From Paludibacteraceae bacterium (lineage in GTDB: Bacteria > Bacteroidota > Bacteroidia > Bacteroidales > Paludibacteraceae): a stretch of DNA of 64,000 nt. Positions 1 through 64,000 of this stretch are shown one piece after another. The position numbers were made by a program, and so were the translations under genes. Numbering within the stretch: the first letter of the stretch is position 1; each line of letters starts with the position of its first letter. Location: assembly GCA_017450435.1 (NCBI GenBank), contig JAFSTO010000039.1, positions 26,330 through 90,329 on the forward strand, in the 5' to 3' direction. The notes beneath the pieces are model-generated. The model had not been told where the DNA came from. It searched no databases and saw only the letters and a program-made list of their open reading frames with translations.

Positions 1-86
1 AATCTGAAGACGAAATAGGAGAATAATATCAGAAAAGTATTTCTCCAAAAGCTTGTAGTTCCTGCGATTATTGCCCTGATGGACAT
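1..86 (-). CDS. 5' end of an unidentified membrane protein (partial, runs off left edge)
   Basis: On the minus strand an ATG at 86-84 opens a frame that stays open to the window edge (28 codons). The visible part begins MSIRAIIAGTTSFWRNTF and continues into a hydrophobic stretch ending FSYFVFR, as at the start of an inner-membrane protein. A near-perfect Bacteroidetes promoter lies just upstream on the same strand (130-161), so a leader of about 35 nt would precede this ATG. A second minus-strand frame, from an ATG at 120, is also open to the edge but would be almost leaderless and looks less protein-like. Function unknown; the call rests on promoter position and the hydrophobic N-terminus. 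Confidence 0.45.
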   Translation of the reverse strand, partial: MSIRAIIAGTTSFWRNTFLILFSYFVFR

Positions 87-90
87 ACAA

Positions 91-115
91 ACGCGCACGT
101 GTGCGTGCGTGCACG
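91..115. other. Alternating purine-pyrimidine tract (Z-DNA-prone)
   Basis: Twenty-five consecutive bases strictly alternate purine and pyrimidine (AC/GC/GT steps). By the promoter call at 130-161 this would lie in the 5' leader of the leftward gene. The 87-346 intergenic region otherwise holds two divergent promoters and the fbp leader. Confidence 0.6.
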
Positions 116-129
116 AACATATAAACGTA

Positions 130-161
130 CAAAATTACTAAAATAATCTGACATACACAAG
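130..161 (-). promoter_or_regulatory. Bacteroidetes promoter for the leftward gene
   Basis: On the minus strand CTTG (161-158) is followed after 20 bp by TAATTTTG (137-130), matching the -33/-7 pattern. The predicted start is near 123. Confidence 0.55.
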
Positions 162-198
162 TTTTGCCCTAAAAAAAAACACTGAGCAACTCATTTAT

Positions 199-229
199 TT
201 TGGCAATTAACGAAAATATATTATCTTTG
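199..229 (+). promoter_or_regulatory. Bacteroidetes promoter for fbp
   Basis: TTTG at 199-202, 19 bp, then TATCTTTG at 222-229. Transcription would start near 236, leaving a leader of about 110 nt before the fbp ATG. The leader contains a CGTCG/CGACG hairpin at 272-287. Confidence 0.65.
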
Positions 230-346
230 CGAGCGGACTTATATACCTGTGATAAAGGTTACAGATCTTCACGTCGATTATGCGACGAGCAGATGACGAA
301 ATTGCTGATAGCTGACCGAGGATAGATACTAAATTATTGACGAATT

Positions 347-2320
347 ATGAATGAGAATAAATATCTACATCTACTGAGTGAGAAGTTTCCGACGGTTAGT
401 TCCGCCGCCACAGAGATTGTGAACCTTGAGGCTATCTTGTCATTGCCAAAGGGCACGGAGCATTTTGTCTCCGATCTGCACGGTGCTGACGAATCGTTCT
501 TGCACGTTCTGAAGAATGCGAGCGGTGTCATCCGTCGTAAAGTGGACGACATCTATGGCAGCCGTCTCTCGGAAGAGGAAAAACGCGCTTTGTGCGCAAT
601 GATATATTACCCTGAGGAACGTCTGGCTTATTGTCACTCAGTCAAAGGTGACATCACGGACATCTACCGCAGGCGCCTGGAACAGGTTACGGAAGTAGCC
701 CGTGCGGTCACCATCAAATATTCGCGTTCTAAGGTCAGAAAACTTCTTCCTAAGGACTTTGCATACATCATTGAGGAATTGCTGCACGAGAGCAAAGCCG
801 AGCCCGACAGACAGTCGTATTACAACGCTATCATCGATGCTATCATCGACACAGGCAAAGCGGAAGACCTCTTGAAAGCCATCTGTCACCTGATACACCA
901 CTTAGTGATTGACACGTTGCATATCGTTGGCGACATCTACGACCGCGGTCCGGGTGCCGCCCGCATCCTTGACCACTTGTGTGCGTACCACGACTTTGAC
1001 ATCCAATGGGGCAACCACGATATAGAATGGATAGGTGCCGCAGCCGGCAACTGGGCTCTGATAGCCACTGTTCTTCGCGTCTCAATCCGATACGCGAACG
1101 TTGAGACGCTGGAGGAAGACTATTCCATCAACCTGCTTCCGCTCGCCACATTCGCTATCGACACATACGGCAACGACCCATGTGTTGCCTTTCAGACCAA
1201 TGACTTCGAACAGAACCTCAGGATGCAACGTTCAGCAGGCCTGATGGCAAAGATGCACAAAGCAATATCCGTCATTCAGTTCAAGTTGGAAGGTCAGACC
1301 ATTCTTCGCCACCCTGAGTACAATATGAACGACCGTCTGTTGTTGGACAAGATTGACTTCGCCAACGGCACTATCCGCCTTGAGGGAGTCACCTACCCTC
1401 TCACAGACACCCATCTGCCGACCATTGACCCCTCCGACCCGTATCGTCTGACAGCAGAAGAAGAGCAGTTGATGAGCGGTCTTGCCCACTCGTTCCGTCA
1501 GTCGGAGCGGCTTCAGAAACACCTGCGTTGTCTATACGAACACGGTTCATTGTTTCTTGTTCGCAACAATTGTCTTCTCTACCACGCAGCTATTCCGATG
1601 AACGCTGACGGTACATTCACAGAGGTTGAAGTATGCGGCGAACGCGTCAAAGGCAAAGCCCTCATGCAGCGAATAGACAGCGTTATACGCGAGGCATATT
1701 ACGGCGATCCGACGCCGGAAGTCCCGAAAGAGAAAATATCCCCTGCGTTAGATTATCTGTGGTACCTGTGGTGCGGTCCGCACTCACCCCTCTATAACAA
1801 AGACCGTATGACGACGTTTGAGCGTTATTTCATAGCCGATGAGGCGACTTGGAAAGAGACCAAAGGAGCATACTATATTCTCGCCAACGAACGTTCTACC
1901 TGCGAGGTTATTCTTCGCGAGTTCGGCTTGGACCCGAAGGTCTCAAAGATTATAAACGGTCACATCCCCGTTCACACGCTTGAGGGTGAGTCTCCGCTTC
2001 GCGCTGACGGGTTGCGGTTAGTCATAGACGGCGGTTTTTCAAAGCCGTATCAAGCCAAGACAGGCATAGCCGGCTACACACTCATCTACAACAGCCACCG
2101 CATGGAGCTTGTTGAGCACTCGCCGTTCCCCGGCAGAGACGAGGCAGCACGGACGGGAGTGGATATACAACATCAAGTGGTGCTGCTGGATTTCTCTCAT
2201 CATCGCCTTCTCGTCCGTGATACCGACCGAGGCAAAGAGCTGCTGGAGCAGGTGGAAGACCTCAAGCAGTTGCTTTACGCCTACACTCATGGTGTTCTGA
2301 CAGAAAAAGTCAGTCTATAA
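347..2320 (+). CDS. fbp: Fructose-1,6-bisphosphatase, class III
   Basis: This gluconeogenic enzyme hydrolyses fructose 1,6-bisphosphate to fructose 6-phosphate in the cytoplasm. The 657-residue length matches the class III (Firmicutes/Bacteroidetes) family. The metallophosphoesterase motifs are visible: SDLHG around 42-46, GDIYDRG at 195-201 and GNHDIEW at 222-228; further metal/phosphate ligands are expected in the NGHIPV and GGFSK motifs near the C-terminus. The ATG at 347 is the first in frame after the promoter at 199-229. The last 11 bases overlap the stop end of the convergent hydrolase gene, so the two transcripts share their 3' ends. Family membership is very clear. Confidence 0.95.
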   Translation: MNENKYLHLLSEKFPTVSSAATEIVNLEAILSLPKGTEHFVSDLHGADESFLHVLKNASGVIRRKVDDIYGSRLSEEEKRALCAMIYYPEERLAYCHSVKGDITDIYRRRLEQVTEVARAVTIKYSRSKVRKLLPKDFAYIIEELLHESKAEPDRQSYYNAIIDAIIDTGKAEDLLKAICHLIHHLVIDTLHIVGDIYDRGPGAARILDHLCAYHDFDIQWGNHDIEWIGAAAGNWALIATVLRVSIRYANVETLEEDYSINLLPLATFAIDTYGNDPCVAFQTNDFEQNLRMQRSAGLMAKMHKAISVIQFKLEGQTILRHPEYNMNDRLLLDKIDFANGTIRLEGVTYPLTDTHLPTIDPSDPYRLTAEEEQLMSGLAHSFRQSERLQKHLRCLYEHGSLFLVRNNCLLYHAAIPMNADGTFTEVEVCGERVKGKALMQRIDSVIREAYYGDPTPEVPKEKISPALDYLWYLWCGPHSPLYNKDRMTTFERYFIADEATWKETKGAYYILANERSTCEVILREFGLDPKVSKIINGHIPVHTLEGESPLRADGLRLVIDGGFSKPYQAKTGIAGYTLIYNSHRMELVEHSPFPGRDEAARTGVDIQHQVVLLDFSHHRLLVRDTDRGKELLEQVEDLKQLLYAYTHGVLTEKVSL

Positions 2321-3401
2321 GTTTGGAAACAATACGGAAAAACTTGATTTTCGAGCTCAAGTGCCCGCCATATTTGCCGTAATCACAAGTCACATTCGGC
2401 TTGTCGCCAAGGCAACGCCGCAAGTGTTCGGCATTACAGAACGGAACAATATCATCACGCTCTGAATGAAAGACATAAACGTCAGCCCGTGGAGTCCACG
2501 CCGGGCAGATTGTGTCTGAACCTACCGGTGAGTCGTCAACGGGATAATGGACAAGGCTGGAGCGCAGAAAACCGTCATACATACGATGTGAGTCAGGTTT
2601 AGTCTTGTCCAGTCCGTAGGCAGAGAGCCAATGGTCGGCTTTTTTGTCGGCCATCAATAGTCCAAGCACTATAAAACTATATTTCTTTGAGGTAATATAT
2701 TTGTCGTACCTTTTGTTCATTGCCGGTGTAAAGAACACTTCTCGCTTAAGTCCGAGTCCGTAAGCAGCACTTGTTCCCATTACCAATTGCGGAATAGTCA
2801 TCGCCATTCCCACCTTGTTATGCTGCACAGCACAGTCATAGGTAGCCGCCACATCGTAAGGTCCGCTACCTGCGTAGCAAGCCTTGACGTAGAAACGGTC
2901 GGCATATTGTTCTTCAAGTAGTTTTAGGGTCCATAGTGCGACAGCAGCGCCCTGCGAAAACCCCACCAAGCATAGCGTGTCAGTCTCCAGCGGCACCTTC
3001 AAGCTGTCGAGCAGAGGTATGGCAGCAATGAGCATATCAACACAATGCTTTGCCGTCAATTCCCCGCAGAGATACGGATGAACACTATCACGCGTCACGC
3101 CGTAGCCAAGATAATCAGGCATCACAAGCACATAATCCTTCCTGAAATATCGGGCCTCGTCAGTATTGGATGTTGACGGCACCTCGTTGTTAGATGCGAT
3201 AGTGTAATGAGGCAGAAGAATCAGCCCTTTGGGCTTACGAGCAGTTGGCACGCTTATCTTACCGGAGAGAACCAGCGGTGCACCGGTTCTATCAACCGAA
3301 GGATAGTTAATCACCTGTTCATAGATGCCTTGCTTACCCCATGACATAGAACTGAGGCAAAGCAGTATCGCCGATAATATAAAGACCCTTGTCGTTTTCA
3401 T
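2310..3401 (-). CDS. Secreted alpha/beta hydrolase (lipase/esterase-like)
   Basis: The 363-residue protein starts with a signal peptide (MKTTRVFILSAILLCLSSMS, cleavage near residue 22), so it is periplasmic or secreted. The alpha/beta-hydrolase triad can be proposed directly: Ser149 in the GFSQG elbow (147-151), Asp316 or Asp317 in HSERDD, and His347 in YGGH. A strand-loop resembling an oxyanion hole (LLPHYTIASNNE) lies at 62-73. The layout resembles secretory lipases that act on acyl esters, but the substrate cannot be read from sequence. It is convergent with fbp, overlapping by 11 bp, and lies downstream of the pseudouridine synthase terminator, so it is probably transcribed on its own. 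Confidence 0.75.
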   Translation of the reverse strand: MKTTRVFILSAILLCLSSMSWGKQGIYEQVINYPSVDRTGAPLVLSGKISVPTARKPKGLILLPHYTIASNNEVPSTSNTDEARYFRKDYVLVMPDYLGYGVTRDSVHPYLCGELTAKHCVDMLIAAIPLLDSLKVPLETDTLCLVGFSQGAAVALWTLKLLEEQYADRFYVKACYAGSGPYDVAATYDCAVQHNKVGMAMTIPQLVMGTSAAYGLGLKREVFFTPAMNKRYDKYITSKKYSFIVLGLLMADKKADHWLSAYGLDKTKPDSHRMYDGFLRSSLVHYPVDDSPVGSDTICPAWTPRADVYVFHSERDDIVPFCNAEHLRRCLGDKPNVTCDYGKYGGHLSSKIKFFRIVSKLID

Positions 3402-3410
3402 ACATTGTCA

Positions 3411-3447
3411 AAAAAAGCGTTGCGCCACAATACAGGCACAACGCTTT
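3411..3447 (-). terminator. Intrinsic terminator of the pseudouridine synthase gene
   Basis: AAAGCGTTG (3414-3422) pairs with CAACGCTTT (3439-3447). Read on the minus strand, the stem ends in a run of T, 9 bases beyond the stop codon of the gene ending at 3456. Confidence 0.75.
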
Positions 3448-3455
3448 GTTGTTAA

Positions 3456-4601
3456 TTAGAAATTACCCATCATCAAGTAGTTAACTTCCTGCTGAGTAAG
3501 GAAGCGATACTTTCCTCTCGGCAAGTTCTTCTTGGTCAGTCCGGCGAAACTAACGCGGTCGAGTTGCACCACCTTGTAACCTACTTTTTCGAAGATTCGT
3601 CTCACGACTCTGTTTTGTCCGGAGTGGATCTGCAGACCAACATGCTTGCGGTCGTCTTCTCTCGGGAACTCAAGTGCATCGGGTATGATAAGCTCATCGT
3701 CAAGCATCACTCCCGCCATTATCTCATTATAAGCTTCCTCGGTAAGGTCTTTGTCAAGCGTAGCGGCATAAACCTTTTTCTTCTCGAACTTCGGATGCGT
3801 CAGTTTTGACGCGAGATCGCCATCGTTGGTAAGCAACAGAACACCGGTAGTGTTACGGTCAAGTCGTCCGACAGGATATATGCGTTCCGAGCAAGCGTTC
3901 TTCACGATATCAATCACCGTGTGCCTCTCCTGGGGGTCATCAGTCGTAGTAACAGTGTTCTTTGGTTTGTTGAGAAGGATATATACTTTCTTCTCACGGC
4001 GAACGGGTTGCTCGTGGAACATAACCTTGTCGGTAGGCAGCACTTTTGCGCCCAACTCGCTGACAACAACGCCGTTCACTGATATTACACCGGCAAGAAT
4101 AAAGTCGTCCGCCTCACGCCGCGAGCATATTCCGGCATTTGCGAGGTATTTATTCAGACGAATAGGCTTTGTCGGATCTTCGTACTTCTCCTCGTAAGCT
4201 ATACGTTTCTTTTGTGAGTACAGTCCGGGGTTGTTTTGTCTTTTAGGTCTGAATTGTTTTTCTCCATCTTGCTGTCCGAAGCGTTGACGTCGTTCTTGTC
4301 CGGCCGTCTCGTTGAAACGTGGACGTCTGTCGTTGTAGCCCTCGGCATTGAAACGCGGGCGTCGCTCTTGCGCAGCATCCTGTGCGAAACGCGGACGCTG
4401 TTCTCCGGCAGGTGTCACACGTGAGAAACGCGGACGCTGCGCGTCGGATGAAGAATTGGTGGTAAAACGCGGACGCTTGCCGCGCGGTGTAGCCCCATCA
4501 TTTTGATGAGAATAACTGTTGTGGGGTTGGAAACCGTCACGGTTTCCTCTTTCGCCCCTGCGGCCGCCATCACGGAAGCCGTCGTTTTGAAAATTGTTCA
4601 T
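3456..4601 (-). CDS. rluB: RNA pseudouridine synthase (RluB/RsuA family) with basic RPRF-repeat N-terminus
   Basis: Converts uridine to pseudouridine in rRNA. Residues 147-190 form an S4 RNA-binding domain (KPIRLNKYLANAGICSRRE). The catalytic domain follows, with Asp248 in the signature YPVGRLDRNTTGVL (242-255). About 140 N-terminal residues are disordered and strongly basic, with RPRF at 43, 56, 69, 81 and 93 and RQRF at 105, spaced 12-13 residues apart. Such tails occur in Bacteroidetes members of the family and probably bind RNA. Family is certain; RluB rather than RluF/RsuA is inferred. The gene is flanked by terminators on both sides, so it is likely monocistronic, although no promoter match was seen upstream. 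Confidence 0.88.
   Translation of the reverse strand: MNNFQNDGFRDGGRRGERGNRDGFQPHNSYSHQNDGATPRGKRPRFTTNSSSDAQRPRFSRVTPAGEQRPRFAQDAAQERRPRFNAEGYNDRRPRFNETAGQERRQRFGQQDGEKQFRPKRQNNPGLYSQKKRIAYEEKYEDPTKPIRLNKYLANAGICSRREADDFILAGVISVNGVVVSELGAKVLPTDKVMFHEQPVRREKKVYILLNKPKNTVTTTDDPQERHTVIDIVKNACSERIYPVGRLDRNTTGVLLLTNDGDLASKLTHPKFEKKKVYAATLDKDLTEEAYNEIMAGVMLDDELIIPDALEFPREDDRKHVGLQIHSGQNRVVRRIFEKVGYKVVQLDRVSFAGLTKKNLPRGKYRFLTQQEVNYLMMGNF
4278..4475 (-). repeat. Degenerate tandem repeat encoding RPRF motifs
   Basis: Six copies of an imperfect 36-39 bp unit with a GAAACGCGGACG-like core (plus-strand reading) encode residues 43-108 of the pseudouridine synthase. The units differ mainly in the linker between motifs. 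Confidence 0.7.
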
Positions 4602-4673
4602 AATAACGTACCTTAAATTTATAGAAGGTTTAATCTATTGAAGGTTTATCCGAATCCGTGTTTTTACACAAAC

Positions 4674-4705
4674 GCAGCCTCCTATACGTCACGTACTGAG
4701 GCTGC
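4674..4705 (-). terminator. Terminator downstream of rpmF
   Basis: GCAGCCTC (4674-4681) pairs with GAGGCTGC (4698-4705). On the minus strand the stem is followed by a GTTTGTGT stretch, so it is a reasonable but not ideal intrinsic terminator. Confidence 0.55.
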
Positions 4706-4747
4706 ATGTGAAAATGTCAATCACAATTGAACTTATGCAAAGGAATG

Positions 4748-4933
4748 TTATGCCTCTGCAGCTTTTTCTATTGCGAGTTTACCGCGGTAGTATCCGCAAG
4801 CCCCACATACAGTGTGGTAGATATAAGTTGCGCCACAGTTAGGGCAGATAGCGAGCGTAGGCATCTTAGCCACGTCATGCGTACGACGTTTCGCAGTTCT
4901 GGTATGCGATTGTCTTCTTTTAGGATGTGCCAT
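4748..4933 (-). CDS. rpmF: 50S ribosomal protein L32
   Basis: A 61-residue ribosomal protein with the typical start MAHPKRRQSHTRTAKRRTHD and a four-cysteine zinc knuckle at C30, C33, C43 and C46 (CPNC...CGAC). Length and composition fit the family. It lies 88 bp downstream of the DUF177 gene on the same strand, the widely conserved yceD-rpmF pair. The fatty-acid genes that often follow rpmF in other bacteria are absent here: a terminator and rluB come next, and fabF/acpP sit 35 kb away. Confidence 0.95.
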   Translation of the reverse strand: MAHPKRRQSHTRTAKRRTHDVAKMPTLAICPNCGATYIYHTVCGACGYYRGKLAIEKAAEA

Positions 4934-5021
4934 AGTTATTTTACGATTTAATTATTTACAGTTTATTCAGTGTCTTTTATCTCGTGCTCTGCCTTGGACA
5001 TAGTCTGCATTGAGCGGCTTA

Positions 5022-5483
5022 TTACTCCTCGTTAGTGCAAAGGTGGGCTTGGAGAAGCTCCTCCATTTGAGGATTACACTCACCTTCATGGTGACAGCAC
5101 ACTAACGGCAGGGCTGTTTGAGTTTCTTCATATAAGAGCCATGCGAGGTTGAAGAGCGGCTTTTGCCTGCTGACATAGATGGCATTATCGTCCTCATCAT
5201 CAGCATCCGCCAATTTCACAACAAGCTCGTCCTCAGCCTCAACCGGCATCTCAACAGGGTCAAGACAGCGGTCGCACGGCACGCTGACTTCGCCCTTCAG
5301 AGCGAGAGTCAGCTTCACTTCTTCCCCCACAACAAACATCCTCACATCAGCCTCAATATTGCCCCCAAGTATCGTTTGCTGGTCAAGCTCCGAAAAGAAA
5401 GCGTCATCAAGCATATAATGGTACTCGTTCACGCCTTCAGGCAAAAGACTCAAGTCAATATTCAAACTCGCAGTTTTGTTCAT
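5022..5483 (-). CDS. yceD: DUF177 (YceD) family protein
   Basis: A 153-residue acidic cytoplasmic protein with the DUF177 hallmark CDRCLDP (C70, C73) and further cysteines towards the C-terminus (CCHHEGEC), which could bind a metal. Bacterial YceD proteins are encoded next to rpmF and have been linked to 23S rRNA metabolism; the exact role is not established here. A strong promoter (5503-5534) lies only 20 bp upstream of the start codon, and rpmF follows, so the two form one transcription unit. Confidence 0.85.
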   Translation of the reverse strand: MNKTASLNIDLSLLPEGVNEYHYMLDDAFFSELDQQTILGGNIEADVRMFVVGEEVKLTLALKGEVSVPCDRCLDPVEMPVEAEDELVVKLADADDEDDNAIYVSRQKPLFNLAWLLYEETQTALPLVCCHHEGECNPQMEELLQAHLCTNEE

Positions 5484-5502
5484 TGTCGCACGAAAAAGCT
5501 TG

Positions 5503-5534
5503 CAAAATTACATCTTTTTTCTGACATAGCCAAA
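5503..5534 (-). promoter_or_regulatory. Promoter of the yceD-rpmF operon
   Basis: On the minus strand TTTG (5534-5531), 20 bp, TAATTTTG (5510-5503). The predicted start is about 12 nt upstream of the ATG at 5483. Confidence 0.7.
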
Positions 5535-5629
5535 CTTTTGCCTCATTTTTTGTTATTTTTTTGCAAAAGTCGTCTAAAAGAGACACAAACAAGTACAGAC
5601 ATATTTTTTTATCAGTCCGTTTTTTTGTC

Positions 5630-6670
5630 TCAGCAGGCTTCGAATTGCCGTAGGAAACGGATATCGTTTTCCGAGAACAAACGCAGGTCTTTTACTCTGT
5701 ACTTGAGGTTCGTTATACGCTCTACTCCCAGTCCGAAGGCATAGCCGGAATACTCCTTGCTGTCAATGCCGCATGACTCAAGAACATTGGGGTCAACCAT
5801 ACCGCATCCGAGTATCTCCACCCATCCTGTTCCTTTGCAGAACGAGCAGCCTTTTCCTCCGCAGATATTACAACTGATATCCATCTCTGCCGATGGTTCG
5901 GTGAAGGGGAAATACGATGGTCGGAGACGGATCTGCGTATCAGCACCAAACATCTCTTTTGCAAAATAAAGCAGGGCTTGCCTAAGGTCAGCGAAACTGA
6001 CATTCTTGTCAATATAAAGCCCCTCTATCTGGTGGAAGAAACAATGTGCTCTTGCTGAAACAGCCTCGTTGCGATACACCCGTCCCGGGCAGAGTACACG
6101 TATAGGCGGTTTTTCCGATGTCATTACTCTTGTCTGGACGGAAGAGGTGTGCGTGCGCAAAAGTATATCCGTAGGCTTCTGCACCCCTTCTTCTTTCTCT
6201 ACAAAGAACGTGTCCTGCATATCTCGTGCCGGATGTTCCGGCGCAAAGTTAAGCATACCGAAAACGTGCTTGTCGTCCTCCACCTCAGGTCCTTCCTCAA
6301 CGGTAAATCCTATGCGTGCAAAGATATCAATAATCTCCTCTTTGACGAGCGAGAGCGGATGCCTCGACCCGAGTTCGATAGGGTCAGGTGTTCTTGTCAA
6401 ATCAGCCTTCTCTTCTTCTACTGCCTGCTGTTCGAGTGCGTCACGCATCTCTTGCAGACGTGAAGCGGTGCTGTTTTTCAACGCGTTGATAGCCGCACCT
6501 AATTCAGCTTTCTGCTCTTTAGACAGCCTACGGAACTCATCGAAGAGTTCAGTCACCTCACCTTTCTTTCCTAAGAACTGAATACGCAGTTGTTCCAGTT
6601 CGTCTTTACTTTGCGCCTGCATCTGAGCCACCTGCTCCTGCAGCGACATGATTCTTTCTCTTATATCCAT
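5630..6670 (-). CDS. pheS: Phenylalanine--tRNA ligase alpha subunit
   Basis: The catalytic subunit of PheRS charges tRNA-Phe. The N-terminal coiled-coil arm (about 1-90) is followed by the class II core, with motif 2 in VYRNEAVSARAHCFFHQIEG and motif 3 in YSGYAFGLGVERI. A four-cysteine cluster (CNICGGKGCSFC) lies in the C-terminal half, as in many non-enterobacterial PheS. At 346 residues it is slightly longer than E. coli PheS. pheT is not adjacent, so the alpha and beta genes are unlinked here. The promoter at 6743-6776 fits the ATG at 6670. Confidence 0.95.
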   Translation of the reverse strand: MDIRERIMSLQEQVAQMQAQSKDELEQLRIQFLGKKGEVTELFDEFRRLSKEQKAELGAAINALKNSTASRLQEMRDALEQQAVEEEKADLTRTPDPIELGSRHPLSLVKEEIIDIFARIGFTVEEGPEVEDDKHVFGMLNFAPEHPARDMQDTFFVEKEEGVQKPTDILLRTHTSSVQTRVMTSEKPPIRVLCPGRVYRNEAVSARAHCFFHQIEGLYIDKNVSFADLRQALLYFAKEMFGADTQIRLRPSYFPFTEPSAEMDISCNICGGKGCSFCKGTGWVEILGCGMVDPNVLESCGIDSKEYSGYAFGLGVERITNLKYRVKDLRLFSENDIRFLRQFEAC

Positions 6671-6742
6671 GATAAGCTATACAAAACTCAACAATACCCT
6701 TAACTTGTTATGAACAGACGTCATAACCACGAAAAGAGTATG

Positions 6743-6776
6743 CAAAGTTACAAAAAAAATACAACATACAAGCAAA
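6743..6776 (-). promoter_or_regulatory. Promoter of pheS
   Basis: On the minus strand TTTG (6776-6773) and TAACTTTG (6750-6743), with a slightly long 22 bp spacer. It diverges from the lptD promoter. Confidence 0.55.
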
Positions 6777-6809
6777 TTATCGAAATTATTTTTGAAATAC
6801 GGCACATTA

Positions 6810-6841
6810 TTTGCGTATTACCAATAAAAAGACTACCTTTG
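6810..6841 (+). promoter_or_regulatory. Promoter of lptD
   Basis: TTTG (6810-6813), 20 bp, TACCTTTG (6834-6841). Predicted leader of about 97 nt contains a GC-rich stem-loop (GTGCG/CGCAC at 6852-6877 with an inner GCGC pairing). Confidence 0.7.
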
Positions 6842-6945
6842 CAGGCTTATCGTGCGCTCGCGCAGCGTGCGCCGCACATGTACGAACCCAAAAAGCGAGG
6901 TAAACAAACGGACTGAGGCGCCTAAATAGACATATTCGTTTCCTC

Positions 6946-9849
6946 ATGGCAGCAACGCTGCTGCTTGTGTTGTGTGTTGTCGGTAGAGCCGAGGACACGT
7001 TGTTTGTTGCCGCAGCAGACAGCCTGAGTGCCGTTGGTGTACATGAGCCGGTATCAACAGACAGCACCTTGCATGCCACGAGTGTACAAATGACAGCCGA
7101 CAGCACCTTGCGCCCATTGAGCGACGAGCTTGTTAACACGCCAACAGCCGTTCCTTCCGAAGACAGTATCAAAGAAGCAGGAAGCAGAAAAAAAGAATCG
7201 GCAGAAAAAGTGCCTCTGCCACGAACTTCCGGAGCCGTTGACTCAAAAATTGAATACAAATCGGCAGACTCGCTTGTCATGCTGGGTAATGGTACCGCGT
7301 TCCTGCATGGTGCAGGCGATATGAAATACAAAAGCGTGAACCTGACATCGGATTATATCCGTGTCCGGATGGACTCCAGCACCATCTTTGCCGCAGGCGT
7401 TTATGACTCCATCAACGAAGAATGGAGCGGCAGACCTGTCTTCAAAGACGGCGACAAGGCATACGAGTCGCACGAGATGAGTTACAACCTAAAGACAAAG
7501 AAAGCTTATATCCGCCACGTAGTGGCAGAGCAAGACGAAGGATACATCATTGCCGACAGGGCGAAGAAAACCGATGATGACGCAATGATGATGGCCGGCG
7601 GCAAATATACCACATGCGACGACCACGAGCACCCGCATTTCTATCTGAACATCACCAAGGGCAAAGTCAAACCCGGCGAGTATGTAGCGGCAGGACCGGC
7701 ATACTTAGTGGTGGGTGATGTGCCTCTGCCTCTTGCTATTCCGTTCGGTTTCTTTCCATTCACGTCATCATACTCGTCAGGTCTTATCATGCCTACTTTC
7801 GGCGATGACTATACCCGCGGATTGTATCTGCGTGGATTAGGTTATTACTTTGCCTTATCCGACTACGCTGACCTTGAGATAACAGGAGACATATACACCA
7901 AAGGCACATGGGCCATTTCCGCCCGTTCTCGCTACCTCAAACGATACAAGTTCTCCGGCAACATATCCGTAAACTATCGCACGGATATCACCGGCGAGAA
8001 GGGAATGCCTGATTACACGAAAGCGACGAACTTCTCACTGCAGTGGAGCCACTCACAGGACTCGAAAGCCAATCCGTATAGTAACTTCTCCGCCTCCGTC
8101 AACTTCTCTACGTCAGGTTATAACCGCTCAAATATCAATTCTTACTACAACTCAACCCTGAACTCCGAGAATACCAAGTCATCGTCAATATCCTACACGC
8201 AGCGTTTTCCGGACTCTCCATGGTCGCTGTCAATGTCCGCCCTGATTAGTCAGCGCACGAAAGACTCAACAATAGCACTTACCCTGCCTGACTTGTCAGT
8301 AAACATGAGTCAGATAAAGCCATTTAAGCGCAAAAAACCGGTGGGAAAAGAGCGATGGTATGAGAAAATAACCCTACGCTACAGCGCCAACGCAAAGATA
8401 TCAGTTGACACAAAAGAGAATTATCTGCTCCACTCCAATTTCCTTCGTGACTGGAAGACCGGCGTCAAGCACAGTTTGCCGCTGTCAGCATCGTTCACCG
8501 CCTTCAAATATCTGAATATCAGTCCGAATATCAATTACAATGAGCGTTGGTATTTCCAGCGTGTTGACCAAAGCTGGGACGAGCAGCAGAACACAGTTGT
8601 ACGTGACACCACCAATGGTTTCTACCGCGTATGGGACTTGTCTATGTCGCTAAGTATGTCAACCAAGCTATACGGATTCTTCATCCCAAGCAGAAAGCTC
8701 TTTCCGAACAGCAAGGTTGACCGTTTCCGCCACGTATTCACCCCCTCAGTCTCACTCAATTACACGCCGGACTGCGAGGCCATACGTGCCAAAATTGACC
8801 ACAACTACTATGGTACATATACGAGGCCTATCACCCAATCTGACGGCACCGTTGTGTATGACGAAGTACAATACAACAGGTTTCAGGGCGCCATGTACGG
8901 CACACCGTCGAAGGGCAACGTGGGTTCTGTCAGTTTCTCGCTTGGCAACAACCTTGAGATGAAGATTCTCAACAAGAAAGACACAACAGGCAAACAGCCC
9001 ACAAAAATCATATCTCTAATAGACAACCTATCGATATCCGGCGGTTACAACTTCATGGCAGACTCGATGAACTGGTCGAACTTCTCCGTCAACCTCCGCA
9101 TTAAATTGCCGATGAACTACACGCTTAACCTTAGCGGTCAATTCGACCCATATCTTTACGGACTTAACGCCGCCGGCAATCCTGTTCGTACAAACAGACG
9201 TTGCTGGAACGAGGGCAAGTTCCTGCACTTCAAGGGCACCTCCACCTCATTCTCTTACACATTCAACAACCAGACATTCAAGAAATGGTTTGGCAAAGAT
9301 GACAAAAAGAAAGAAGAGAAGTTCGACCCGGGTTTTGACATGGACGACCCCTACGCCACCGACCCGACGACAGGTGAGCTTATCACCGATGAGCAACGCG
9401 AGAAGGCAAAGCGCGAAGAGAAAGAGTGGAAGAAACACCACCGCGAGACAGAGGCGGATATGGAAGGTTGGGAATTTGCTGATATACCGTGGAGTCTGAC
9501 ACTTAACTACAACATCCGCTATGGCGAGTCAAATGTGTTCGACTACGACAAGATGAACTACAAGATGCGCTTCACCCACAACCTGTCAGGCAGTATCTCC
9601 ATAGGTTTGGGCAGAGGTTGGAAAGCCAGCACCTCTTTGAGTTATGACTTCAGTGCAAAGAAACTGAGCAATGCCACCATCAACGTGACCCGCGACCTCC
9701 ACTGCTGGACGATGACCGCCTCATTCGTACCTTTCGGCTACTACAAGAGCTATACATTTCACATTGGCGTGAACGCATCAATGTTGTCAGACCTGAAGTA
9801 CGACAAGTCTTCGGCAGACGCAACAAACAAACGCGTGAGCTGGTGGTAA
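6946..9849 (+). CDS. lptD: Outer-membrane LPS assembly protein LptD (OstA family)
   Basis: This 967-residue protein should form the outer-membrane barrel that inserts LPS into the outer leaflet. A hydrophobic N-terminal stretch follows the start, then a low-complexity Ser/Thr/Ala linker. An OstA/LptA-like beta-jellyroll starts near residue 100 (ADSLVMLGNGTAFLHGAGD) and a long beta-barrel continues to the C-terminus, with alternating aromatic strands and an acidic/lysine loop around 785-830. The ATG at 6946 is the only start before an in-frame TAA at 6901; the N-terminus lacks basic residues, which is unusual for a signal peptide. LptD in this phylum is diverged, so the name rests on the OstA domain plus barrel layout. 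Confidence 0.85.
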   Translation: MAATLLLVLCVVGRAEDTLFVAAADSLSAVGVHEPVSTDSTLHATSVQMTADSTLRPLSDELVNTPTAVPSEDSIKEAGSRKKESAEKVPLPRTSGAVDSKIEYKSADSLVMLGNGTAFLHGAGDMKYKSVNLTSDYIRVRMDSSTIFAAGVYDSINEEWSGRPVFKDGDKAYESHEMSYNLKTKKAYIRHVVAEQDEGYIIADRAKKTDDDAMMMAGGKYTTCDDHEHPHFYLNITKGKVKPGEYVAAGPAYLVVGDVPLPLAIPFGFFPFTSSYSSGLIMPTFGDDYTRGLYLRGLGYYFALSDYADLEITGDIYTKGTWAISARSRYLKRYKFSGNISVNYRTDITGEKGMPDYTKATNFSLQWSHSQDSKANPYSNFSASVNFSTSGYNRSNINSYYNSTLNSENTKSSSISYTQRFPDSPWSLSMSALISQRTKDSTIALTLPDLSVNMSQIKPFKRKKPVGKERWYEKITLRYSANAKISVDTKENYLLHSNFLRDWKTGVKHSLPLSASFTAFKYLNISPNINYNERWYFQRVDQSWDEQQNTVVRDTTNGFYRVWDLSMSLSMSTKLYGFFIPSRKLFPNSKVDRFRHVFTPSVSLNYTPDCEAIRAKIDHNYYGTYTRPITQSDGTVVYDEVQYNRFQGAMYGTPSKGNVGSVSFSLGNNLEMKILNKKDTTGKQPTKIISLIDNLSISGGYNFMADSMNWSNFSVNLRIKLPMNYTLNLSGQFDPYLYGLNAAGNPVRTNRRCWNEGKFLHFKGTSTSFSYTFNNQTFKKWFGKDDKKKEEKFDPGFDMDDPYATDPTTGELITDEQREKAKREEKEWKKHHRETEADMEGWEFADIPWSLTLNYNIRYGESNVFDYDKMNYKMRFTHNLSGSISIGLGRGWKASTSLSYDFSAKKLSNATINVTRDLHCWTMTASFVPFGYYKSYTFHIGVNASMLSDLKYDKSSADATNKRVSWW

Positions 9850-9857
9850 AAGTAATG

Positions 9858-9881
9858 GACGAAATGACGTAATGACGAAAG
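9858..9881. repeat. Three 8-bp-phased repeats
   Basis: GACGAAAT, GACGTAAT and GACGAAAG follow one another 9 bases after the lptD stop. It is one of several short fixed-period arrays in spacers of this window. Confidence 0.55.
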
Positions 9882-9905
9882 CTAATAACAAATAAAAAAA
9901 AGAAT

Positions 9906-10487
9906 ATGATTCAGAAACATTCAGTAGTAAAGCTCACTTACGAGCTTTATCTTCATTCAGACGAGCCGGGCAAGGAAGAGCTCTTTGAGCGTGCTCCGGA
10001 GCACACTCCCCTCACATATTGTCACGGCATCGGCATGATGCTGCCCTTATTCGAAGCCTCCCTTGAGGGCAAAAAGGCAGGCGACACATTTGACTTTATC
10101 ATCACAGCATCTGACGCCTATGGCGAACACGATGAACGCGGCGTATTGACCCTTGACAAAGAGGTATTCTGCATTGACGGCGTGTTCGATGAGAAACGTG
10201 TGAAACTTGGTAACATCATTCCAATGAATACGACAGATGGTCAGGTTGTCCGCGCACAGGTGGTGGATATCCAGCCGGAAAAGGTGACTATTGACCTCAA
10301 CCACCCGCTTGCCGGCGAAGACCTGCACTTTATCGGCAAAGTAATTGAGGAACATGAGGCATCCGCCGAGGAGTTAGAGTCGTTTCTTCAGCCCAAATGC
10401 GGCGGTTGCGGCGGTGGTTGCAAGAAAGGGAAAGGCGACTGCGGAAACGGCGGTTGTGGTGACTGCGGAGGCGACTGCGAGGAGTAA
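9906..10487 (+). CDS. slyD: FKBP-type peptidyl-prolyl isomerase, SlyD-like, with Cys/Gly-rich tail
   Basis: A 193-residue cytoplasmic prolyl isomerase/chaperone. The FKBP core starts with VVKLTYELYLHSDEPG, and an IF (insert-in-flap) segment interrupts it, as in SlyD. The last 30 residues are rich in Cys, Gly and Lys (CGGCGGGC, CGNGGCGDCGGDC), nine cysteines suited to nickel or zinc binding; E. coli SlyD has a comparable His/Cys-rich tail. No signal peptide. It lies 56 bp after lptD and 58 bp before der, with no terminator seen, so it may be in the same transcription unit. Family is secure; a metallochaperone role is inferred. Confidence 0.85.
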   Translation: MIQKHSVVKLTYELYLHSDEPGKEELFERAPEHTPLTYCHGIGMMLPLFEASLEGKKAGDTFDFIITASDAYGEHDERGVLTLDKEVFCIDGVFDEKRVKLGNIIPMNTTDGQVVRAQVVDIQPEKVTIDLNHPLAGEDLHFIGKVIEEHEASAEELESFLQPKCGGCGGGCKKGKGDCGNGGCGDCGGDCEE

Positions 10488-10545
10488 AAGAACGTTCAAA
10501 AGAATTATTATAAACACAATTACAAACCATTAAAACAACAACATT

Positions 10546-11886
10546 ATGGCAAATATTGTAGCCATCGTGGGTCGTCCCAACGTTGGGAAATCGACCCTAT
10601 TCAACCGCCTTACGAAAACAAGGCGCGCTATTGTCAGCTCCGAAGCGGGTACGACACGTGACAGACAATATGGTCGTTCTGAGTGGAACGGACGAGAGTT
10701 TTCCGTGATAGACACCGGCGGCTGGGTAGTTAATTCGGACGATATCTTCGAAGGCGAAATCAATCGTCAGGTAAACACCGCCATCAACGAGGCAGACATA
10801 GTACTTCTGGTGGTGGATGTAAGAGAGGGCGTTACTCAATTCGACATGGAGGTTGCCCACCTGCTTCGCCAAGCCAACAAACCCACCATACTGGCAGTTA
10901 ACAAGATTGACACTTTCGATGAACAATACGGCTCTGCCGAGTTCTACAAGTTAGGCTTGGGCGACCCGTTCATTCTCTCTGCAGTCAACGGTTTAGGCAC
11001 AGGTGAACTATTAGACGAGATTATCAGTCGTTTTCATCCTGACACTGAAGACGAGCCTGAAGACGAGCTGCCACGTTTTGCCATCGTAGGCCGTCCGAAT
11101 GCCGGCAAGTCGTCACTTCTCAACGCACTGATTGGCGAGGAGCGTACGGTAGTGACCGACATAGCCGGCACAACGCGCGACTCGATATACACAAGGTATA
11201 ACAAGTTCGGCAAAGATTTTTACCTTGTTGACACAGCCGGCATCCGCAAGAAAGCCAAAGTAACAGAGGACTTAGAGTACTATTCCGTTGTGCGCTCGAT
11301 ACGCGCGATTGAGAACGCCGACGTATGTATTCTGATGCTTGACGCTACACGCTGTTTCGATGAGAGAGGGATGTTCTGCGGCATAGCGGCACAAGACCTG
11401 TCTATCTTCTCAATTATTCAGAAAAACCGGAAAGGACTTGTAGTATGCGTCAACAAATGGGACCTGATAGAGCAGAAGACAACAGCGGACATCAAACAGT
11501 TTGAGAACAACATTCGCGAGCGTATAGCTCCGTTCACTGATTTTCCGATTATCTTCACTTCTGCCGTTACCAAACAGCGCATATTCCGCGTTATGGAGAC
11601 AGCGCTACACGTATTCGAGAACAAACAGCGCAAGATTCCTACAGCTAAACTCAACGAGCGTTTTCTGCCGCTGATAGAAAACTACCCCCCACCAAGCAAC
11701 AAGGGCAAATACATCAAAATCAAATACTGCACCCAGTTGCCGGATACGCAAGTGCCGACATTCGTGTTTTTCGCCAACCTGCCTCAGTACGTAAAGGAGC
11801 CATACCGACGCTTCCTTGAAAACAAACTGCGCGAGTGGTGGGACTTCAACGGCACACCGGTGAATATCTTTATCCGACCTAAATAA
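10546..11886 (+). CDS. der: Ribosome biogenesis GTPase Der (EngA)
   Basis: An essential GTPase for 50S subunit assembly with two tandem G domains and a C-terminal KH-like domain. The first P-loop is GRPNVGKS at 9-16 and the second GRPNAGKS near 182-189; NKID and NKWD are the two G4 motifs, and DTGG/DTAG the two G3 motifs. The KH-like domain ends in [11 protein letters not shown]. The length of 446 residues fits the family. A large inverted repeat (11925-11973) ends the unit. Confidence 0.96.
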
Positions 11887-11924
11887 AAGCAGCAGCCGGC
11901 AGAGCAAGAAATGCCGTAGAAACA

Positions 11925-11973
11925 GTTTCCTAATGGTTTCCATATTGCTTCTATATGGTTACCATTAAGAAAC
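11925..11973 (+). terminator. Long inverted repeat / terminator after der
   Basis: Two 21-nt arms (11925-11945 and 11953-11973) with a 7-nt loop pair fully except for one C/A and an internal TT/TT mismatch. A T-rich run follows at 11981-11994. It separates der from the next promoter. It is longer than usual for an intrinsic terminator. Confidence 0.65.
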
Positions 11974-11995
11974 GACATTCTTTTTTTCGTTTTTG

Positions 11996-12027
11996 CTTGT
12001 GTATGTCGTAAAAAAAGCGTACCTTTG
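11996..12027 (+). promoter_or_regulatory. Promoter of the FAH-like/porU unit
   Basis: CTTG (11996-11999), 20 bp, TACCTTTG (12020-12027). The TTG at 12025 lies inside this box and cannot be the start codon. Confidence 0.7.
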
Positions 12028-12057
12028 CAACGCTTTATGCGTTGTAAAGAACCGCAG

Positions 12058-12648
12058 ATGAAGATTATAGGTGTAGCATATCACGAAGGAGAGCGTCATA
12101 TAATACTAAAAAGTGACTCATCGCTTCTCAACGGCAGGAAGCCGTTTTTCTCTCCGGAGGGAATGCAGTGCGTATCCGCTCATCCGTGTTTAGTGTTTCG
12201 CATCGGTCGCATGGGTAAGCATATAGAGCCTCGTTTCGCGTGGCGATACATTGACGGCTATGCCGCCGGATTGCACCTTGAGGACAGCGAACTGCTTAGT
12301 GCCAGCCGGCGCAACGGCAGCGATTGGACTTTCGCCACTGCAATGGACGGCTCAATGCCTGTAGGGGTGTTTACAAGACCACAAGAAGAGGCTTGTAACG
12401 AACAGTACACCTTTCGCCTCTACAACTCGGTGGCAGATATAGCCGAAGGCAAGTATGGTGACGAGAAAAAGCTTCACCTCAACGATTCGCCGGAAGACAT
12501 AGTGTCAATGCTGAGCAAAACGATAACGCTCAGACAAGGAGACATGATTTTCATAGCGACTCCTGACAAACCTTTCGAAGCAAACAACAACAACTGTATA
12601 GTGGCGTTTACCGACAACGAGGACGTTCTATTTTGCAAAGTCAAATGA
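12058..12648 (+). CDS. Degenerate fumarylacetoacetate hydrolase (FAH)-family protein
   Basis: About 196 residues with a recognisable FAH-fold scaffold: LKSDSSLLNG (18-26), FRIGRMGKHIEPRFAWRYIDG (47-67) and AMDGSMPVGVF (95-105). The usual metal and catalytic positions are altered: the H-E-V-E segment reads A-H-P-C (41-44), the Asp of the GID motif is His73, and the Lys before the FDGS motif is Thr94. The protein is therefore probably not a standard hydrolase. ATG 12058 is preferred because longer frames start inside the promoter. Its stop overlaps the porU start as ATGA, implying translational coupling. A role linked to type IX secretion is only suggested by position. Confidence 0.7.
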   Translation: MKIIGVAYHEGERHIILKSDSSLLNGRKPFFSPEGMQCVSAHPCLVFRIGRMGKHIEPRFAWRYIDGYAAGLHLEDSELLSASRRNGSDWTFATAMDGSMPVGVFTRPQEEACNEQYTFRLYNSVADIAEGKYGDEKKLHLNDSPEDIVSMLSKTITLRQGDMIFIATPDKPFEANNNNCIVAFTDNEDVLFCKVK

Positions 12649-15600
12649 GAAAACTGATATACATACTTGTGCTGCTGTTATCGCTTACGGCGATATCAGC
12701 CGCTGCTCACACCTACGTTTCTTCGTCGGTTCTCTCGAGCGGTACGTTTGTCAAGATACAGGTAAGCGAGAGCGGCTTATACAGCATGAGTTATAGCGAG
12801 CTCCGCAACCTTGGGTTAGAACCAACCACACTGCGTATCTACGGCTACGGCGGAGCGCAGTTGTCGCAGAATTTCACGCAAACGAAGATTGACGACCTGC
12901 CTAATGTGCCGTATTATACAGACGGTAGCCGTATTATCTTCTTTGCTCAGGGCAACATATCATGGCGCTACGACGGTAGCCGTTTTGTCCACACAAGAAA
13001 CACTTACTCAGATTACGGCTATTATTTCTTGACCTCTGATCATGGTACTCCCGTTGCTTTTCCGACAGCACCGACATCCGGCGGCAGTCCTTCTCTGACC
13101 CTGACGAGCTACACAAAACTGCTGCTCCATGAGAACGACTCAATCAACCTTATTGACCGAAGTGGCAGCTCCGGTGGCGGACGAGAGTTTTACGGCGAAC
13201 AATTCACCGTGGGCCGAAAGATGCAGTTTACCTTCCCGAAGGACGAGTATATCGTCAATGATATTCATGCTTACGTTGACCTTGCCGCCAAAGCCGGCAC
13301 GACGTCGCAGTTTATCCTAAGTTCAGGAGGAACGACAGCCTCATGTACGCACACAGCCATCACATCCTCCGACCACTATATCATGGGAACGGCTGCCGCC
13401 ATCTCGGCTACCCTACCCCATAGTATTATCCCCACCCTAACCTTGACTTTTCAAAGCGCCAGTGCCACAGCTGTCGGCTTTCTTAACTATATAGAACTCA
13501 GCTATGAGACAGCCTTGGACTACCACTCCCAATCCTCGTTCATGTTCCGCAGCAGTCAAGGTTACGGTACGTCGCAGGTAATTAGATATGAAATAGCCAA
13601 CGCCCCCGAAGACGCCATAGTATGGGACATAAGTAATCGTGCCGACATCAAGCGCGTAATCACAACTCGCTCCGGTAGTACATTGTCATTCAACGCAGCT
13701 AACCGCACTGCAAACGAATATGTGACATTCTCTCCGAGTACAGCCACATTCCTACACCCGACAGTGATTGGTCCCATAGGTCAGCAGAACCTCCATGCTT
13801 TGCAGAATATCGACTACGTAATCATCACTCCCGCTGCCTTTCTCTCCGAAGCAGAACGCCTTGCCTCTGCTCATGCTGAAGTGGATGGCATGACGACGGC
13901 AGTTGTGACCGACGAGCAGGTATATAACGAGTTTTCGTCCGGCACGCCTGACGCCACAGCCTATCGCTGGCTGCTGAAGATGTTATACGACCGTGCCAAC
14001 ACTTCACATGGAAGCATCTTACCGCCACGTTACCTGCTTCTTTTTGGTGACGGCACATTCGACAACCGCAAGCTTCTTGCTACGTCCGGCAACAATATTC
14101 TTCTCACCTATCAATCAAAGAACTCGCTCAATGAAGTTAAGGCATACGCCACAGATGACTATTTCGGTTTTCTGGACGACACTGAAGGTGAGGTGGATAT
14201 CTACGGCAGGATGGACATATCTGTCGGTCGTATGCCGGTGAACACACTCGCTCAGGCAAGCGGCGTGGTGGACAAGCTGTTGCGTCACATGCAGACACCT
14301 AACCTCGGGCGTTGGAAGAATCAGGTGGTGTTCCTTGCCGATGATGGTGACCATAACCTTCACACCAAAGGAGCCGACGTGGCAGGCGAAGCATTACGTG
14401 TGCACAATCATGACTTTATCATCAACAAGATTTACCTTGATGCCTATACTCAGGAGGTAAACGCCTCCGGCGAGCAGTATCCTTTAGCTCAGCAGAAACT
14501 GACCAACATGCTTAATGACGGAGTCTTACTCTTCGACTATTGCGGTCATTCAGGCTACAACAACGCCTCCAGCGAGGGGCTTATCTCCACCGCCATCGTC
14601 AGACAGATGCAGAACGAGAATCTCGGCATGTGGATGTTCGCGTCGTGCAACTTTGCCCAATTTGATGCCGGCAAGGTGAGTGCCGCCGAGGAAGCTGTTC
14701 TTAACAGTAACGGAGGAGCATTGGCTATATGCGCAGCCAGCCGCACTGTTTATGCAAACCAGAACGAGACACTGAACCGACACCTTTGCGACTCATTGTT
14801 CGCACATTCATCTCCATTCAACTACTATAACCGCGTAGGTGATGCCGTGCGCCTCGCAAAAAACGCTTGCGGCTCAGACGAGAACAAGATGTCGTATCTG
14901 CTGCTTGGCGACCCGGCTGCCTCGCTCCACTTTCCGACAGAATATCAAGTGATGACGACCTCCATCTCTGATACTATCAACGCCCTCGCCGTGAACGAGA
15001 TTGGCGGGTATATACAGACGGAGGACGGCGATACAGCAACTTGGTTCAACGGCAAGTTATCAATAACCATATTCGACAAGCTGCAACAGATAACAACACT
15101 GGATAACGACGAGAGTTCGGAAGATTCGAAGCAACGATATACATACAACGATTATCCCAACATTCTTTTCCAAGGGGAGGTAGATATCACTGCAGGTCGA
15201 TTTAATTACGTGTTTATGACGCCGAAAGACATCCGCTACAACTACGGCAACGGACGTATTGTCTATTACGCCTACGACACAACAAGCGGCGAAGAAGGCG
15301 TGGGTCACTATGAAGACTTCATTATCGGCGGCAGTTCGACAGTTGAGATAATAGACAGCGTCGGTCCTGAGTTGAATATTTACCTCAATACTCCCGCATT
15401 CGTCAGTGGCGACAACACCAATGAGACTCCGCATTTCTACGCAGAGATAGCCGACGAACACGGCATCAACACCGCCGGTGCCGGCATAGGTCATGACCTG
15501 CTGCTGATAGTGGACAACCAACCTACCGAGACCTACGTGCTGAACGACTTCTTCACGGCTCGCAACAACAGTTATCAAGCAGGAACCGTATCCTACCGCA

Positions 15601-15995
15601 TGAAGGAGTTGAGCGAAGGTAATCACTCTCTGTTCTTCCGTGCGTGGGACCTCTTGAACAACTCGTCATCAAAGACGATTGACTTCAACGTGGTCAAAGG
15701 TCTGGAACCCTCGATCATGTCGGTTATCAGCTATCCTAACCCCATACCGCAAGATGGTACACTGAACATCAACATCGATTATGACAGACGCGACGTGACG
15801 ATGCAGACCGATGTGTACGTAACCGACCTTTCAGGCAGACTGGTCTATCACATAAGCCAACATGGTACCGACAACCTGCGTTGGGACATAGGCGGCAGCC
15901 ACGTGCCGGCAGGTATGTATATATATAAGGTGCAACTATCGTCTCCTACAACAAAGACCATATCCAAATCAGGGAAACTGATTATAACGAAATAA
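12645..15995 (+). CDS. porU: Type IX secretion system sortase PorU (C25 peptidase family)
   Basis: PorU is the gingipain-like sortase that removes C-terminal sorting domains from T9SS cargo and attaches cargo to the cell surface. The 1,116-residue protein has a signal peptide (MRKLIYILVLLLSLTAISAA), a long N-terminal region and a C25 caspase-like domain with candidate catalytic His635 (CGHSG) and Cys668 (FASCNFAQFD). After an Ig-like segment comes a type A C-terminal domain: SYPNP at the start, TDLSGRLVY in the middle, AGMYIYKVQL and SGKLIITK at the end. The start is ATG 12645, overlapping the upstream stop, rather than the TTG at 12633. porV follows, as in known T9SS genomes. Confidence 0.92.
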   Translation: MRKLIYILVLLLSLTAISAAAHTYVSSSVLSSGTFVKIQVSESGLYSMSYSELRNLGLEPTTLRIYGYGGAQLSQNFTQTKIDDLPNVPYYTDGSRIIFFAQGNISWRYDGSRFVHTRNTYSDYGYYFLTSDHGTPVAFPTAPTSGGSPSLTLTSYTKLLLHENDSINLIDRSGSSGGGREFYGEQFTVGRKMQFTFPKDEYIVNDIHAYVDLAAKAGTTSQFILSSGGTTASCTHTAITSSDHYIMGTAAAISATLPHSIIPTLTLTFQSASATAVGFLNYIELSYETALDYHSQSSFMFRSSQGYGTSQVIRYEIANAPEDAIVWDISNRADIKRVITTRSGSTLSFNAANRTANEYVTFSPSTATFLHPTVIGPIGQQNLHALQNIDYVIITPAAFLSEAERLASAHAEVDGMTTAVVTDEQVYNEFSSGTPDATAYRWLLKMLYDRANTSHGSILPPRYLLLFGDGTFDNRKLLATSGNNILLTYQSKNSLNEVKAYATDDYFGFLDDTEGEVDIYGRMDISVGRMPVNTLAQASGVVDKLLRHMQTPNLGRWKNQVVFLADDGDHNLHTKGADVAGEALRVHNHDFIINKIYLDAYTQEVNASGEQYPLAQQKLTNMLNDGVLLFDYCGHSGYNNASSEGLISTAIVRQMQNENLGMWMFASCNFAQFDAGKVSAAEEAVLNSNGGALAICAASRTVYANQNETLNRHLCDSLFAHSSPFNYYNRVGDAVRLAKNACGSDENKMSYLLLGDPAASLHFPTEYQVMTTSISDTINALAVNEIGGYIQTEDGDTATWFNGKLSITIFDKLQQITTLDNDESSEDSKQRYTYNDYPNILFQGEVDITAGRFNYVFMTPKDIRYNYGNGRIVYYAYDTTSGEEGVGHYEDFIIGGSSTVEIIDSVGPELNIYLNTPAFVSGDNTNETPHFYAEIADEHGINTAGAGIGHDLLLIVDNQPTETYVLNDFFTARNNSYQAGTVSYRMKELSEGNHSLFFRAWDLLNNSSSKTIDFNVVKGLEPSIMSVISYPNPIPQDGTLNINIDYDRRDVTMQTDVYVTDLSGRLVYHISQHGTDNLRWDIGGSHVPAGMYIYKVQLSSPTTKTISKSGKLIITK

Positions 15996-16114
15996 CGAAA
16001 AATCAATTCACCATGCGCTGTCATTAAGCGTAAGATGAAACTGTTTACCACCAAAAACAACTGCCTATGAGGAAACTCTACTCAATGTTAAACTTAAATT
16101 ATTAATCATACAAA

Positions 16115-17299
16115 ATGAAAAAAGTCTTTTTGGGCGTTATAGCCCTTGCTTTGCTCGCTTTACCGCTGCAAGCAGAAGAGTCGATGAATCCGATTATTAC
16201 CGCGATGCCCTCCCTAAGTATTGCTCCTGATGCCCACGCCGGCGGTTTAGGTGACGTAGGCGTAGCCACCACTCCTGACCTCAACTCACAGCACTGGAAC
16301 CCGGCGAAATACGCTTTCATGCAGAGTCACGGCGGCATCACTGCCAACTATACTCCATGGCTTCGCAAACTGGTGAGTGACATTGACCTTGCGTATATTG
16401 CCGGCTACTACAAGTGGAGCGACAATGATGCTATCGGTGCATCGTTTACTTATTTCTCTTTAGGTGCCGTTAGTTTGACCAACGAGAATGCCGACTTCCT
16501 TGCAGAGGCGCACCCCAACGAGTGGGCACTTGACGTGAGCTACTCTCGTAAACTGCATGAGTACGTGTCAATGGCAGTAGCACTGCGCTTCATGTATTCA
16601 GACCTGAACAACGGCGTAAATCAGGCTGTTAACACTCCTGAGATGTACCCCGGTTGGACAATGGCAGCCGACGTGGCATTGTTCTACAAACAGCCGATTG
16701 AACTGCCGATGGGAACATCATATATCTCCGCCGGTTTGAACATCTCAAACCTTGGTGGTAAGATATCCTACGACCAGAACAACCACTCCTCGTTCATACC
16801 CGCCCAGATGCGTCTTGGTGTAAGCTATGAACTTGCTTTCGACAACTACAACCGTTTGTCGGTGAACGCTGACCTTGGTAAGTATCTTGTACCTACCCGC
16901 AAGAGCAAGTTCGCAGTTGACAGCAACGGTGACCCGTTAACCGGTCAGGCTCTCACCGATTGGTACAGCGCCATCAGTTCGCCTAAAGGTTGGGCATGGT
17001 CGTTTGCCGATGCCCCTGGCGGAGCATTAGAGGAGTTCCGCGAGTTGCAGTACGGCATAGGTTTGGAGTACTCGTACAACCGTCAGTTCTTCGGCCGTGT
17101 AGGCTATTCGCACGAGAACAAATGGAAAGGCAACCGTCGCTACGTAACCGTAGGTGCAGGTTTCAACCTCTCAATCTTCTCGCTTGACGTAGCATACGTT
17201 ATTGCCACCTCTGCTGCCAACCCTCTTGACCAGACATTGCGTTTCACTGTAGGTTTCGACCTTGCAGGCATCAAAGACCTTGTAAACAACCGTCGCTAA
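16115..17299 (+). CDS. porV: Type IX secretion outer-membrane protein PorV (LptO)
   Basis: PorV is a FadL-like outer-membrane barrel that shuttles T9SS cargo from the translocon to PorU. The 394-residue sequence has a signal peptide (MKKVFLGVIALALLALPLQA), the family start (ITAMPSLSIAPDAHAGGLGDVGVATTPD) split over residues 28-55, the NPAKYAF motif and amphipathic strands to the C-terminus. Position directly after porU distinguishes it from PorP/PorQ-type proteins. Its TAA shares one base with the ATG of ispF (TAATG), so the two are translationally coupled. The 119 bp gap after porU holds no clear promoter. Confidence 0.9.
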   Translation: MKKVFLGVIALALLALPLQAEESMNPIITAMPSLSIAPDAHAGGLGDVGVATTPDLNSQHWNPAKYAFMQSHGGITANYTPWLRKLVSDIDLAYIAGYYKWSDNDAIGASFTYFSLGAVSLTNENADFLAEAHPNEWALDVSYSRKLHEYVSMAVALRFMYSDLNNGVNQAVNTPEMYPGWTMAADVALFYKQPIELPMGTSYISAGLNISNLGGKISYDQNNHSSFIPAQMRLGVSYELAFDNYNRLSVNADLGKYLVPTRKSKFAVDSNGDPLTGQALTDWYSAISSPKGWAWSFADAPGGALEEFRELQYGIGLEYSYNRQFFGRVGYSHENKWKGNRRYVTVGAGFNLSIFSLDVAYVIATSAANPLDQTLRFTVGFDLAGIKDLVNNRR

Positions 17300-17784
17300 T
17301 GCGTATAGGATTCGGATATGACGTACATCAGATAGCCCCCGACCGCCCATTGTGGTTAGGGGGTATTTGTCTTCCTGCCCCCTTTGGTCTGGAGGGTCAC
17401 TCCGATGCTGATGTACTTATACACGCCTTGTGCGATGCACTGCTTGGCGCGGCTAACCTGCGCGACATAGGATACCATTTTCCGCCGGTCAAAGGCAATG
17501 AGTATGAAGGGATAGATTCGAAGATTCTGCTTAATAAGACTATGTCGCTCATAAGAGAGAAAGGATATGAACTGGGCAACTGCGACTGCACTATTTGTGC
17601 CGAAGCACCTAAGATTAACCCGCATATCCCCGCTATGCAGCAATGCCTGGCAGAGTGTATAGGCACTGATGTGGAGAATATCTCCATTAAAGCCACAACC
17701 ACCGAGCGGCTTGGGTTTGTAGGGCGACAGGAAGGAATGGCGGCATACGCCGTTGTACTGATTGAGAAGACCGACAAACATTGA
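17299..17784 (+). CDS. ispF: 2-C-methyl-D-erythritol 2,4-cyclodiphosphate synthase
   Basis: Fifth step of the MEP isoprenoid pathway: cyclises CDP-methylerythritol phosphate with release of CMP. At 161 residues it has the family length. The zinc ligands are Asp8 and His10 (GYDVHQ) and the His in EGHSDADVL; the C-terminal KATTTERLGFVGRQEG is diagnostic. It follows porV with a one-base overlap. The link to type IX secretion is probably historical rather than functional. Confidence 0.96.
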   Translation: MRIGFGYDVHQIAPDRPLWLGGICLPAPFGLEGHSDADVLIHALCDALLGAANLRDIGYHFPPVKGNEYEGIDSKILLNKTMSLIREKGYELGNCDCTICAEAPKINPHIPAMQQCLAECIGTDVENISIKATTTERLGFVGRQEGMAAYAVVLIEKTDKH

Positions 17785-17840
17785 TTCGAAACAGTTTGAC
17801 AGATACTGCCGTTGCAGGTAAGAACAATAAACCGTAAAAA

Positions 17841-18293
17841 ATGAGACACAGCAAGTGGCTATTGATAGTAGTGTGCATGTCATTGTCATGCCTTGAAAAC
17901 CTGTCAGCACAGGAAAAGGTATCGAAAGACGCAGCAGAAGTGTTTGCACTGATGCCGGATAGCATGTGTCCGTACCTGAATATGCAACAACGGGTAGGGC
18001 TTATTCGTTATGCCCAAAGCGGAATAACCGATACAATAAACAACATTCTTGAGGGCAAAAGCCATGTCACATACTATAGTGCTGATGGTGAGCGGTTTGA
18101 CATTCAACTCACATCCAACCTCCATTGGAGTATCAGCACTGATGGTATGACCCACACCATCACAGCCGAACTCTGTGCTCCGCGTTGCGCCCGCACCACC
18201 TATACCTACCGTGCTGCCGACTGGCAGCTGCTGAGCGTCAAGCGTGAACCTGTTGAACTGGAGACGGAAGAAGAGCAGACAGTGTATCTGTAA
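17841..18293 (+). CDS. Secreted DUF3256-like protein
   Basis: A 150-residue protein with a signal peptide ending near LSA-QEK (residues 23-24). The mature part has the pattern seen in the Bacteroidales DUF3256 family: an EVFALMPDSMCPYLN start, a helical segment (RVGLIRYAQSG), then beta strands. The function of that family is unknown and the assignment is from remembered pattern only. It lies 56 bp after ispF, and a palindrome (18383-18409) follows. The protein ends in a short acidic tail (ELETEEEQTVYL). Confidence 0.6.
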   Translation: MRHSKWLLIVVCMSLSCLENLSAQEKVSKDAAEVFALMPDSMCPYLNMQQRVGLIRYAQSGITDTINNILEGKSHVTYYSADGERFDIQLTSNLHWSISTDGMTHTITAELCAPRCARTTYTYRAADWQLLSVKREPVELETEEEQTVYL

Positions 18294-18382
18294 AACCAAA
18301 GCGACAAAGGCTGCAAGGCACAGACAGTTGTGGAGAATAAAAAGATTGCAGGAGATAAAAAGAGACGATGAACACAAACATA

Positions 18383-18409
18383 AGAGACGGTGAAAAACAC
18401 CGTCTCTAT
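18383..18409. repeat. Palindromic element AGAGACGG(N)CCGTCTCT, copy 1
   Basis: A perfect 10-bp stem (AGAGACGGTG/CACCGTCTCT) with an AAAAA loop, without a T-run. The same 27-bp sequence with three changes lies at 52556-52582 inside RNase R, and a shorter relative at 36901-36922. Confidence 0.7.
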
Positions 18410-18443
18410 CATGAATGGGCATCTACAATAACAAACTGACAAT

Positions 18444-19010
18444 ATGGAACTGCCGATATATTTGATTGGTTATATGGCGTCCGGCAAGACAACAGTCGGT
18501 CGTCTGCTTGCCGGGAAACTCGGTTGGCACTTTGTTGACCTTGACGATGCCTTTCTGGAAATCAACGGTCTGACCACCGGTGAATACATTGAGCGTTACG
18601 GCATCGAACGATTTCGCCGACAGGAGAAAGACTGCGTAGAGCGATTGTCCGAACTGCCGATACAAAAGGTTATCTACGCGACAGGCGGCGGCTATCCCTG
18701 CTGGGAGGACAACATGGACTGTCTGCTTGAGTTAGGGACATCATTCTATCTACGCTGGACCCCCGAACAACTCACCAAACGTTTGTTCCTCTCCGGCTTG
18801 GAAAACAGACCTCTCGCACGTTATGGAATGGAGCAACAGATGGGTGACAGTGAGGAGGAAAGGATGCTGAAATTCGTCAAGCAACACCTCGGTGAGAGGG
18901 CAGAGATTTACGAAAAAGCGCATTACATAATCGACGCTCCTGAGCAATTGCACCCATCGAACGATGAAGAGATTGCCACAAAGATTTACGAAATAATCAA
19001 ATCCCTATAA
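18444..19010 (+). CDS. aroK: Shikimate kinase
   Basis: Phosphorylates shikimate at the 3-hydroxyl in the chorismate pathway. The 188-residue protein has the Walker A loop GYMASGKTT (9-17), the shikimate-binding VDLDDAF and the ERYGIERFRRQE segment, the Walker B-like ATGGGYPCW, and the LID arginine in ENRPLA. Length is typical. It follows the palindrome at 18383 and sits 16 bp before sufE. Confidence 0.93.
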   Translation: MELPIYLIGYMASGKTTVGRLLAGKLGWHFVDLDDAFLEINGLTTGEYIERYGIERFRRQEKDCVERLSELPIQKVIYATGGGYPCWEDNMDCLLELGTSFYLRWTPEQLTKRLFLSGLENRPLARYGMEQQMGDSEEERMLKFVKQHLGERAEIYEKAHYIIDAPEQLHPSNDEEIATKIYEIIKSL

Positions 19011-19026
19011 AGTACATTACAAGAAA

Positions 19027-19452
19027 ATGACAATAAACGAACAACAAGACGAGATAATAGCCGAGTTCAGCGCATTCGATGACTGGATGGACCGCTATTC
19101 GGTGCTGATAGACTTAGGCAACGACCTGCCTGCATTTCCCGACGAGTTGCGCACGCCGCAGAATATCATAGACGGCTGCCAGTCCACCGTTTGGATTGAC
19201 TCGCAGTACAACCATTCGACCGACACTGTCACTTACCGCGGCGATGCCGATGCCATCTTGGTAAAAGGAATGGTGGCTCTGCTGATTAGAGTGTTGTCAG
19301 GTCACTCTGCACAAGAGATAGCAGACGCTGACCTGTATTTTATCGAACAGATAGGTCTGCGAGACCACCTCTCCCCCACCAGAAGCAACGGTCTGCTTGC
19401 AATGGTACGACAAATGAAACTATTTGCCAAAGCCTGCGTTGCCGCCGGATAG
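19027..19452 (+). CDS. sufE: Cysteine desulfuration protein SufE
   Basis: Accepts persulfide sulfur from the desulfurase SufS for Fe-S cluster assembly. The 141-residue protein has the conserved acceptor cysteine at residue 51 in NIIDGCQSTVW and the C-terminal LSPTRSNGL motif. The other suf genes are not nearby. It converges on the coiled-coil gene with only 15 bp between stop codons. Confidence 0.92.
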   Translation: MTINEQQDEIIAEFSAFDDWMDRYSVLIDLGNDLPAFPDELRTPQNIIDGCQSTVWIDSQYNHSTDTVTYRGDADAILVKGMVALLIRVLSGHSAQEIADADLYFIEQIGLRDHLSPTRSNGLLAMVRQMKLFAKACVAAG

Positions 19453-19467
19453 AATGTCAAACCAAAA

Positions 19468-20346
19468 TCACTTGAGTGTAAACGGGAAACTGCCAATCAT
19501 ACTGCCGTCAATAAAGAAATCGGCAGTATATAGTCCTTTCTGCAGAATCTCTTCCACCTGCCAGTAGAGCGTGAGTGCAATCTCTTCACCCTCATACACA
19601 AAGTCCTTCTTAAGTGAATACGGGATATCGCCGTTTTCAAAATGGAAGAGATTGTCCTCAGACTTGAGCATAAGGTCACCATCCGGTCGGCGCAGTTGCA
19701 TATAAACAACTTTCTCTCCCGGCTCTGTAGTGACGTTCTTTAAGACTGTGAAGTCGAATTGCAGTTTCTGTATATGATTGAAGAACGATGTCTTCCTGTC
19801 ACGTTTGTTAAGCGTGAGAACATTAAACGAACCTATCTCCAGCATCGAAGCTCTATTAACCACTTCTACGAGACGAGTGCGCTCTTGGTGCAACGTCTCG
19901 TTTTCTTGTGTTACAGCGCGATACTGTTCACGAACCACACGGTTCTCTTGTACAAGCTGCTTGTTCTGCCTGTCAAGTGAATCTATCTGTGCCACATATT
20001 CTTTCATCACAGCGCGTACAGTAGCCAGTTCTTTCTTGAGTTCAGCTATACGACGCCCGTCAGTAACTTTGGTTATGCGCAGTTCCTCTAAAAGGTCTTG
20101 CACTCGCTGTTTCTCTTGCATAAGAAGGTCAGCAAGCGAGTCATTAGAGACGTTGATTTGATAGCCGTCGTATTGCATGGCCAAGTCTTCATACTCGTCT
20201 TCAAGCTGCTCTTTTTCAAACTGCATCATCTCTTCCATTGCCTGTATATCCTGATTCTTACGGTTGTTATCAAGAAGAACGACAACAAGGACTGCTACAA
20301 GCACCACTATTGCTATAAGGAAAAAGTACAAAGTTGATTTTTTCAT
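19468..20346 (-). CDS. Membrane-anchored coiled-coil protein, function unknown
   Basis: A 292-residue protein with one N-terminal membrane helix (KSTLYFFLIAIVVLVAVLVV, split here) and no obvious cleavage site. A long charged coiled coil spans about 30-165, rich in Q/E/L heptads, and a beta-rich C-terminal domain of about 120 residues follows. The topology suggests a periplasmic or envelope scaffold, with the globular domain ending FFIDGSMIGSFPFTLK. I do not recognise a named family. The upstream gene on the same strand is not close enough to decide an operon; murF ends 71 bp upstream of its start. Confidence 0.65.
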   Translation of the reverse strand: MKKSTLYFFLIAIVVLVAVLVVVLLDNNRKNQDIQAMEEMMQFEKEQLEDEYEDLAMQYDGYQINVSNDSLADLLMQEKQRVQDLLEELRITKVTDGRRIAELKKELATVRAVMKEYVAQIDSLDRQNKQLVQENRVVREQYRAVTQENETLHQERTRLVEVVNRASMLEIGSFNVLTLNKRDRKTSFFNHIQKLQFDFTVLKNVTTEPGEKVVYMQLRRPDGDLMLKSEDNLFHFENGDIPYSLKKDFVYEGEEIALTLYWQVEEILQKGLYTADFFIDGSMIGSFPFTLK

Positions 20347-20416
20347 TGTTCAAACAAATTAAAAGATTCTAAAAATTCTTCTGTGGCAAAAATTATGCGT
20401 TCACCGCCGGCTCCGA

Positions 20417-21670
20417 TTATAGGAACTCTATTACTTTTTCAAGGTGGATGCCGTGACTGCCTTTCAGTAATATATTGCGTCCTGAAAGAGGATTATTCTT
20501 GAGATATATAATCAGCTCTTCCACACTTGGAAACACCTTATAGTCTCCTGCCGTTTTACCGAACTCGCTGCCGACAAGCAAAACGCATGTGAAAGCCTTC
20601 TGACGGATTATGTCCACAATAGCCTTATGTTCCTGTTCGGAATAGCTACCCAGTTCAAGCATATCGCCGAGTATTATCGTATCGCCCTTGAATGCCTCAA
20701 GAGCTGCCGTCATAGATGTAACATTAGCGTTGTATGCATCCACTACTACGGTATTATGTTCGGTCTGCAATAGTTGCGAGCGGTTGTTGGCCGGAACATA
20801 ATTCCTGATAGCCTGTTCAGCCGCATCTCTACTTATTCCGAAATAGTCGCCCACACAGATTGCAGCTTGTATATTCTCGGAATTATAGTCTCCAACAAGT
20901 CGTGTACCGCTAAGCATCGTGCCTGTATGATAAAGGACAGTCCGGCAGGCGGGCAACGAAGAGCCCCGAGCTGCCAAGTCCGCCTCAGCATCATGTTGCA
21001 TCGAGGCAAGATACGGGTTATCGGCGTTTCGGAAGATGGTGCCGCCGTGCTCAAGGATGAAATCATACAGTTCGCGCTTTGTGCGCTGTACGCCTTCGAA
21101 AGAACCGAAGCCGAGCAGGTGTGCCTTGCCCACATTAGTGATAAGCCCGCAGTCCGGCTCACAGATATTGACCAACTCTGTTATATCCCCCGGATGCGAT
21201 GCACCCATTTCAATAAGCGCAAGCTGATGGTCACGAGTGATAGAGAGAACAGTCAGCGGAACGCCAATCTGGTTATTAAGATTGCCCTGGGTATATAGGA
21301 GGTCATACTTGGTTTTAAGAACAGCCGCTAGCAACTCCTTAGTAGTGGTCTTTCCATTAGTTCCCGTTATGCCGATTACTTTTATACCAAGCTCTCTTCT
21401 CCACTGCCTTGCCAGTTCCTGCAATGCGAGTAGAGAATTCTCCACCCTGATAATTCGTCCTTGATACTCTTGCCTCATAGAGCATGTCTGCGGTATATCT
21501 TCATCCACCACAACGAAAGCGGCTCCAAGTTCAAGCGCTTGCAGAGCAAAGAGGTTACCATTGAAACGCTCACCTTTGAGAGCAACAAACACGCAACCCT
21601 GAGGAAGGTTGCGTGTGTCAGTGGAGACACAAAGGGAACGACGACCCTTTATCAGAAAACTCCAATCCAT
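20417..21670 (-). CDS. murF: UDP-N-acetylmuramoyl-tripeptide--D-alanyl-D-alanine ligase
   Basis: Adds D-Ala-D-Ala to the UDP-MurNAc-tripeptide, the last cytoplasmic step of the peptidoglycan precursor. At 417 residues it has the Mur ligase layout: an N-terminal UDP-binding domain (STDTR, ALKGERFNG), the ATP loop GITGTNGKTTT (100-110), the central MGASHPGDI motif typical of MurF, and the C-terminal domain with VVDAYNANVTSM. ATG 21670 is chosen over the in-frame GTG at 21679. It starts 16 bp after the MFS transporter stop, so the two are probably cotranscribed. It is outside any mur/fts cluster. Confidence 0.93.
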   Translation of the reverse strand: MDWSFLIKGRRSLCVSTDTRNLPQGCVFVALKGERFNGNLFALQALELGAAFVVVDEDIPQTCSMRQEYQGRIIRVENSLLALQELARQWRRELGIKVIGITGTNGKTTTKELLAAVLKTKYDLLYTQGNLNNQIGVPLTVLSITRDHQLALIEMGASHPGDITELVNICEPDCGLITNVGKAHLLGFGSFEGVQRTKRELYDFILEHGGTIFRNADNPYLASMQHDAEADLAARGSSLPACRTVLYHTGTMLSGTRLVGDYNSENIQAAICVGDYFGISRDAAEQAIRNYVPANNRSQLLQTEHNTVVVDAYNANVTSMTAALEAFKGDTIILGDMLELGSYSEQEHKAIVDIIRQKAFTCVLLVGSEFGKTAGDYKVFPSVEELIIYLKNNPLSGRNILLKGSHGIHLEKVIEFL

Positions 21671-21685
21671 GATAAACACATCAAA

Positions 21686-23059
21686 TTATTTTTTATTCGG
21701 GAGCTCCAGTCCGTAGCCTTTACGTCTGTCTTCCACCTTCAGCATGAGAGCAAGGAAGAAGGCCATCACTCCAAACGAAGCAAACACAATCATAGGAACG
21801 AGATATCCATCGGTTTTAACACGCAGTTTACCTATAAGTAAAGGCACAAGACACAAACCGATATTCTGAACCCAAAATATCAAACAATACGCCGAGCCGA
21901 GCACCTTCTCGTCTATAATCTTAGGCACCGACGGCCACATTGATGCCGGCACAAGCGAAAAACTGACTCCAAGCACGAGAATAGTGACAAGTGCAAGTGT
22001 CTTACTCGGATAAGCCGGTAAAACAAAAGCGAATACGCTGTGGCATATAATCATAATCACAGCCCCCAACAGCATCATCGAAGCCCCTTTACCACGATAG
22101 TCGATGAATGCACCAAGGAATGGGGTAAGTATCATAGCCAATATAGGGAACCACTTAAAGAGTCCTGCTGCCTCAGCGTTTGAGATGCTGAGCGTCTCTT
22201 CAAGGAAGTTGGTAGCAAAGCGCTGAAACGGGAAGATTGCCGAATAATAGAGGACACAGAGAAGCGCAATAATCCAGAACATACGATTGAAGAGAATAGT
22301 CTTTATGTCAGCCACCCGGAACTCATCTGCCGGGTCTTTTTCGGCAGTGGCCTCTCCCACCGCCACAAGTTGCTTATCAAACTGCACGTCCATCAGCGTA
22401 AAGACGAAGAAGTTAAGCAAGCCTATGACAAGTAGCAGCGAAGCGAAGAGCAGCGGCGCCGTAACCGAACCTACTCCATTGACAGCGAAACGCTCGCTGA
22501 TAGCCGGCGCCGCAGCCATAGCTGCAAACACACCCACACGGGCAATAGCCATCTCCAAACCCATAGCAAGAGCCATCTCCTTTCCCTTGAACCACTTGGC
22601 AAGAATCTTACTGACAGTCGTTCCCGCCATCTCACAACCGCAGCCGAATATCATAAACCCGAACATCGCCATTTTCGCCGAACCCGGCATAGTGGTCCAC
22701 CACGAGTTGAGCCAAACGATGTCGTTTGCACCGAACCATTCGCTGATTCCGATATACTTGACAGCTGCACCTATCACCATAAGAGAAGCTGAAAGAAGTC
22801 CGGTAAAACGGACACCCATCTTGTCAAGAATAATACCGGCAATAATAAGAAAACCGAATACGTTAAGCAAATATTCACCTGCGGCATAGGTACCGAATAC
22901 CCCTTGGTCCCAGCCCAGTGTCTGATTAAGAACCGAGGCAAGAGGTGAGAGAATATCCACAAACATATAGGCGAAGAACATCATTGAGGCAACAAGAACG
23001 AGTACCGTCCAGCGTGCCCATGCCTTATCACGAAGCGTCTGTTGTAGTTGCTTTACCAT
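21686..23059 (-). CDS. Major facilitator superfamily transporter
   Basis: A 457-residue inner-membrane protein with about 12 predicted helices in two halves joined by a charged cytoplasmic loop (DKQLVAVGEATAEKDPADE, near 225-245). The first-loop motif ILDKMGVRFTG resembles the MFS motif A (G-x-x-x-D-R/K-x-G). Proline/glycine-rich helices with many Ala-Gly contacts fit the superfamily. Substrate unknown; the proximity to murF is not enough to assign one. The upstream spacer has TTTAGAG repeats and no recognisable promoter. Confidence 0.8.
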   Translation of the reverse strand: MVKQLQQTLRDKAWARWTVLVLVASMMFFAYMFVDILSPLASVLNQTLGWDQGVFGTYAAGEYLLNVFGFLIIAGIILDKMGVRFTGLLSASLMVIGAAVKYIGISEWFGANDIVWLNSWWTTMPGSAKMAMFGFMIFGCGCEMAGTTVSKILAKWFKGKEMALAMGLEMAIARVGVFAAMAAAPAISERFAVNGVGSVTAPLLFASLLLVIGLLNFFVFTLMDVQFDKQLVAVGEATAEKDPADEFRVADIKTILFNRMFWIIALLCVLYYSAIFPFQRFATNFLEETLSISNAEAAGLFKWFPILAMILTPFLGAFIDYRGKGASMMLLGAVIMIICHSVFAFVLPAYPSKTLALVTILVLGVSFSLVPASMWPSVPKIIDEKVLGSAYCLIFWVQNIGLCLVPLLIGKLRVKTDGYLVPMIVFASFGVMAFFLALMLKVEDRRKGYGLELPNKK

Positions 23060-23070
23060 AAGAATAAAAG

Positions 23071-23104
23071 TTTAGAGTTTAAAAGGCGGGGTTAGAGTTT
23101 AGAG
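23071..23104. repeat. Iterated TTTAGAG heptamers
   Basis: TTTAGAG, TTTAAAA, then TTAGAG and TTTAGAG flank a GC-rich GGCGGGG. It sits 11 bp upstream of the MFS start codon (minus strand). Confidence 0.5.
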
Positions 23105-23132
23105 GGTAATGTTTGGAGAATATTAGCATAAA

Positions 23133-23252
23133 CTACAAGTCTCTCCATGGGTCTTTCTGTTCCCATGAAGAGGCTTTTTTCTGCTTCTTGAGCCACTCTG
23201 CTTTGCGTCGCTCATAGTCAGCATAATGTTTCTCCAAATAGTTGTCTGCCAT
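23133..23252 (-). CDS. Putative 39-residue charged helical protein
   Basis: A complete short frame, ATG at 23252 to TAG at 23133, encoding MADNYLEKHYADYERRKAEW followed by LKKQKKASSWEQKDPWRDL. It is strongly charged and looks like a single amphipathic helix with a basic C-terminal half. The composition is protein-like, it fills the otherwise empty spacer between the MFS gene and the skp pair, and I recall similar tiny proteins (NYLEKKYEEYEARKAAW-like) in other Bacteroidales, though that is memory and not a search. It lies downstream of the skp genes on the same strand. Function unknown. Confidence 0.55.
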   Translation of the reverse strand: MADNYLEKHYADYERRKAEWLKKQKKASSWEQKDPWRDL

Positions 23253-23308
23253 AACAAGGTACGGATGTACAATGGTACAACCCCCTTACACTCTCAAAGC
23301 GTAAGATT

Positions 23309-23800
23309 TTATTTCAGTCCGAGTTTAGTTTTGACATCAGGCATCACATCGCTGGCGTCAGGCGCAATATAAAGCATAGCAGCAGAGTCAAAGATATAGG
23401 TAAAACCTTTCTCCTTACCTACCTCTTGTATAGCCTTCGACATTTTCTCATGTACCGGCACAAGGTACTCCTGTTGTTTCTTCTGAATATCCTGTTGTGC
23501 AGTCTGATAGAAAGTCTGCAAGCGCTGCTCCATATCGGCAAGCTCCTGCTGGCGGAACTCACGTACGCCATCAGTCATTGTGGCTTGGTTCTGTTGAAAA
23601 TCCTGCAGTTTCTTGTTCATCTCCTCCTGCATGGCGGCAAGCTGATTCTCATACATGCCTTGCAGAGTATCCATCTTCGCCTTAATAGTGTTTAGTTCCG
23701 GCATCTGCTGAAAAAGCTCCTGCGTATTGATATGTCCGAACTTCTGGGCACTCATAAGCGTAGGAATAGCGAGTGCAATAATTAAAAAGAATTTTTTCAT
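23309..23800 (-). CDS. skp: Skp/OmpH-family periplasmic chaperone (copy 2)
   Basis: Holds unfolded outer-membrane proteins in the periplasm for the BAM complex. The ATG at 23800 gives a clean signal peptide (MKKFFLIIALAIPTLMSAQ) and 163 residues; a longer frame reaches 23863 but would add a non-signal leader. The mature chain starts KFGHINTQELFQQMPE, then a long Gln/Glu-rich coiled coil (about 40-115) forms the tentacle, and a return strand closes the body domain. It follows the other Skp-like gene by 83 bp on the same strand; the two are paralogues. Confidence 0.85.
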   Translation of the reverse strand: MKKFFLIIALAIPTLMSAQKFGHINTQELFQQMPELNTIKAKMDTLQGMYENQLAAMQEEMNKKLQDFQQNQATMTDGVREFRQQELADMEQRLQTFYQTAQQDIQKKQQEYLVPVHEKMSKAIQEVGKEKGFTYIFDSAAMLYIAPDASDVMPDVKTKLGLK

Positions 23801-23883
23801 TGTTATGTTAATTAAGTTTATAAATTTCGAGAATAAAACGACCGTGCGATTATAATTAGACAATCACCATGCCAAACCTGTTT

Positions 23884-24396
23884 TTACTTCGCTCCAAGCT
23901 TTTGCAAAACAAGGTCGGAAATTTCCAACTTAGACGTCATATATATCAACGACGGGTCAGACGAACGGTCCTTTACAACATCATAATGTTTCTCGTTTGC
24001 AATATCCTGTATAGCCGTATAAATCTCGTCCTGAATGGGCTTGAGCAGGGCTTCCCTCTTTTTGAAAAGCTCCCCATCCTTGCCGAAATAGCGTCTTTTC
24101 AGCTCCTGAGCCTCACGCTGCTTTTGCAGAATCTCATCCTCTCGTTTGGTTTTCAAGTCAGGTGACAAGAATATCTGTTCTGTTTGATAATTTGTCTCAA
24201 GCAGACGCGCCTCCTGCTCCAGCGCGTCAATCTCTTTTTGCCAACGCTTGGATATCATTGACAACTGCTCATTTGCAGTCTCATATTGAGGCAGGTTTTT
24301 CAAAATATATTGCATGTCAATATACGCCACTTTCTGCGCCGAAACGACACAAACAGATGCAACAACAGCCGCTAACGCAATAAAAATACGTTTCAT
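23884..24396 (-). CDS. skp: Skp/OmpH-family periplasmic chaperone (copy 1)
   Basis: A 170-residue paralogue of the next gene. It has a signal peptide (MKRIFIALAAVVASVCVVSA), a conserved N-terminal strand (QKVAYIDMQYILKNLPQY) and a charged coiled coil (WQKEIDALEQEARLLE onward). The body domain ends LEISDLVLQKLGAK. In related genomes I would expect bamA next to this pair; it is not here, as the next upstream gene is the divergently transcribed SpoU methyltransferase. No promoter match was seen upstream. Confidence 0.87.
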   Translation of the reverse strand: MKRIFIALAAVVASVCVVSAQKVAYIDMQYILKNLPQYETANEQLSMISKRWQKEIDALEQEARLLETNYQTEQIFLSPDLKTKREDEILQKQREAQELKRRYFGKDGELFKKREALLKPIQDEIYTAIQDIANEKHYDVVKDRSSDPSLIYMTSKLEISDLVLQKLGAK

Positions 24397-24516
24397 TACA
24401 ATTAAAAATTAGTCTGAAATAATAGTGCAATAACCATACCATAACGCACATAGACACTCAAAAAAGACGACATTTATCAGTTAACGTCATATTCACAACA
24501 CTTACATTAGAACTTT

Positions 24517-24548
24517 TTTGCATAGGTTAGAAAAAAGCAGTACCTTTG
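24517..24548 (+). promoter_or_regulatory. Promoter of the SpoU methyltransferase / FKBP unit
   Basis: TTTG (24517-24520), 20 bp, TACCTTTG (24541-24548). The TTG at 24546 within the box explains a spurious longer frame; the first ATG downstream is 24615. Confidence 0.7.
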
Positions 24549-24614
24549 CATGTCAATTGCCGTCCTCTCAATGACAACAGACTCCGTGGTTGTGATTTAT
24601 CAAACCCGATTACA

Positions 24615-25160
24615 ATGAAAAAAACAACAATACAAGAGATGAACCGCCTGACGGCAGAGCAGTACCTTGCTGTCAGAAAGACGCCGCTTACCATAGTTCT
24701 GGATAATGTGCGCTCAATGCATAACGTAGGGTCAGTGTTTCGGACAGCCGATGCCTTTCGCTCAGAAGAGATACTGCTGTGCGGCATCACCGCCGGTCCT
24801 GAGCACGACGAAGTTCACAAGACGGCACTGGGTGCCGAGCATACCGTTGCAAGCCGACATTTTGACAAAACAATAGACGCAGTCAAAGAGCTGCACCACA
24901 AAGGATATATCGTTTATGCGGTAGAGCAGGCGCATGGCAGCACAAAGCCCGAACACGTAAAGATTGACCCGACAAAGAAATATGCCATTGTCCTCGGGCA
25001 TGAAGTTTTCGGTGTTGACCAAGCAATAGTGGACGCTGCAGACGGGTGCATCGAGATTCCGCAATATGGCACCAAACACTCGCTAAACGTCAGTGTCACG
25101 GCAGGAATTGTCATTTATGAGCTGTCAAAACAGCTTATTGGCACAGATTTTGCAAGATAA
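24615..25160 (+). CDS. SpoU/TrmH-family RNA 2'-O-methyltransferase
   Basis: Methylates a ribose 2'-OH in tRNA or rRNA using S-adenosylmethionine, through a knotted SPOUT fold. The 181-residue protein shows all three family motifs: motif 1 LDNVRSMHNVGSVFRTADAF (about 33-52), motif 2 IVLGHEVFGVD, and motif 3 HSLNVSVTAGIVIYEL, which forms the knot. There is no extra RNA-binding domain, as in the minimal TrmH/TrmL subfamily; the target nucleotide cannot be assigned. Start at 24615 because the longer frame begins inside the promoter. An FKBP gene follows after 45 bp. Confidence 0.88.
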   Translation: MKKTTIQEMNRLTAEQYLAVRKTPLTIVLDNVRSMHNVGSVFRTADAFRSEEILLCGITAGPEHDEVHKTALGAEHTVASRHFDKTIDAVKELHHKGYIVYAVEQAHGSTKPEHVKIDPTKKYAIVLGHEVFGVDQAIVDAADGCIEIPQYGTKHSLNVSVTAGIVIYELSKQLIGTDFAR

Positions 25161-25205
25161 TGTGTGGCGTATTAATAAAGTTAACAAATCACCACATAAT
25201 AAAAC

Positions 25206-25790
25206 ATGGATAAAATCAGCTATGCATTAGGTCTGTCATTAGGGCAGAACATGAAGAGTTCGGGAGTCAAAAGTCTCGAATACAATGATTTGGTATCAGG
25301 AATAAGAACTATCATGGAAGGCAGCAAGCCGGCTATAGGTTTTGACGAAGCACAGCGCGTGCTGGATGCCTTTTTCACCGAGCTGGAGCAGAAAGCAGCT
25401 GGTGCTGCCAAAGAGGCCGGAGAACATTTTCTGGCAGAGAACGCCAAAAGAGCCGGCGTTAAAACCACCGGCAGCGGTCTGCAATACGAGGTGATAGAAG
25501 CCACTATCGGTCAGAAACCAAAAGCCACCGACACCGTGCGTGTTCACTACGAAGGCACGCTGCCTGACGGAACGGTGTTTGACTCAAGTTACAAACGCGG
25601 TGAGCCTATCTCATTCGGACTGAACCAAGTAATCAAGGGCTGGACAGAAGGCCTGCAGCTCATGTCAGTCGGCTCGAAATACAAACTATATATTCCGTAT
25701 CACCTCGGCTACGGCGAACGTGGTGCAGGAGCGTCTATTCCGCCCTACTCTGCGTTAGTATTTACAGTAGAACTGCTCGGCATAGAGTAA
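25206..25790 (+). CDS. fklB: FKBP-type peptidyl-prolyl isomerase (FklB/Mip-like)
   Basis: A 194-residue prolyl isomerase. Residues 1-80 form the alpha-helical FKBP_N dimerisation domain (MDKISYALGLSLGQNMKSSG), and residues 95-194 the catalytic FKBP domain with the active-site pattern VHYEGTLPDGTVFDSS, VIKGWTEGL and YGERGAG-IPPYSAL. No signal peptide is visible, so it may be cytoplasmic. Its catalytic domain is very similar to that of the next gene, so the two look like a tandem duplication. Confidence 0.92.
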   Translation: MDKISYALGLSLGQNMKSSGVKSLEYNDLVSGIRTIMEGSKPAIGFDEAQRVLDAFFTELEQKAAGAAKEAGEHFLAENAKRAGVKTTGSGLQYEVIEATIGQKPKATDTVRVHYEGTLPDGTVFDSSYKRGEPISFGLNQVIKGWTEGLQLMSVGSKYKLYIPYHLGYGERGAGASIPPYSALVFTVELLGIE

Positions 25791-25839
25791 CAGAATAGTA
25801 AAAAACAAATCAGACGATAACTTAAATATTCTAAAATAA

Positions 25840-27099
25840 ATGAAAAAGACTTCAATTTTAGTATTGGCTTCCATAGCCATGGTGGCATGCGGCAATAGTT
25901 ATAATGCCAAGATGCCGGCTCTTTCCAACACCAACGACTCCGTTAACTACGCTCTTGGTTTAGTGAATGGTGCACAGATTCGTATGCAGCAGTTGTCCAC
26001 AGCCGATGAGAAAGCGACAGACATTGCTGTAACCGAGTTTATTGATGCCCTTCAGCGCGGCTGGGACGGCAAGGTAGAGGAACTGAGCAGAGCAGCCGAA
26101 GTAGGTCGTAACATAGGCGGTGCAATCAAGGCATCTGAAGAAAAAGGGTTGGCAGACAACCCTGCATGGACATTGGACGAGAAAGTGTTCTTCCAAGGTC
26201 TTGTTAACGGCTTATACCAAGACACCACAGTGATGCCGATAGACGCTGCCCGCGAATATTTCCAAACAGCGTATCAAGGTGTACCGAGCGACGAAACTCC
26301 TGAGCGCGGCAAAACAGTAAAAGCCAAGTGTGGAGACAAGGTAAAGACCATTGAACTCAAGAACTTCCAAGACTCCATCAACTACGCTTTCGGTTACCTC
26401 AACGGCAACGAGATTGGTCGTTATGTACTTGCAGCCGATAGCGACGGCACACAGCACAAGGAGTTTATACAGGCAGTCAACCACGCTGTAAGCTCACGCG
26501 CCAAATATCCCCAACTTGAGCAGATGGGCGAAAACATCGGCAAGACCATCAAACAGCAATCGGCAGAAGGTCTTATCGGAGTGCCGGAACTGACCACTGA
26601 CATTGAGCTTATCAAACAAGGATTCATCAATGGCATGAAGGAGTTCGGCGAGTGGGAGACCATGGAAGCCGGTCAGTACATTCAAGACGCAATTGACAAC
26701 ATCAAATACGGCAACGTCAAGTCAGAGGGCGAGGCATTCCTTGAGGCCAACAAACTCAAAGACGGCATTGTTGTAACCGAGTCCGGTCTGCAATACGAGG
26801 TGTTAAAGGAAGGTAAAGGTCCTAAACCTTCAGCCACCGACAGAGTGAAAGTTCACTACCATGGCACCCTGATTGACGGCACCGTATTCGACTCATCTGT
26901 TGAGCGCGGCGAGCCCATCACCTTCGGTTTGAACCAAGTAATCAAAGGCTGGACTGAGGGTGTACAACTGATGCCTGTCGGCTCGAAATATCGCTTCTTT
27001 ATACCTCAGGAGTTGGGCTATGGCGGCCGTGAGGCCGGCAAGATTCCGCCGTACTCGACACTGATTTTCGAAGTTGAACTATTAGGAATAGAGAAGTAA
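25840..27099 (+). CDS. FKBP-type isomerase lipoprotein with two FKBP_N domains
   Basis: A 419-residue prolyl isomerase with a lipoprotein-like signal (MKKTSILVLASIAMVACGNS, Cys17 as the candidate acylated residue). Two copies of the helical FKBP_N dimerisation domain are visible: SVNYALGLVNGAQIR near 35 and SINYAFGYLNGNEIG near 180. One catalytic FKBP domain closes the protein (KVHYHGTLIDGTVFDSS, VIKGWTEGV, YGGREAGKIPPYSTL). Usual Mip-type proteins have one FKBP_N domain and about 200-260 residues, so this has an internal duplication. Likely anchored in the envelope as a folding factor. It follows the other FKBP by 49 bp. Confidence 0.88.
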   Translation: MKKTSILVLASIAMVACGNSYNAKMPALSNTNDSVNYALGLVNGAQIRMQQLSTADEKATDIAVTEFIDALQRGWDGKVEELSRAAEVGRNIGGAIKASEEKGLADNPAWTLDEKVFFQGLVNGLYQDTTVMPIDAAREYFQTAYQGVPSDETPERGKTVKAKCGDKVKTIELKNFQDSINYAFGYLNGNEIGRYVLAADSDGTQHKEFIQAVNHAVSSRAKYPQLEQMGENIGKTIKQQSAEGLIGVPELTTDIELIKQGFINGMKEFGEWETMEAGQYIQDAIDNIKYGNVKSEGEAFLEANKLKDGIVVTESGLQYEVLKEGKGPKPSATDRVKVHYHGTLIDGTVFDSSVERGEPITFGLNQVIKGWTEGVQLMPVGSKYRFFIPQELGYGGREAGKIPPYSTLIFEVELLGIEK

Positions 27100-27103
27100 C
27101 ACA

Positions 27104-28618
27104 GTGGGAATTATAGCCAGACAAAGCATACGCGGTACTATTGTCACCTACATAGGGGTCTTTGTCGGCTTCCTAACAACTTTTTTCGTGCTAACCCGTT
27201 TCCTCACCACCGAGGAAATAGGGTTAGCACGTGTTTTGATAGACACCGCCACACTCTTTATCGGACTCGCCCAACTCGGCACCTCTTCATCCATAATACG
27301 CTTCTTCCCGTACTTCAAGGACAATGGACAACAGGCTTCAAGTAAGTCACCGGCATCGCATAACGGTTTTTTCTTTTGGACCGTTGTTATTCCTTTTGTC
27401 GGGTTTCTTCTGTTCACGCTATTATATTGGGCGCTGCACGTACCTCTGCAAAACCTGTTTGAGGAGAAGTCGCCACTCTTTGTGGACTACTATTACGCAG
27501 TGTTGCCACTGGCGTTCTTCATGCTCTATCAAACGATATTCGAGACCAACGCCAACGTACTGATGCGCATTGTGGTGCCACGAATGGTACGGGAACTATG
27601 GTTACGGATATTTCTGCTCATTACCTACCTGCTATATGCCTTTCGTTTCGTGTCATTAGACGGGTTGGTTATTCTCCTATGCAGCAGTTACGGGTTGGCT
27701 GCTCTATGCAACATTGTTTATCTGTTTGCAGAAGGACACATCTCCCTTAGTCCGGACTTCAAATATATTGACCGTCATCTTGCACGTCGTTACCTGCTAT
27801 ATACCCTCTTCCAGATAACTGCAGCTATAGTGACAGTCATTACCCCCACGTTGTCATCATTCTTCATCACTGCCCAAATGGGCCTCAACTACACCGGCAT
27901 CTATGCCATCGCCACATACATAGCCACCATGGTAAGCGTCCCCAACCGCAGCCTTAACGCTATCTCTAACCCACAATTGGCACAATGTATCAAAGATGCG
28001 GACAACGCATCGTTGCAATACCTGCTTCGTCAGATAAGCAACAACTCCCTACTTATCGGTGGATTCATACTATGTCTTATTTGGACAAATATTGACTTTA
28101 TATTCACCATACTTCCCAATGGTGGCAGTTTTGCAGAGGGTAGAGAGGTGGTCCTGTTTCTTGGATTGGCACAACTGCTTATTGCTACATTCACCTCTCT
28201 TGTATCAGTACTCAATTACTCGCGATATTACTATCTGTCGCTTGTGTTTTCCCTCTTGCTGACCACTCTTTCCGTTTTTCTCAACAACAGTCTCATACCA
28301 CGCTATGGCATGAATGGTGCCGCAGCTGCCAATCTAATCAGCTACGCAGTGTATTATATCATTCTATGCATCAGCATTATAGGACTATGCAAGGCATCGC
28401 CTTTTTCTCTTTCACAACTAAAGACGACTATCCTGCTTTGTATGCTGTTTATACTATGCTTTGGTATTGACTATTTCCTGCCCGACACATCCATATACAT
28501 AGTAACAATAGCCAAGCTTGCATTGTGGTGCATTGCCGCAATATTGGCATATTTGTTAAGAGTATCACCGGAAATGAACACTATCATTTCTGATTTTTTC
28601 AACCGTAAAACAAAATAA
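27104..28618 (+). CDS. Polysaccharide flippase (Wzx/MATE-like, oligosaccharide exporter)
   Basis: A 504-residue inner-membrane protein with about 14 helices. The N-terminus (MGIIARQSIRGTIVTYIGVF) and the following LTRFLTTEEIGLARVLID match the polysaccharide biosynthesis/MVF-like transporter family, which flips lipid-linked oligosaccharides across the membrane. The start is GTG 27104, only 4 bp after the FKBP stop, so it is likely cotranscribed. A stand-alone flippase with one glycosyltransferase after it is small for an O-antigen locus, so its substrate may be encoded elsewhere. No promoter lies directly upstream. Confidence 0.82.
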   Translation: MGIIARQSIRGTIVTYIGVFVGFLTTFFVLTRFLTTEEIGLARVLIDTATLFIGLAQLGTSSSIIRFFPYFKDNGQQASSKSPASHNGFFFWTVVIPFVGFLLFTLLYWALHVPLQNLFEEKSPLFVDYYYAVLPLAFFMLYQTIFETNANVLMRIVVPRMVRELWLRIFLLITYLLYAFRFVSLDGLVILLCSSYGLAALCNIVYLFAEGHISLSPDFKYIDRHLARRYLLYTLFQITAAIVTVITPTLSSFFITAQMGLNYTGIYAIATYIATMVSVPNRSLNAISNPQLAQCIKDADNASLQYLLRQISNNSLLIGGFILCLIWTNIDFIFTILPNGGSFAEGREVVLFLGLAQLLIATFTSLVSVLNYSRYYYLSLVFSLLLTTLSVFLNNSLIPRYGMNGAAAANLISYAVYYIILCISIIGLCKASPFSLSQLKTTILLCMLFILCFGIDYFLPDTSIYIVTIAKLALWCIAAILAYLLRVSPEMNTIISDFFNRKTK

Positions 28619-28653
28619 TCAACGATAAAGAACAATTTTTCAGACTTATGGGA

Positions 28654-28685
28654 CTTGCATAGCTTTCGCAAAATAACTACCTTTG
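28654..28685 (+). promoter_or_regulatory. Promoter of the GT4 glycosyltransferase gene
   Basis: CTTG (28654-28657), 20 bp, TACCTTTG (28678-28685). The ATG at 28702 is 16 bases beyond the box. Confidence 0.65.
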
Positions 28686-28701
28686 CAAAAAATACGTAAG
28701 A

Positions 28702-29868
28702 ATGAAAATTCTGTTTGTCATTGACACCTACGATACCAGTAATAACGGCACAAGTATCTCCGCTCAACGTTTTGCGGCAGAGCTGCGTACACGTGGTCAT
28801 GAAGTGATGATTCTGACGACCGGCGAGCCCGGAGAACACCGTTTCAACGTACCCAATTTTCGAATGCCGCTTTTCCAGCCACTGATGGACAAGCACGATT
28901 TTGACTTCGCCAAGTTCTGGGGTGAAGAGGCTGTCAGTACCATACGTAAAGCAGTTGATTGGTCTGACATCGTTCACTGCTTTTTACCCTTTGCCCTTGA
29001 GACCACTGCGCAACGCTATTCAAAACGTATCGGTAAACCGTGCACCGGTGCTTTTCACATACAGCCTGAGAACATGACCTCATCAGTCGGATTAGGCAAG
29101 GTTGAATGGGTCACTGAAGTATTCTACAAGCAGTTTCGGCAGAATATGTACAACGGTTTTCGCCACATTCACTGCCCTTCACAATTTATGGCAGACATGA
29201 TAAAAGAGCGCGGCTACACTGCCAAACTGCATGTTATCTCCAACGGCATACAAGACGAGTTTATCAAGGCCGGTCACCGCAACATGGAGATGGGACGGCC
29301 CCCCAAAGCAGCAGAATATGAAGGAAAAAAACTGATTATAATGGTAGGACGATTGTCCGGTGAGAAGCGTCAGGATGTATTAATCAATGCCGTGCCTTAC
29401 TCCAAGTATGCCGATGATATCCAGCTTGTTTTTGCAGGCAGAGGTCCTAAATACGACGAGTACGTAAAACTCGGCAGTGAACTGAAGAATCCTCCACAGT
29501 TTGTGTATAAGACCCGCGACGAATTGATAGACCTGCTCTCGCAGGCGGACTTATATGTACATGCCAGCGATATGGAAAGCGAGGCTATCAGTTGTATTGA
29601 AGCCTTCGCCACCGGTCTGGTTCCCGTCATTGCCAACTCTGAACTCAGCGCCACACCGCAGTTTGCGCTTGACGGCAGGTCACTCTTCCTACCCGGCAAT
29701 CCAAAGGACCTCGCACGAGCCATCGACTATTGGCTTGACCACAACACCGAGAGGGCTTACGTGGCTGAGCTTTATAGGAAAGCAGCAAAAAGATATTCGC
29801 TGAAAAACTCCGTAACACTATTTGAACAAATGCTACAAGAAGAAATAGATGATTGCAAGAAAGCTTGA
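28702..29868 (+). CDS. Glycosyltransferase family 4 (GT-B fold)
   Basis: A 388-residue retaining glycosyltransferase. The N-terminal Rossmann half begins KILFVIDTYDTSNNGTSISA with the G-T-S-I-S acceptor loop. The C-terminal donor half carries IMVGRLSGEKRQDVL (near 213-227), VFAGRGPKYDE and the E-x7-E nucleotide-sugar motif in SDMESEAISCIEAFATG (near 287-303). The pattern is closest to enzymes that glycosylate diacylglycerol or other acceptor lipids (TDTYxPxxNG start), so a membrane glycolipid role is plausible but unproven. Its stop overlaps the next gene by 20 bp. Confidence 0.85.
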   Translation: MKILFVIDTYDTSNNGTSISAQRFAAELRTRGHEVMILTTGEPGEHRFNVPNFRMPLFQPLMDKHDFDFAKFWGEEAVSTIRKAVDWSDIVHCFLPFALETTAQRYSKRIGKPCTGAFHIQPENMTSSVGLGKVEWVTEVFYKQFRQNMYNGFRHIHCPSQFMADMIKERGYTAKLHVISNGIQDEFIKAGHRNMEMGRPPKAAEYEGKKLIIMVGRLSGEKRQDVLINAVPYSKYADDIQLVFAGRGPKYDEYVKLGSELKNPPQFVYKTRDELIDLLSQADLYVHASDMESEAISCIEAFATGLVPVIANSELSATPQFALDGRSLFLPGNPKDLARAIDYWLDHNTERAYVAELYRKAAKRYSLKNSVTLFEQMLQEEIDDCKKA

Positions 29869-30976
29869 AAAAACGATAATTGCTGTACTGTTTGTTGTAA
29901 TGAATGTTCAAGCGCAAGACATTACCTCACCCATTATTCATCCGGACGGTTCTGTAACGTTTCTTTACTATAATCCAGACGCCAAAAACGTAAAAGTCGT
30001 TAGCGATTGCCTTCGCCGTCGTCCCGACCATAGCGCTTTTGGAGAGAAGACGCGCACAGAGAAGATGACTTGCGACAGCTTGGGAATATGGTCGCTCACC
30101 ACCCGTCCGCTATTGCCCGAAGTCTATTCCTACAACTACATTGTTGACGGCACCCAAATACCCGATCCCTCTAACGCGGATTCAGCATACGTTCTTCTTC
30201 ACAAAGTAAGTCACTTTGCCATAGGCGGCACCGAGCGCACTAATCTCTACCTTCCGGCTCCGGCAGATAAGCGCGGGCACATCGACTCACTCTCCTACTA
30301 CAGCGAGCAGCAGGGTATAACCCGCCGGCTGCTTGTATATGTGCCTAACGGCTGTAATGAGCACACAAAGTTACCTGTACTTTTTCTTCTGCATGGTGTA
30401 AGCGGTGATGAACTGAGTTGGTTAGAACATGGTAAGGCTACCTGTATCCTTGACAACCTCACGGCACAAGGCAAGATTCCGCCGATGCTGGTTGTTATGC
30501 CGGACTGCAACGTGGTTAGAAAAATCATGCGCGGCAAACGCACCAATATCCTGCGCAACATGTTCAACTACCCTGCCCTATGCAGGGGGGAGTTTGAGCG
30601 CGACTTCCATGAGTTGGAAGACTTTGTTGCCTCACGCTACAACATTTCTCCCCTTCGTCAAGACCACGCCATAGCCGGTTTGAGCTCCGGAGCACGCCAG
30701 GCGGCAAACATTGCCAAACTGCAGCCTGACACTTTTGCAACCGTAGCGTTGTTCTGCCCGGTGGTACATCGCAGGCAGATACCTGACAGCAGCGACTCTG
30801 TCTATCAAGTGTATGTCGGGACCGACGACATGTTCTACAACAACGGAAAAAACTGCTATCGCCGACTGAAAAAAAACGGCGTCAACTGCACGCTGTATGA
30901 GACCCAAGGCGGTCATACATGGCGCAGTTGGCGCGAGTTTCTAACGGTGTTTCTACCTACTTTATTTTCAGAATAA
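29849..30976 (+). CDS. Secreted carbohydrate esterase (CE1/esterase D-like) with CBM48-type N-domain
   Basis: A 375-residue exported esterase. The signal peptide ends near VQA-QD (residues 23-24). Residues 25-115 form an immunoglobulin-like domain of the glycoside-hydrolase/esterase N-set type (VTFLYYNPDAKNVKVVSD, NYIVDGTQIPDPSN). The alpha/beta-hydrolase domain follows with LLHGVSGDE, nucleophile Ser279 in GLSSG (277-281), Asp in YVGTDD and His in GGHTW. Feruloyl or acetyl esters of polysaccharide are typical substrates of the family. It overlaps the glycosyltransferase gene by 20 bp, so the genes are cotranscribed, although that context does not fix a substrate. Confidence 0.8.
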   Translation: MIARKLEKTIIAVLFVVMNVQAQDITSPIIHPDGSVTFLYYNPDAKNVKVVSDCLRRRPDHSAFGEKTRTEKMTCDSLGIWSLTTRPLLPEVYSYNYIVDGTQIPDPSNADSAYVLLHKVSHFAIGGTERTNLYLPAPADKRGHIDSLSYYSEQQGITRRLLVYVPNGCNEHTKLPVLFLLHGVSGDELSWLEHGKATCILDNLTAQGKIPPMLVVMPDCNVVRKIMRGKRTNILRNMFNYPALCRGEFERDFHELEDFVASRYNISPLRQDHAIAGLSSGARQAANIAKLQPDTFATVALFCPVVHRRQIPDSSDSVYQVYVGTDDMFYNNGKNCYRRLKKNGVNCTLYETQGGHTWRSWREFLTVFLPTLFSE

Positions 30977-30983
30977 AACCCGT

Positions 30984-31952
30984 TTATCTTCCTTCTATTT
31001 TCACCTCGTTATAACCTTCATGCTGCGGACCGACGGCAACATACTGCCATGAGAAATCAGTGCCTGCTGTAAGGATAGTGTAGAACGAGTTGTAGTAATG
31101 GTCCTGCATCTTGTCAAGACGAAGGTAGAGGACATTCTTAAATCGCGTGAGGTTGCGGTGATGGGAATGACCTTGCAGCACAAGTTCAACCCCGTATCTG
31201 CTAAAGAGGTCGGCAAGGTCATAGGTCTCCTCAAGAGCAAAATTGGACGTGTGTCCCTGCGACTGGTCTTTCTTCCACAGATGAGTATGTGTGAAGCATA
31301 CTATATGCCTGTAACCGGCCGTCCCTGCCTCTTGCAGCACCTTTTCCAGCCAAGCACGCTGCGCTGCACCTAACGTACCGTTTGACGAGTCAAGGCAGAT
31401 ATACATGTCTTGCAAACCGGAGGGGGTTTGTACTACGAAATAATAGGATGATGTATGCCAGTAGTCGCGATAAACATTCCATTGTCCGAAATATATATCA
31501 TGGTTACCCGGCGTACAATACACCTGACGTCCGGCAGCTCTGATACGGTCCACGTATGCCAGAAATTTAGGCTGATAACCTTTCCCGTTGATTAGGTCGC
31601 CCAAGCATAGGCAGAAAGGAGCCGCATCTGCGTCTTCAAGATATGCGCTGGTGAAAGTATCAAGGTTGATAGTAGTGTTATCGACATGAATATCCGTCAT
31701 TATATACACCCGATAGTTATCCTGCGCCACCAACACTGTATCAAAACCGTGAGTGCTATTATACTCCTGTGACTGCGCAAAACGCTCGTCTGAACCGGCT
31801 GACTCCGTATAGAACATACCCACCACATCAAGGCGGTTGCACGAACAGGTCAAGAGCACACCCCAAAAAAGCATGAATCGGACAATAGAGCGGACGTAAT
31901 CAATGCCACTTTGAACGCTATTTGAAGAAAATCTTTTCATGTCTGTTACCAT
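30984..31952 (-). CDS. Calcineurin-like metallophosphoesterase, putative lipoprotein
   Basis: A 322-residue exported phosphoesterase. The full set of metal motifs is visible: DIHVDN, GDLINGKG, PGNHDIYF, CFTHTHLW and GHSHHRN. A membrane segment (VRFMLFWGVLLTCSC) with a possible lipobox at LLTC precedes the catalytic domain, so the protein is likely envelope-anchored. The start may be ATG 31952 or 31940. The first residues are encoded by two TTTGAA sites spaced 11 bp apart (31910-31926), resembling the array at 43470. It ends 7 bp before the stop of the esterase gene and starts 6 bp after the stop of the next upstream gene, so it probably shares its transcript. Confidence 0.85.
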   Translation of the reverse strand: MVTDMKRFSSNSVQSGIDYVRSIVRFMLFWGVLLTCSCNRLDVVGMFYTESAGSDERFAQSQEYNSTHGFDTVLVAQDNYRVYIMTDIHVDNTTINLDTFTSAYLEDADAAPFCLCLGDLINGKGYQPKFLAYVDRIRAAGRQVYCTPGNHDIYFGQWNVYRDYWHTSSYYFVVQTPSGLQDMYICLDSSNGTLGAAQRAWLEKVLQEAGTAGYRHIVCFTHTHLWKKDQSQGHTSNFALEETYDLADLFSRYGVELVLQGHSHHRNLTRFKNVLYLRLDKMQDHYYNSFYTILTAGTDFSWQYVAVGPQHEGYNEVKIEGR

Positions 31953-31958
31953 TTCACA

Positions 31959-32714
31959 CTAAAACTTATACGCAAAACCCACCTTCACTTTCGCCCCATA
32001 GAACGATGCGTTAAGGTGGAACATCCCCGTAGGTTTGCACAACACCTCTGCCAGCAACCTAAAGTGCGAAGCTGCATTATACTCATATTCAAAGTTTGAA
32101 GAAGGCGGAAAATCATAGTACGCCCCGAGGAAGAATATAGGTTGCCACATGCGCTCATACTCCAGTTCAGTGTAATCGGAAACACCAAAATAGATATTCC
32201 ACCTCTCGCATAGCGGTCGCACATTTACCGATAGTCGATACAGCACATTCAGTGCATCAATAACGTATTCCTCTTCAGAATTCCACATTCGTCCGTAGTC
32301 TGCCCACATCTGGGTAAAACAGCCGACCTGCAAACTCACATAGTCCATTCGATAGCCGAGGCTGAGAGCACCCGCTGCATTATGCATTCTGTTGCGCTGG
32401 ACCGCCTTGTAAAGCACGCTTGCGTCAACGAACATTTCTCCCACAGGCACTGCAAACTTCGGCCTTAGAGTGGCAGAAGCAGTATAAACATTTGAGGACA
32501 AACCCTCAAAAGCGGCCTCCAACTCAACATTAGCATTCAGCGGCATATATGCCTTCAATTCACCACCTCCGAAATGTTGCCATGTAGTGTTGTAACCATA
32601 CGTGCCCAGCACCGACAGCGAATAAGGTCGGGCAGCACGGGTGGTTAAGACAAAGGCAACCACAAACGTGGTTGCCAAAGCGATATATCTTTTCAGTCGT
32701 ACCATAATCACCAT
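31959..32714 (-). CDS. Outer-membrane beta-barrel protein, function unknown
   Basis: A 251-residue protein with a signal peptide (LALATTFVVAFVLTTRA-like segment ending near residue 27) and about ten amphipathic strands ending in an aromatic residue (VKVGFAYKF), the usual barrel C-terminus. No named family is recognised. The start may be ATG 32714 or 32705. It lies between the metallophosphoesterase (6 bp) and the Ntn hydrolase (47 bp) on the same strand, so the three probably share a transcript from the promoter at 34368. Confidence 0.65.
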   Translation of the reverse strand: MVIMVRLKRYIALATTFVVAFVLTTRAARPYSLSVLGTYGYNTTWQHFGGGELKAYMPLNANVELEAAFEGLSSNVYTASATLRPKFAVPVGEMFVDASVLYKAVQRNRMHNAAGALSLGYRMDYVSLQVGCFTQMWADYGRMWNSEEEYVIDALNVLYRLSVNVRPLCERWNIYFGVSDYTELEYERMWQPIFFLGAYYDFPPSSNFEYEYNAASHFRLLAEVLCKPTGMFHLNASFYGAKVKVGFAYKF

Positions 32715-32761
32715 TATCTTTCTTCACACGCCATACTGCCAAGTATGGTTTCATCGTATCA

Positions 32762-34351
32762 CTACTCAGCCGGTGCGGGTTCAGCGTCAGGGTTTGCCGG
32801 GGCATCAGGTGCGGGTTCAGCGTCAGGGTTTGCCGGGACATCAGGTGCCGGTTCCGGCGCAGGTACAGCCTCCGCCATAGGAGCCGGCTTGGCAAGGTAC
32901 TTGCGGAATGCGCGAGTGTAAATAGCAGGGAAACCGGCAGCAACAGCCTGATATTGACTGAAGAATTGTTCGACAGTCATTTTGCCGGTCTTCCAGCGGG
33001 TATAGAGTTTGTCGTACTGTGCGTTAATCTGTTTCTCTGCTTTCAGCGTACATGACATCAGCGAGGGGTAACGTTTTTTTCCGAAGAGGATAGTGTGAAG
33101 TTGCACGTACTGCTTGCCATTACTCATCGGCTCAGGGAAGACGTGGTCCATCTTTATCTGCATTGCCATGTTGGACAACAAGCATGTTGAGTCAGTCTCT
33201 GTACGTTTCATAGCCTCAGGTAGGCGGTCTTTGTCGCACACCACCGCCGGCATAGCCACACCACAGACAGGATATCCGAGAATGGTCCACATAGCAGGTC
33301 CCTCAAATACCACTGCTGCTGACGTTATACGCTGCGGGATAAAATCCTGATCTACCACCACCCCCGCAGGTGGGCAGTAGCCCTCAGGGAATCCCAGCAC
33401 CTCATGTCTGTATGAGCGCGAAAGATGGTTAAACAGCCACTGGTGTCCTATTCCCATAGGCTGGTGTGTCCAATGGTCGCTAAGGTCATGCATTGCTGCC
33501 TCGGCTGTCATATAACGCTCATATCCCTGATACTTAGTCGGGTCGCCGGCAAAGGCGAAGTTAGTTTGTACACGATAGCCCTTAGCCTCCTCGTTCACAT
33601 CATAAACGACGTAACGCCAATTGTTGGCCTCCACATAGATAGCTCCACCCGCAGCATCAATAACACCGAAATTAGCCTGTATGCCAAGCGGATGAGGCAA
33701 AGTATCCAATAGATTAAGGAAGTCTGCCACAGTGGCACAAGTAGCAAGGGCGCGGAACATTATCTCTCCCTCTTTGTCACTAAACGGTACCTGAGGGACC
33801 AACTCAGGATGTTTGTTAACGGAGTCAAGCCACAAGTCCAACTCTGCCTGAACAGAGTCAATATAAGCTCCCTCGGTCTTTAGTGCCATACGCAGCGAAT
33901 CAAGCGATGCCGCATATCTCACACGCATGGTATCGGCAAGAATACGGTCCCTCTGTTTCTTTAGCGAAAGAGAATCTGATAACACCTGACTAAAACGAGC
34001 AGCCAAACGGTCGGAGTCACGATGGTGACGAAGGAGGTCTGAACGATAGTCGGCAGTAAGTGAGTCCTCGTCGAAATTATATACTGCCGTGTTCATAACC
34101 GCAAAGCCGAGACTGTTCTGCCCTGCCCAAACCTCGCCGGAATCAACGGGAGCATTCACCAATCCTACAAAAGCCACACTATCCACATCAAACCATGCCA
34201 AACGATTATCCAGGCAATCGGTATCGCGGTTCTTAAACATCAGCGGAACGCCCGACTCTGTGCGATTAGCGGATATGATGACCGATGTACAAGCAATGGC
34301 GCTGACATAGGTAATGAGCAGAAGACAAAAGGAGAGCAGATATCTTTTCAT
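32762..34351 (-). CDS. Secreted Ntn hydrolase, C69/C45-like (acyl-transferase or dipeptidase)
   Basis: A 529-residue exported N-terminal-nucleophile hydrolase. The signal peptide (MKRYLLSFCLLLITYVSAIA) ends just before Cys21 in CTSVIISANRT; Cys21 would become the N-terminal nucleophile after processing, as in C45 acyltransferases and C69 dipeptidases. The RDTD motif (42-45) and GLNAPVDSG-like and NTAVYNF segments fit the fold. A long helical insert (near 90-180) precedes AGGAIYVEANNWRYVVYD. The C-terminus is a Pro/Ala/Glu-rich tail with two perfect-looking repeat units. The substrate is unknown; linear amides (peptides, N-acyl amides) are possible. Confidence 0.78.
   Translation of the reverse strand: MKRYLLSFCLLLITYVSAIACTSVIISANRTESGVPLMFKNRDTDCLDNRLAWFDVDSVAFVGLVNAPVDSGEVWAGQNSLGFAVMNTAVYNFDEDSLTADYRSDLLRHHRDSDRLAARFSQVLSDSLSLKKQRDRILADTMRVRYAASLDSLRMALKTEGAYIDSVQAELDLWLDSVNKHPELVPQVPFSDKEGEIMFRALATCATVADFLNLLDTLPHPLGIQANFGVIDAAGGAIYVEANNWRYVVYDVNEEAKGYRVQTNFAFAGDPTKYQGYERYMTAEAAMHDLSDHWTHQPMGIGHQWLFNHLSRSYRHEVLGFPEGYCPPAGVVVDQDFIPQRITSAAVVFEGPAMWTILGYPVCGVAMPAVVCDKDRLPEAMKRTETDSTCLLSNMAMQIKMDHVFPEPMSNGKQYVQLHTILFGKKRYPSLMSCTLKAEKQINAQYDKLYTRWKTGKMTVEQFFSQYQAVAAGFPAIYTRAFRKYLAKPAPMAEAVPAPEPAPDVPANPDAEPAPDAPANPDAEPAPAE
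32775..32846 (-). repeat. Two tandem 36-bp repeats in the Ntn-hydrolase C-terminal coding region
   Basis: Units 32775-32810 and 32811-32846 differ by one base. They encode PDAPANPDAEPA-type units of the Pro-rich tail; the array can gain or lose 12 residues without a frameshift. Confidence 0.85.
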
Positions 34352-34367
34352 ACATCCATATTTTTTG

Positions 34368-34399
34368 CAAAATTACAATATTTATTCCAATTACGCAAG
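34368..34399 (-). promoter_or_regulatory. Promoter of the Ntn hydrolase operon
   Basis: On the minus strand CTTG (34399-34396), 20 bp, TAATTTTG (34375-34368), 17 bp upstream of the ATG at 34351. Confidence 0.65.
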
Positions 34400-34461
34400 C
34401 AAAGCGTTCATAATTTTATCATTCAAACTCGTCAAAAACACATTTTTTAGTGACATTGCGA

Positions 34462-34501
34462 AACTGAGAAGATACGCTCATTACGGCATATCTTCTCAGT
34501 T
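34462..34501 (-). terminator. Hairpin downstream of the ribbon-helix-helix gene
   Basis: AACTGAGAAGATA (34462-34474) and TATCTTCTCAGTT (34489-34501) form a perfect 13-bp stem directly after the stop codon at 34505. There is no T-run on either strand, so it is probably a transcript-end or processing structure rather than a classic terminator. Confidence 0.5.
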
Positions 34502-34504
34502 AGA

Positions 34505-34708
34505 CTAATCAAACAGCGTCGGGCTGTCCTTTTCAAATTGTTGCAGCAGGTTCTTCATCAAAATCTCTCGTATGAGTCGTGACCTGTTGCGCACGTTATA
34601 TCGTGCACAACAACGCTGTAAAACATTATACTCGCTATCGTTGAGACTCATCATCACCTTGTGGCGACGAGGCAGGCGTTTACTCTTATTATGAGAAGGT
34701 TCCGTCAA
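34505..34708 (-). CDS. Ribbon-helix-helix-like DNA-binding protein
   Basis: A 67-residue basic protein. RRHKVMMSLNDSEYNVLQRC would form the N-terminal strand and first helix, and NVRNRSRLIREILMKNLL the second helix, matching the MetJ/Arc layout where the strand contacts DNA. The tail ends EKDSPTLFD, a pattern I recall in other small Bacteroidales regulators. It may be a repressor or antitoxin-like protein; no toxin gene is adjacent. A perfect hairpin follows its stop. Confidence 0.65.
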   Translation of the reverse strand: MTEPSHNKSKRLPRRHKVMMSLNDSEYNVLQRCCARYNVRNRSRLIREILMKNLLQQFEKDSPTLFD

Positions 34709-34742
34709 GTGTATTTCTCAATTATACCAACAATTTTATCTA

Positions 34743-35501
34743 TTATAACCCCACAGCGAGCCGTGCTCCGAACGTAACGAAGGAATGCGAACCTACGCCG
34801 CTGTACGGCGTTCCGTCAACATGCTCTGTCATACTGAACCGGGCGTTTTGTATTTCGCCATAAAGGCCTAATCCGACAGTGCGTTGCTTCTTACTTGTGT
34901 ACTGCCAAGCCAAGCACAAGTTGGCAAAAAGTCCGCCGATAGTGTTCTTTGTTACAGCTATACCATACCCCACCCCCATGGCAAGCAGTGGCGCATGGGC
35001 TGTCTGAGTAAGAGGTATCTCACCTCGAAGTTGTATAGGGAGGAACGAGTAAGTACCACTCAAGGCATTGTTATTCTCTGAACCAAAGAACATCCCATGG
35101 TATCCGAACGCACCACCGATGAATATTGCTCTTCCAAAAAGGTTAGCCGTACCTATAGCGATGTCAACACAAGCGGCTCCGCCACTACCTGCACCTGCCA
35201 ACCATGTTGCTCCGCCACCGGCGGACAAACCCACACGCACACGTTTGGTACGAACATCCTCCACTGATGCTTCCTCCACTGCCGTAGTGTCTTCACTCAC
35301 AACGCTCTCTACATCGCTTCTCAGATATTGAAAGCGCGCACCGCTACCATCACGGATAACAATAACCTGCTCGTTCTGAAAAACAATGTCGCCGCTTATC
35401 TTCGCACCCGACTTCAGCACAACAACCTCACCACGGCAAGGAAGAACAGACTGAGCTATGAAACAGCAAATAATCGCTACTATTTCTGTTATCTTTCGCA
35501 T
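34743..35501 (-). CDS. Exported barrel-like protein with small N-terminal beta domain
   Basis: A 252-residue exported protein. After a signal peptide (ending near LPCRG) residues 25-70 form a small beta domain (VVLKSGAKISGDIVFQNEQV, RFQYLRSDVESV), which recurs in Bacteroidetes envelope proteins. A variable linker and a glycine-rich barrel (ASGGGATWLAGAGSGGAACV-like strands) follow, ending FVTFGARLAVGL. Outer-membrane location is inferred. It lies 34 bp from the ribbon-helix-helix gene. Unknown function. Confidence 0.6.
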   Translation of the reverse strand: MRKITEIVAIICCFIAQSVLPCRGEVVVLKSGAKISGDIVFQNEQVIVIRDGSGARFQYLRSDVESVVSEDTTAVEEASVEDVRTKRVRVGLSAGGGATWLAGAGSGGAACVDIAIGTANLFGRAIFIGGAFGYHGMFFGSENNNALSGTYSFLPIQLRGEIPLTQTAHAPLLAMGVGYGIAVTKNTIGGLFANLCLAWQYTSKKQRTVGLGLYGEIQNARFSMTEHVDGTPYSGVGSHSFVTFGARLAVGL

Positions 35502-35520
35502 GGCAAGTTATATAACACTG

Positions 35521-35552
35521 CAAAGATACAATAATTATTTGAAATACACAAG
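35521..35552 (-). promoter_or_regulatory. Promoter of the barrel-like protein gene
   Basis: On the minus strand CTTG (35552-35549), 20 bp, TATCTTTG (35528-35521), 19 bp upstream of the ATG at 35501. Confidence 0.65.
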
Positions 35553-35627
35553 ACTGCCTTTAACAAATTTCACAAAAAAAATGAGAAGTCCGCTATATAT
35601 AGCTTTTGCCACAGGCATTACTGAAAA

Positions 35628-36206
35628 TCAGAACTTCAGAAAACGGTCCAGCTCAAGCGGACCATAGACCGCATATCCGCCCATTCCCGCAAGCACGATG
35701 AGCAAAATAGGATGTGCCTTAAATAGCAAGGTTCCGAAGAACACTAAAGCAAAGAAGATGACGCTCCACCAGTCTATAAAATTATCTCCTGTCATCAGCA
35801 AAAGAGCCGCAGCCGCTATCAGCCCGATGACAGTTATACGCAGCGAAGCCAGTCCGCCTGCCACCCACTTGTTGTCTTTCAAGCGAAGGTAAACCTGACA
35901 CACGATGAGCATTATTATCACTGAAGGTAAGATAATAGACGACGTAGCAACAACGGAGCCGAGTACTGACATCCATTCACTGTAGCCTGCGGTAAGACAC
36001 GCTTTATAGCCCACATACGTGGCAGAATTGATACCGATTGGTCCGGGGGTCATTTGCGAGACAGCCACTATATCCACAAACTCCTGCGACGTCATCCAGC
36101 CATAGGTCTCTATCTCATGCTGAATGAGCGAGATAATGGCATAGCCTCCGCCAAAGCCAAAGAGACCTATTTTAAAAAATGATATGAAAAGTTGTAAATA
36201 AAGCAC
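35628..36206 (-). CDS. chrA: Chromate transporter half, ChrA family (second half-gene)
   Basis: A 192-residue inner-membrane protein of the short-chain CHR type. The family motifs are FFKIGLFGFGGGYA (10-23), a DIVAVSQMTPGPIGINSATYVGYKA-type block and hydrophobic helices after it. CHR proteins are usually one 400-residue chain, but many bacteria have two half-proteins that work as a pair, as here. The partner gene lies 53 bp upstream on the same strand. Chromate (or sulfate) export is the family role; the true substrate is unproven. Confidence 0.85.
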   Translation of the reverse strand: MLYLQLFISFFKIGLFGFGGGYAIISLIQHEIETYGWMTSQEFVDIVAVSQMTPGPIGINSATYVGYKACLTAGYSEWMSVLGSVVATSSIILPSVIIMLIVCQVYLRLKDNKWVAGGLASLRITVIGLIAAAALLLMTGDNFIDWWSVIFFALVFFGTLLFKAHPILLIVLAGMGGYAVYGPLELDRFLKF

Positions 36207-36259
36207 AATAGCAATTACATAACGAGTCGGTTAAACAGAGTTGAATCCATGAATTCAAG

Positions 36260-36811
36260 TTAGTTGTCCTGTTGACTTCCGGTTTTGCCTTTCACCGCCA
36301 CAAAAGCCACCCCGGCCATAATAGCCACTATGATAATAATGACCGGTGACACATTCATTCTCCAAATAAGCAGCGCGGCAAGCACCGGCATCCACAAGGT
36401 ACGCCATGTGACCCGTGCCGAGATTGCCATCTTGTAAAGCGGAGCAGCTATAAGCGCCACAACAGCAGGACGGATACCCTTAAAGACAGCTTCTACAGCA
36501 GGATAGTCGCGAAAACGTGTGAAGCAAGAGGCGATAAGCAGGATGATACAGAACGATGGCAAGACCGCGCCGAGCACTGCTGCCAACATACCGCGTATGC
36601 CACGAATCTTATAGCCTACGAAAACGGCAGTATTAACGGCAATAATTCCAGGTGCTGACTGAGCCAGAGCTATAAGGTCAAGAAACTCCTGCTCCGCTAT
36701 CCAGCCCCGGTTGTCCACCACCTCACGCTGCACAAGAGGAATCATAGCGTAGCCACCGCCAAGGGTGAATGCACCTATCTTAAAAAATGTATAGAATAAC
36801 TGTATAAGCAC
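36260..36811 (-). CDS. chrA: Chromate transporter half, ChrA family (first half-gene)
   Basis: A 183-residue partner of the following gene, with FFKIGAFTLGGGYAMIPLVQ (9-28), the LIALAQSAPGIIAVNTAVF block and the same helix pattern. The two halves are clearly homologous but diverged, so they likely have opposite topologies and form a heterodimer. No promoter match lies upstream; the 176-bp spacer before the lytic transglycosylase gene holds a terminator. Confidence 0.85.
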   Translation of the reverse strand: MLIQLFYTFFKIGAFTLGGGYAMIPLVQREVVDNRGWIAEQEFLDLIALAQSAPGIIAVNTAVFVGYKIRGIRGMLAAVLGAVLPSFCIILLIASCFTRFRDYPAVEAVFKGIRPAVVALIAAPLYKMAISARVTWRTLWMPVLAALLIWRMNVSPVIIIIVAIMAGVAFVAVKGKTGSQQDN

Positions 36812-36893
36812 TGATTGTGAAATAAGTATCTATGTAAGAGGATTGATTGTCTTGTATTGTTTTGTTTGATAACAGATAAAAATTCCATATATC

Positions 36894-36922
36894 AAAAAAT
36901 AGAGACGGTCAAATGGCCGTCT
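36894..36922 (-). terminator. Terminator of the lytic transglycosylase gene (palindrome copy 3)
   Basis: AGACGG (36903-36908) and CCGTCT (36917-36922) form a stem followed on the minus strand by a T-run (36899-36894). The arms match the palindrome at 18383 and 52556, with a different loop. Confidence 0.65.
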
Positions 36923-36987
36923 GCCCCTATATCACGTTGCTTGCGGACTCAAGTGTCTCTTTGTTGCCGGCTGAGGTAAAACGGCTT

Positions 36988-37695
36988 TTACTGCACTGTA
37001 GCATGAGTTTGTTCCTCGGCTTGAATCTTATCGTAAGTGCGTAACACATTATGCACGTAGCGCGTCGTTTCACGGCTGTTAAAAGAGCCATATTGCACAA
37101 CAGAATCGGTGTAATACTCTTCTTGACTAAGGGCTTCAAGATAACGCTCTATATTGTCCCAACGATTGGGGTTGTCGCCATATTTTCTGGCAAGTCGCCG
37201 CGCGTCGAATATGTGTGCCGGTCCGGCATTATAGCTGGCAAGGACAAACTTGGTTTGCTCAACACTATCAGTAACAAAACGAAAGTGGTATTGCAATCTT
37301 GCTATATACTTCACTCCGGCCGCTATATTATCCTCAGGCACGAAGAAAGTGGAGTCTGTCAATCCGAACCTATGCCCTGTCACCGGCATCAACTGCATCA
37401 GTCCACGTGCACCACTGGGTGAGATGACTTTCGGGTTATACCGGCTCTCGTGATAAGCGACAGCCGCCAATAGCTCCCAATCCCACCCTATTTCAGGAGC
37501 ATAAGTCATAAAATGTTCGGCAAAAGGCACATCGCTAAGCACGCGTTCCTCCTCATGTTCCTCCTCCGCCACCTCCATACCTGCCTCAACACCTACTCCG
37601 GCAAGAGCAAGAAAAAGCACCAGCGCCAGCGCCATTGAGACTACATACGTCTTTTTCTTGTGCAATATGCCCTTATATGTCACTGCACTATTCAT
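36988..37695 (-). CDS. Membrane-anchored lytic transglycosylase (MltF/Slt-like domain)
   Basis: A 235-residue cell-wall enzyme that cleaves the MurNAc-GlcNAc bond with formation of anhydroMurNAc. A signal-anchor (VVSMALALVLFLALAGVGV) is followed by an acidic linker and the SLT domain with catalytic Glu83 in AAVAYHESRYNP (78-89), SGARGLMQLMP and VLASYNAGP. The MltF periplasmic binding domain is absent, so it is a catalytic-only relative. It starts 33 bp after the udk stop on the same strand. Confidence 0.85.
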   Translation of the reverse strand: MNSAVTYKGILHKKKTYVVSMALALVLFLALAGVGVEAGMEVAEEEHEEERVLSDVPFAEHFMTYAPEIGWDWELLAAVAYHESRYNPKVISPSGARGLMQLMPVTGHRFGLTDSTFFVPEDNIAAGVKYIARLQYHFRFVTDSVEQTKFVLASYNAGPAHIFDARRLARKYGDNPNRWDNIERYLEALSQEEYYTDSVVQYGSFNSRETTRYVHNVLRTYDKIQAEEQTHATVQ

Positions 37696-37728
37696 CCGAA
37701 ACAGTTTTCAGTCTGTGTAGCAACACTC

Positions 37729-38343
37729 TTACTTTTCCTGTATCTGTTGCTTGATAAACTTCACAAGCATGTTTATAGCCGGTTTGTTGTGTCCGCCCTG
37801 CGGCACTATCACGTCGGCATAACGTTTGCACGGTTCGATAAACTGCTGGTGCATCGGTTTTAGCACACGCTGATAGCGCTCAATCACCGCTTCAGTCGTT
37901 CTGCCGCGCTCAACGATATCGCGCTTCATGACGCGAATAAGCCTGTCATCGGCATCCGCATCCACAAAAATCTTCAGGTCCATCTGATCGCGCAACTTCG
38001 GATCGCAGAGCGATAGAATACCCTCAATGATAATCACCTCTTTGGGCTCAATGTGTATCGTCTGAGGCTGACGAGTACAAGTTATATATGAGTAAGTAGG
38101 CTGCTCAATCGCTTTGCCTTCCTTCAGCTCACGCAGATGCTTTTCAAGCAGCGACCACTCGAATGCGTCAGGGTGGTCGAAATTGATAAACTGCCTCTCC
38201 TCAACAGGCACATGCGAGGAGTCTTTGTAATAGGAGTCTTGAGGAATAACGACAACCTCACCTTGAGGCAAACGCTCTGTAAGACGCTTTACCACCGTTG
38301 TTTTACCCGAGCCGGTGCCACCCGCAATGCCAATGATGAACAT
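37729..38343 (-). CDS. udk: Uridine kinase
   Basis: Phosphorylates uridine or cytidine in pyrimidine salvage. The 204-residue protein has the P-loop GIAGGTGSGKTT (4-15), the nucleoside-binding DSYYKD and DHPDAFEW segments, and DVIIIEGILSL-type Walker B (EVIIIEGILSL). Length fits the family. A promoter at 38433-38464 gives a leader of about 85 nt. Confidence 0.93.
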   Translation of the reverse strand: MFIIGIAGGTGSGKTTVVKRLTERLPQGEVVVIPQDSYYKDSSHVPVEERQFINFDHPDAFEWSLLEKHLRELKEGKAIEQPTYSYITCTRQPQTIHIEPKEVIIIEGILSLCDPKLRDQMDLKIFVDADADDRLIRVMKRDIVERGRTTEAVIERYQRVLKPMHQQFIEPCKRYADVIVPQGGHNKPAINMLVKFIKQQIQEK

Positions 38344-38432
38344 AATTTAAACTATGATTATTGGGTAATAATTACTCTCGAATATGCGCAAAAGCAACAA
38401 CTGGCGTTTATCAATATACGCTTTGCATGGTG

Positions 38433-38464
38433 CAAAGTTAGTGTTTTTTCCTGATTCACGCAAG
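38433..38464 (-). promoter_or_regulatory. Promoter of udk
   Basis: On the minus strand CTTG (38464-38461), 20 bp, TAACTTTG (38440-38433). Confidence 0.65.
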
Positions 38465-38475
38465 AATAACATAAA

Positions 38476-38510
38476 AAAAAGACGACAGAAAAAACTCCTG
38501 TCGTCTTTTT
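38476..38510 (-). terminator. Intrinsic terminator of the small winged-helix gene
   Basis: GACGACAG (38481-38488) pairs with CTGTCGTC (38498-38505), extended by an A5/T5 pair, and a T-run follows on the minus strand. It overlaps the upstream side of the udk promoter by a dozen bases. Confidence 0.8.
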
Positions 38511-38518
38511 AGCAAACA

Positions 38519-38716
38519 TTAACGAAGTGCTATAACCGTGTCAGCTTCGTTTTCCTCGAAGTTAAGTTTATCTTCGCGAGCAAGCCAGCCGAGTGCAAGG
38601 TTAAGGTCAGCTTCTTTCAGTTTGGTAGCTTTCTTAAGAGCTTTGGTGGTGAGGGCACCGCCTTGCAGTGCATTCCAGATCAAACCTGCATTCTCACCGA
38701 TTTTTTCAATACTCAT
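38519..38716 (-). CDS. Small winged-helix protein (DUF2582-like)
   Basis: A 65-residue protein starting MSIEKIGENAGLIWNAL. Two helices with a winged-helix pattern (GGALTTKALKKATKLKEADL) are followed by a strand-turn-strand (LNFEENEADTVIAL). Such minimal winged-helix domains are common in Bacteroidetes (DUF2582) and probably bind DNA or protein; nothing is established. ATG 38716 is used because the longer frame to 38809 crosses the promoter box at 38767. Confidence 0.7.
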   Translation of the reverse strand: MSIEKIGENAGLIWNALQGGALTTKALKKATKLKEADLNLALGWLAREDKLNFEENEADTVIALR

Positions 38717-38766
38717 TTGTCTAATAGGTTTTAAGTCGGCAAAACGAACCATTTCGTATTGCATCG

Positions 38767-38797
38767 CAAAGTTAGTAAAAATTTCAGTAGAGCCAAC
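38767..38797 (-). promoter_or_regulatory. Promoter of the winged-helix gene
   Basis: On the minus strand TAACTTTG (38774-38767) with a GTTG at 38797-38794, spacer 19 bp. The -33 match is weak. Confidence 0.5.
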
Positions 38798-38920
38798 CGA
38801 CATACTCAAAAAAAACGTCGTTTATTAAGAAAGGTAAATCTATTCTTAACAAACGACAATTAAAAATCAGCTGTCAAGCATGCATAATATGCTCATTTTG
38901 CTAACTCCGAATTAGCAAAA

Positions 38921-40174
38921 TTAAATCTTTTTCAGCAAAAGACAAACATTATGGCCTCCAAAACCGAAAGAGTTGCTCAATGCCACATTTACCGTTCTGT
39001 GTTGCGGCTTATTGAAGGTGAAGTTGAGCTTCGGGTTTATCTGCAGGTCCACATCATCGTCTGCGTGGTTGATGGTCGGCGGGACTATATCGTTCTCCAC
39101 CACCAGTGCTGATATAGCAGCCTCTAACGCTCCTGCACCGCCAAGCAGATGACCTGTCATTGACTTGGTGGAAGAAATGTTTATGTTTGGAGCATGCTCA
39201 CCAAACAAAGTATCAATAGCGTGTGCCTCTGCAATATCTCCAAGCGTAGTAGATGTGCCGTGCGTGTTGATATAGTCAACGTCGCTTAGACTTAATCCCG
39301 CCTTTTTCACGGCTTGTTTCATCACATGTACAGCTCCTGCTCCACTTGGGTCCGGCGCCGTTATATGGTAAGCATCCGCTCCTACTCCGGCAGCCGCCAA
39401 CTCTGCATAGATATGTGCTCCGCGTGCCACAGCGTGGTCGTAATCCTCAAGTACAAGCGCAGCACCTCCCTCTCCGAGCACAAATCCGTCGCGCGAAGCT
39501 GAGAACGGGCGAGACGCCGTAGCAGGACTGTCATTGCGGGTTGAGAGTGCGTGCATAGCATTGAAACTGCCGATGCCACCCTCAGTCACTGCTGCCTCAC
39601 TGCCGCCGGCAATCATGATGTCTGCATCACCAAGCTGGATATAGTGCATAGCATCTACTATCGAATGCCCACTGCTGGCGCAAGCCGACACTGTAGCGTA
39701 GTTAGGACCAAGCAAGCCGAAAGTGATACTAATCTGCGCTGCAGGCATATTAGCAATCAACTTAGGCAGGAACAGTGAACTGAAATGCGGGTTTAGTCTG
39801 TACTGCGTTCCATATTCCATCATTCCGTCCTCAAACGTCTTCAGTCCGCCCATGCCTGTTCCCCATACGCAGCCGAAACGCTCTTTGTCAACAGCCTCCA
39901 TATCAAGTTTTGAGTCTGCTAACGCTTCATACACGGAAGCCATCGCAAACTGAGTGTTACGATCAGTGCGCTGCATAAGTTTGCGGTCAAGGCATGCAGG
40001 AGCGAAGTCCTTCACCTGGCAAGCAAAGCGGGTTTTGAAGTTCGTTGTGTCAAAACACGTAATCTCGCCGCATCCTGACGTACCCTCTTGTAGAGCGGAC
40101 CAAATCTGAGGCATAGAGTTACCTACCGAACACACACCGCCTATGCCTGTTATTACTACACGTCTATTGTTCAT
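38921..40174 (-). CDS. fabF: Beta-ketoacyl-ACP synthase II
   Basis: Condenses acyl-ACP with malonyl-ACP in fatty-acid elongation. The 417-residue thiolase-fold enzyme has the nucleophile Cys165 in VSACASSGH (162-170), the first His in INTHGTSTTLGD and the second in TKSMTGHLLGGAGALEA. The C-terminal NSFGFGGHN is the usual KAS end. It follows acpP by 98 bp, with an inverted heptamer repeat in the spacer. Length and motifs are complete. Confidence 0.95.
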   Translation of the reverse strand: MNNRRVVITGIGGVCSVGNSMPQIWSALQEGTSGCGEITCFDTTNFKTRFACQVKDFAPACLDRKLMQRTDRNTQFAMASVYEALADSKLDMEAVDKERFGCVWGTGMGGLKTFEDGMMEYGTQYRLNPHFSSLFLPKLIANMPAAQISITFGLLGPNYATVSACASSGHSIVDAMHYIQLGDADIMIAGGSEAAVTEGGIGSFNAMHALSTRNDSPATASRPFSASRDGFVLGEGGAALVLEDYDHAVARGAHIYAELAAAGVGADAYHITAPDPSGAGAVHVMKQAVKKAGLSLSDVDYINTHGTSTTLGDIAEAHAIDTLFGEHAPNINISSTKSMTGHLLGGAGALEAAISALVVENDIVPPTINHADDDVDLQINPKLNFTFNKPQHRTVNVALSNSFGFGGHNVCLLLKKI

Positions 40175-40204
40175 ATTGACTATTCAGAAGTACCACTAAA
40201 AACT

Positions 40205-40254
40205 ACGAATTACGAAACATGTGTCAGCATGGCTTCGTAATTCGTAATTCGTTA
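40205..40254. repeat. Inverted TTCGTAA heptamers between acpP and fabF
   Basis: ACGAATTACGAA (40205-40216) is the reverse complement of TTCGTAATTCGT (40234-40245); the right side contains TTCGTAA, TTCGTAA, TTCGTTA in tandem. The RNA would form a 12-bp hairpin in the acpP-fabF transcript, possibly limiting read-through or setting mRNA ends so that acpP exceeds fabF. Confidence 0.65.
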
Positions 40255-40272
40255 CTTGTGATTATTACTCAC

Positions 40273-40509
40273 TTATCCGATAGCTTTCTCAACGTAATCA
40301 ATTGCATCACCCACTGTGGAGATTTTGGTGGTATCCTCATCAGGAATGGTGATACCAAACTCTTTCTCGAACTCGATGATGATATCCACTGTATCGAGAG
40401 AATCTGCATTCAGGTCAGCAGTAAAGCTGGCATCGCGAGTAACTTTTGACGCCTCAACACCAAGTTTGTCAACAATGATGTCGCGCACTTTTTGTTCAAT
40501 GTCTGTCAT
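40273..40509 (-). CDS. acpP: Acyl carrier protein
   Basis: Carries acyl intermediates on a phosphopantetheine attached to Ser37 in [10 protein letters not shown] (33-42). The 78-residue acidic protein has the four-helix signature ([13 protein letters not shown]-like helix 1, [13 protein letters not shown] helix 2). It is the first gene of an acpP-fabF transcript read from the promoter at 40587. Confidence 0.96.
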
Positions 40510-40586
40510 AATTTTTATATTTAAGTTTCAATTTTTTCGATAACAAAAATGCCGATTTCTAAATGCGCAATCAGCAAAACCGACTG

Positions 40587-40618
40587 CAAAGTAACTACTT
40601 TTTTTTGAATTATACAAA
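40587..40618 (-). promoter_or_regulatory. Promoter of acpP-fabF (near-consensus)
   Basis: On the minus strand TTTG (40618-40615), 20 bp, TTACTTTG (40594-40587); the -7 box differs from TAnnTTTG at its second base. Leader of about 70 nt. Confidence 0.5.
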
Positions 40619-40674
40619 TTTTCACAAAGAAAAATGCAAAATATGCGTAATTTTACAATTTATTAAAACATACC

Positions 40675-40705
40675 TTTGAAGTGTGTATTTGTTTTTGTAA
40701 CTTTG
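40675..40705 (+). promoter_or_regulatory. Promoter of the NamZ-like gene
   Basis: TTTG (40675-40678), 19 bp, TAACTTTG (40698-40705). The TTTG itself is part of a second box, TACCTTTG at 40671-40678, so two overlapping promoters are possible. Confidence 0.6.
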
Positions 40706-40729
40706 TGCGGGATAGTATGCAATCCGTTT

Positions 40730-41983
40730 ATGTCCACCAAATGCCGCTTGTACATATTAGTTTTATTTCTTTTACAAACCTTATATGCCGTCTCGTCAGA
40801 AACAACATCCGTCGTTGTCGGAGCATCGCGTGAAGAGTTATACCTGCCGCTGTTAGTTCATTCCCGTGTGGCACTACTAAGCAACCATACCGGCGTGGCA
40901 GACGGCGAGCATACACTTGACCGGCTGATAAGATTGGGAATACAGGTAACTGCCGTATTCTCGCCGGAGCATGGTTTTCGCGGCACTGCCGGAGCCGGTA
41001 ATCATGTGGGAGACTCAACGGATGAGAAGACCGGAGTACCGATATTGTCACTTTACGACGGCAAAAGAAACTACCCGTCAGAATCTGCGATGCAACAATT
41101 TGACATACTGGTAGTGGATATTCAGGACGTAGGTCTAAGGTTCTATACGTATTACATTACCATGGTTCGCCTAATGCAGATATGCGCAGAATATGGCAAA
41201 CCGGTGGTGATTTTTGATCGTCCTAACCCCAATGGTCACTACGTAGATGGTCCTATACTCGACATGCGTTACAAATCAGGCGTCGGCTACCTGCCCATTC
41301 CTGTTGTACACGGCATGACGCTTGGCGAATTGGCACTGATGGTGAACGGCGAGCACTGGCTGGAACCGACAGGTGACAGTGCTTCATGGATGGAGTGCAA
41401 GCTGACCATTATCCCTTGTCAAGGTTACACCCATCAGACGCACTATCGCCTACCTATTGCGCCATCGCCCAATCTGCAAACGATGTTGGCTGTCTATCTC
41501 TACCCCTCCACTTGCTATTTCGAAGGCACCCCGGTCTCACTCGGCAGAGGAACAGACAAACCTTTTCTGCAATACGGACACCCGAAGATGCGATACCAAT
41601 GGAGCAAAGAAAGCAGAAAATCACTCGCAAAAAATAGCAAATCCCTGCCGCTTCGCCCGGCACGGTTCACTCCCCGCTCTTGTCCGGCGGCTCCGGCACC
41701 ACCGCAGCAGGACAGGCTGTGCAGAGGTACCGACTTGAGCCGTATAACGGAAGAACAGGCAATGAACATGGGGTTAGACCTCCGCTTCTTGATTGATGCC
41801 TATCAACAGATGCAGATCGACAACTGGTTCTTCTCGCCGTTCTTCGAAAAACTGATAGGCGTGGACTACGTGCGAAAAATGATTATCCAAGGTAAGTCCG
41901 CCGAAGAGATACGAGCTTGTTGGCAACAAGACGTTGAGCGGTTCAAAGTACAACGACGCCCGTATCTGTTATACCCCGAATAA
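40730..41983 (+). CDS. namZ: Exo-beta-N-acetylmuramidase NamZ-like (DUF1343)
   Basis: A 417-residue exported protein of the DUF1343 family, whose characterised members (NamZ, GH171) release terminal N-acetylmuramic acid from peptidoglycan fragments. A signal peptide (RLYILVLFLLQTLYAVSS) precedes SRVALLSNHTGVA, FSPEHGFRGTAGAG, DIQDVGLRFYTYY and IFDRPNPNGHYVDGP, all family blocks. The C-terminal part FTPRSCPAAPAP and CRGTDLS corresponds to the usual substrate-side segment, although a basic stretch before it (KESRKSLAKNSK) looks unusual. ATG 40730 is chosen because longer frames begin inside the promoter. The symporter gene follows by 20 bp. Confidence 0.82.
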   Translation: MSTKCRLYILVLFLLQTLYAVSSETTSVVVGASREELYLPLLVHSRVALLSNHTGVADGEHTLDRLIRLGIQVTAVFSPEHGFRGTAGAGNHVGDSTDEKTGVPILSLYDGKRNYPSESAMQQFDILVVDIQDVGLRFYTYYITMVRLMQICAEYGKPVVIFDRPNPNGHYVDGPILDMRYKSGVGYLPIPVVHGMTLGELALMVNGEHWLEPTGDSASWMECKLTIIPCQGYTHQTHYRLPIAPSPNLQTMLAVYLYPSTCYFEGTPVSLGRGTDKPFLQYGHPKMRYQWSKESRKSLAKNSKSLPLRPARFTPRSCPAAPAPPQQDRLCRGTDLSRITEEQAMNMGLDLRFLIDAYQQMQIDNWFFSPFFEKLIGVDYVRKMIIQGKSAEEIRACWQQDVERFKVQRRPYLLYPE

Positions 41984-42003
41984 ATCAATTAATCATTTAA
42001 CCA

Positions 42004-43467
42004 ATGTCTCCCATAATTATTCTCATCACTATCGTATGCTACTTTGCGTTGCTTCTCGGCATCAGTTGGGCAGCCGGCCGCAATGCAGACAACGCAGGTT
42101 TCTTCTCGGGCAACCGCCAGAGCAACTGGTTAGTTGTGGCAATGTCAACAATCGGTGCTCCCATCTCTGCCGTCACCTTCGTCAGCGTGCCGGGGATGGT
42201 GGCAAATGCCGGGATGAGTTATATGCAAATGACACTGGGGTTTCTTGTGGGACAGCTGATAATAGCGTACGTGCTTATCCCGCTTTACTACAAGATGAAC
42301 CTCACTTCGATATACGAATATCTGAATCAGCGGTTTGGCATAGCCTCGTACAAGACGGGGGCGTGGTTCTTCTTCCTTTCCAAATCGACCGGTGCCGCCG
42401 TGCGCCTGTTCATCGTGTGTGCCGTGTTGCAACTGCTTCTCTTCACTCCGATAGGCATACCGTTTTGGCTGAACGTGATTCTAACGATGTTAATTGTGTA
42501 TTTGTTTACGTTCAGAGGCGGCGTCAAGTCGGTAGTGTGGACCGACCTTCTGAAAACCGCATGCTTATTGCTGTCGGTCATTTTGAGTATAGTATTTATC
42601 CTGCGCTCCGGTGTTGGCTTTGATGACTATCAAGAGTCGCCTATGACGCGCATGTTTTTCTTTGATGACATCAACGACGGCCGCTACTTCTGGAAGCAGT
42701 TTCTTGCCGGTGTGTTCGTCGTAATAGCCACCACCGGTCTTGACCAGGACATGATGCAACGCACACTGTCGTGCAAGAACTATCGTGACTCGCAGAAAAA
42801 CCTCATCGCAGGTGCTACTGTGCAAACAGTGGTGATTTATCTATTCCTTGTTCTCGGCTATCTGCTATACGCCTTTGCCGCAAAAGAAGGTGTGTCCCTT
42901 GCCGGTGCTGACGGCACACCTCTCAAAGGCGACGATGTATTTCCCTTCCTTGCCACAGGCGAGTGGTTCCCGGCAGTGGTAGGAGTGCTGTTCGTAGTGG
43001 GATTCATTGCAGCGGGCAACTCCGCTGCAGGCTCGGCACTGACGGCACTGACAACATCGTTTACAATAGATATTCTCAACCGAACGACACTAAACGCGAA
43101 TGAAGAACAAATAAAGACCACACGCTCAATAGTGCACGTAGGCATGGCGGTGCTGATGGCGGCGATGATTTACGTGGTGTATCTGCTCAACGATGATTCT
43201 GTGATACAGACAGTGTATAAAGTAGCATCGTACACCTATGGTCCTCTACTCGGTCTGTTCTTCTTCGGCATTTTCACCAAACGTGCAGTACGCGACAGAT
43301 GGGTACCGCTGGTGTGCATCATAGCACCGCTGCTCACCTTCGCGCTCGACATAAACTCGCAAACATGGTTCAACGGATACACCTTCTCGCACGAAAGACT
43401 CATCTTCAACGCACTGTTTACCATTATAGGACTATGCTGCCTGATGAAAAAGAACAAACAGGCATAA
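42004..43467 (+). CDS. Sodium:solute symporter (SSS family)
   Basis: A 487-residue inner-membrane transporter with about 13 helices of the LeuT-fold SSS family. Family blocks include GRNADNAGFFSGNRQSNW (22-39), FVSVPGMVANAGMSY and TGLDQDMMQRTLSCKN, where the Gly-Leu-Asp-Gln motif is near the sodium site. It directly follows the NamZ-like gene. Since NamZ would release MurNAc outside, and MurNAc uptake by SSS-type carriers is known from memory in related oral Bacteroidetes, it may import MurNAc or a related sugar; that is inference. Confidence 0.83.
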   Translation: MSPIIILITIVCYFALLLGISWAAGRNADNAGFFSGNRQSNWLVVAMSTIGAPISAVTFVSVPGMVANAGMSYMQMTLGFLVGQLIIAYVLIPLYYKMNLTSIYEYLNQRFGIASYKTGAWFFFLSKSTGAAVRLFIVCAVLQLLLFTPIGIPFWLNVILTMLIVYLFTFRGGVKSVVWTDLLKTACLLLSVILSIVFILRSGVGFDDYQESPMTRMFFFDDINDGRYFWKQFLAGVFVVIATTGLDQDMMQRTLSCKNYRDSQKNLIAGATVQTVVIYLFLVLGYLLYAFAAKEGVSLAGADGTPLKGDDVFPFLATGEWFPAVVGVLFVVGFIAAGNSAAGSALTALTTSFTIDILNRTTLNANEEQIKTTRSIVHVGMAVLMAAMIYVVYLLNDDSVIQTVYKVASYTYGPLLGLFFFGIFTKRAVRDRWVPLVCIIAPLLTFALDINSQTWFNGYTFSHERLIFNALFTIIGLCCLMKKNKQA

Positions 43468-43469
43468 GC

Positions 43470-43557
43470 CTTTTGAATAAGATTTGAAACGGATTTGAAT
43501 GACATTCAAACATCATTCAAATAGCGTTTAAAAAGCGTTTAACTGACACTTAAACAC
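43470..43557. repeat. Eight-unit array of 11-bp-phased TTTGAA/TTCAAA/TTTAAA sites
   Basis: Starting 3 bases after the symporter stop, eight consecutive 11-bp units have a core at positions 3-8: TTTGAA (three times), TTCAAA (twice), TTTAAA, TTTAAC, CTTAAA. TTTGAA and TTCAAA are reverse complements, so the array switches orientation midway. The 11-bp period is about one helical turn, which would favour cooperative binding or bent DNA. Confidence 0.8.
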
Positions 43558-43600
43558 TATATATATCAAAGCTAACACTAACCAACTAAACCCAATTGTT

Positions 43601-45886
43601 ATGAAAAGATTTTTCCTTCTTTACGTAATGATTCTATCGGCATTTGTCAGCCTCTATGCCCAGACGGTTGTTCCTGTCAGCGAGGGCGACAGCACTGCCG
43701 GTGGACAGACAGTTACCGTTACCTTGGTCGCATTCGGCGAGCAACTGGCTCAGATGCCTGTTCCGGCAGGCGAGCCTATCTATGCTCAGAACCTGCTCGG
43801 CTACGCCATGCGTTACAACCCTAACCTCGATTATGAGAAGTTCGACTTCATGTACGAGGGGATGCCGCATTTTGCTTTTCCTTTCCTCGGTTGGTCGGAG
43901 TCAAACATGTACTATTCTCCCTTCGAAGAAGGCTCTATTCTCAGTTCTGACATCACTCTATATGCAGCGTTCAACGCCTATGGTGAGAGTCTCGAACCTG
44001 AGTACAGCTACGAATGGAGCGCCAAGCCCGTATCGTCATACGTTGACTTGTTGACAAACATGAACAGCGGTGGCTTGCAGACCTACGTGGTTGCAGCTGA
44101 GGATAATGGTGTACTGTATTTTCCTGCAGCCCCGGAGGAGCAGACCTACGAAACAGTAACCTCTGACAGTTTGCCGGCAAACACCACCATACATGTTGTC
44201 AGCGACCAAGTTGCCGCCAGTAGCGTGGCAACAGGCATGAGCGAGGACGGCAGTCTGTCAGGCGTGGACATCAGTAGAATAGCTGTTTTCAACTTTGAGC
44301 CGCACTATAGTGGCGAGGCTACTCAAGTAGGCTTGCCTACGGGCGACAGCATCTACCTGCCTACCGGCTTCCACCTGCAGGACTTCAACAACAAAGGTCT
44401 GTTTATGCCGACACTGAGCGAGGACGGTATGCGCTATCAACTTGTTTCAACAACCGAAGGTTACGACTTCTTCGACGAGAGTCTGTTGTGGCAAGTGGCG
44501 ATGAACAACAATGTGCCAATGCTTACGTTCAACGGCATGCAGATACCGCTAACGTTAGTCTATGCTCCTCAGGCACCGTATTTCTTCGCAGCAAGCACAA
44601 TGGACGCCACCGGCGCGCCTGTGACGGAGTACGACCCTACCAAACTGCGCCTATACCGCCTGACAGAAAGCGAGGTAAAAAACACGACCGAACCGCGAAT
44701 TTTCGCAGTGTTTGACTACAACACCGTCAACATCTCCATGAACCAAAACGACCTGCAGCATGGCATGTTCGAACCTGACGTTGACTGGATGGACATGATG
44801 ATGCAATCCGACTCTACATATTCCGACATTCCCGGTTTCACGTGGGGGGACGTGGTGGAAGACTCTACCGCTATCGGTCTCGACGGCGCACCTGAAACGA
44901 CAAGCATTGACCTCTTCTTGTTGGAAGGTTATGCGATGCAAGTACGTGTTGTCTATGAAGAGCCGGACAAGTACCGCGTACACTGGTTCTCATCTGATAG
45001 TGCATACAACGACATCTACACCAACCCGCTGCTCATCCGTCCTACGGAAGACATGATGCTGCAGATGGTCATCGAGCCTTATACTCCGGTCATCATCATC
45101 GCCGGCGACACTATTAAGTTGAGCGCCGATACTACAGAGGTTATCAACCTCACCGAGGACGGCTCTATAACCTACGACCTCACTACCAACACCATCACTC
45201 TTGACAGCGCAGCCGTAACCGGCACCGGTATCAGTTTCGACCAGCCCGAGTTCACTCTTGCCGTGGAGAACAACTCCACAATAGCTGTTGATGAGGAGTA
45301 TGGTATCAAGTTCGATGGCGAGTCACTCACCCTGCAAACAGCAGACAGCGTTATGCTGACCGTTCAGGCACCGCAGCCGCTTGTGGGTAATGGCGGCAAC
45401 CTGTATATAGAAGGTAACTTCATCTTCTCTTCGGTTGAATTCCGTCTCACGGCAGGTCAGGCAGCAGCTCACCGCAGCAAGATCCGTCGGATGCCGTCAG
45501 ACGCCACACCGCTCGTTCACCCCGCTGTCAGCGGTTTCGCTAACGTAGAGCTGGCTGACGGCATTGAGTTGCAAGAGGTTTATTACACCGACGAGGCCGG
45601 CAACACCGTGCCCGGCGACCCCACCAAGACACATTACCACGCAGCCGAAGCCGCATATGGTGAGGTGGATGTGGACACGCAGTCGTTCACTCCCGCTACC
45701 TCGCTCGTCTTCGCCGACTCGAACTTCTACACCGACTATATCGACGGTAAGATAGTTATTGTCTCCGGCGTGGAGAACACCACCAATAATGACGCTATAC
45801 GAGTAAGCAAAGTGGTAGAAAACGGCAACGTACTAATCATCCGTGGCGACACTACATACAACGTACTCGGCACTGTGGTAAGATAA
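43601..45886 (+). CDS. Large exported surface protein with InlB-like N-domain and T9SS-like C-terminal motif
   Basis: A 761-residue exported protein of unknown function. The signal peptide (MKRFFLLYVMILSAFVSLYA) is followed by an InlB/Listeria-Bacteroides-type repeat (LVAFGEQLAQMPVPAGEPIY ... DITLYAAF). A long, beta-rich region rich in Thr/Asp/Glu follows with no recognised enzyme motifs. The C-terminus (AIRVSKVVENGNVLIIRGDT then TYNVLGTVVR) resembles the NGxxxIIRxxxxYxxxG motif of T9SS-type sorting tails in related genomes. It is the first gene of a run with 22 bp to the next. The fixed-period array at 43470 lies just upstream. Confidence 0.65.
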   Translation: MKRFFLLYVMILSAFVSLYAQTVVPVSEGDSTAGGQTVTVTLVAFGEQLAQMPVPAGEPIYAQNLLGYAMRYNPNLDYEKFDFMYEGMPHFAFPFLGWSESNMYYSPFEEGSILSSDITLYAAFNAYGESLEPEYSYEWSAKPVSSYVDLLTNMNSGGLQTYVVAAEDNGVLYFPAAPEEQTYETVTSDSLPANTTIHVVSDQVAASSVATGMSEDGSLSGVDISRIAVFNFEPHYSGEATQVGLPTGDSIYLPTGFHLQDFNNKGLFMPTLSEDGMRYQLVSTTEGYDFFDESLLWQVAMNNNVPMLTFNGMQIPLTLVYAPQAPYFFAASTMDATGAPVTEYDPTKLRLYRLTESEVKNTTEPRIFAVFDYNTVNISMNQNDLQHGMFEPDVDWMDMMMQSDSTYSDIPGFTWGDVVEDSTAIGLDGAPETTSIDLFLLEGYAMQVRVVYEEPDKYRVHWFSSDSAYNDIYTNPLLIRPTEDMMLQMVIEPYTPVIIIAGDTIKLSADTTEVINLTEDGSITYDLTTNTITLDSAAVTGTGISFDQPEFTLAVENNSTIAVDEEYGIKFDGESLTLQTADSVMLTVQAPQPLVGNGGNLYIEGNFIFSSVEFRLTAGQAAAHRSKIRRMPSDATPLVHPAVSGFANVELADGIELQEVYYTDEAGNTVPGDPTKTHYHAAEAAYGEVDVDTQSFTPATSLVFADSNFYTDYIDGKIVIVSGVENTTNNDAIRVSKVVENGNVLIIRGDTTYNVLGTVVR

Positions 45887-45908
45887 TCTTTATAACCAAA
45901 ATCACAAC

Positions 45909-47099
45909 GTGAAACAGATAAGAAACGCTATTTTGATAGTATTCTGTACGCTACTCTCCTGCGCCTTGTTGGCGCAGGAGAGTGAGCATATTTCCGTAGC
46001 AGAGCGCAACGCTCAACAGGGATTCAACGACACTATTGACCGCCTTGCTCCCGATTTCGTTCTCGTATCCCTCTGTATCGCCGACCCTACCGATTGGCAC
46101 GACGATGTATTGGGCACAACGGGACACGCTTTTCTGCGGCTGCAGTGCCCCGTGTTCGGACTTGACTATTGTTTCTCATACGAAGGCGAGAATGTAAACG
46201 ACAATCTCTATCGCTACCTTTCCGGTGACACCAAGATGGGAATGTTCGCCGTCCCCACCGACGAGTACATAGAGGACTATCGCCACTGGAACCGCTCGGT
46301 GCACGAATACCGCTTGCAGCTCCCGCCGGAGGCGGAGCAACGACTATGGGAGATAATGGACAACCACCTGACAAGCGGCATCACACTGCGGCAAGACTTG
46401 AACAAATACGGCTGTGCCATCACCGCGGTGCGCTACGTCAAGAGAGCTCTCAACGGAACGCCTATCATCTACGCCCCGAGCGACTTCGACCACCTCACAC
46501 GTCGCGAGATAGGCTATCGCACCCTTGCCAACCACCCGTGGTTGCGCCTTGGCAGCATGATCTTCACCGACAGCCGATACGACGAAGAGTGTTCGGTTGA
46601 CGAGAAACTGATTGTGCCGGCCGACCTGGCTATCGTTTGGCAAAATGCCACCGTGAAAGGCGAAGTGTTTGCTACCTACATAGGCGACCTCGTGACAGGG
46701 GAGACACCGAACGATAGCCGTCCGTGGTTCACACCTATACTGCTGGCCATAATACTGCTACTCATTAGCATCATCTTCTTCTTCACAGACTATCCATACT
46801 GGAGCTATATCATGCTGACAGCACAGACTATTATTGGTGTGGTTTTGATATACCTATGGATTGTAATGGCAAACTTCGGTTCCTCCGCCTACCTGCTACT
46901 CGCCTTGTTCAATCCTCTGCCACTGATAGCGTGGAAATGGCGCAAATACTGGGCATTGGCATACGCTGCTGTACTGCTCATAGGTACGGTGGTATTAGCA
47001 TTAATGCCGCACATGATTATTGACCCCGCAATACTTGTATTATCATTTTCATATATAATAATCTACATAAAAGAAGGTTTACCGCTTGTTAGACGATGA
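45909..47099 (+). CDS. Lnb/DUF4105-like exported protein with multi-helix C-terminus
   Basis: A 396-residue exported protein. A signal peptide (ending ALLAQE, near 22-24) is followed by a DUF4105/Lnb-type papain-like domain: His73 in LGTTGHAFLRLQ and Cys169 in NKYGCAITAVRY are in the expected places for the catalytic pair. About five membrane helices (residues 250-390) follow, ending near the C-terminus. In Enterococcus the related Lnb transfers an acyl chain during lipoprotein modification; here that role is only an analogy. GTG 45909 starts 22 bp after the previous gene, and the stop overlaps the condensation gene by ATGA. Confidence 0.7.
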   Translation: MKQIRNAILIVFCTLLSCALLAQESEHISVAERNAQQGFNDTIDRLAPDFVLVSLCIADPTDWHDDVLGTTGHAFLRLQCPVFGLDYCFSYEGENVNDNLYRYLSGDTKMGMFAVPTDEYIEDYRHWNRSVHEYRLQLPPEAEQRLWEIMDNHLTSGITLRQDLNKYGCAITAVRYVKRALNGTPIIYAPSDFDHLTRREIGYRTLANHPWLRLGSMIFTDSRYDEECSVDEKLIVPADLAIVWQNATVKGEVFATYIGDLVTGETPNDSRPWFTPILLAIILLLISIIFFFTDYPYWSYIMLTAQTIIGVVLIYLWIVMANFGSSAYLLLALFNPLPLIAWKWRKYWALAYAAVLLIGTVVLALMPHMIIDPAILVLSFSYIIIYIKEGLPLVRR

Positions 47100-48226
47100 A
47101 AACAGCCGACACACGTTCATATCCGTTGTTACCTTATTCGCAATTGGTGTGGGACCTGATGCAATCAGATCCTCATATTTATAATTTCGACTTTACACTT
47201 AGAGTAAAGAACGCAACTGCAGATATTGAAAAACTGAAACAGGCTTTTCGTACTGCGCTGAGCAATCACCCTGTTCTTTCTATGGTAATAGATGCCGACG
47301 GCAAACAATCGTACATGCCGACAGAGGACATCCTACATGGTCAGTTTCATTCAATCAGGTTTGAGGATAACGACAATTATACAGATATTAACGTCCATTA
47401 TAACCGTATATTGGGCGATAGCGTGAGCGGCAACATATTTGTGGAAGATGTCTTTAGGGCATACAACAGTTTAGCACTTGAGCAAGACCACTATATCGAC
47501 TATCTTGAGTGGCTGGAGAAATACAAACAATCATCAGCATACTCTCAACATCGTCAATGGCTTGAGAAGGAGTTCGGCGTTGCTTGTCCCGTTCATCCTC
47601 AGCCGGACCTTCCCCTGACTGCCGGCGTAAAAGCTATCGAGGGTGTTATACATGACGATTTCACAACGCTCCGTGAGCGACTTCAAGCCGTGTCAGAAAG
47701 ACATATCGTTTCCCTCTCCGCCCTATTCTCTCTTGCCGCAGCAATGGCAATCATGCAGTATAACGGCACCGACATGGCGGCACTGACATGGGCATACGAG
47801 GGTAGAGAACAACCAATGGAACAACATGTTTTCGGCAGCCTGCACCGCGATATTCCCATACTGCTGAAGGCTGACACGGACAAGACAGCACTATTCAAGC
47901 AGATACGCACTCAGATGAGACAAGGTATAGCACATAGTTTATACCCCTACACCCTGACCAAACCTTTCACCGAAAGGTGGAACTACGCTGTCAACGTGCT
48001 GTATTACAATTCAAACAACGATTTTCTCAGCATAGCTCCGTTTGAAGCAGAGTTGATTATTCCCGACACTGAACATCCGGCTTACTCACTGTTAGATATG
48101 GAAATATACGACAGTGGCGATACATTAGCGCTGCTTTACCGCTATAGCGCCACACACTACAATGAGCAAAGTATGATGCGGTTTGCCGGATTGGTAAGAC
48201 AGAACTTAGAATGGCTGACCGAATAA
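47096..48226 (+). CDS. Stand-alone condensation-domain protein, HHxxxD histidines absent
   Basis: A 376-residue protein with the fold of an NRPS condensation/acyltransferase domain without carrier or adenylation domains. The segment aligning with HHxxxDG reads NRILGD (103-108): both His are replaced, Asp108 is kept, and a His sits two residues before (H101). The latter-half blocks are present: GREQPMEQHVFGSLHRDIP (approximately 230-250) and the YAVNVLYYN strand. No signal peptide, so cytoplasmic. It may act on acyl-CoA/acyl-carrier substrates with altered chemistry, or serve as a non-catalytic partner. It overlaps the upstream gene (4 bp) and the downstream decarboxylase-like gene (16 bp). 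Confidence 0.7.
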   Translation: MKTADTRSYPLLPYSQLVWDLMQSDPHIYNFDFTLRVKNATADIEKLKQAFRTALSNHPVLSMVIDADGKQSYMPTEDILHGQFHSIRFEDNDNYTDINVHYNRILGDSVSGNIFVEDVFRAYNSLALEQDHYIDYLEWLEKYKQSSAYSQHRQWLEKEFGVACPVHPQPDLPLTAGVKAIEGVIHDDFTTLRERLQAVSERHIVSLSALFSLAAAMAIMQYNGTDMAALTWAYEGREQPMEQHVFGSLHRDIPILLKADTDKTALFKQIRTQMRQGIAHSLYPYTLTKPFTERWNYAVNVLYYNSNNDFLSIAPFEAELIIPDTEHPAYSLLDMEIYDSGDTLALLYRYSATHYNEQSMMRFAGLVRQNLEWLTE

Positions 48227-49476
48227 ATAAACACATGATACCCCAAGGAAGTGAGACATATCGGCTATGGTATATGCTTGAGCACGACGCTGCGTTGCAC
48301 CGTATGATGCTGCGTTCTCTTCAGTCGGCGGCAGAGCATAACCCCGACACAACGACTAACCCCGTGCGAACATTAGACGACCTATACCGGTTCCTTGACA
48401 CATTCATCACCTCAATGCCGTGGCAGGCTGTGGAACGGTTCAGCGGGAAGACCAACGCCGAAGCATCACTCTTTCGACGCATTGACCAGGCGATGGGATA
48501 CTTCTATTATCTGTTCGACCAACCGCTTGACGAACTGAAAGACAAGGGCTACGTCTATCCGTCACTGCAATATGAGCCACGGATTGCGCAGTGGATAGTG
48601 CAATATAATTCGATGTGGGGTTTGTATCTGAGTGACGAAAACAGCTGGAACGCCGAACACCTGCAGTTAGTGTCAGCCGACCCGTTGTTCGGCTTGCAAA
48701 ACGGCTGGTACGAGTCCCCTGATAACTGGCATTCATGGAACGACTTTTTTTCCCGACGATTAGCCACGCCTCAAGTGCGCCCGATAGCCGACTCTTGCTT
48801 GGTTTCGCCATGCGACGGCAAACAGATGCCTTGGTTGCAGATTGACGAGAACGGCTTTCTCATAACCGACGATGCCCAAGGGCTGCAGGTCAAGACCTCT
48901 ACCGTGTTTGAGGTCAACAAGCTGTTGCTTAGCGAACACAAAGACGTCTTCAATGGTGGCGTGATGACGCACATAGTGCTTGACATGCACAACTACCACC
49001 ATTTTCACAGCCCTGTGGACGGAACGATTGTAGAAATCAACAACATCATTGAGTATAAGGCACTGAGCGGCGGACATATTATCCGGGACCAAGAGCAACA
49101 CCGCTACCGTTATGAACATGAGAAAACGGACTGCTTGGATTATCAACTGCACGAGCCAAGGAAAGTGTTTATCATCAAAACCGATGATGACCGATACGTG
49201 GCACTGGTGGCGGTGACTGTAGCACAAGTGGGAAAGATAAATCAAGCCGACAATATTTATGTAGGCTGCCGCGTAAGCCGAGGCACCGACCTCGGTCATT
49301 TCCTATGCGGCAGTGATGTGTTGCTACTGATATCCAAGGAGAAAACGATGCCTACCCCCAGTCTGCCATCGCAAAACGCAAAGGACATCAAACCCATCAC
49401 AATACCCGAGACCTCACATTTCTTAAAGTCCCCCACCCCCGCGTCCCCCGTTCTCGTAGGCCAATCAATGCTGTAA
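48211..49476 (+). CDS. Pyruvoyl decarboxylase of the phosphatidylserine-decarboxylase superfamily
   Basis: A 421-residue protein with the PSD catalytic layout: WNDFFSRRL (176-184), Asp202 in SPCDGK, His266 in HHFHSPVDGT and Ser368 in the cleavage motif CGSD (366-369), where the usual LGST becomes CGSD; self-cleavage at Gly367-Ser368 would leave a pyruvoyl prosthetic group. A 170-residue N-terminal extension (FLDTFITSMPW, NSMWGLYLSD) resembles the PSDC-type domain of noncanonical members that decarboxylate amino acids such as tryptophan. A 45-residue Pro-rich tail follows. It is thus more likely an amino-acid or special lipid decarboxylase than the housekeeping PSD. ATG 48211 or 48235 may be used. 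Confidence 0.75.
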   Translation: MADRINKHMIPQGSETYRLWYMLEHDAALHRMMLRSLQSAAEHNPDTTTNPVRTLDDLYRFLDTFITSMPWQAVERFSGKTNAEASLFRRIDQAMGYFYYLFDQPLDELKDKGYVYPSLQYEPRIAQWIVQYNSMWGLYLSDENSWNAEHLQLVSADPLFGLQNGWYESPDNWHSWNDFFSRRLATPQVRPIADSCLVSPCDGKQMPWLQIDENGFLITDDAQGLQVKTSTVFEVNKLLLSEHKDVFNGGVMTHIVLDMHNYHHFHSPVDGTIVEINNIIEYKALSGGHIIRDQEQHRYRYEHEKTDCLDYQLHEPRKVFIIKTDDDRYVALVAVTVAQVGKINQADNIYVGCRVSRGTDLGHFLCGSDVLLLISKEKTMPTPSLPSQNAKDIKPITIPETSHFLKSPTPASPVLVGQSML

Positions 49477-49481
49477 GACCG

Positions 49482-49619
49482 ATGCCGCAGTTGGATGCGA
49501 TGATGCACTATAATTTCCGCCGCGCTCTGCTCCGCCGGCATAACCCGGACCTATTCCCCCTGCGTCGGGACATACAGGGGAACGACAAAGATTGTAGCTA
49601 CCATTCGCAGCTCAACTGA
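49482..49619 (+). CDS. Possible 45-residue ORF, low confidence
   Basis: An ATG 5 bases after the PSD-like stop opens a frame to TGA 49619, rich in Arg and His (NFRRALLRRHNPDLFPLRRD) with no signal peptide or known motif. It may be a small protein or noncoding; it sits just before the bidirectional terminator. Confidence 0.25.
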   Translation: MPQLDAMMHYNFRRALLRRHNPDLFPLRRDIQGNDKDCSYHSQLN

Positions 49620-49635
49620 TGAAAATGAGTTGAAC

Positions 49636-49677
49636 ACACAAAATCGCCGAATACTTTCGTATCCGGCGATTTTGTGT
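49636..49677. terminator. Bidirectional terminator between the psd-like gene and glgP
   Basis: ACACAAAATCGCCG (49636-49649) and CGGCGATTTTGTGT (49664-49677) pair, with an ATAC/GTAT inner stem and a 4-nt loop. T-rich sequences follow on both strands, fitting two convergent transcripts. Confidence 0.8.
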
Positions 49678-49693
49678 TGATTTTGCCAAATTC

Positions 49694-52258
49694 TTACAGC
49701 CAACGTACGTATGCAAAGTCCATGCGGTGCGGCAGCAAATCGTTCTTCGGGAACAGACGGAAGCCGAACTTCAGGTTACCGGCATAGTCAAGGGTGAGTT
49801 CGTTAGCGAAAGTGAGTATTGAACCCTCAGCCTTAACAAGCTGCAGTTCCTTCACACCGTAGAGATGGTCGTTGTTGTGAATACCTGTACGCACAATAAC
49901 CAGTTCCACACCGAGCCCCTTATCGTTAAGCCCCTTAGTGTCAAGCACTACCTCAAGTTTGTACTTATCACCAACCTGCGGATTGTTGGTAAGCCCTTCG
50001 GGCAATGTAACTGACTTAACCTCTATCTCGTCCCAGTGAGCTACGATATTCTCCTTCCAAGACACTATTTCCTTTGCAACCTTGAAATTATCCTTCTCAA
50101 GCAATGCATGACGCTTAGCTTGTTTGTTATAGAAGCGCTCGAAATAGTCGTCCATCATACGCTTGGTGGTGTAGAACGGCGTGATCTGTGTCATAGAGTT
50201 CTTGATTGTCTCAATCCACTCAGGACTATATCCCTTTGAGTTACGCGCGTAATACATAGGAATAATCTCCGACTCAAGCATGTGATAGATTGTAGCGGCG
50301 TCAAGCTGGTCTTGGTGTGCCTGGTTCTCATAGGTGCGTTTTTCTGTAAGCGCCCATCCTGCACCTTCACGATAACCTTCATACCACCAGCCGTCTTTGA
50401 CGGAGAAGTTAAGCACGCCGTTCATCTGTGCCTTCTCGCCGGATGTACCTGATGCCTCAAGCGGACGGGTAGGTGTGTTGAGCCAAATATCCACACCGGA
50501 GATGAGTCGTTTAGCCAATCGCATATCGTAGTTCTCAAGGAAGACTATCTTTCCGAGGAACTGCGGCATACGGCTTATCTCGATGATTCTCTTGATCAGT
50601 CCTTGTCCGGCGCCGTCAGCAGGATGTGCCTTACCTGTAAAGAGGAACTGCACAGGCTGCGTAGTGTTATTCACCAGCTTATCGAGCCTATCAAGGTCGT
50701 TAAAGAGCAGATGTGCACGTTTGTATGTAGCAAAACGACGACCGAAACCGATAATCAGCGTATCCGGTTTCATCGAGTTAACCGCCTTAACGATACGTGC
50801 CGGGTCACCTTGGTTCTTCATCCACGTCTCACGGAACTGCTCACGGATATAGTCAATCAGTTTACGCTTGAGGTTCATACGTGTTTCCCATACCAGCTCA
50901 TCAGGGATATCTGCATACGGAGCCCACATCTTCGGGTCAGACTGGTTATTGAGCCAACCTTTCGGGAAATACTTATTATACACTGCTTTCCATTCAGAAG
51001 CAGCCCATGTAGGCATGTGTACACCATTGGTAACGTAACCCACATGCAGCTCTTCCGGATAGTAACCCGGCCATACGGGTGCAAACATCTTCTTCGACAC
51101 CTCACCATGCAGGTAAGACACACCATTAGCCTCTTGGCAGGTATTCAGTGCGAATACTGACATAGAGAACTTTTCTCCACCGTTGTCAGGATTTTGACGA
51201 CCCATGCCGATGAACTGTGCCCAATCAATACCTAACTTAGCAGGATATTCTGACATATATTTATAGAACAGCCCTTCTTCAAAATAGTCGTGACCGGCTG
51301 GAACCGGAGTGTGGCAAGTATAAAGTCCGCTGGCTCTTACCACCTCGAGTGCCTGGTTAAAGGTGAGTCCGTCTTCTGTTACATAATCGACAAGGCGCTG
51401 CAGTCCCATGAGAGCAGCGTGACCCTCGTTGCAATGATATACATCTTTCTTGATGCCGAGTTGCTTAAGAGCAATCGTACCGCCTATACCAAGCATTATC
51501 TCCTGTTTGATACGGTTTTCCCAATCACCACCATAAAGCTGGTGTGTGATAGAGCGGTCCCACTCCGAGTTAAGCTCGTTGTCGGTATCAAGCAGGTAGA
51601 GCTTGATACGACCCACATTAACCTGCCAAAGGTAAGCATATACATATCTTCCCGGATAAGGCACATTCACAACCATCGGTGTACCGTCAGCGTTCTTCAC
51701 TTGCTGCAAAGGCAAGTTGTTAAAGTTCTGCGCCTCATAGTTGGCAATCTGCTGTCCCTCAGGTGAGAGCGTTTGTGTAAAATAGCCATAACGATAAAGG
51801 AAACCGATAGCAGTCATGTCCACATTGCAGTCAGACGCCTCCTTCAGATAGTCGCCGGCAAGAATGCCGAGACCGCCTGAATAAATCTTAAGCACATGTG
51901 ACAAACCATACTCCATAGAGAAATATGCGATAGAGGGCTTCTTCGGATCGCGCGGAGCGTCCATATATGCACGGAAGTCGCTATAGGTCTTGTCAAGGAG
52001 TTTCATAAAGTCCTTGTCGTTTCCGAGCTCTACAATCTTGTCATAAGAAAGAGTGTGAAGCAGTACGATAGGATTTGACTGAGCTGCATGCCAAGCCTCT
52101 TTGTCGATAGAACGGAAAATGTTCTTAGCATCGGAGTTCCATACCCACCATAGGTTGTAGGCAATCTCCTCCAGTTTCTTTAGGTTCTCCGGCAGATTAG
52201 CGTGAACGTTGATGTCGGTCCAGCTCATCTGGTTAACGTTACTAACTTTGATTTGCAT
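49694..52258 (-). CDS. glgP: Alpha-glucan (glycogen/maltodextrin) phosphorylase, short GT35 type
   Basis: Cleaves terminal alpha-1,4 glucose from glycogen or maltodextrins to glucose 1-phosphate. The 854-residue enzyme from ATG 52258 has the short GT35 layout (archaeal/Thermotoga type): an N-terminal domain starting NLPENLKKLEEIAYNLWW, the GHAALMG and HTPVPAGHD substrate region, and the PLP block LEASGTSGEKAQMNG with the Schiff-base lysine in GEK. The longer frame to 52333 starts inside the promoter box. It is a typical housekeeping gene of glycogen-storing Bacteroidetes. Confidence 0.93.
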   Translation of the reverse strand: MQIKVSNVNQMSWTDINVHANLPENLKKLEEIAYNLWWVWNSDAKNIFRSIDKEAWHAAQSNPIVLLHTLSYDKIVELGNDKDFMKLLDKTYSDFRAYMDAPRDPKKPSIAYFSMEYGLSHVLKIYSGGLGILAGDYLKEASDCNVDMTAIGFLYRYGYFTQTLSPEGQQIANYEAQNFNNLPLQQVKNADGTPMVVNVPYPGRYVYAYLWQVNVGRIKLYLLDTDNELNSEWDRSITHQLYGGDWENRIKQEIMLGIGGTIALKQLGIKKDVYHCNEGHAALMGLQRLVDYVTEDGLTFNQALEVVRASGLYTCHTPVPAGHDYFEEGLFYKYMSEYPAKLGIDWAQFIGMGRQNPDNGGEKFSMSVFALNTCQEANGVSYLHGEVSKKMFAPVWPGYYPEELHVGYVTNGVHMPTWAASEWKAVYNKYFPKGWLNNQSDPKMWAPYADIPDELVWETRMNLKRKLIDYIREQFRETWMKNQGDPARIVKAVNSMKPDTLIIGFGRRFATYKRAHLLFNDLDRLDKLVNNTTQPVQFLFTGKAHPADGAGQGLIKRIIEISRMPQFLGKIVFLENYDMRLAKRLISGVDIWLNTPTRPLEASGTSGEKAQMNGVLNFSVKDGWWYEGYREGAGWALTEKRTYENQAHQDQLDAATIYHMLESEIIPMYYARNSKGYSPEWIETIKNSMTQITPFYTTKRMMDDYFERFYNKQAKRHALLEKDNFKVAKEIVSWKENIVAHWDEIEVKSVTLPEGLTNNPQVGDKYKLEVVLDTKGLNDKGLGVELVIVRTGIHNNDHLYGVKELQLVKAEGSILTFANELTLDYAGNLKFGFRLFPKNDLLPHRMDFAYVRWL

Positions 52259-52330
52259 AGATGTATAAAATTTATTTATTTTTTTCGAAATTATGCCATT
52301 ATTTGCATGTTTACGCACATGCACAGCGTG

Positions 52331-52360
52331 CAAAGGTACGAAAAAAAACTGAATTACGAA
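52331..52360 (-). promoter_or_regulatory. Promoter of glgP
   Basis: On the minus strand TACCTTTG (52338-52331), with a weak TTCG at 52360-52357 as -33. It overlaps the extended glgP frame, fixing the start to 52258. No matching box was found for the divergent rnr gene. Confidence 0.6.
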
Positions 52361-52450
52361 AGAATATTCGTTTTTTTCGCAATAAAATAGCGATGTTTTT
52401 GCATTTTAGCACAGTTTTTGATAACTAACAAATAACAAATAACGACTGAA

Positions 52451-54355
52451 ATGAAGAAACGAGACCTGCGTGCACTATATCGCGAAGACCGAAAAAAAAA
52501 GTTAGAACAGAAAAAGACCAAAGCAAAAAATATCAAAGCATCGAGTGACAAAAAAAGAGACGGCGAAGAACACCGTCTATATCGCACAAACACAGACAGC
52601 AAACTAACAGAACAGTTGCCGGAAACCTTTGTCGGACGACTTGAATACATCCGCAAAGGTGGCATTGTGTATGTTAATAACAAACAGCTTCGTGACAATA
52701 TCGTTGTCCCCACTCCCGACATGCATGGAGCCCAAGAAGGTGATAAAGTGCTTGTTAGAATAACCAAGCCCGGCACCGGCAGGGTAATGCCTCACGGTGA
52801 GGTGATAGATATTCTGGGAAAAGACGGTGAGAACGATGCAGAGATGCATGCTATTCTTGCTGAATACAACCTCCCTTACTCCTACCCTGAAAATATTAGC
52901 AAAGCTGCTGATGCTATCAGCGCAGGTATAAGCAATGAAGAAATCTCCCGCAGACGCGACATGCGCGATGCTTTGACTTTTACCATTGACCCTCGCGACG
53001 CTAAAGACTTCGATGATGCCCTGTCGTTCGAGGTGCAGGATGATGGTAGCTACCGGATAGGAGTCCATATCGCTGACGTCACTCACTACGTTCGTCCCGG
53101 CAGCATCATTGACGAGGAGGCCTATCAACGCGCAACGTCAGTGTATTTGGTTGACCGCACTATTCCCATGCTGCCTGAACACCTGTGTAACGAGATATGT
53201 TCCCTTCGAGCCAACGAGGACAAACTGACGTATTCAGTTGTCTTTACAATAGACGCCGAAGCCAACGTCACCGGCTACGACATCTGCCGCACGTTGACAC
53301 GCAGCAACTACCGCCTCACTTATGAGGATGCGCAAGCGATAATCAACGGAAAGGATGTCCCTGCAGCATTACTTTCCGACACTGCCCTGTGTGAGGCAAT
53401 ACGGATATTGAACGAACTGGCGAAGAAGGTGCGCCAACGCAGGTTTGAACACGGCTCCACCGACTTTGAGCACGACGAGGTCACGTTTGACATCGACGCT
53501 GAAGGACATCCGACAGCAATACGCATCAAACGCGCTACCGAAGCCAATCACTTGATAGAAGAGTTCATGCTTCTTGCCAACCGGACAGTAGCAACACACG
53601 TTGGAAAGATTTTGAAGAAAATGTTTGTTTACCGCATACACGATCTTCCTGACAGAACACGCTTGAAGAGTCTGTCCTGTTTTATAGGAAGGTTCGGCTA
53701 TAAACTGGAGACGAAGTCGGTCAGAATGGCTACTATATCCCGCAATCTCAACCGTCTGCTGAGCGAGGCAAAAGGCAAACCGGAACAGTCACTGATAGAG
53801 ACGCTGGCTATACGCACCATGGCGAAAGCCGTCTATTCAACCGACAACATCGGACATTACGGGCTTGCTTTCAAATACTACACACACTTCACATCCCCCA
53901 TACGTCGCTATCCGGACATGATGGTACATCGGCTCTTAACAGAGTATCTTGAGAAAGGGAAAAGTGAAGAAGGACAAAAAGCCCAAGAGAGATATGAACA
54001 GATGTGCAAACACTGCTCAGAGCGCGAGCAACTGGCGATGACTGCCGAACGGGCAAGTATCAAATACAAGCAGGCAGAATATATGCAACAGTTTATCGGT
54101 CAAAGTTTTGACGGCATCATCAGCGGTGTGACCGAATGGGGGGTATTTGTCGAACTGACCGACAGTCACGCAGAAGGAATGATCCCCATCCGTCAACTGT
54201 TGCCTTACGACTATTACAACCTTGACGATAGCGGCTTCGAACTACGCGGCGCCGATACCGGCACCACCTTCACCATCGGCTCACCGCTAAGAGTAACAGT
54301 CGTTAATGCCGACCCTCTAAAACGGCAGCTCGACTTCGAGATAAGTAAAGAGTAG
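52451..54355 (+). CDS. rnr: Ribonuclease R
   Basis: A 3'-5' exoribonuclease that degrades structured RNA. The RNB catalytic core has FTIDPRDAKDFDDALSFE (near 175-192) with the metal-binding aspartates, then VGKILKKMFVYRIHD and FTSPIRRYPDMMVHR; an S1 domain is at the C-terminus (FDGIISGVTEWGVFVEL). At 634 residues it is about 80-100 shorter than usual: the N-terminal helix-turn-helix domain is missing and replaced by a lysine-rich segment. Residues 36-44 (KRDGEEHRL) are encoded by a copy of the palindrome of 18383. The gene diverges from glgP. Confidence 0.93.
   Translation: MKKRDLRALYREDRKKKLEQKKTKAKNIKASSDKKRDGEEHRLYRTNTDSKLTEQLPETFVGRLEYIRKGGIVYVNNKQLRDNIVVPTPDMHGAQEGDKVLVRITKPGTGRVMPHGEVIDILGKDGENDAEMHAILAEYNLPYSYPENISKAADAISAGISNEEISRRRDMRDALTFTIDPRDAKDFDDALSFEVQDDGSYRIGVHIADVTHYVRPGSIIDEEAYQRATSVYLVDRTIPMLPEHLCNEICSLRANEDKLTYSVVFTIDAEANVTGYDICRTLTRSNYRLTYEDAQAIINGKDVPAALLSDTALCEAIRILNELAKKVRQRRFEHGSTDFEHDEVTFDIDAEGHPTAIRIKRATEANHLIEEFMLLANRTVATHVGKILKKMFVYRIHDLPDRTRLKSLSCFIGRFGYKLETKSVRMATISRNLNRLLSEAKGKPEQSLIETLAIRTMAKAVYSTDNIGHYGLAFKYYTHFTSPIRRYPDMMVHRLLTEYLEKGKSEEGQKAQERYEQMCKHCSEREQLAMTAERASIKYKQAEYMQQFIGQSFDGIISGVTEWGVFVELTDSHAEGMIPIRQLLPYDYYNLDDSGFELRGADTGTTFTIGSPLRVTVVNADPLKRQLDFEISKE
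52556..52582. repeat. Palindromic element inside the rnr frame, copy 2
   Basis: A 27-bp sequence matching 18383-18409 at 24 of 27 positions, here with a stem of AGACGGCG-type arms reading through to codons KRDGEEHRLY. It lies in the poorly conserved N-terminal lysine-rich region of RNase R. Confidence 0.7.
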
Positions 54356-54377
54356 GCAAAATCTCTACAACCACTCA

Positions 54378-57300
54378 TTACTCAGACGTGTTTTCCAGCC
54401 ATAAAACAGCCTTCTGATAGAACGCGGCAAAACCGGTAAGACTCTCCACCGGAAAGGCGAGGATGACACTACGTCTGCCGGTTTCCTCACATACGATACC
54501 TGCGCATATATTTGTGTCATCATACCTGAGCGCCACTTTCGCCTGCTTGCCTTCCGGAGTTATGCCGTCAGGGGCTTCTGCACAAAGAACATGCTCATCA
54601 GGCACAACCTGCAACACACTTTGCCTAACAGTGTCGTTTGCTGTCTGCCAAGCACGCAGATGACGAATAATACCAGACCGTGTGGCACGCTCTGCACGGA
54701 AAGTATAATGCAGATAACGCGCTGTCCACTGTTTATCGTCTTTAGTCTGCATCTCACTGCCAATATACGAACCTGACAGCAGCAACTGACATGAGGCAAC
54801 CTCAATAACCCGCCGCAGATTGGCAGGGAACAATTCGTACTTGACGGTACGCTTTCCCATAACACTCGTAACACTCGCTGCCGAGTCCGCAAATAATGCG
54901 GTATCACGACCTATGCCGACATAAGTCCGCTTCTGTTTGCCGGCGATGATATCAAGCAACGTGATGTTGCCCAACATTTCCTCCGACAAAGCCTCAACAG
55001 AAGTGGAGCAGAAGGAATAATTCAGTTTCCTGAGTTCAGCAGCATGCATTGCAGTATAGTCGAAGGTATTGCCGCGCGGTGAGACGGTTCGGAAGTCGTT
55101 GTATGACGCACCAAAACCACATTGGTCGTCGCTCTCCCAGGGTTGATTACGACGGAACTCGTACTGCTCTCCCACGTAGTTGACCTCATTCATATAACCC
55201 ACACCATAATGCAGCGGAACAAATCCTGCAAACAATGTGTCGCCCGAAGCGAATGACTCAGGCGCAGCCACACGTGTAAAAGCATTGACGATAAGCGCAC
55301 GACCATGCTCATTAGATGCTTTGCATGCAGAAAGGATTTCAGAGGGGAAGGACCGCCCGCCCATGTTGACGGCACACACCTTGAAATCGTAGTGGGTATC
55401 ATAGGCTATACTAAGTGCATAAACGGTGTCTTCAACAAGTGTCCCGTTGTCCCAGTCCTGCCCATGGACACGTTGATACAAGACATACGCATCGGGCATG
55501 GCCGTCGGTTCAAGACTGTCCGTGCGTGCCTGCCACGACAGGCGAACGAGAGCCTGCGATGAATCAAGCTGACAGCGGAACGCTCTGACAGGCAACGGTT
55601 GGACCACGTATGGTGTCTTACTGCGCTCGTGCAGAAACCGAAGCATCGCCTTGTAGATTGCCCTTGACACGATAAAACGGAAAGACGGGTCCAGTCCGTA
55701 ACGCATATCTGCAAGATTCTGATGCGATAGCAGTTCCAATAGCACAGCCGGCATCTTCGGGTGGCGGGCTTCGGCGTACGACGAGTTGAGCAGTTGGCGT
55801 CTCGTCCATTCAGGTGCGTAGGTCGCTCTTATATCATTCACAATCTGCGACTGCACATAGTCAGCATAAGTGCGAGCAATCATGCGGCTGCCTCCGGCAG
55901 GATAGACATACTGTTTGTCGTTGTCAAACTCATTGTAGATAACCAGCGTTCCGATGACACTGTCGTTACGCGTAGTGCCTGCATCGGAATGGAAGGCAAG
56001 AAAGAGGTCGAGAGGGATGTTCAGTCCCGGTCCGTCGGGATAGACAGTACTGCCACCTGCGAGGTAGTTTGCCCAACGTCCTCGCGAGGCGTAATCGTCG
56101 GTATAGTCGTTCTTGCTTTCCGTGTAGTTATACACCGAGTCAGGAAAACCGGCATACTGCATCCAATACCTCGCTCCTTCCATCCAGCGCGGCACACCGC
56201 TAACCTGCGTAACAGCGCCAAGCAGGGCCTCTGACTGGGCAGATATCGTATCTGTCTCCACACCGTACTTTCTGCTGTCATAGCTACCGTTTTCCACCGC
56301 TAACGGTATATTGTCAAGCATCGTCTGTGACGGATACCGCGCCACATTGCCCATTCCGCCGCCAAAACGCACGGCATCTGAAGTAACCACACCATGAGAG
56401 GAATATACCTTGACGTAGTTGTCTTTTGGCTCGTTCGTAAAGTGAAACGTTCCCAAATAAATCCACGTGCCGCCACCCATCTGCTGATTGACAAGAAAAG
56501 TGGTTCTTACACCTGAGTGCCAGATGTCGTATTGCGCTTGCGTCGTGCTCCCTTTTACCGTTTTATATGACACGTACACAGCATAATCGCCGCATTCGGT
56601 CAGTGTCGGACGATAGATTAACGGGTCTGTTGATTTAGTAGATGCATACCCGCCGAAAGCGAACGGGTTTTCGTGTTCATACAACGTTGTTCTGCCCACT
56701 TGTCGTCCCCAGCCTTCATTGTCTGTGACATGCCACCGGTCAATTCCCTCGGCATCCTTGTCATCCACTATCACTTCATGCGTCTGTCTGTCTCTCTCGC
56801 GCGGCTGAAGAACAACTGCTCCGGCATTCTCCAACATCGGCACGAGGAACGGCATCGTATAGGAAGTGGTGTACAGGTCTTCAACGGTAGTCAGGACGCG
56901 GGCACGTTGCCATATCCAACGCTCCTGCTGCTGATTGAAATACAGTCCGTGGCTACCATATAACGCTATATGCCTGCCCTCCAAGCCTCCCGGCGCGTCC
57001 CACGGCTTGGCATGCTGTCGCGTGAGCGGCGGAACGGCATCGTCATCAGCAGAAACACTATTCTGCATACTACGCATCTGAGAAGAGGACACTGCAGATA
57101 ATGAATGTATGTTCACCTTGGTTATCAGTTCAGAAAGTTCATGTTTGTCAGAATAAACAAGCACCCTTCCCTTAACGCCGACCACCTCTTTGGTAAGACG
57201 ACGTATGCTGTCAACGATATCAGGCGTTAGTTGCAGCGAAGCCAAGGTCTGATTAGTATGAACCTCTGTGCGGCTGTCATACACCTTCACACGTTTAACA

Positions 57301-57431
57301 ACAACCTCTCCGACCACCGCATGACGATTAGCAAACGCCGTGAGAGTGTCACCCAAGAACTTTTTATCGTATGCCAAACACGTTGGCACACATACACACA
57401 CACAGAAACAAAGAAAAAATGTTCTTTTCAT
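54378..57431 (-). CDS. Large exported amidase_3 (N-acetylmuramoyl-L-alanine amidase-like) protein with fibronectin-like domain
   Basis: A 1,017-residue exported protein. From ATG 57431 a Cys-rich signal (MKRTFFLCFCVCVCVPTCLA) precedes an N-terminal domain with no clear match. An amidase_3-like fold follows with the zinc-ligand pattern: His in LYGSHGLY, Glu in VEDLYTTS, His in LAFHSDAG and Glu in LLELLSHQNLAD. A golvesin/xanthan-lyase-like domain lies between them (YAVYVSYK, GTWIYLGTFHF). A fibronectin III segment (ALVRLSWQARTDS) and a further beta domain close it. Peptidoglycan cleavage is the likely activity, but related proteins are annotated variously as xanthan lyases, so the substrate is not settled. 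The gene has its own promoter (57480). Confidence 0.75.
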   Translation of the reverse strand: MKRTFFLCFCVCVCVPTCLAYDKKFLGDTLTAFANRHAVVGEVVVKRVKVYDSRTEVHTNQTLASLQLTPDIVDSIRRLTKEVVGVKGRVLVYSDKHELSELITKVNIHSLSAVSSSQMRSMQNSVSADDDAVPPLTRQHAKPWDAPGGLEGRHIALYGSHGLYFNQQQERWIWQRARVLTTVEDLYTTSYTMPFLVPMLENAGAVVLQPRERDRQTHEVIVDDKDAEGIDRWHVTDNEGWGRQVGRTTLYEHENPFAFGGYASTKSTDPLIYRPTLTECGDYAVYVSYKTVKGSTTQAQYDIWHSGVRTTFLVNQQMGGGTWIYLGTFHFTNEPKDNYVKVYSSHGVVTSDAVRFGGGMGNVARYPSQTMLDNIPLAVENGSYDSRKYGVETDTISAQSEALLGAVTQVSGVPRWMEGARYWMQYAGFPDSVYNYTESKNDYTDDYASRGRWANYLAGGSTVYPDGPGLNIPLDLFLAFHSDAGTTRNDSVIGTLVIYNEFDNDKQYVYPAGGSRMIARTYADYVQSQIVNDIRATYAPEWTRRQLLNSSYAEARHPKMPAVLLELLSHQNLADMRYGLDPSFRFIVSRAIYKAMLRFLHERSKTPYVVQPLPVRAFRCQLDSSQALVRLSWQARTDSLEPTAMPDAYVLYQRVHGQDWDNGTLVEDTVYALSIAYDTHYDFKVCAVNMGGRSFPSEILSACKASNEHGRALIVNAFTRVAAPESFASGDTLFAGFVPLHYGVGYMNEVNYVGEQYEFRRNQPWESDDQCGFGASYNDFRTVSPRGNTFDYTAMHAAELRKLNYSFCSTSVEALSEEMLGNITLLDIIAGKQKRTYVGIGRDTALFADSAASVTSVMGKRTVKYELFPANLRRVIEVASCQLLLSGSYIGSEMQTKDDKQWTARYLHYTFRAERATRSGIIRHLRAWQTANDTVRQSVLQVVPDEHVLCAEAPDGITPEGKQAKVALRYDDTNICAGIVCEETGRRSVILAFPVESLTGFAAFYQKAVLWLENTSE

Positions 57432-57479
57432 TAAAAAAATGCACGTATCTCTCATCTCAAGAATTCTCTTTATTGTTCG

Positions 57480-57511
57480 CAAAATTACAATATTTTCCGG
57501 ACATATACAAG
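57480..57511 (-). promoter_or_regulatory. Promoter of the amidase-like gene
   Basis: On the minus strand CTTG (57511-57508), 20 bp, TAATTTTG (57487-57480), 49 bases upstream of ATG 57431. Confidence 0.65.
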
Positions 57512-57571
57512 CCAACCGCAACTACAATACACCACTATTTCGCAAAAAGTGTACCAACACTTCATTTTATC

Positions 57572-57602
57572 TTTGAAATATGGCAAAAAATAACTACCTT
57601 TG
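57572..57602 (+). promoter_or_regulatory. Promoter of the AsmA-like gene
   Basis: TTTG (57572-57575), 19 bp, TACCTTTG (57595-57602), a full consensus match. The TTG at 57600 is part of the box; the first ATG is 57636. Confidence 0.75.
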
Positions 57603-57635
57603 CGGTCGGAAACATATTGCCACCACTGCTTTGTT

Positions 57636-59405
57636 ATGATAAAAAAAATTGTTTACTCTTGCTTAGCCGTATTCTTTGCTATCATTATCGGTCTTATTGC
57701 CGTAGCGTTTATTTACGGCGATGTTATTTTGACGCGTGCTGCAGACCAACGTCTTCAAGCGGTGAACAACGAACATTTTCAAATAACCTATAGCGATATT
57801 GATGTCAGACTACTACACGGTGTTATACGCCTGAAAGATGTAACAGTCAGTCTTGACACACCGTCCGTGCAATTCACGTGCCAACGCATAGAACTCGGAC
57901 CGATAAGGCGTGTGCTGCTACGCAAAAACAAAGAACTATGGTTCAGGCAAGCAGATATTATTGAGCCAAACGTAGTTGCACAAATAGGACAAAAGGCGAG
58001 GAAACAAGAGCCTACTGAACAGGAGTCTGCAAAAAAAGAGCCGGTGGACGACAACCGGTCATGGCTCACAAAGCAAGCCGCAGAGCAGATTAGCAAAATC
58101 AAACTAATCGGAATACAAGAGATACGCATCAAGCAGGGCAATACCGAACTGACACATTGTGAGAACAAAATGCGCGTTCTCGCCAAGGGTTTGAACATTA
58201 GTGTGGAGAAGCTCTATTACGACATGCAGGAAAACAAGGCAGTATATCTTGACTCTCCCTATCGTCTCCACACCGACACCTTGTATTTCCTCTCTCCTGA
58301 TGGCTTGACAGCCACAAGCACGGGCACTATTGACCTGTCGGATTCGGATAGCATTTATCTAAGAAAAGTACGCTTCGGTCACACCGTGAAGAAGACGTCT
58401 CTTGCCGACCGCTTAGGCAAAACACAAGTAACATGGCTGCAAGTGCTGCTCAACGAAGTTATCATTTCGCCCACCAATATTGTGCATGCTATAACTGACA
58501 AGAGTATTGACATTGGCAATGTAAAAATCAAAGGTCGTCGTTTGTCTGTTTACCGCGATGTACACTACCCTGCCAAAGAGCCTTATCCCATGCCGCAAGA
58601 GAACCTGCAAGCGATACCGATACCGATGCATATCGGCCATGTTGAATGTTCTATGCCTCGAGCAACGGTTGAGATGCTCCTACCCATAGGCGAAGCCGGC
58701 AGATTAGATATGAGCAGTCTCAGGCTCAGCGTGAATAATATCAGCAACACCAAAGGTGCGACACTGTCAGCAAACGCACGAGTTAAGATTTGCGGCGGTA
58801 GCGGCAATCTGTCTATTAAGATGCGAAACAATCGCGACTGCACATTTGAGGGAAGCACCACGGTGGAAAACCTTCATGGCGATGGGATGAATAGTTTTCT
58901 GCACCCTGCTATGGGAATAAATCTACAAGCAAACATCAGCAAGTTAGAGACCTCGTTCAGAGGCGACATGACAAAAGCAGAAGGCGACATGTGCATGATT
59001 TACGACAGCCTGAAAGTACACCTCGTCAAAGAAGATGTCCCGATTGATAAACTCGCCAAGAACGCCGGTATCATCAACGCTTTCGCACCGCTCGCCATTC
59101 ACTCGCATAACCCGCGCAAAAAAGGAGCAGCACCATACACGGCACATTTCTCAAACGAGCGCAACGTGATGCAGAACTTCGCATCATACGTAGCCGGCAC
59201 CATCGCTGACGGACTAATGCAGTCGGTAATGTCTGATATGATTTACAAATCAGTGAAGAAAGCAATGGCCAAGAGCAAGCCCGGCAACCTGACTGCGGCT
59301 AACTCCACCTCAACTACGACAAAAGCAACAACAGACGATACAAAAACGAATCATGAAGAAACTACCGACAATAGAAAACGTAGAAATCACCGGCATCGCC
59401 GCTGA
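57636..59405 (+). CDS. AsmA-like membrane protein
   Basis: A 589-residue protein with one N-terminal helix (YSCLAVFFAIIIGLIAVAFIY) and no other membrane segments. The body is beta-rich with AsmA/TamB-like patterns (YSDIDVRLLHGVIRLKDVTV, an N-terminal AsmA signature), and repeated strands suit a periplasmic lipid-transport or anchor role. The last 50 residues are Thr/Lys/Arg-rich (TTTKATTDDTKTNHEE then RKRRNHRHRR); the final 17 codons overlap the start of rlmD. Function inferred from fold pattern only. Confidence 0.6.
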   Translation: MIKKIVYSCLAVFFAIIIGLIAVAFIYGDVILTRAADQRLQAVNNEHFQITYSDIDVRLLHGVIRLKDVTVSLDTPSVQFTCQRIELGPIRRVLLRKNKELWFRQADIIEPNVVAQIGQKARKQEPTEQESAKKEPVDDNRSWLTKQAAEQISKIKLIGIQEIRIKQGNTELTHCENKMRVLAKGLNISVEKLYYDMQENKAVYLDSPYRLHTDTLYFLSPDGLTATSTGTIDLSDSDSIYLRKVRFGHTVKKTSLADRLGKTQVTWLQVLLNEVIISPTNIVHAITDKSIDIGNVKIKGRRLSVYRDVHYPAKEPYPMPQENLQAIPIPMHIGHVECSMPRATVEMLLPIGEAGRLDMSSLRLSVNNISNTKGATLSANARVKICGGSGNLSIKMRNNRDCTFEGSTTVENLHGDGMNSFLHPAMGINLQANISKLETSFRGDMTKAEGDMCMIYDSLKVHLVKEDVPIDKLAKNAGIINAFAPLAIHSHNPRKKGAAPYTAHFSNERNVMQNFASYVAGTIADGLMQSVMSDMIYKSVKKAMAKSKPGNLTAANSTSTTTKATTDDTKTNHEETTDNRKRRNHRHRR

Positions 59406-60813
59406 AGGTAAGGCATTAGCACGTGTTAACGACTGCGTACTGTTCGTGCCTAACTGTGTCCCCGGAGACGTGGTTGATATTCAGGTTACGAAAAAGAAAC
59501 ATTCGTTCATGGAGGGACGTGTAGAGCGATTTGTCAAGTATTCTGAGGTAAGATGCAAGCCGCGCTGTAAGCACTTCGGCGAGTGTGGCGGTTGCAAATG
59601 GCAGATGCTGCCATACTCCGAGCAACTGAAACACAAACAACAGCAGATAGTGGATAACCTCACGCGTATCGGCAAACTCACTTTGCCTCCTGTTTCGCCC
59701 ATACTCGACTCCAAACAGACTTATGAATATCGCAACAAACTGGAGTTCTCATGCTCTGACAAGCGTTGGGTATCGTGGGATGCAGTGCGTGCCGCAGGAG
59801 GGTTGGAAAACATCGACACCGGCTACGGAATAGGCTTTCATATCACCGGTGCCTTCGACAAAGTGCTTGATATCGAAGAGTGTCACCTGATGCCGCCGAT
59901 TAACAACCTGATACGCAACTTTGTCAGAGACTGGGCCAAGCAACGGCAACTGACCTTCTACAACGAGCGCGCACACAGCGGCTGGCTTCGCTCGCTGATA
60001 CTGAGGTCGAACCTGCACGGCGAACTGATGCTCACAGTGGTATTTGCCGAAGAAAACAATGAAATGCAGGAACAGCTGCTGAGCGAACTACATAGCCGTT
60101 TCCCACAGATAACGGCACTACTATACGTTATAAACCAAAAATTCAACGACACAATCAACGATCTCGACGTCAAGGTTTTTTTCGGCAAAGACCATATAGT
60201 GGAGCACATGGAGAACCTGCAGTTCAAGGTAGGACCTAAATCATTCTACCAAACCAACACCGAGCAGGCATACGAGCTATACAAGGTTGTCCGACAGTTC
60301 GCCTTTGAGGCAACGCCTTCTGCCTCTGCAAAAAAACCGATTATATATGACCTCTACACCGGCACGGGCACCATAGCACAGTTTGTTGCCTCCGGCGCGG
60401 AGAAAGTAATCGGCATAGAATATGTGCCGGAAGCGATAGAAGACGCAAAAGAGAACGCACGCATCAACGGCATTGACAACACACTCTTCTACGCAGGTGA
60501 TATGAAAAGAATCCTGACATCTGAGTTCATATCAAAGCACGGCACACCGGATATCATCATCACCGACCCGCCTCGCGCAGGGATGGACGAAGATGTAGTG
60601 CGCACCATCCTTGCTGCCGCACCAACCAGAATAGTATATGTCAGCTGCAATCCTGCCACACAAGCCCGCGACCTTGATTTGCTGTGCAACAGGACTGAGA
60701 GTGACGAAGAAAAACATTCGGCAAAGTACCGCATAACAGCCGTTCAACCGGTGGATATGTTTCCTCACACACAACACGTTGAAAACGTTGTAGCATTGGA
60801 AAGAATACAATAA
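59353..60813 (+). CDS. rlmD: 23S rRNA (uracil-5-)-methyltransferase RlmD/RumA family
   Basis: Methylates uracil C5 in 23S rRNA with an SAM-dependent radical-free mechanism. The 486-residue protein has a TRAM domain at 1-60, the [4Fe-4S] cysteines C68, C72, C78 and C81 (CKPRCKHFGECGGC), the SAM region YDLYTGTGTIAQF and the catalytic VSCNPATQARDL motif. The ATG overlaps the AsmA-like gene by 53 bases, long for such pairs. A strong terminator (60847) ends the unit. RlmD versus RlmC or another homologue cannot be separated. Confidence 0.9.
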   Translation: MKKLPTIENVEITGIAAEGKALARVNDCVLFVPNCVPGDVVDIQVTKKKHSFMEGRVERFVKYSEVRCKPRCKHFGECGGCKWQMLPYSEQLKHKQQQIVDNLTRIGKLTLPPVSPILDSKQTYEYRNKLEFSCSDKRWVSWDAVRAAGGLENIDTGYGIGFHITGAFDKVLDIEECHLMPPINNLIRNFVRDWAKQRQLTFYNERAHSGWLRSLILRSNLHGELMLTVVFAEENNEMQEQLLSELHSRFPQITALLYVINQKFNDTINDLDVKVFFGKDHIVEHMENLQFKVGPKSFYQTNTEQAYELYKVVRQFAFEATPSASAKKPIIYDLYTGTGTIAQFVASGAEKVIGIEYVPEAIEDAKENARINGIDNTLFYAGDMKRILTSEFISKHGTPDIIITDPPRAGMDEDVVRTILAAAPTRIVYVSCNPATQARDLDLLCNRTESDEEKHSAKYRITAVQPVDMFPHTQHVENVVALERIQ

Positions 60814-60846
60814 ATATATGTTATAAAACATATATGTTATTTTTTT

Positions 60847-60880
60847 ACACCTATTCACTTGCCGAATAGGTGTTTTTTTT
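60847..60880 (+). terminator. Intrinsic terminator of rlmD
   Basis: ACACCTATTC (60847-60856) pairs perfectly with GAATAGGTGT (60864-60873), 7-nt loop, followed by T7. The loop holds the CTTG of the next promoter. Confidence 0.9.
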
Positions 60881-60889
60881 GTACCTTTG
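60858..60889 (+). promoter_or_regulatory. Promoter of the InlB-repeat gene, nested in the terminator
   Basis: CTTG (60858-60861) in the terminator loop, 20 bp, TACCTTTG (60882-60889). The ATG at 60916 is 26 bases beyond. Confidence 0.65.
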
Positions 60890-60915
60890 CATACAAAAGA
60901 ATTAACTAAATAATT

Positions 60916-63900
60916 ATGAAAAAGTTTTACCTTTTCATCACAGCCTTGTCACTTACACTGACTTGCGCAGCAAACACTATTTATTTGAACACCGGAGGCA
61001 ATGACCTCTGGGGTGCGGCTAACGCCACATTTTTCATTCACGCTTGGTCATCGACAAGTAGTGACTCGCAGTTTGACATGAAGATGAACGAGTTCGCCAC
61101 AGATGTTTACATCACCGAGATACCGGCAGAATATGACATGATTATCTTTGTCAGAATGCCTGAGGGTAGCGAGGTATTAGACTGGGATCTGAAATGGAAT
61201 CAGACCTCAGACCTTAGCATGTATGACGGCGTTGACTGTTATACCATTATAGGCTGGGGCACGGGTGACTATTCCGAAGGACAGTGGTCAGTGTACGGCA
61301 GCAGTACGGGCAGTGACATGGTCACGCTAAATACGTACGCCACGCCAAACGACATTGGTTACGTCTATGTTAACGGTTCCTCAGTTAGCGGACAAGCACA
61401 GTTTCCTCCATACACAGAAGTGACACTCTCTGCCGAAATATCCACCGGAGGATATATGTTCGCCAACTGGTCAGACGGTAGCATTGATAACCCGAGAACG
61501 CTTGTCCTTTCCCACGACACAACTATCTACGCTGTTTTCAGCGACGGCGAATATGGTATTCTCATCAATAGAGAACGCCTTGTGCGCGGCATTTCTCAGG
61601 GTAAGACACAGGGTTACGTGTCGCAGTTTCTTGCAAGCGTGCAGTTAGAAGCCGGTGAAACAATAGAGGTGATTGACGTGATGCACGGCAACAACAGCAC
61701 TTGGCTGCCCACGGTTGAGGAAAACGGCGAATATGCCAACTTCGTCAATACAGGCAACAAACTCAAATGTTCGGTAAGCGGATGCTACGACTTCTACATC
61801 AAGATAGGCTATGGCGTCTCCACCGACTATCTGTATATCGGTCCTGCAGGTGAAACAGGCTGTTCAAGCGGCGAGTATTACCCCGTTGGCGGAGACTCGG
61901 GTGGTGAAGTCACTCCCGGCGGCGACACACAAATGCCACTCTATTCTACCACATTCGAAGAATGGGGCAGTCTGAACGGAGGCTCCACAGCAGAGACATA
62001 CTCTGCCACGACAAGCAGCTACCCGATGACTTTCACCCTGAGCGGCATCAAATCACAGCCGACCGGCAAACTGTCGTCCATCAGCGGAGCAGAGAACGTC
62101 ATCGGCTACTTGCAGAACGCGAACACGGGATCTGCCACTTCGGCTTATATTGAGACAAGCGTATTGCCGTATGTCTCTACTATACGTTTCACCGCTGCCA
62201 CCAACGTCAGCAATGGCGGTTGGCGCCTACAGATGAAGCAGGATGGTGCAACCGACTGGGAGACGCTAACAGAAGAGCAACTCGGCAAAAACAATATCCA
62301 GACAATGGAGTTGCCGCTGGAGATGAGCAATGTACAACTGCGTTGGCAGCCGCTTGTCAATGGCGGATATAACTATTTAACCGACCTATATATCTACGGA
62401 AGCACCGAGAGTCAAGGCGGCGGACAAACAGAAGAGATAACACAATACGGTCTGCTTATCAACGGCAACCGTTTTGTAAACAGCGTGCAGACAGACGACG
62501 GAGGAGCAAACTATTCGCAGTACCTCTCCCACCCGACGCTTAACGAAGGCGACTTCATTGAGGTTATCGACACGTATAACAACAACGGCCGTTGGATGCC
62601 GGCGCTGGAACAATTCGGCGAATATGCCAACTTTACCAACATCAACGACACTGCTCTCGTATGTAACGTTGCAGGATGCTACGATTTCTACATCAAACTC
62701 GGCAATCCTGACGCTTTATACATCGGTCCAAGCTCAGGCAACTGCTCTGGAGGAACGGACTACTACGTCTATGACCTTCAGCCGACTGACACCACTACAC
62801 AGCCTGCCACCATCTATCTTGACGTATACACAAACGACACAACGATGGGTTACGTCAACGGAGCAGGCTTCTACCCATATAGCACAGACGAAGTAATGAC
62901 TATCGCAATAGAGGCTGTTCCTCACAATGGATATATCTTCTCACAATGGTCAGACGGCAACACCGACAACCCACGTGATATAGTGCTTGATAGTTTTGAG
63001 AAAGAATATCATTATATGGCTGTGTTTGTGGCATATCAGCAACAATACACCATCACATACCTCATTGACTCGGCATTCTATCGCACTGATACGCTCAATG
63101 TAGGAGACTCTATTCCATACGTTGCTGCACCGGAGCGTGAGGGATACACCTTCACAGGCTGGAGCGAACACCCGACATACATGCCGGCGGAAGACATCAC
63201 CATAACAGGAAACTTCAACGTCAATTCCTACGTACTCACATACATGGTGGACGGAGAGTTCTACTATGCCGACACTATTCCGTACGGAAACTTCATTCGC
63301 ACAATAGGAGGACCTACACCGATGGGTATGACATTCACAGGATGGCAGAACGTTCCTGAGACGATGCCGGCAAGCGACATTACTATCACCGGCTCACTCG
63401 AGGCCAACCACTACATGCTTTACTATGTCCTTGAAGGCAATATCTACGATAGCGCAAGTGTTGCATACGGCACTGCCATAGAGCCTATTGCCGGACCAAC
63501 TCGCGAGGGATACACATTCAGCGGCTGGAACATACTACCGGACACAATGCCGGCTAACGAAATAACCGTTTATGGTTGGTTCGACATCAACTACTACAAG
63601 GTTTACTACATCGTTGAACAGAATGTCATCGACAGCATGAGTGTCGCATTCGGAGATTCAGTACCTGAAGTAACTGCACCGGAGCGTGAGGGATATACCT
63701 TCACAGGATGGAGCGAACACCCGACATACATGCCGGCAGAAGACATCACCATAAGAGGAGCGTTCGTTGTCAACAGATATGCTATCACGTACATGGTGGA
63801 CGGGCAGTTCTACGCAACGGACACTCTTGAATACGGAGCTAACATCAAGCCGATAGCTGAACCCACACGAGAAGGACAGACCTTCAGCGGATGGCAGAAC

Positions 63901-64000
63901 CTACCGCAGACCATGCCGGCGGCTGATGTAACAGTAACAGGAGCATTCGACATCAACTACTACAAGGTTTACTACATCGTTGAACAGAACGTCATCGACA
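60916..64000 (+). CDS. Giant exported InlB-repeat surface protein (partial, 3' end missing)
   Basis: Open from ATG 60916 to the window end (more than 1,020 residues). The signal peptide is MKKFYLFITALSLTLTCA. Residues about 22-130 resemble a starch-binding CBM26-like module (WGAANATFFIHAW, IIFVRMPEG, QTSDLSMYDG). Two divergent InlB-type domains (GYVYVNGSSV ... WSDGSIDNPRTL and GYVNGAGFYP-like) alternate with a duplicated ~110-residue domain of unknown class (YGILINRERL ... GCYDFYIKIGYG and YGLLINGNRF ... GCYDFYIKLG). From about residue 720 onward come at least five Listeria-Bacteroides repeats of 61 residues (YTFTGWSEHPTYMPAEDITI). The C-terminus and any sorting signal lie beyond the window. 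Confidence 0.8.
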   Translation, partial: MKKFYLFITALSLTLTCAANTIYLNTGGNDLWGAANATFFIHAWSSTSSDSQFDMKMNEFATDVYITEIPAEYDMIIFVRMPEGSEVLDWDLKWNQTSDLSMYDGVDCYTIIGWGTGDYSEGQWSVYGSSTGSDMVTLNTYATPNDIGYVYVNGSSVSGQAQFPPYTEVTLSAEISTGGYMFANWSDGSIDNPRTLVLSHDTTIYAVFSDGEYGILINRERLVRGISQGKTQGYVSQFLASVQLEAGETIEVIDVMHGNNSTWLPTVEENGEYANFVNTGNKLKCSVSGCYDFYIKIGYGVSTDYLYIGPAGETGCSSGEYYPVGGDSGGEVTPGGDTQMPLYSTTFEEWGSLNGGSTAETYSATTSSYPMTFTLSGIKSQPTGKLSSISGAENVIGYLQNANTGSATSAYIETSVLPYVSTIRFTAATNVSNGGWRLQMKQDGATDWETLTEEQLGKNNIQTMELPLEMSNVQLRWQPLVNGGYNYLTDLYIYGSTESQGGGQTEEITQYGLLINGNRFVNSVQTDDGGANYSQYLSHPTLNEGDFIEVIDTYNNNGRWMPALEQFGEYANFTNINDTALVCNVAGCYDFYIKLGNPDALYIGPSSGNCSGGTDYYVYDLQPTDTTTQPATIYLDVYTNDTTMGYVNGAGFYPYSTDEVMTIAIEAVPHNGYIFSQWSDGNTDNPRDIVLDSFEKEYHYMAVFVAYQQQYTITYLIDSAFYRTDTLNVGDSIPYVAAPEREGYTFTGWSEHPTYMPAEDITITGNFNVNSYVLTYMVDGEFYYADTIPYGNFIRTIGGPTPMGMTFTGWQNVPETMPASDITITGSLEANHYMLYYVLEGNIYDSASVAYGTAIEPIAGPTREGYTFSGWNILPDTMPANEITVYGWFDINYYKVYYIVEQNVIDSMSVAFGDSVPEVTAPEREGYTFTGWSEHPTYMPAEDITIRGAFVVNRYAITYMVDGQFYATDTLEYGANIKPIAEPTREGQTFSGWQNLPQTMPAADVTVTGAFDINYYKVYYIVEQNVID
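63040..64000 (+). repeat. 61-residue (183-bp) InlB-type tandem repeats
   Basis: Five full and one partial unit. Positions near 63124 and 63673 are almost identical over about 85 bp and lie 549 bp apart (3 units); 63580-63634 and 63946-64000 differ by one base and lie 366 bp apart (2 units). Confidence 0.85.

Follow-up and report, generated by a model that had tools for sequence, protein, structure and literature searches.

In the window, that is, the whole 64,000-nucleotide stretch of Paludibacteraceae DNA analyzed here, three genes in tandem encode an Lnb-like protein, a free-standing condensation-family (C) protein and a PSD-superfamily, PsiD-like decarboxylase (Table 1). In the ORF list of the window, the first two of these genes overlap by 4 bases and the last two by 16 bases, and the ORFs together with the Pfam matches confirm the overlapping trio of these three families that had been described in the original prediction. 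All three frames are intact, and the active-site residues of the decarboxylase and the Lnb-like protein are present. In comparisons with the two nearest related loci (L056 and L057), nonsynonymous differences are far less frequent than synonymous ones (pN 0.21-0.31, pS 0.68-0.86), and the trio appears to be constrained. The gene for a secreted-looking protein that ends 22 bases upstream of the Lnb-like gene is possibly co-transcribed with the trio. The C-terminal tail of this protein resembles that of large proteins upstream of 12 of the 37 related clusters examined; a domain family search with the upstream secreted proteins yielded no match over the cut-off.

Table 1. The trio and the preceding gene, with positions in the window
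Feature	Positions	Strand	Basis and length
Secreted-looking protein upstream of the trio	43601-45886	+	ORF, 761 aa
Lnb-like protein	45909-47099	+	ORF, GTG start, 396 aa
Condensation-family (C) protein, free-standing	47096-48226	+	ORF, ATG start, 376 aa
PSD-superfamily, PsiD-like decarboxylase	48211-49476	+	ORF, ATG start, 421 aa

The Lnb-like protein matches the Pfam domain Lnb_N at 23.8 bits (cut-off 22.2) and 5TMH_Lnb at 14.1 bits, below the cut-off; by eye, its N-terminus looks like a signal peptide, and hydrophobic stretches are located in the C-terminal part. A true Lnb identity was ruled out by the score of 65.6 bits against the NCBIfam Lnb cut-off of 550; a better match is encoded elsewhere in the genome (235.9 bits, at C56), and no protein of the genome passes this cut-off. 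His73 and Cys169 are invariant in the 35 aligned Lnb-like proteins (alignment A7, consisting of 34 of the 44 Lnb matches and the window protein). In the available excerpt of PMC12994826, a His/Cys pair of this kind is attributed to permuted NlpC/P60 proteins, DUF4105/Lnb among them, and we counted it in favor of the interpretation proposed below. Judging by its sequence, the protein is probably a distant paralogue, of the permuted NlpC/P60 type, of the lipoprotein N-acyltransferase Lnb. It shares the Lnb_N domain and the invariant His and Cys with the Lnb of Bacteroides (DUF4105), from which it differs in falling far under the cut-off and in belonging to a biosynthetic cluster; in addition, many of its relatives are shorter at the C-terminus. 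No PDB relatives of the family were found at E<=1.

The decarboxylase matches Pfam PS_Dcarbxylase at 94.4 bits, with no signal peptide seen by eye. The Gly-Ser cleavage site reads CGSD in the window protein and GGSD in most relatives. In alignment A6 (37 of the 43 unfused PSD matches and the window protein; the fused proteins of L093, L094 and L097, discussed below, were omitted from A5 and A6), G367, S368, H263 and H266 are invariant and D202 is nearly so; we take the Asp and His residues (D202, H263/H266) to be catalytic in the PSD superfamily. The family profile matches L-tryptophan decarboxylases best in the PDB (1e-20), compared to 1.8e-12 for solved PSDs. The match to these PsiD-type enzymes of the same superfamily (8zia, 8x4q) covers only about 220 profile positions. 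GadC-type antiporters adjoin 2 of the 11 stand-alone PSD relatives with neighbors read (L142 and L144). The window protein is not the sole housekeeping PSD of the organism, a finding that would have undercut the predicted common pathway: another PSD (135.8 bits, 240-aa ORF) was found at C45, ruling out this identity.

The C protein matches Pfam Condensation at 87.5 bits, and the motif HHxxxDG reads NRILGDS at residues 103-109. Among the 41 cluster C proteins, the first motif position is occupied by N in 21, S in 18, and D and H in one each; the second His is replaced by Arg in 40 and by Val in one; and the motif Asp is retained, followed by G in 27 and A in 7. His250 and Asp252 are invariant in the cluster C proteins, with Arg/Lys at 251, and other positions aligned with C-domain motifs (R237, H280 and P284) are retained. 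Given that the second His is absent throughout, amide formation by the C protein is not assured, and bond formation, which the original prediction took from the family, cannot simply be assumed. Mutation of this residue is, however, not always fatal to C-domain activity, according to the available part of a review (PMC11546977). We also considered the possibility that the C protein was an NRPS fragment, which was ruled out: five weak C matches in genomes of the same bacterial family (G000, G040, G041, G123 and G134) all retain HHxxxDG, and the alignments of four of these to the cluster profile are in register, the fourth being seen over the first block.

Strong C matches (E<=8e-80) and PSD matches are present in an identical set of 5 of the 150 family genomes, and Lnb, C and PSD are all found in 40 of the 46 named loci of the lineage; the two surveys overlap, L059, L060, L094 and L097 being contigs of G008, G138, G142 and G050, respectively. 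The C-PSD gaps in 37 relatives with unfused genes range from -143 to +73, figures that rest on mechanically called start codons, and close spacing recurs. In three close relatives (L093, L094 and L097), C and PSD are fused into one protein. This co-occurrence and the recurring tight spacing indicate that the adjacency of the trio is not due to chance, and the prediction that the trio members share one pathway is strongly supported. Chance neighbors without a common pathway would fit the observation that PSD-like genes outside the lineage have no Lnb, C or ACP neighbors in any of 20 stretches (some cut by contig ends), but given the linkage, the fusion and the identical genome sets within the lineage, this explanation is hardly credible.

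For gene-content counts, we used the 34 full-context loci of the 46, those in which 2.7 kb or more upstream and 7 kb or more downstream of PSD were present; gene families were assigned by phmmer with few references, so that a gene scored absent may have been missed. C is present in 30 of these loci, and Lnb, PSD and ACP accompany it in all 30, along with DUF3737 in 25, FabF in 17, FabG in 16 and an acyl-AMP ligase in 23, the ligase being absent in 7 by the phmmer families used. The absence of adenylation and carrier domains noted in the original prediction thus holds at the window locus and does not extend to its relatives. The one cluster ligase tested, from L015, is nearest to long-chain fatty acid ligases (192 bits; the amino acid adenylation model scores 115), and the one FabG tested, from L068, is nearest to flexirubin FlxB, below the FlxB cut-off. 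The presence of the acyl-supply genes does not follow C divergence (8 changes on both of the quick trees compared; on the C tree, 186 of 500 shuffles gave a value as low), which counts against the simple reading that C selects the supplied chain. A literature search for DUF3737 found nothing.

At the window locus, no ACP, ligase or Fab genes are linked 3' of PSD, unlike in both nearest relatives (FabG, FabF, ACP and an oxidoreductase in L056; ligase, ACP and FabF in L057). We detected no cluster-type ACP in the window's genome, where the matches of 26-48 bits belong to other clusters or to a FabF-linked ACP, and no linked ligase, the best pieces being 37-47% identical. DUF3737 is encoded on a separate contig without cluster neighbors, and a FabF-DH-DH-CrtISO-like-FabG operon, whose relation to the cluster is uncertain (FabF 50%, oxidoreductase 29% identity), on another one. 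In this genome, the ACP and the ligase would need to be supplied by unlinked genes.

The gene set linked in the relatives is arranged as in fatty acid amide (FAA/Oaa) systems except in two respects: it includes a dedicated pyruvoyl decarboxylase, and its C protein lacks the second His of HHxxxDG. The FAA systems of gut Clostridia, such as OaaA-OaaACP-OaaC of Coprococcus eutactus (PMC13142362, preprint), were overlooked in the original prediction, which recognized no described system; they provide a precedent for the combination of a ligase, an ACP, a free-standing C and a free amine. Free-standing acyl ligase, ACP and C are common to these systems and the relatives of the cluster, a likeness that does not extend to the window locus. 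The motif Asp is likewise retained, with variation in the next residue (mostly G, A, S). In contrast, the second His of (D/H)HxxxD(S/A/G), retained in >99% of 127 FAA C domains (PMC13142362, preprint), is missing from all the cluster C proteins, so we do not file the cluster as an FAA/Oaa member but only as possibly working like one. The cluster further adds the Lnb-like protein, DUF3737 and, often, Fab genes, and differs in the C-decarboxylase fusion and in its Bacteroidales host. A literature search on PSD with a condensation domain in Bacteroid- returned nothing on topic, judged by title.

Our tentative interpretation, with a probability of about 0.45, is that the trio forms the conserved leading part of a biosynthetic gene set of a Paludibacteraceae type, which makes an acylated amine finished in the envelope; such an FAA-like pathway is the best reading of the cluster. 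The dedicated ACP would receive its acyl chain, of a fatty or polyene-like kind, from an acyl-AMP ligase and/or FabF/FabG/dehydratase enzymes, and the amine would arise from an amino acid by the action of the cytosolic PsiD-like pyruvoyl enzyme. The acyl-ACP would be docked by the free-standing C protein, which is coupled to the decarboxylase and in some loci fused with it; in the manner of FAA/Oaa systems, though lacking the customary histidine, this protein would transfer the acyl group to the amine. On the periplasmic face, either this product or the acyl chain it carries might then be used by the Lnb-like papain-fold enzyme. We infer all substrates, the amide bond, the cellular location and the order of the steps from the observed gene identities, linkage, fusion and motif changes. 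A further-reaching reading, which we consider somewhat unlikely, is that a C-fold protein lacking the catalytic His throughout the family, and with His-Arg/Lys-Asp invariant in a different core motif, forms one unit with a pyruvoyl decarboxylase. Acyl transfer (or docking of the ACP) would then be coupled to decarboxylation in one complex, which would be either an amide synthase whose base has been relocated or a decarboxylase that depends on a carrier and contains its own recruiter.

Alternatively, the C protein might be no condensation catalyst at all, instead docking a carrier-bound substrate for the decarboxylase, which would act on the ACP-bound substrate, with the amine-bearing acyl-ACP then extended or released. 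The C protein would in this respect resemble the X domain of glycopeptide NRPSs, a C-type family that, according to the available part of PMC11546977, recruits P450s and, like nearly all the cluster C proteins, carries Arg at the second-His position (HRxxxDD in the text of the review, HRxxxDG in its figure legend). In 34 of the 41 cluster proteins, however, G or A follows the motif Asp, and the cluster C is free-standing beside a decarboxylase rather than inside an NRPS beside P450s. Likewise, VinN-VinL-VinO of vicenistatin, in a polyketide-type cluster, comprises an adenylating enzyme, a stand-alone ACP and a decarboxylase, and VinO decarboxylates 3-methylaspartyl-ACP, acting after thioester formation; VinO is PLP-dependent, the substrate of the adenylating enzyme is an amino acid, and the excerpt available names no C protein (PMC11284099). 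The invariable linkage of the ACP and the frequent linkage of FabF are compatible with this scheme, and the C-PSD fusion is at most suggestive of tailoring-enzyme binding in the X-domain style. Conversely, the single linked ligase tested is of the fatty acid rather than the amino acid type, the C-domain positions R237, H280 and P284 are retained, and a C domain can stay active after mutation of its second His. X-type recruiters are not known outside NRPSs, and on balance we regard this alternative as unlikely.

Another scenario is that the genome of the window retains the trio as a remnant of a formerly larger cluster, the full product of which is no longer made. The missing supply genes at the locus, the dispersal of DUF3737 and the Fab operon to other contigs, and the lack of a cluster-type ACP would fit, but the intact frames, the preserved active-site residues, the constrained-looking differences from the nearest relatives and the potential service of an unlinked ACP make this improbable. 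The modified phospholipid head group that was originally offered beside an N-acyl amine has lost ground, while the N-acyl amine stays the best reading. In the head-group scheme, the PSD-like enzyme would act on a phospholipid or serine lipid, C would acylate the head group and the Lnb-like protein would remodel it, compatible with the PSD superfamily, with an Lnb-type fold known, in the source excerpt, for lipid-using acyltransferases, and with the fatty acid ligase, ACP and Fab genes of the relatives. The closer similarity to L-Trp decarboxylases, the adjoining GadC-type antiporters and the other PSD in the genome all speak against this scheme, which is quite improbable.

FAA clusters of gut Clostridia make lipids acting on host receptors (PMC13142362, preprint). 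If the acylated-amine interpretation is correct, the cluster would represent an equivalent in Bacteroidales, one that produces the amine itself. The cluster C family presents a natural, sequence-defined test of the debated need of C domains for the second histidine, and the C-PSD pair is a candidate example of coupling between a C-fold protein and a decarboxylase. Many of the genome records of the relatives state a rumen or gut origin.

The three genes, predicted at the outset to share a pathway, belong together. A PSD-alignment scan of named genomes gave 46 loci, from records mostly of Paludibacteraceae or uncultured Bacteroidales, and the PSD-superfamily decarboxylase (PSD) is accompanied by genes for the condensation-family (C) protein and the Lnb-like protein in 40 of these. 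Among the other six, the sequence starts at or inside PSD in L067 and L101, and PSD is alone in L064 (Clostridiales by record), L087 and L089 (Duodenibacillus), and L092 (Parasutterella). In the 150-genome family sample, the C protein was matched in nine genomes at E≤0.001, strongly (E≤8e-80) in five; the remaining matches are weak (1.9e-8 and worse) and carry the HHxxxDG motif of the NRPS type. PSD matches occur in exactly the five genomes with strong C matches, an overlap with a chance of about 1 in 6e8 under an assumption of independence that does not hold, given that four of the five carriers represent one genus, and with a strong/weak boundary set only after the gap was seen. A search of 395 genomes of the phylum with the C profile matched the window's own genome alone at E≤1e-8; none of the remaining known carriers turned up in that sample.

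C is fused to PSD in L093, L094, and L097, as a single ORF of 705-707 aa, and the mutual similarity of these fusions suggests a single event. Five adjacent genes of L094 are 93-100% identical to those of L097 and L093. Per-window identity drops to mostly 25-60% (one gap window at 0, some windows at 72-75%) across a stretch that opens inside Lnb-like and runs to roughly residue 110 of C, as if a single block across Lnb-like and C had been exchanged.

At the window locus, the overlaps of 4 and 16 bases originally read between the three genes are indeed present. All three frames are intact, and comparison with the closest relatives, L056 and L057, shows a strong excess of synonymous over nonsynonymous differences (pN 0.21-0.31; pS 0.68-0.86, the pS values near or at saturation), so the proteins look maintained. 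The next downstream gene is on the opposite strand, so that the gene set ends at PSD. Immediately upstream of Lnb, the window and 12 of 37 relative loci examined (L068, L070, L071, L074-L077, L080, L081, L095, L096, L099) encode large proteins that look secreted (761 to 2453 aa, some of them truncated). They share a C-terminal tail, around VLI..IIR....Y...G..V, which resembles secretion-sorting tails.

Features of the window locus and of related loci
Locus	Feature	Coordinates	Strand	Remark
Window	NamZ-type exo-N-acetylmuramidase adjoining sodium:solute symporter	40676-43467		possible peptidoglycan-sugar salvage pair
Window	Upstream gene (tailed protein)	43601-45886		ends 22 bases ahead of Lnb-like start
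Window	Lnb-like membrane protein gene		+	Pfam support
Window	Free-standing C protein gene		+	Pfam support
Window	PSD-superfamily decarboxylase gene		+	Pfam support
L094	Stretch compared among fusion loci	3594-6463
L097	Stretch compared among fusion loci	7941-10939
L093	Stretch compared among fusion loci	7857-10855
L142	GadC-type antiporter and PSD-superfamily protein	6949-9132
L144	GadC-type antiporter and PSD-superfamily protein	7965-12142

Gene content was counted in 34 loci with enough flanking DNA, 30 of them with C. Lnb, PSD, and ACP are present in all 30, DUF3737 in 25, an AMP-forming ligase in 23, FabF in 17, FabG in 16, a phytoene-desaturase/carotenoid-isomerase-like oxidoreductase in seven, hot-dog dehydratases in four, and FabD in two. 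The one cluster ligase tested is closest to long-chain fatty acid ligases, and the one FabG tested to flexirubin FlxB. Genes named by eye as AAA-type ATPase-like lie at varying places between cluster genes (L056, L057, L059, L060, L091, and others), and a 213-aa protein is likewise inserted in some of these loci. Since L056 and L057 have linked ACP and FabF, the window locus has likely lost linked cluster genes. Elsewhere in this genome, DUF3737 lies on contig C13, with no cluster neighbours seen around it; a FabF-dehydratase-dehydratase-oxidoreductase-FabG operon is on contig C11; the best matches to a cluster ligase are pieces 37-47% identical on other contigs; and ACP matches fall in two aryl-polyene-like clusters or beside FabF upstream in the window. 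In genome G000, L165 (on C24) and L164 (on C71) each combine ammonia-lyase-like proteins with ketosynthases and ACPs; named by eye, these two clusters resemble those for aryl polyenes.

Fatty acid amide (FAA) systems, which pair an ACP and a fatty acid ligase with a C protein that stands free and links the acyl chain to a free amine, share the layout of the relatives' cluster, but keep the second His of HHxxxDG in >99% of 127 sequences (PMC13142362, preprint). Among 41 members of the C family, this position is Arg in 40, Val in one (L072), and His in none; the motif Asp is retained in all 41. Profile alignments to tyrocidine synthetase 3 and to four NRPS-type C domains from the same bacterial family yield this register, gap-free at the motif, and the four domains keep HHxxxDG. 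The absence of this His is why we do not class the cluster with FAA systems. According to one review, X domains, which recruit P450s, carry HRxxxDD, and activity sometimes survives mutation of the second His (PMC11546977); VinO decarboxylates an ACP-bound amino acid (PMC11284099). By analogy with these precedents there are two main readings: the cluster would encode an acyl-amine synthase, or the C protein would be a recruiter docking a carrier-bound substrate for the decarboxylase. His250 and Asp252 are invariant in the C family, with Arg/Lys at 251; at the corresponding three positions the aligned NRPS domains read V, N/K/H, and T. At a guess, this motif could be a relocated base. The C protein is the fast-diverging member, because its two halves average 0.47 and 0.57 identity across 134 locus pairs, compared with 0.79 for the PSD catalytic part, a figure raised by picking pairs >75% identical in that part, and 0.81 for the PSD N-terminal part, which lies outside the selection. 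No tracking of C divergence with the acyl-supply genes was found. Among the literature matches listed, judged by title or abstract opening and covering few subscription journals, none describes this gene combination.

The decarboxylase is not the organism's sole housekeeping PSD, the case in which the shared pathway was to fall: another is encoded on contig C45. In the window protein, the histidines and the Gly-Ser cleavage site are both retained; across the alignment, Asp202 shows almost no variation. Against structures, the family profile matches L-tryptophan decarboxylase best (1e-20), followed by a PsiD-like protein (4.7e-15) and PSDs (1.8e-12). None of 20 stretches around PSD matches outside the lineage has Lnb, C, or ACP neighbours. 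At least five of 11 stand-alone relatives with neighbours read have a lipoprotein-like start (L133, L134, L135, L137, L138, from other Bacteroidales), suggesting putative secreted PSD-like decarboxylases; the cluster PSD proteins looked at are without such signals. In the more distant L142 and L144, the PSD-superfamily protein adjoins a GadC-type antiporter, and the two may form a pair of pyruvoyl amino acid decarboxylase and antiporter. Of these antiporters, the full-length one reaches 597 bits (cut-off 650) and the other is truncated by the contig end; L143, of the same kind, has no GadC-type antiporter alongside. This evidence favours, without proving, an amino-acid substrate over a phospholipid.

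All 35 aligned Lnb-like proteins carry His73 and Cys169. Such a His/Cys pair is described for permuted NlpC/P60 proteins, and DUF4105 is identified as Lnb, the Bacteroides lipoprotein N-acyltransferase (PMC12994826). By sequence, the copy in the window ranks as a distant Lnb paralogue; the genome has a closer match on contig C56, also below the cut-off. An extra Lnb-like gene is present in tandem in L061 and L072, and farther downstream, near ACP, in L079 and L084.
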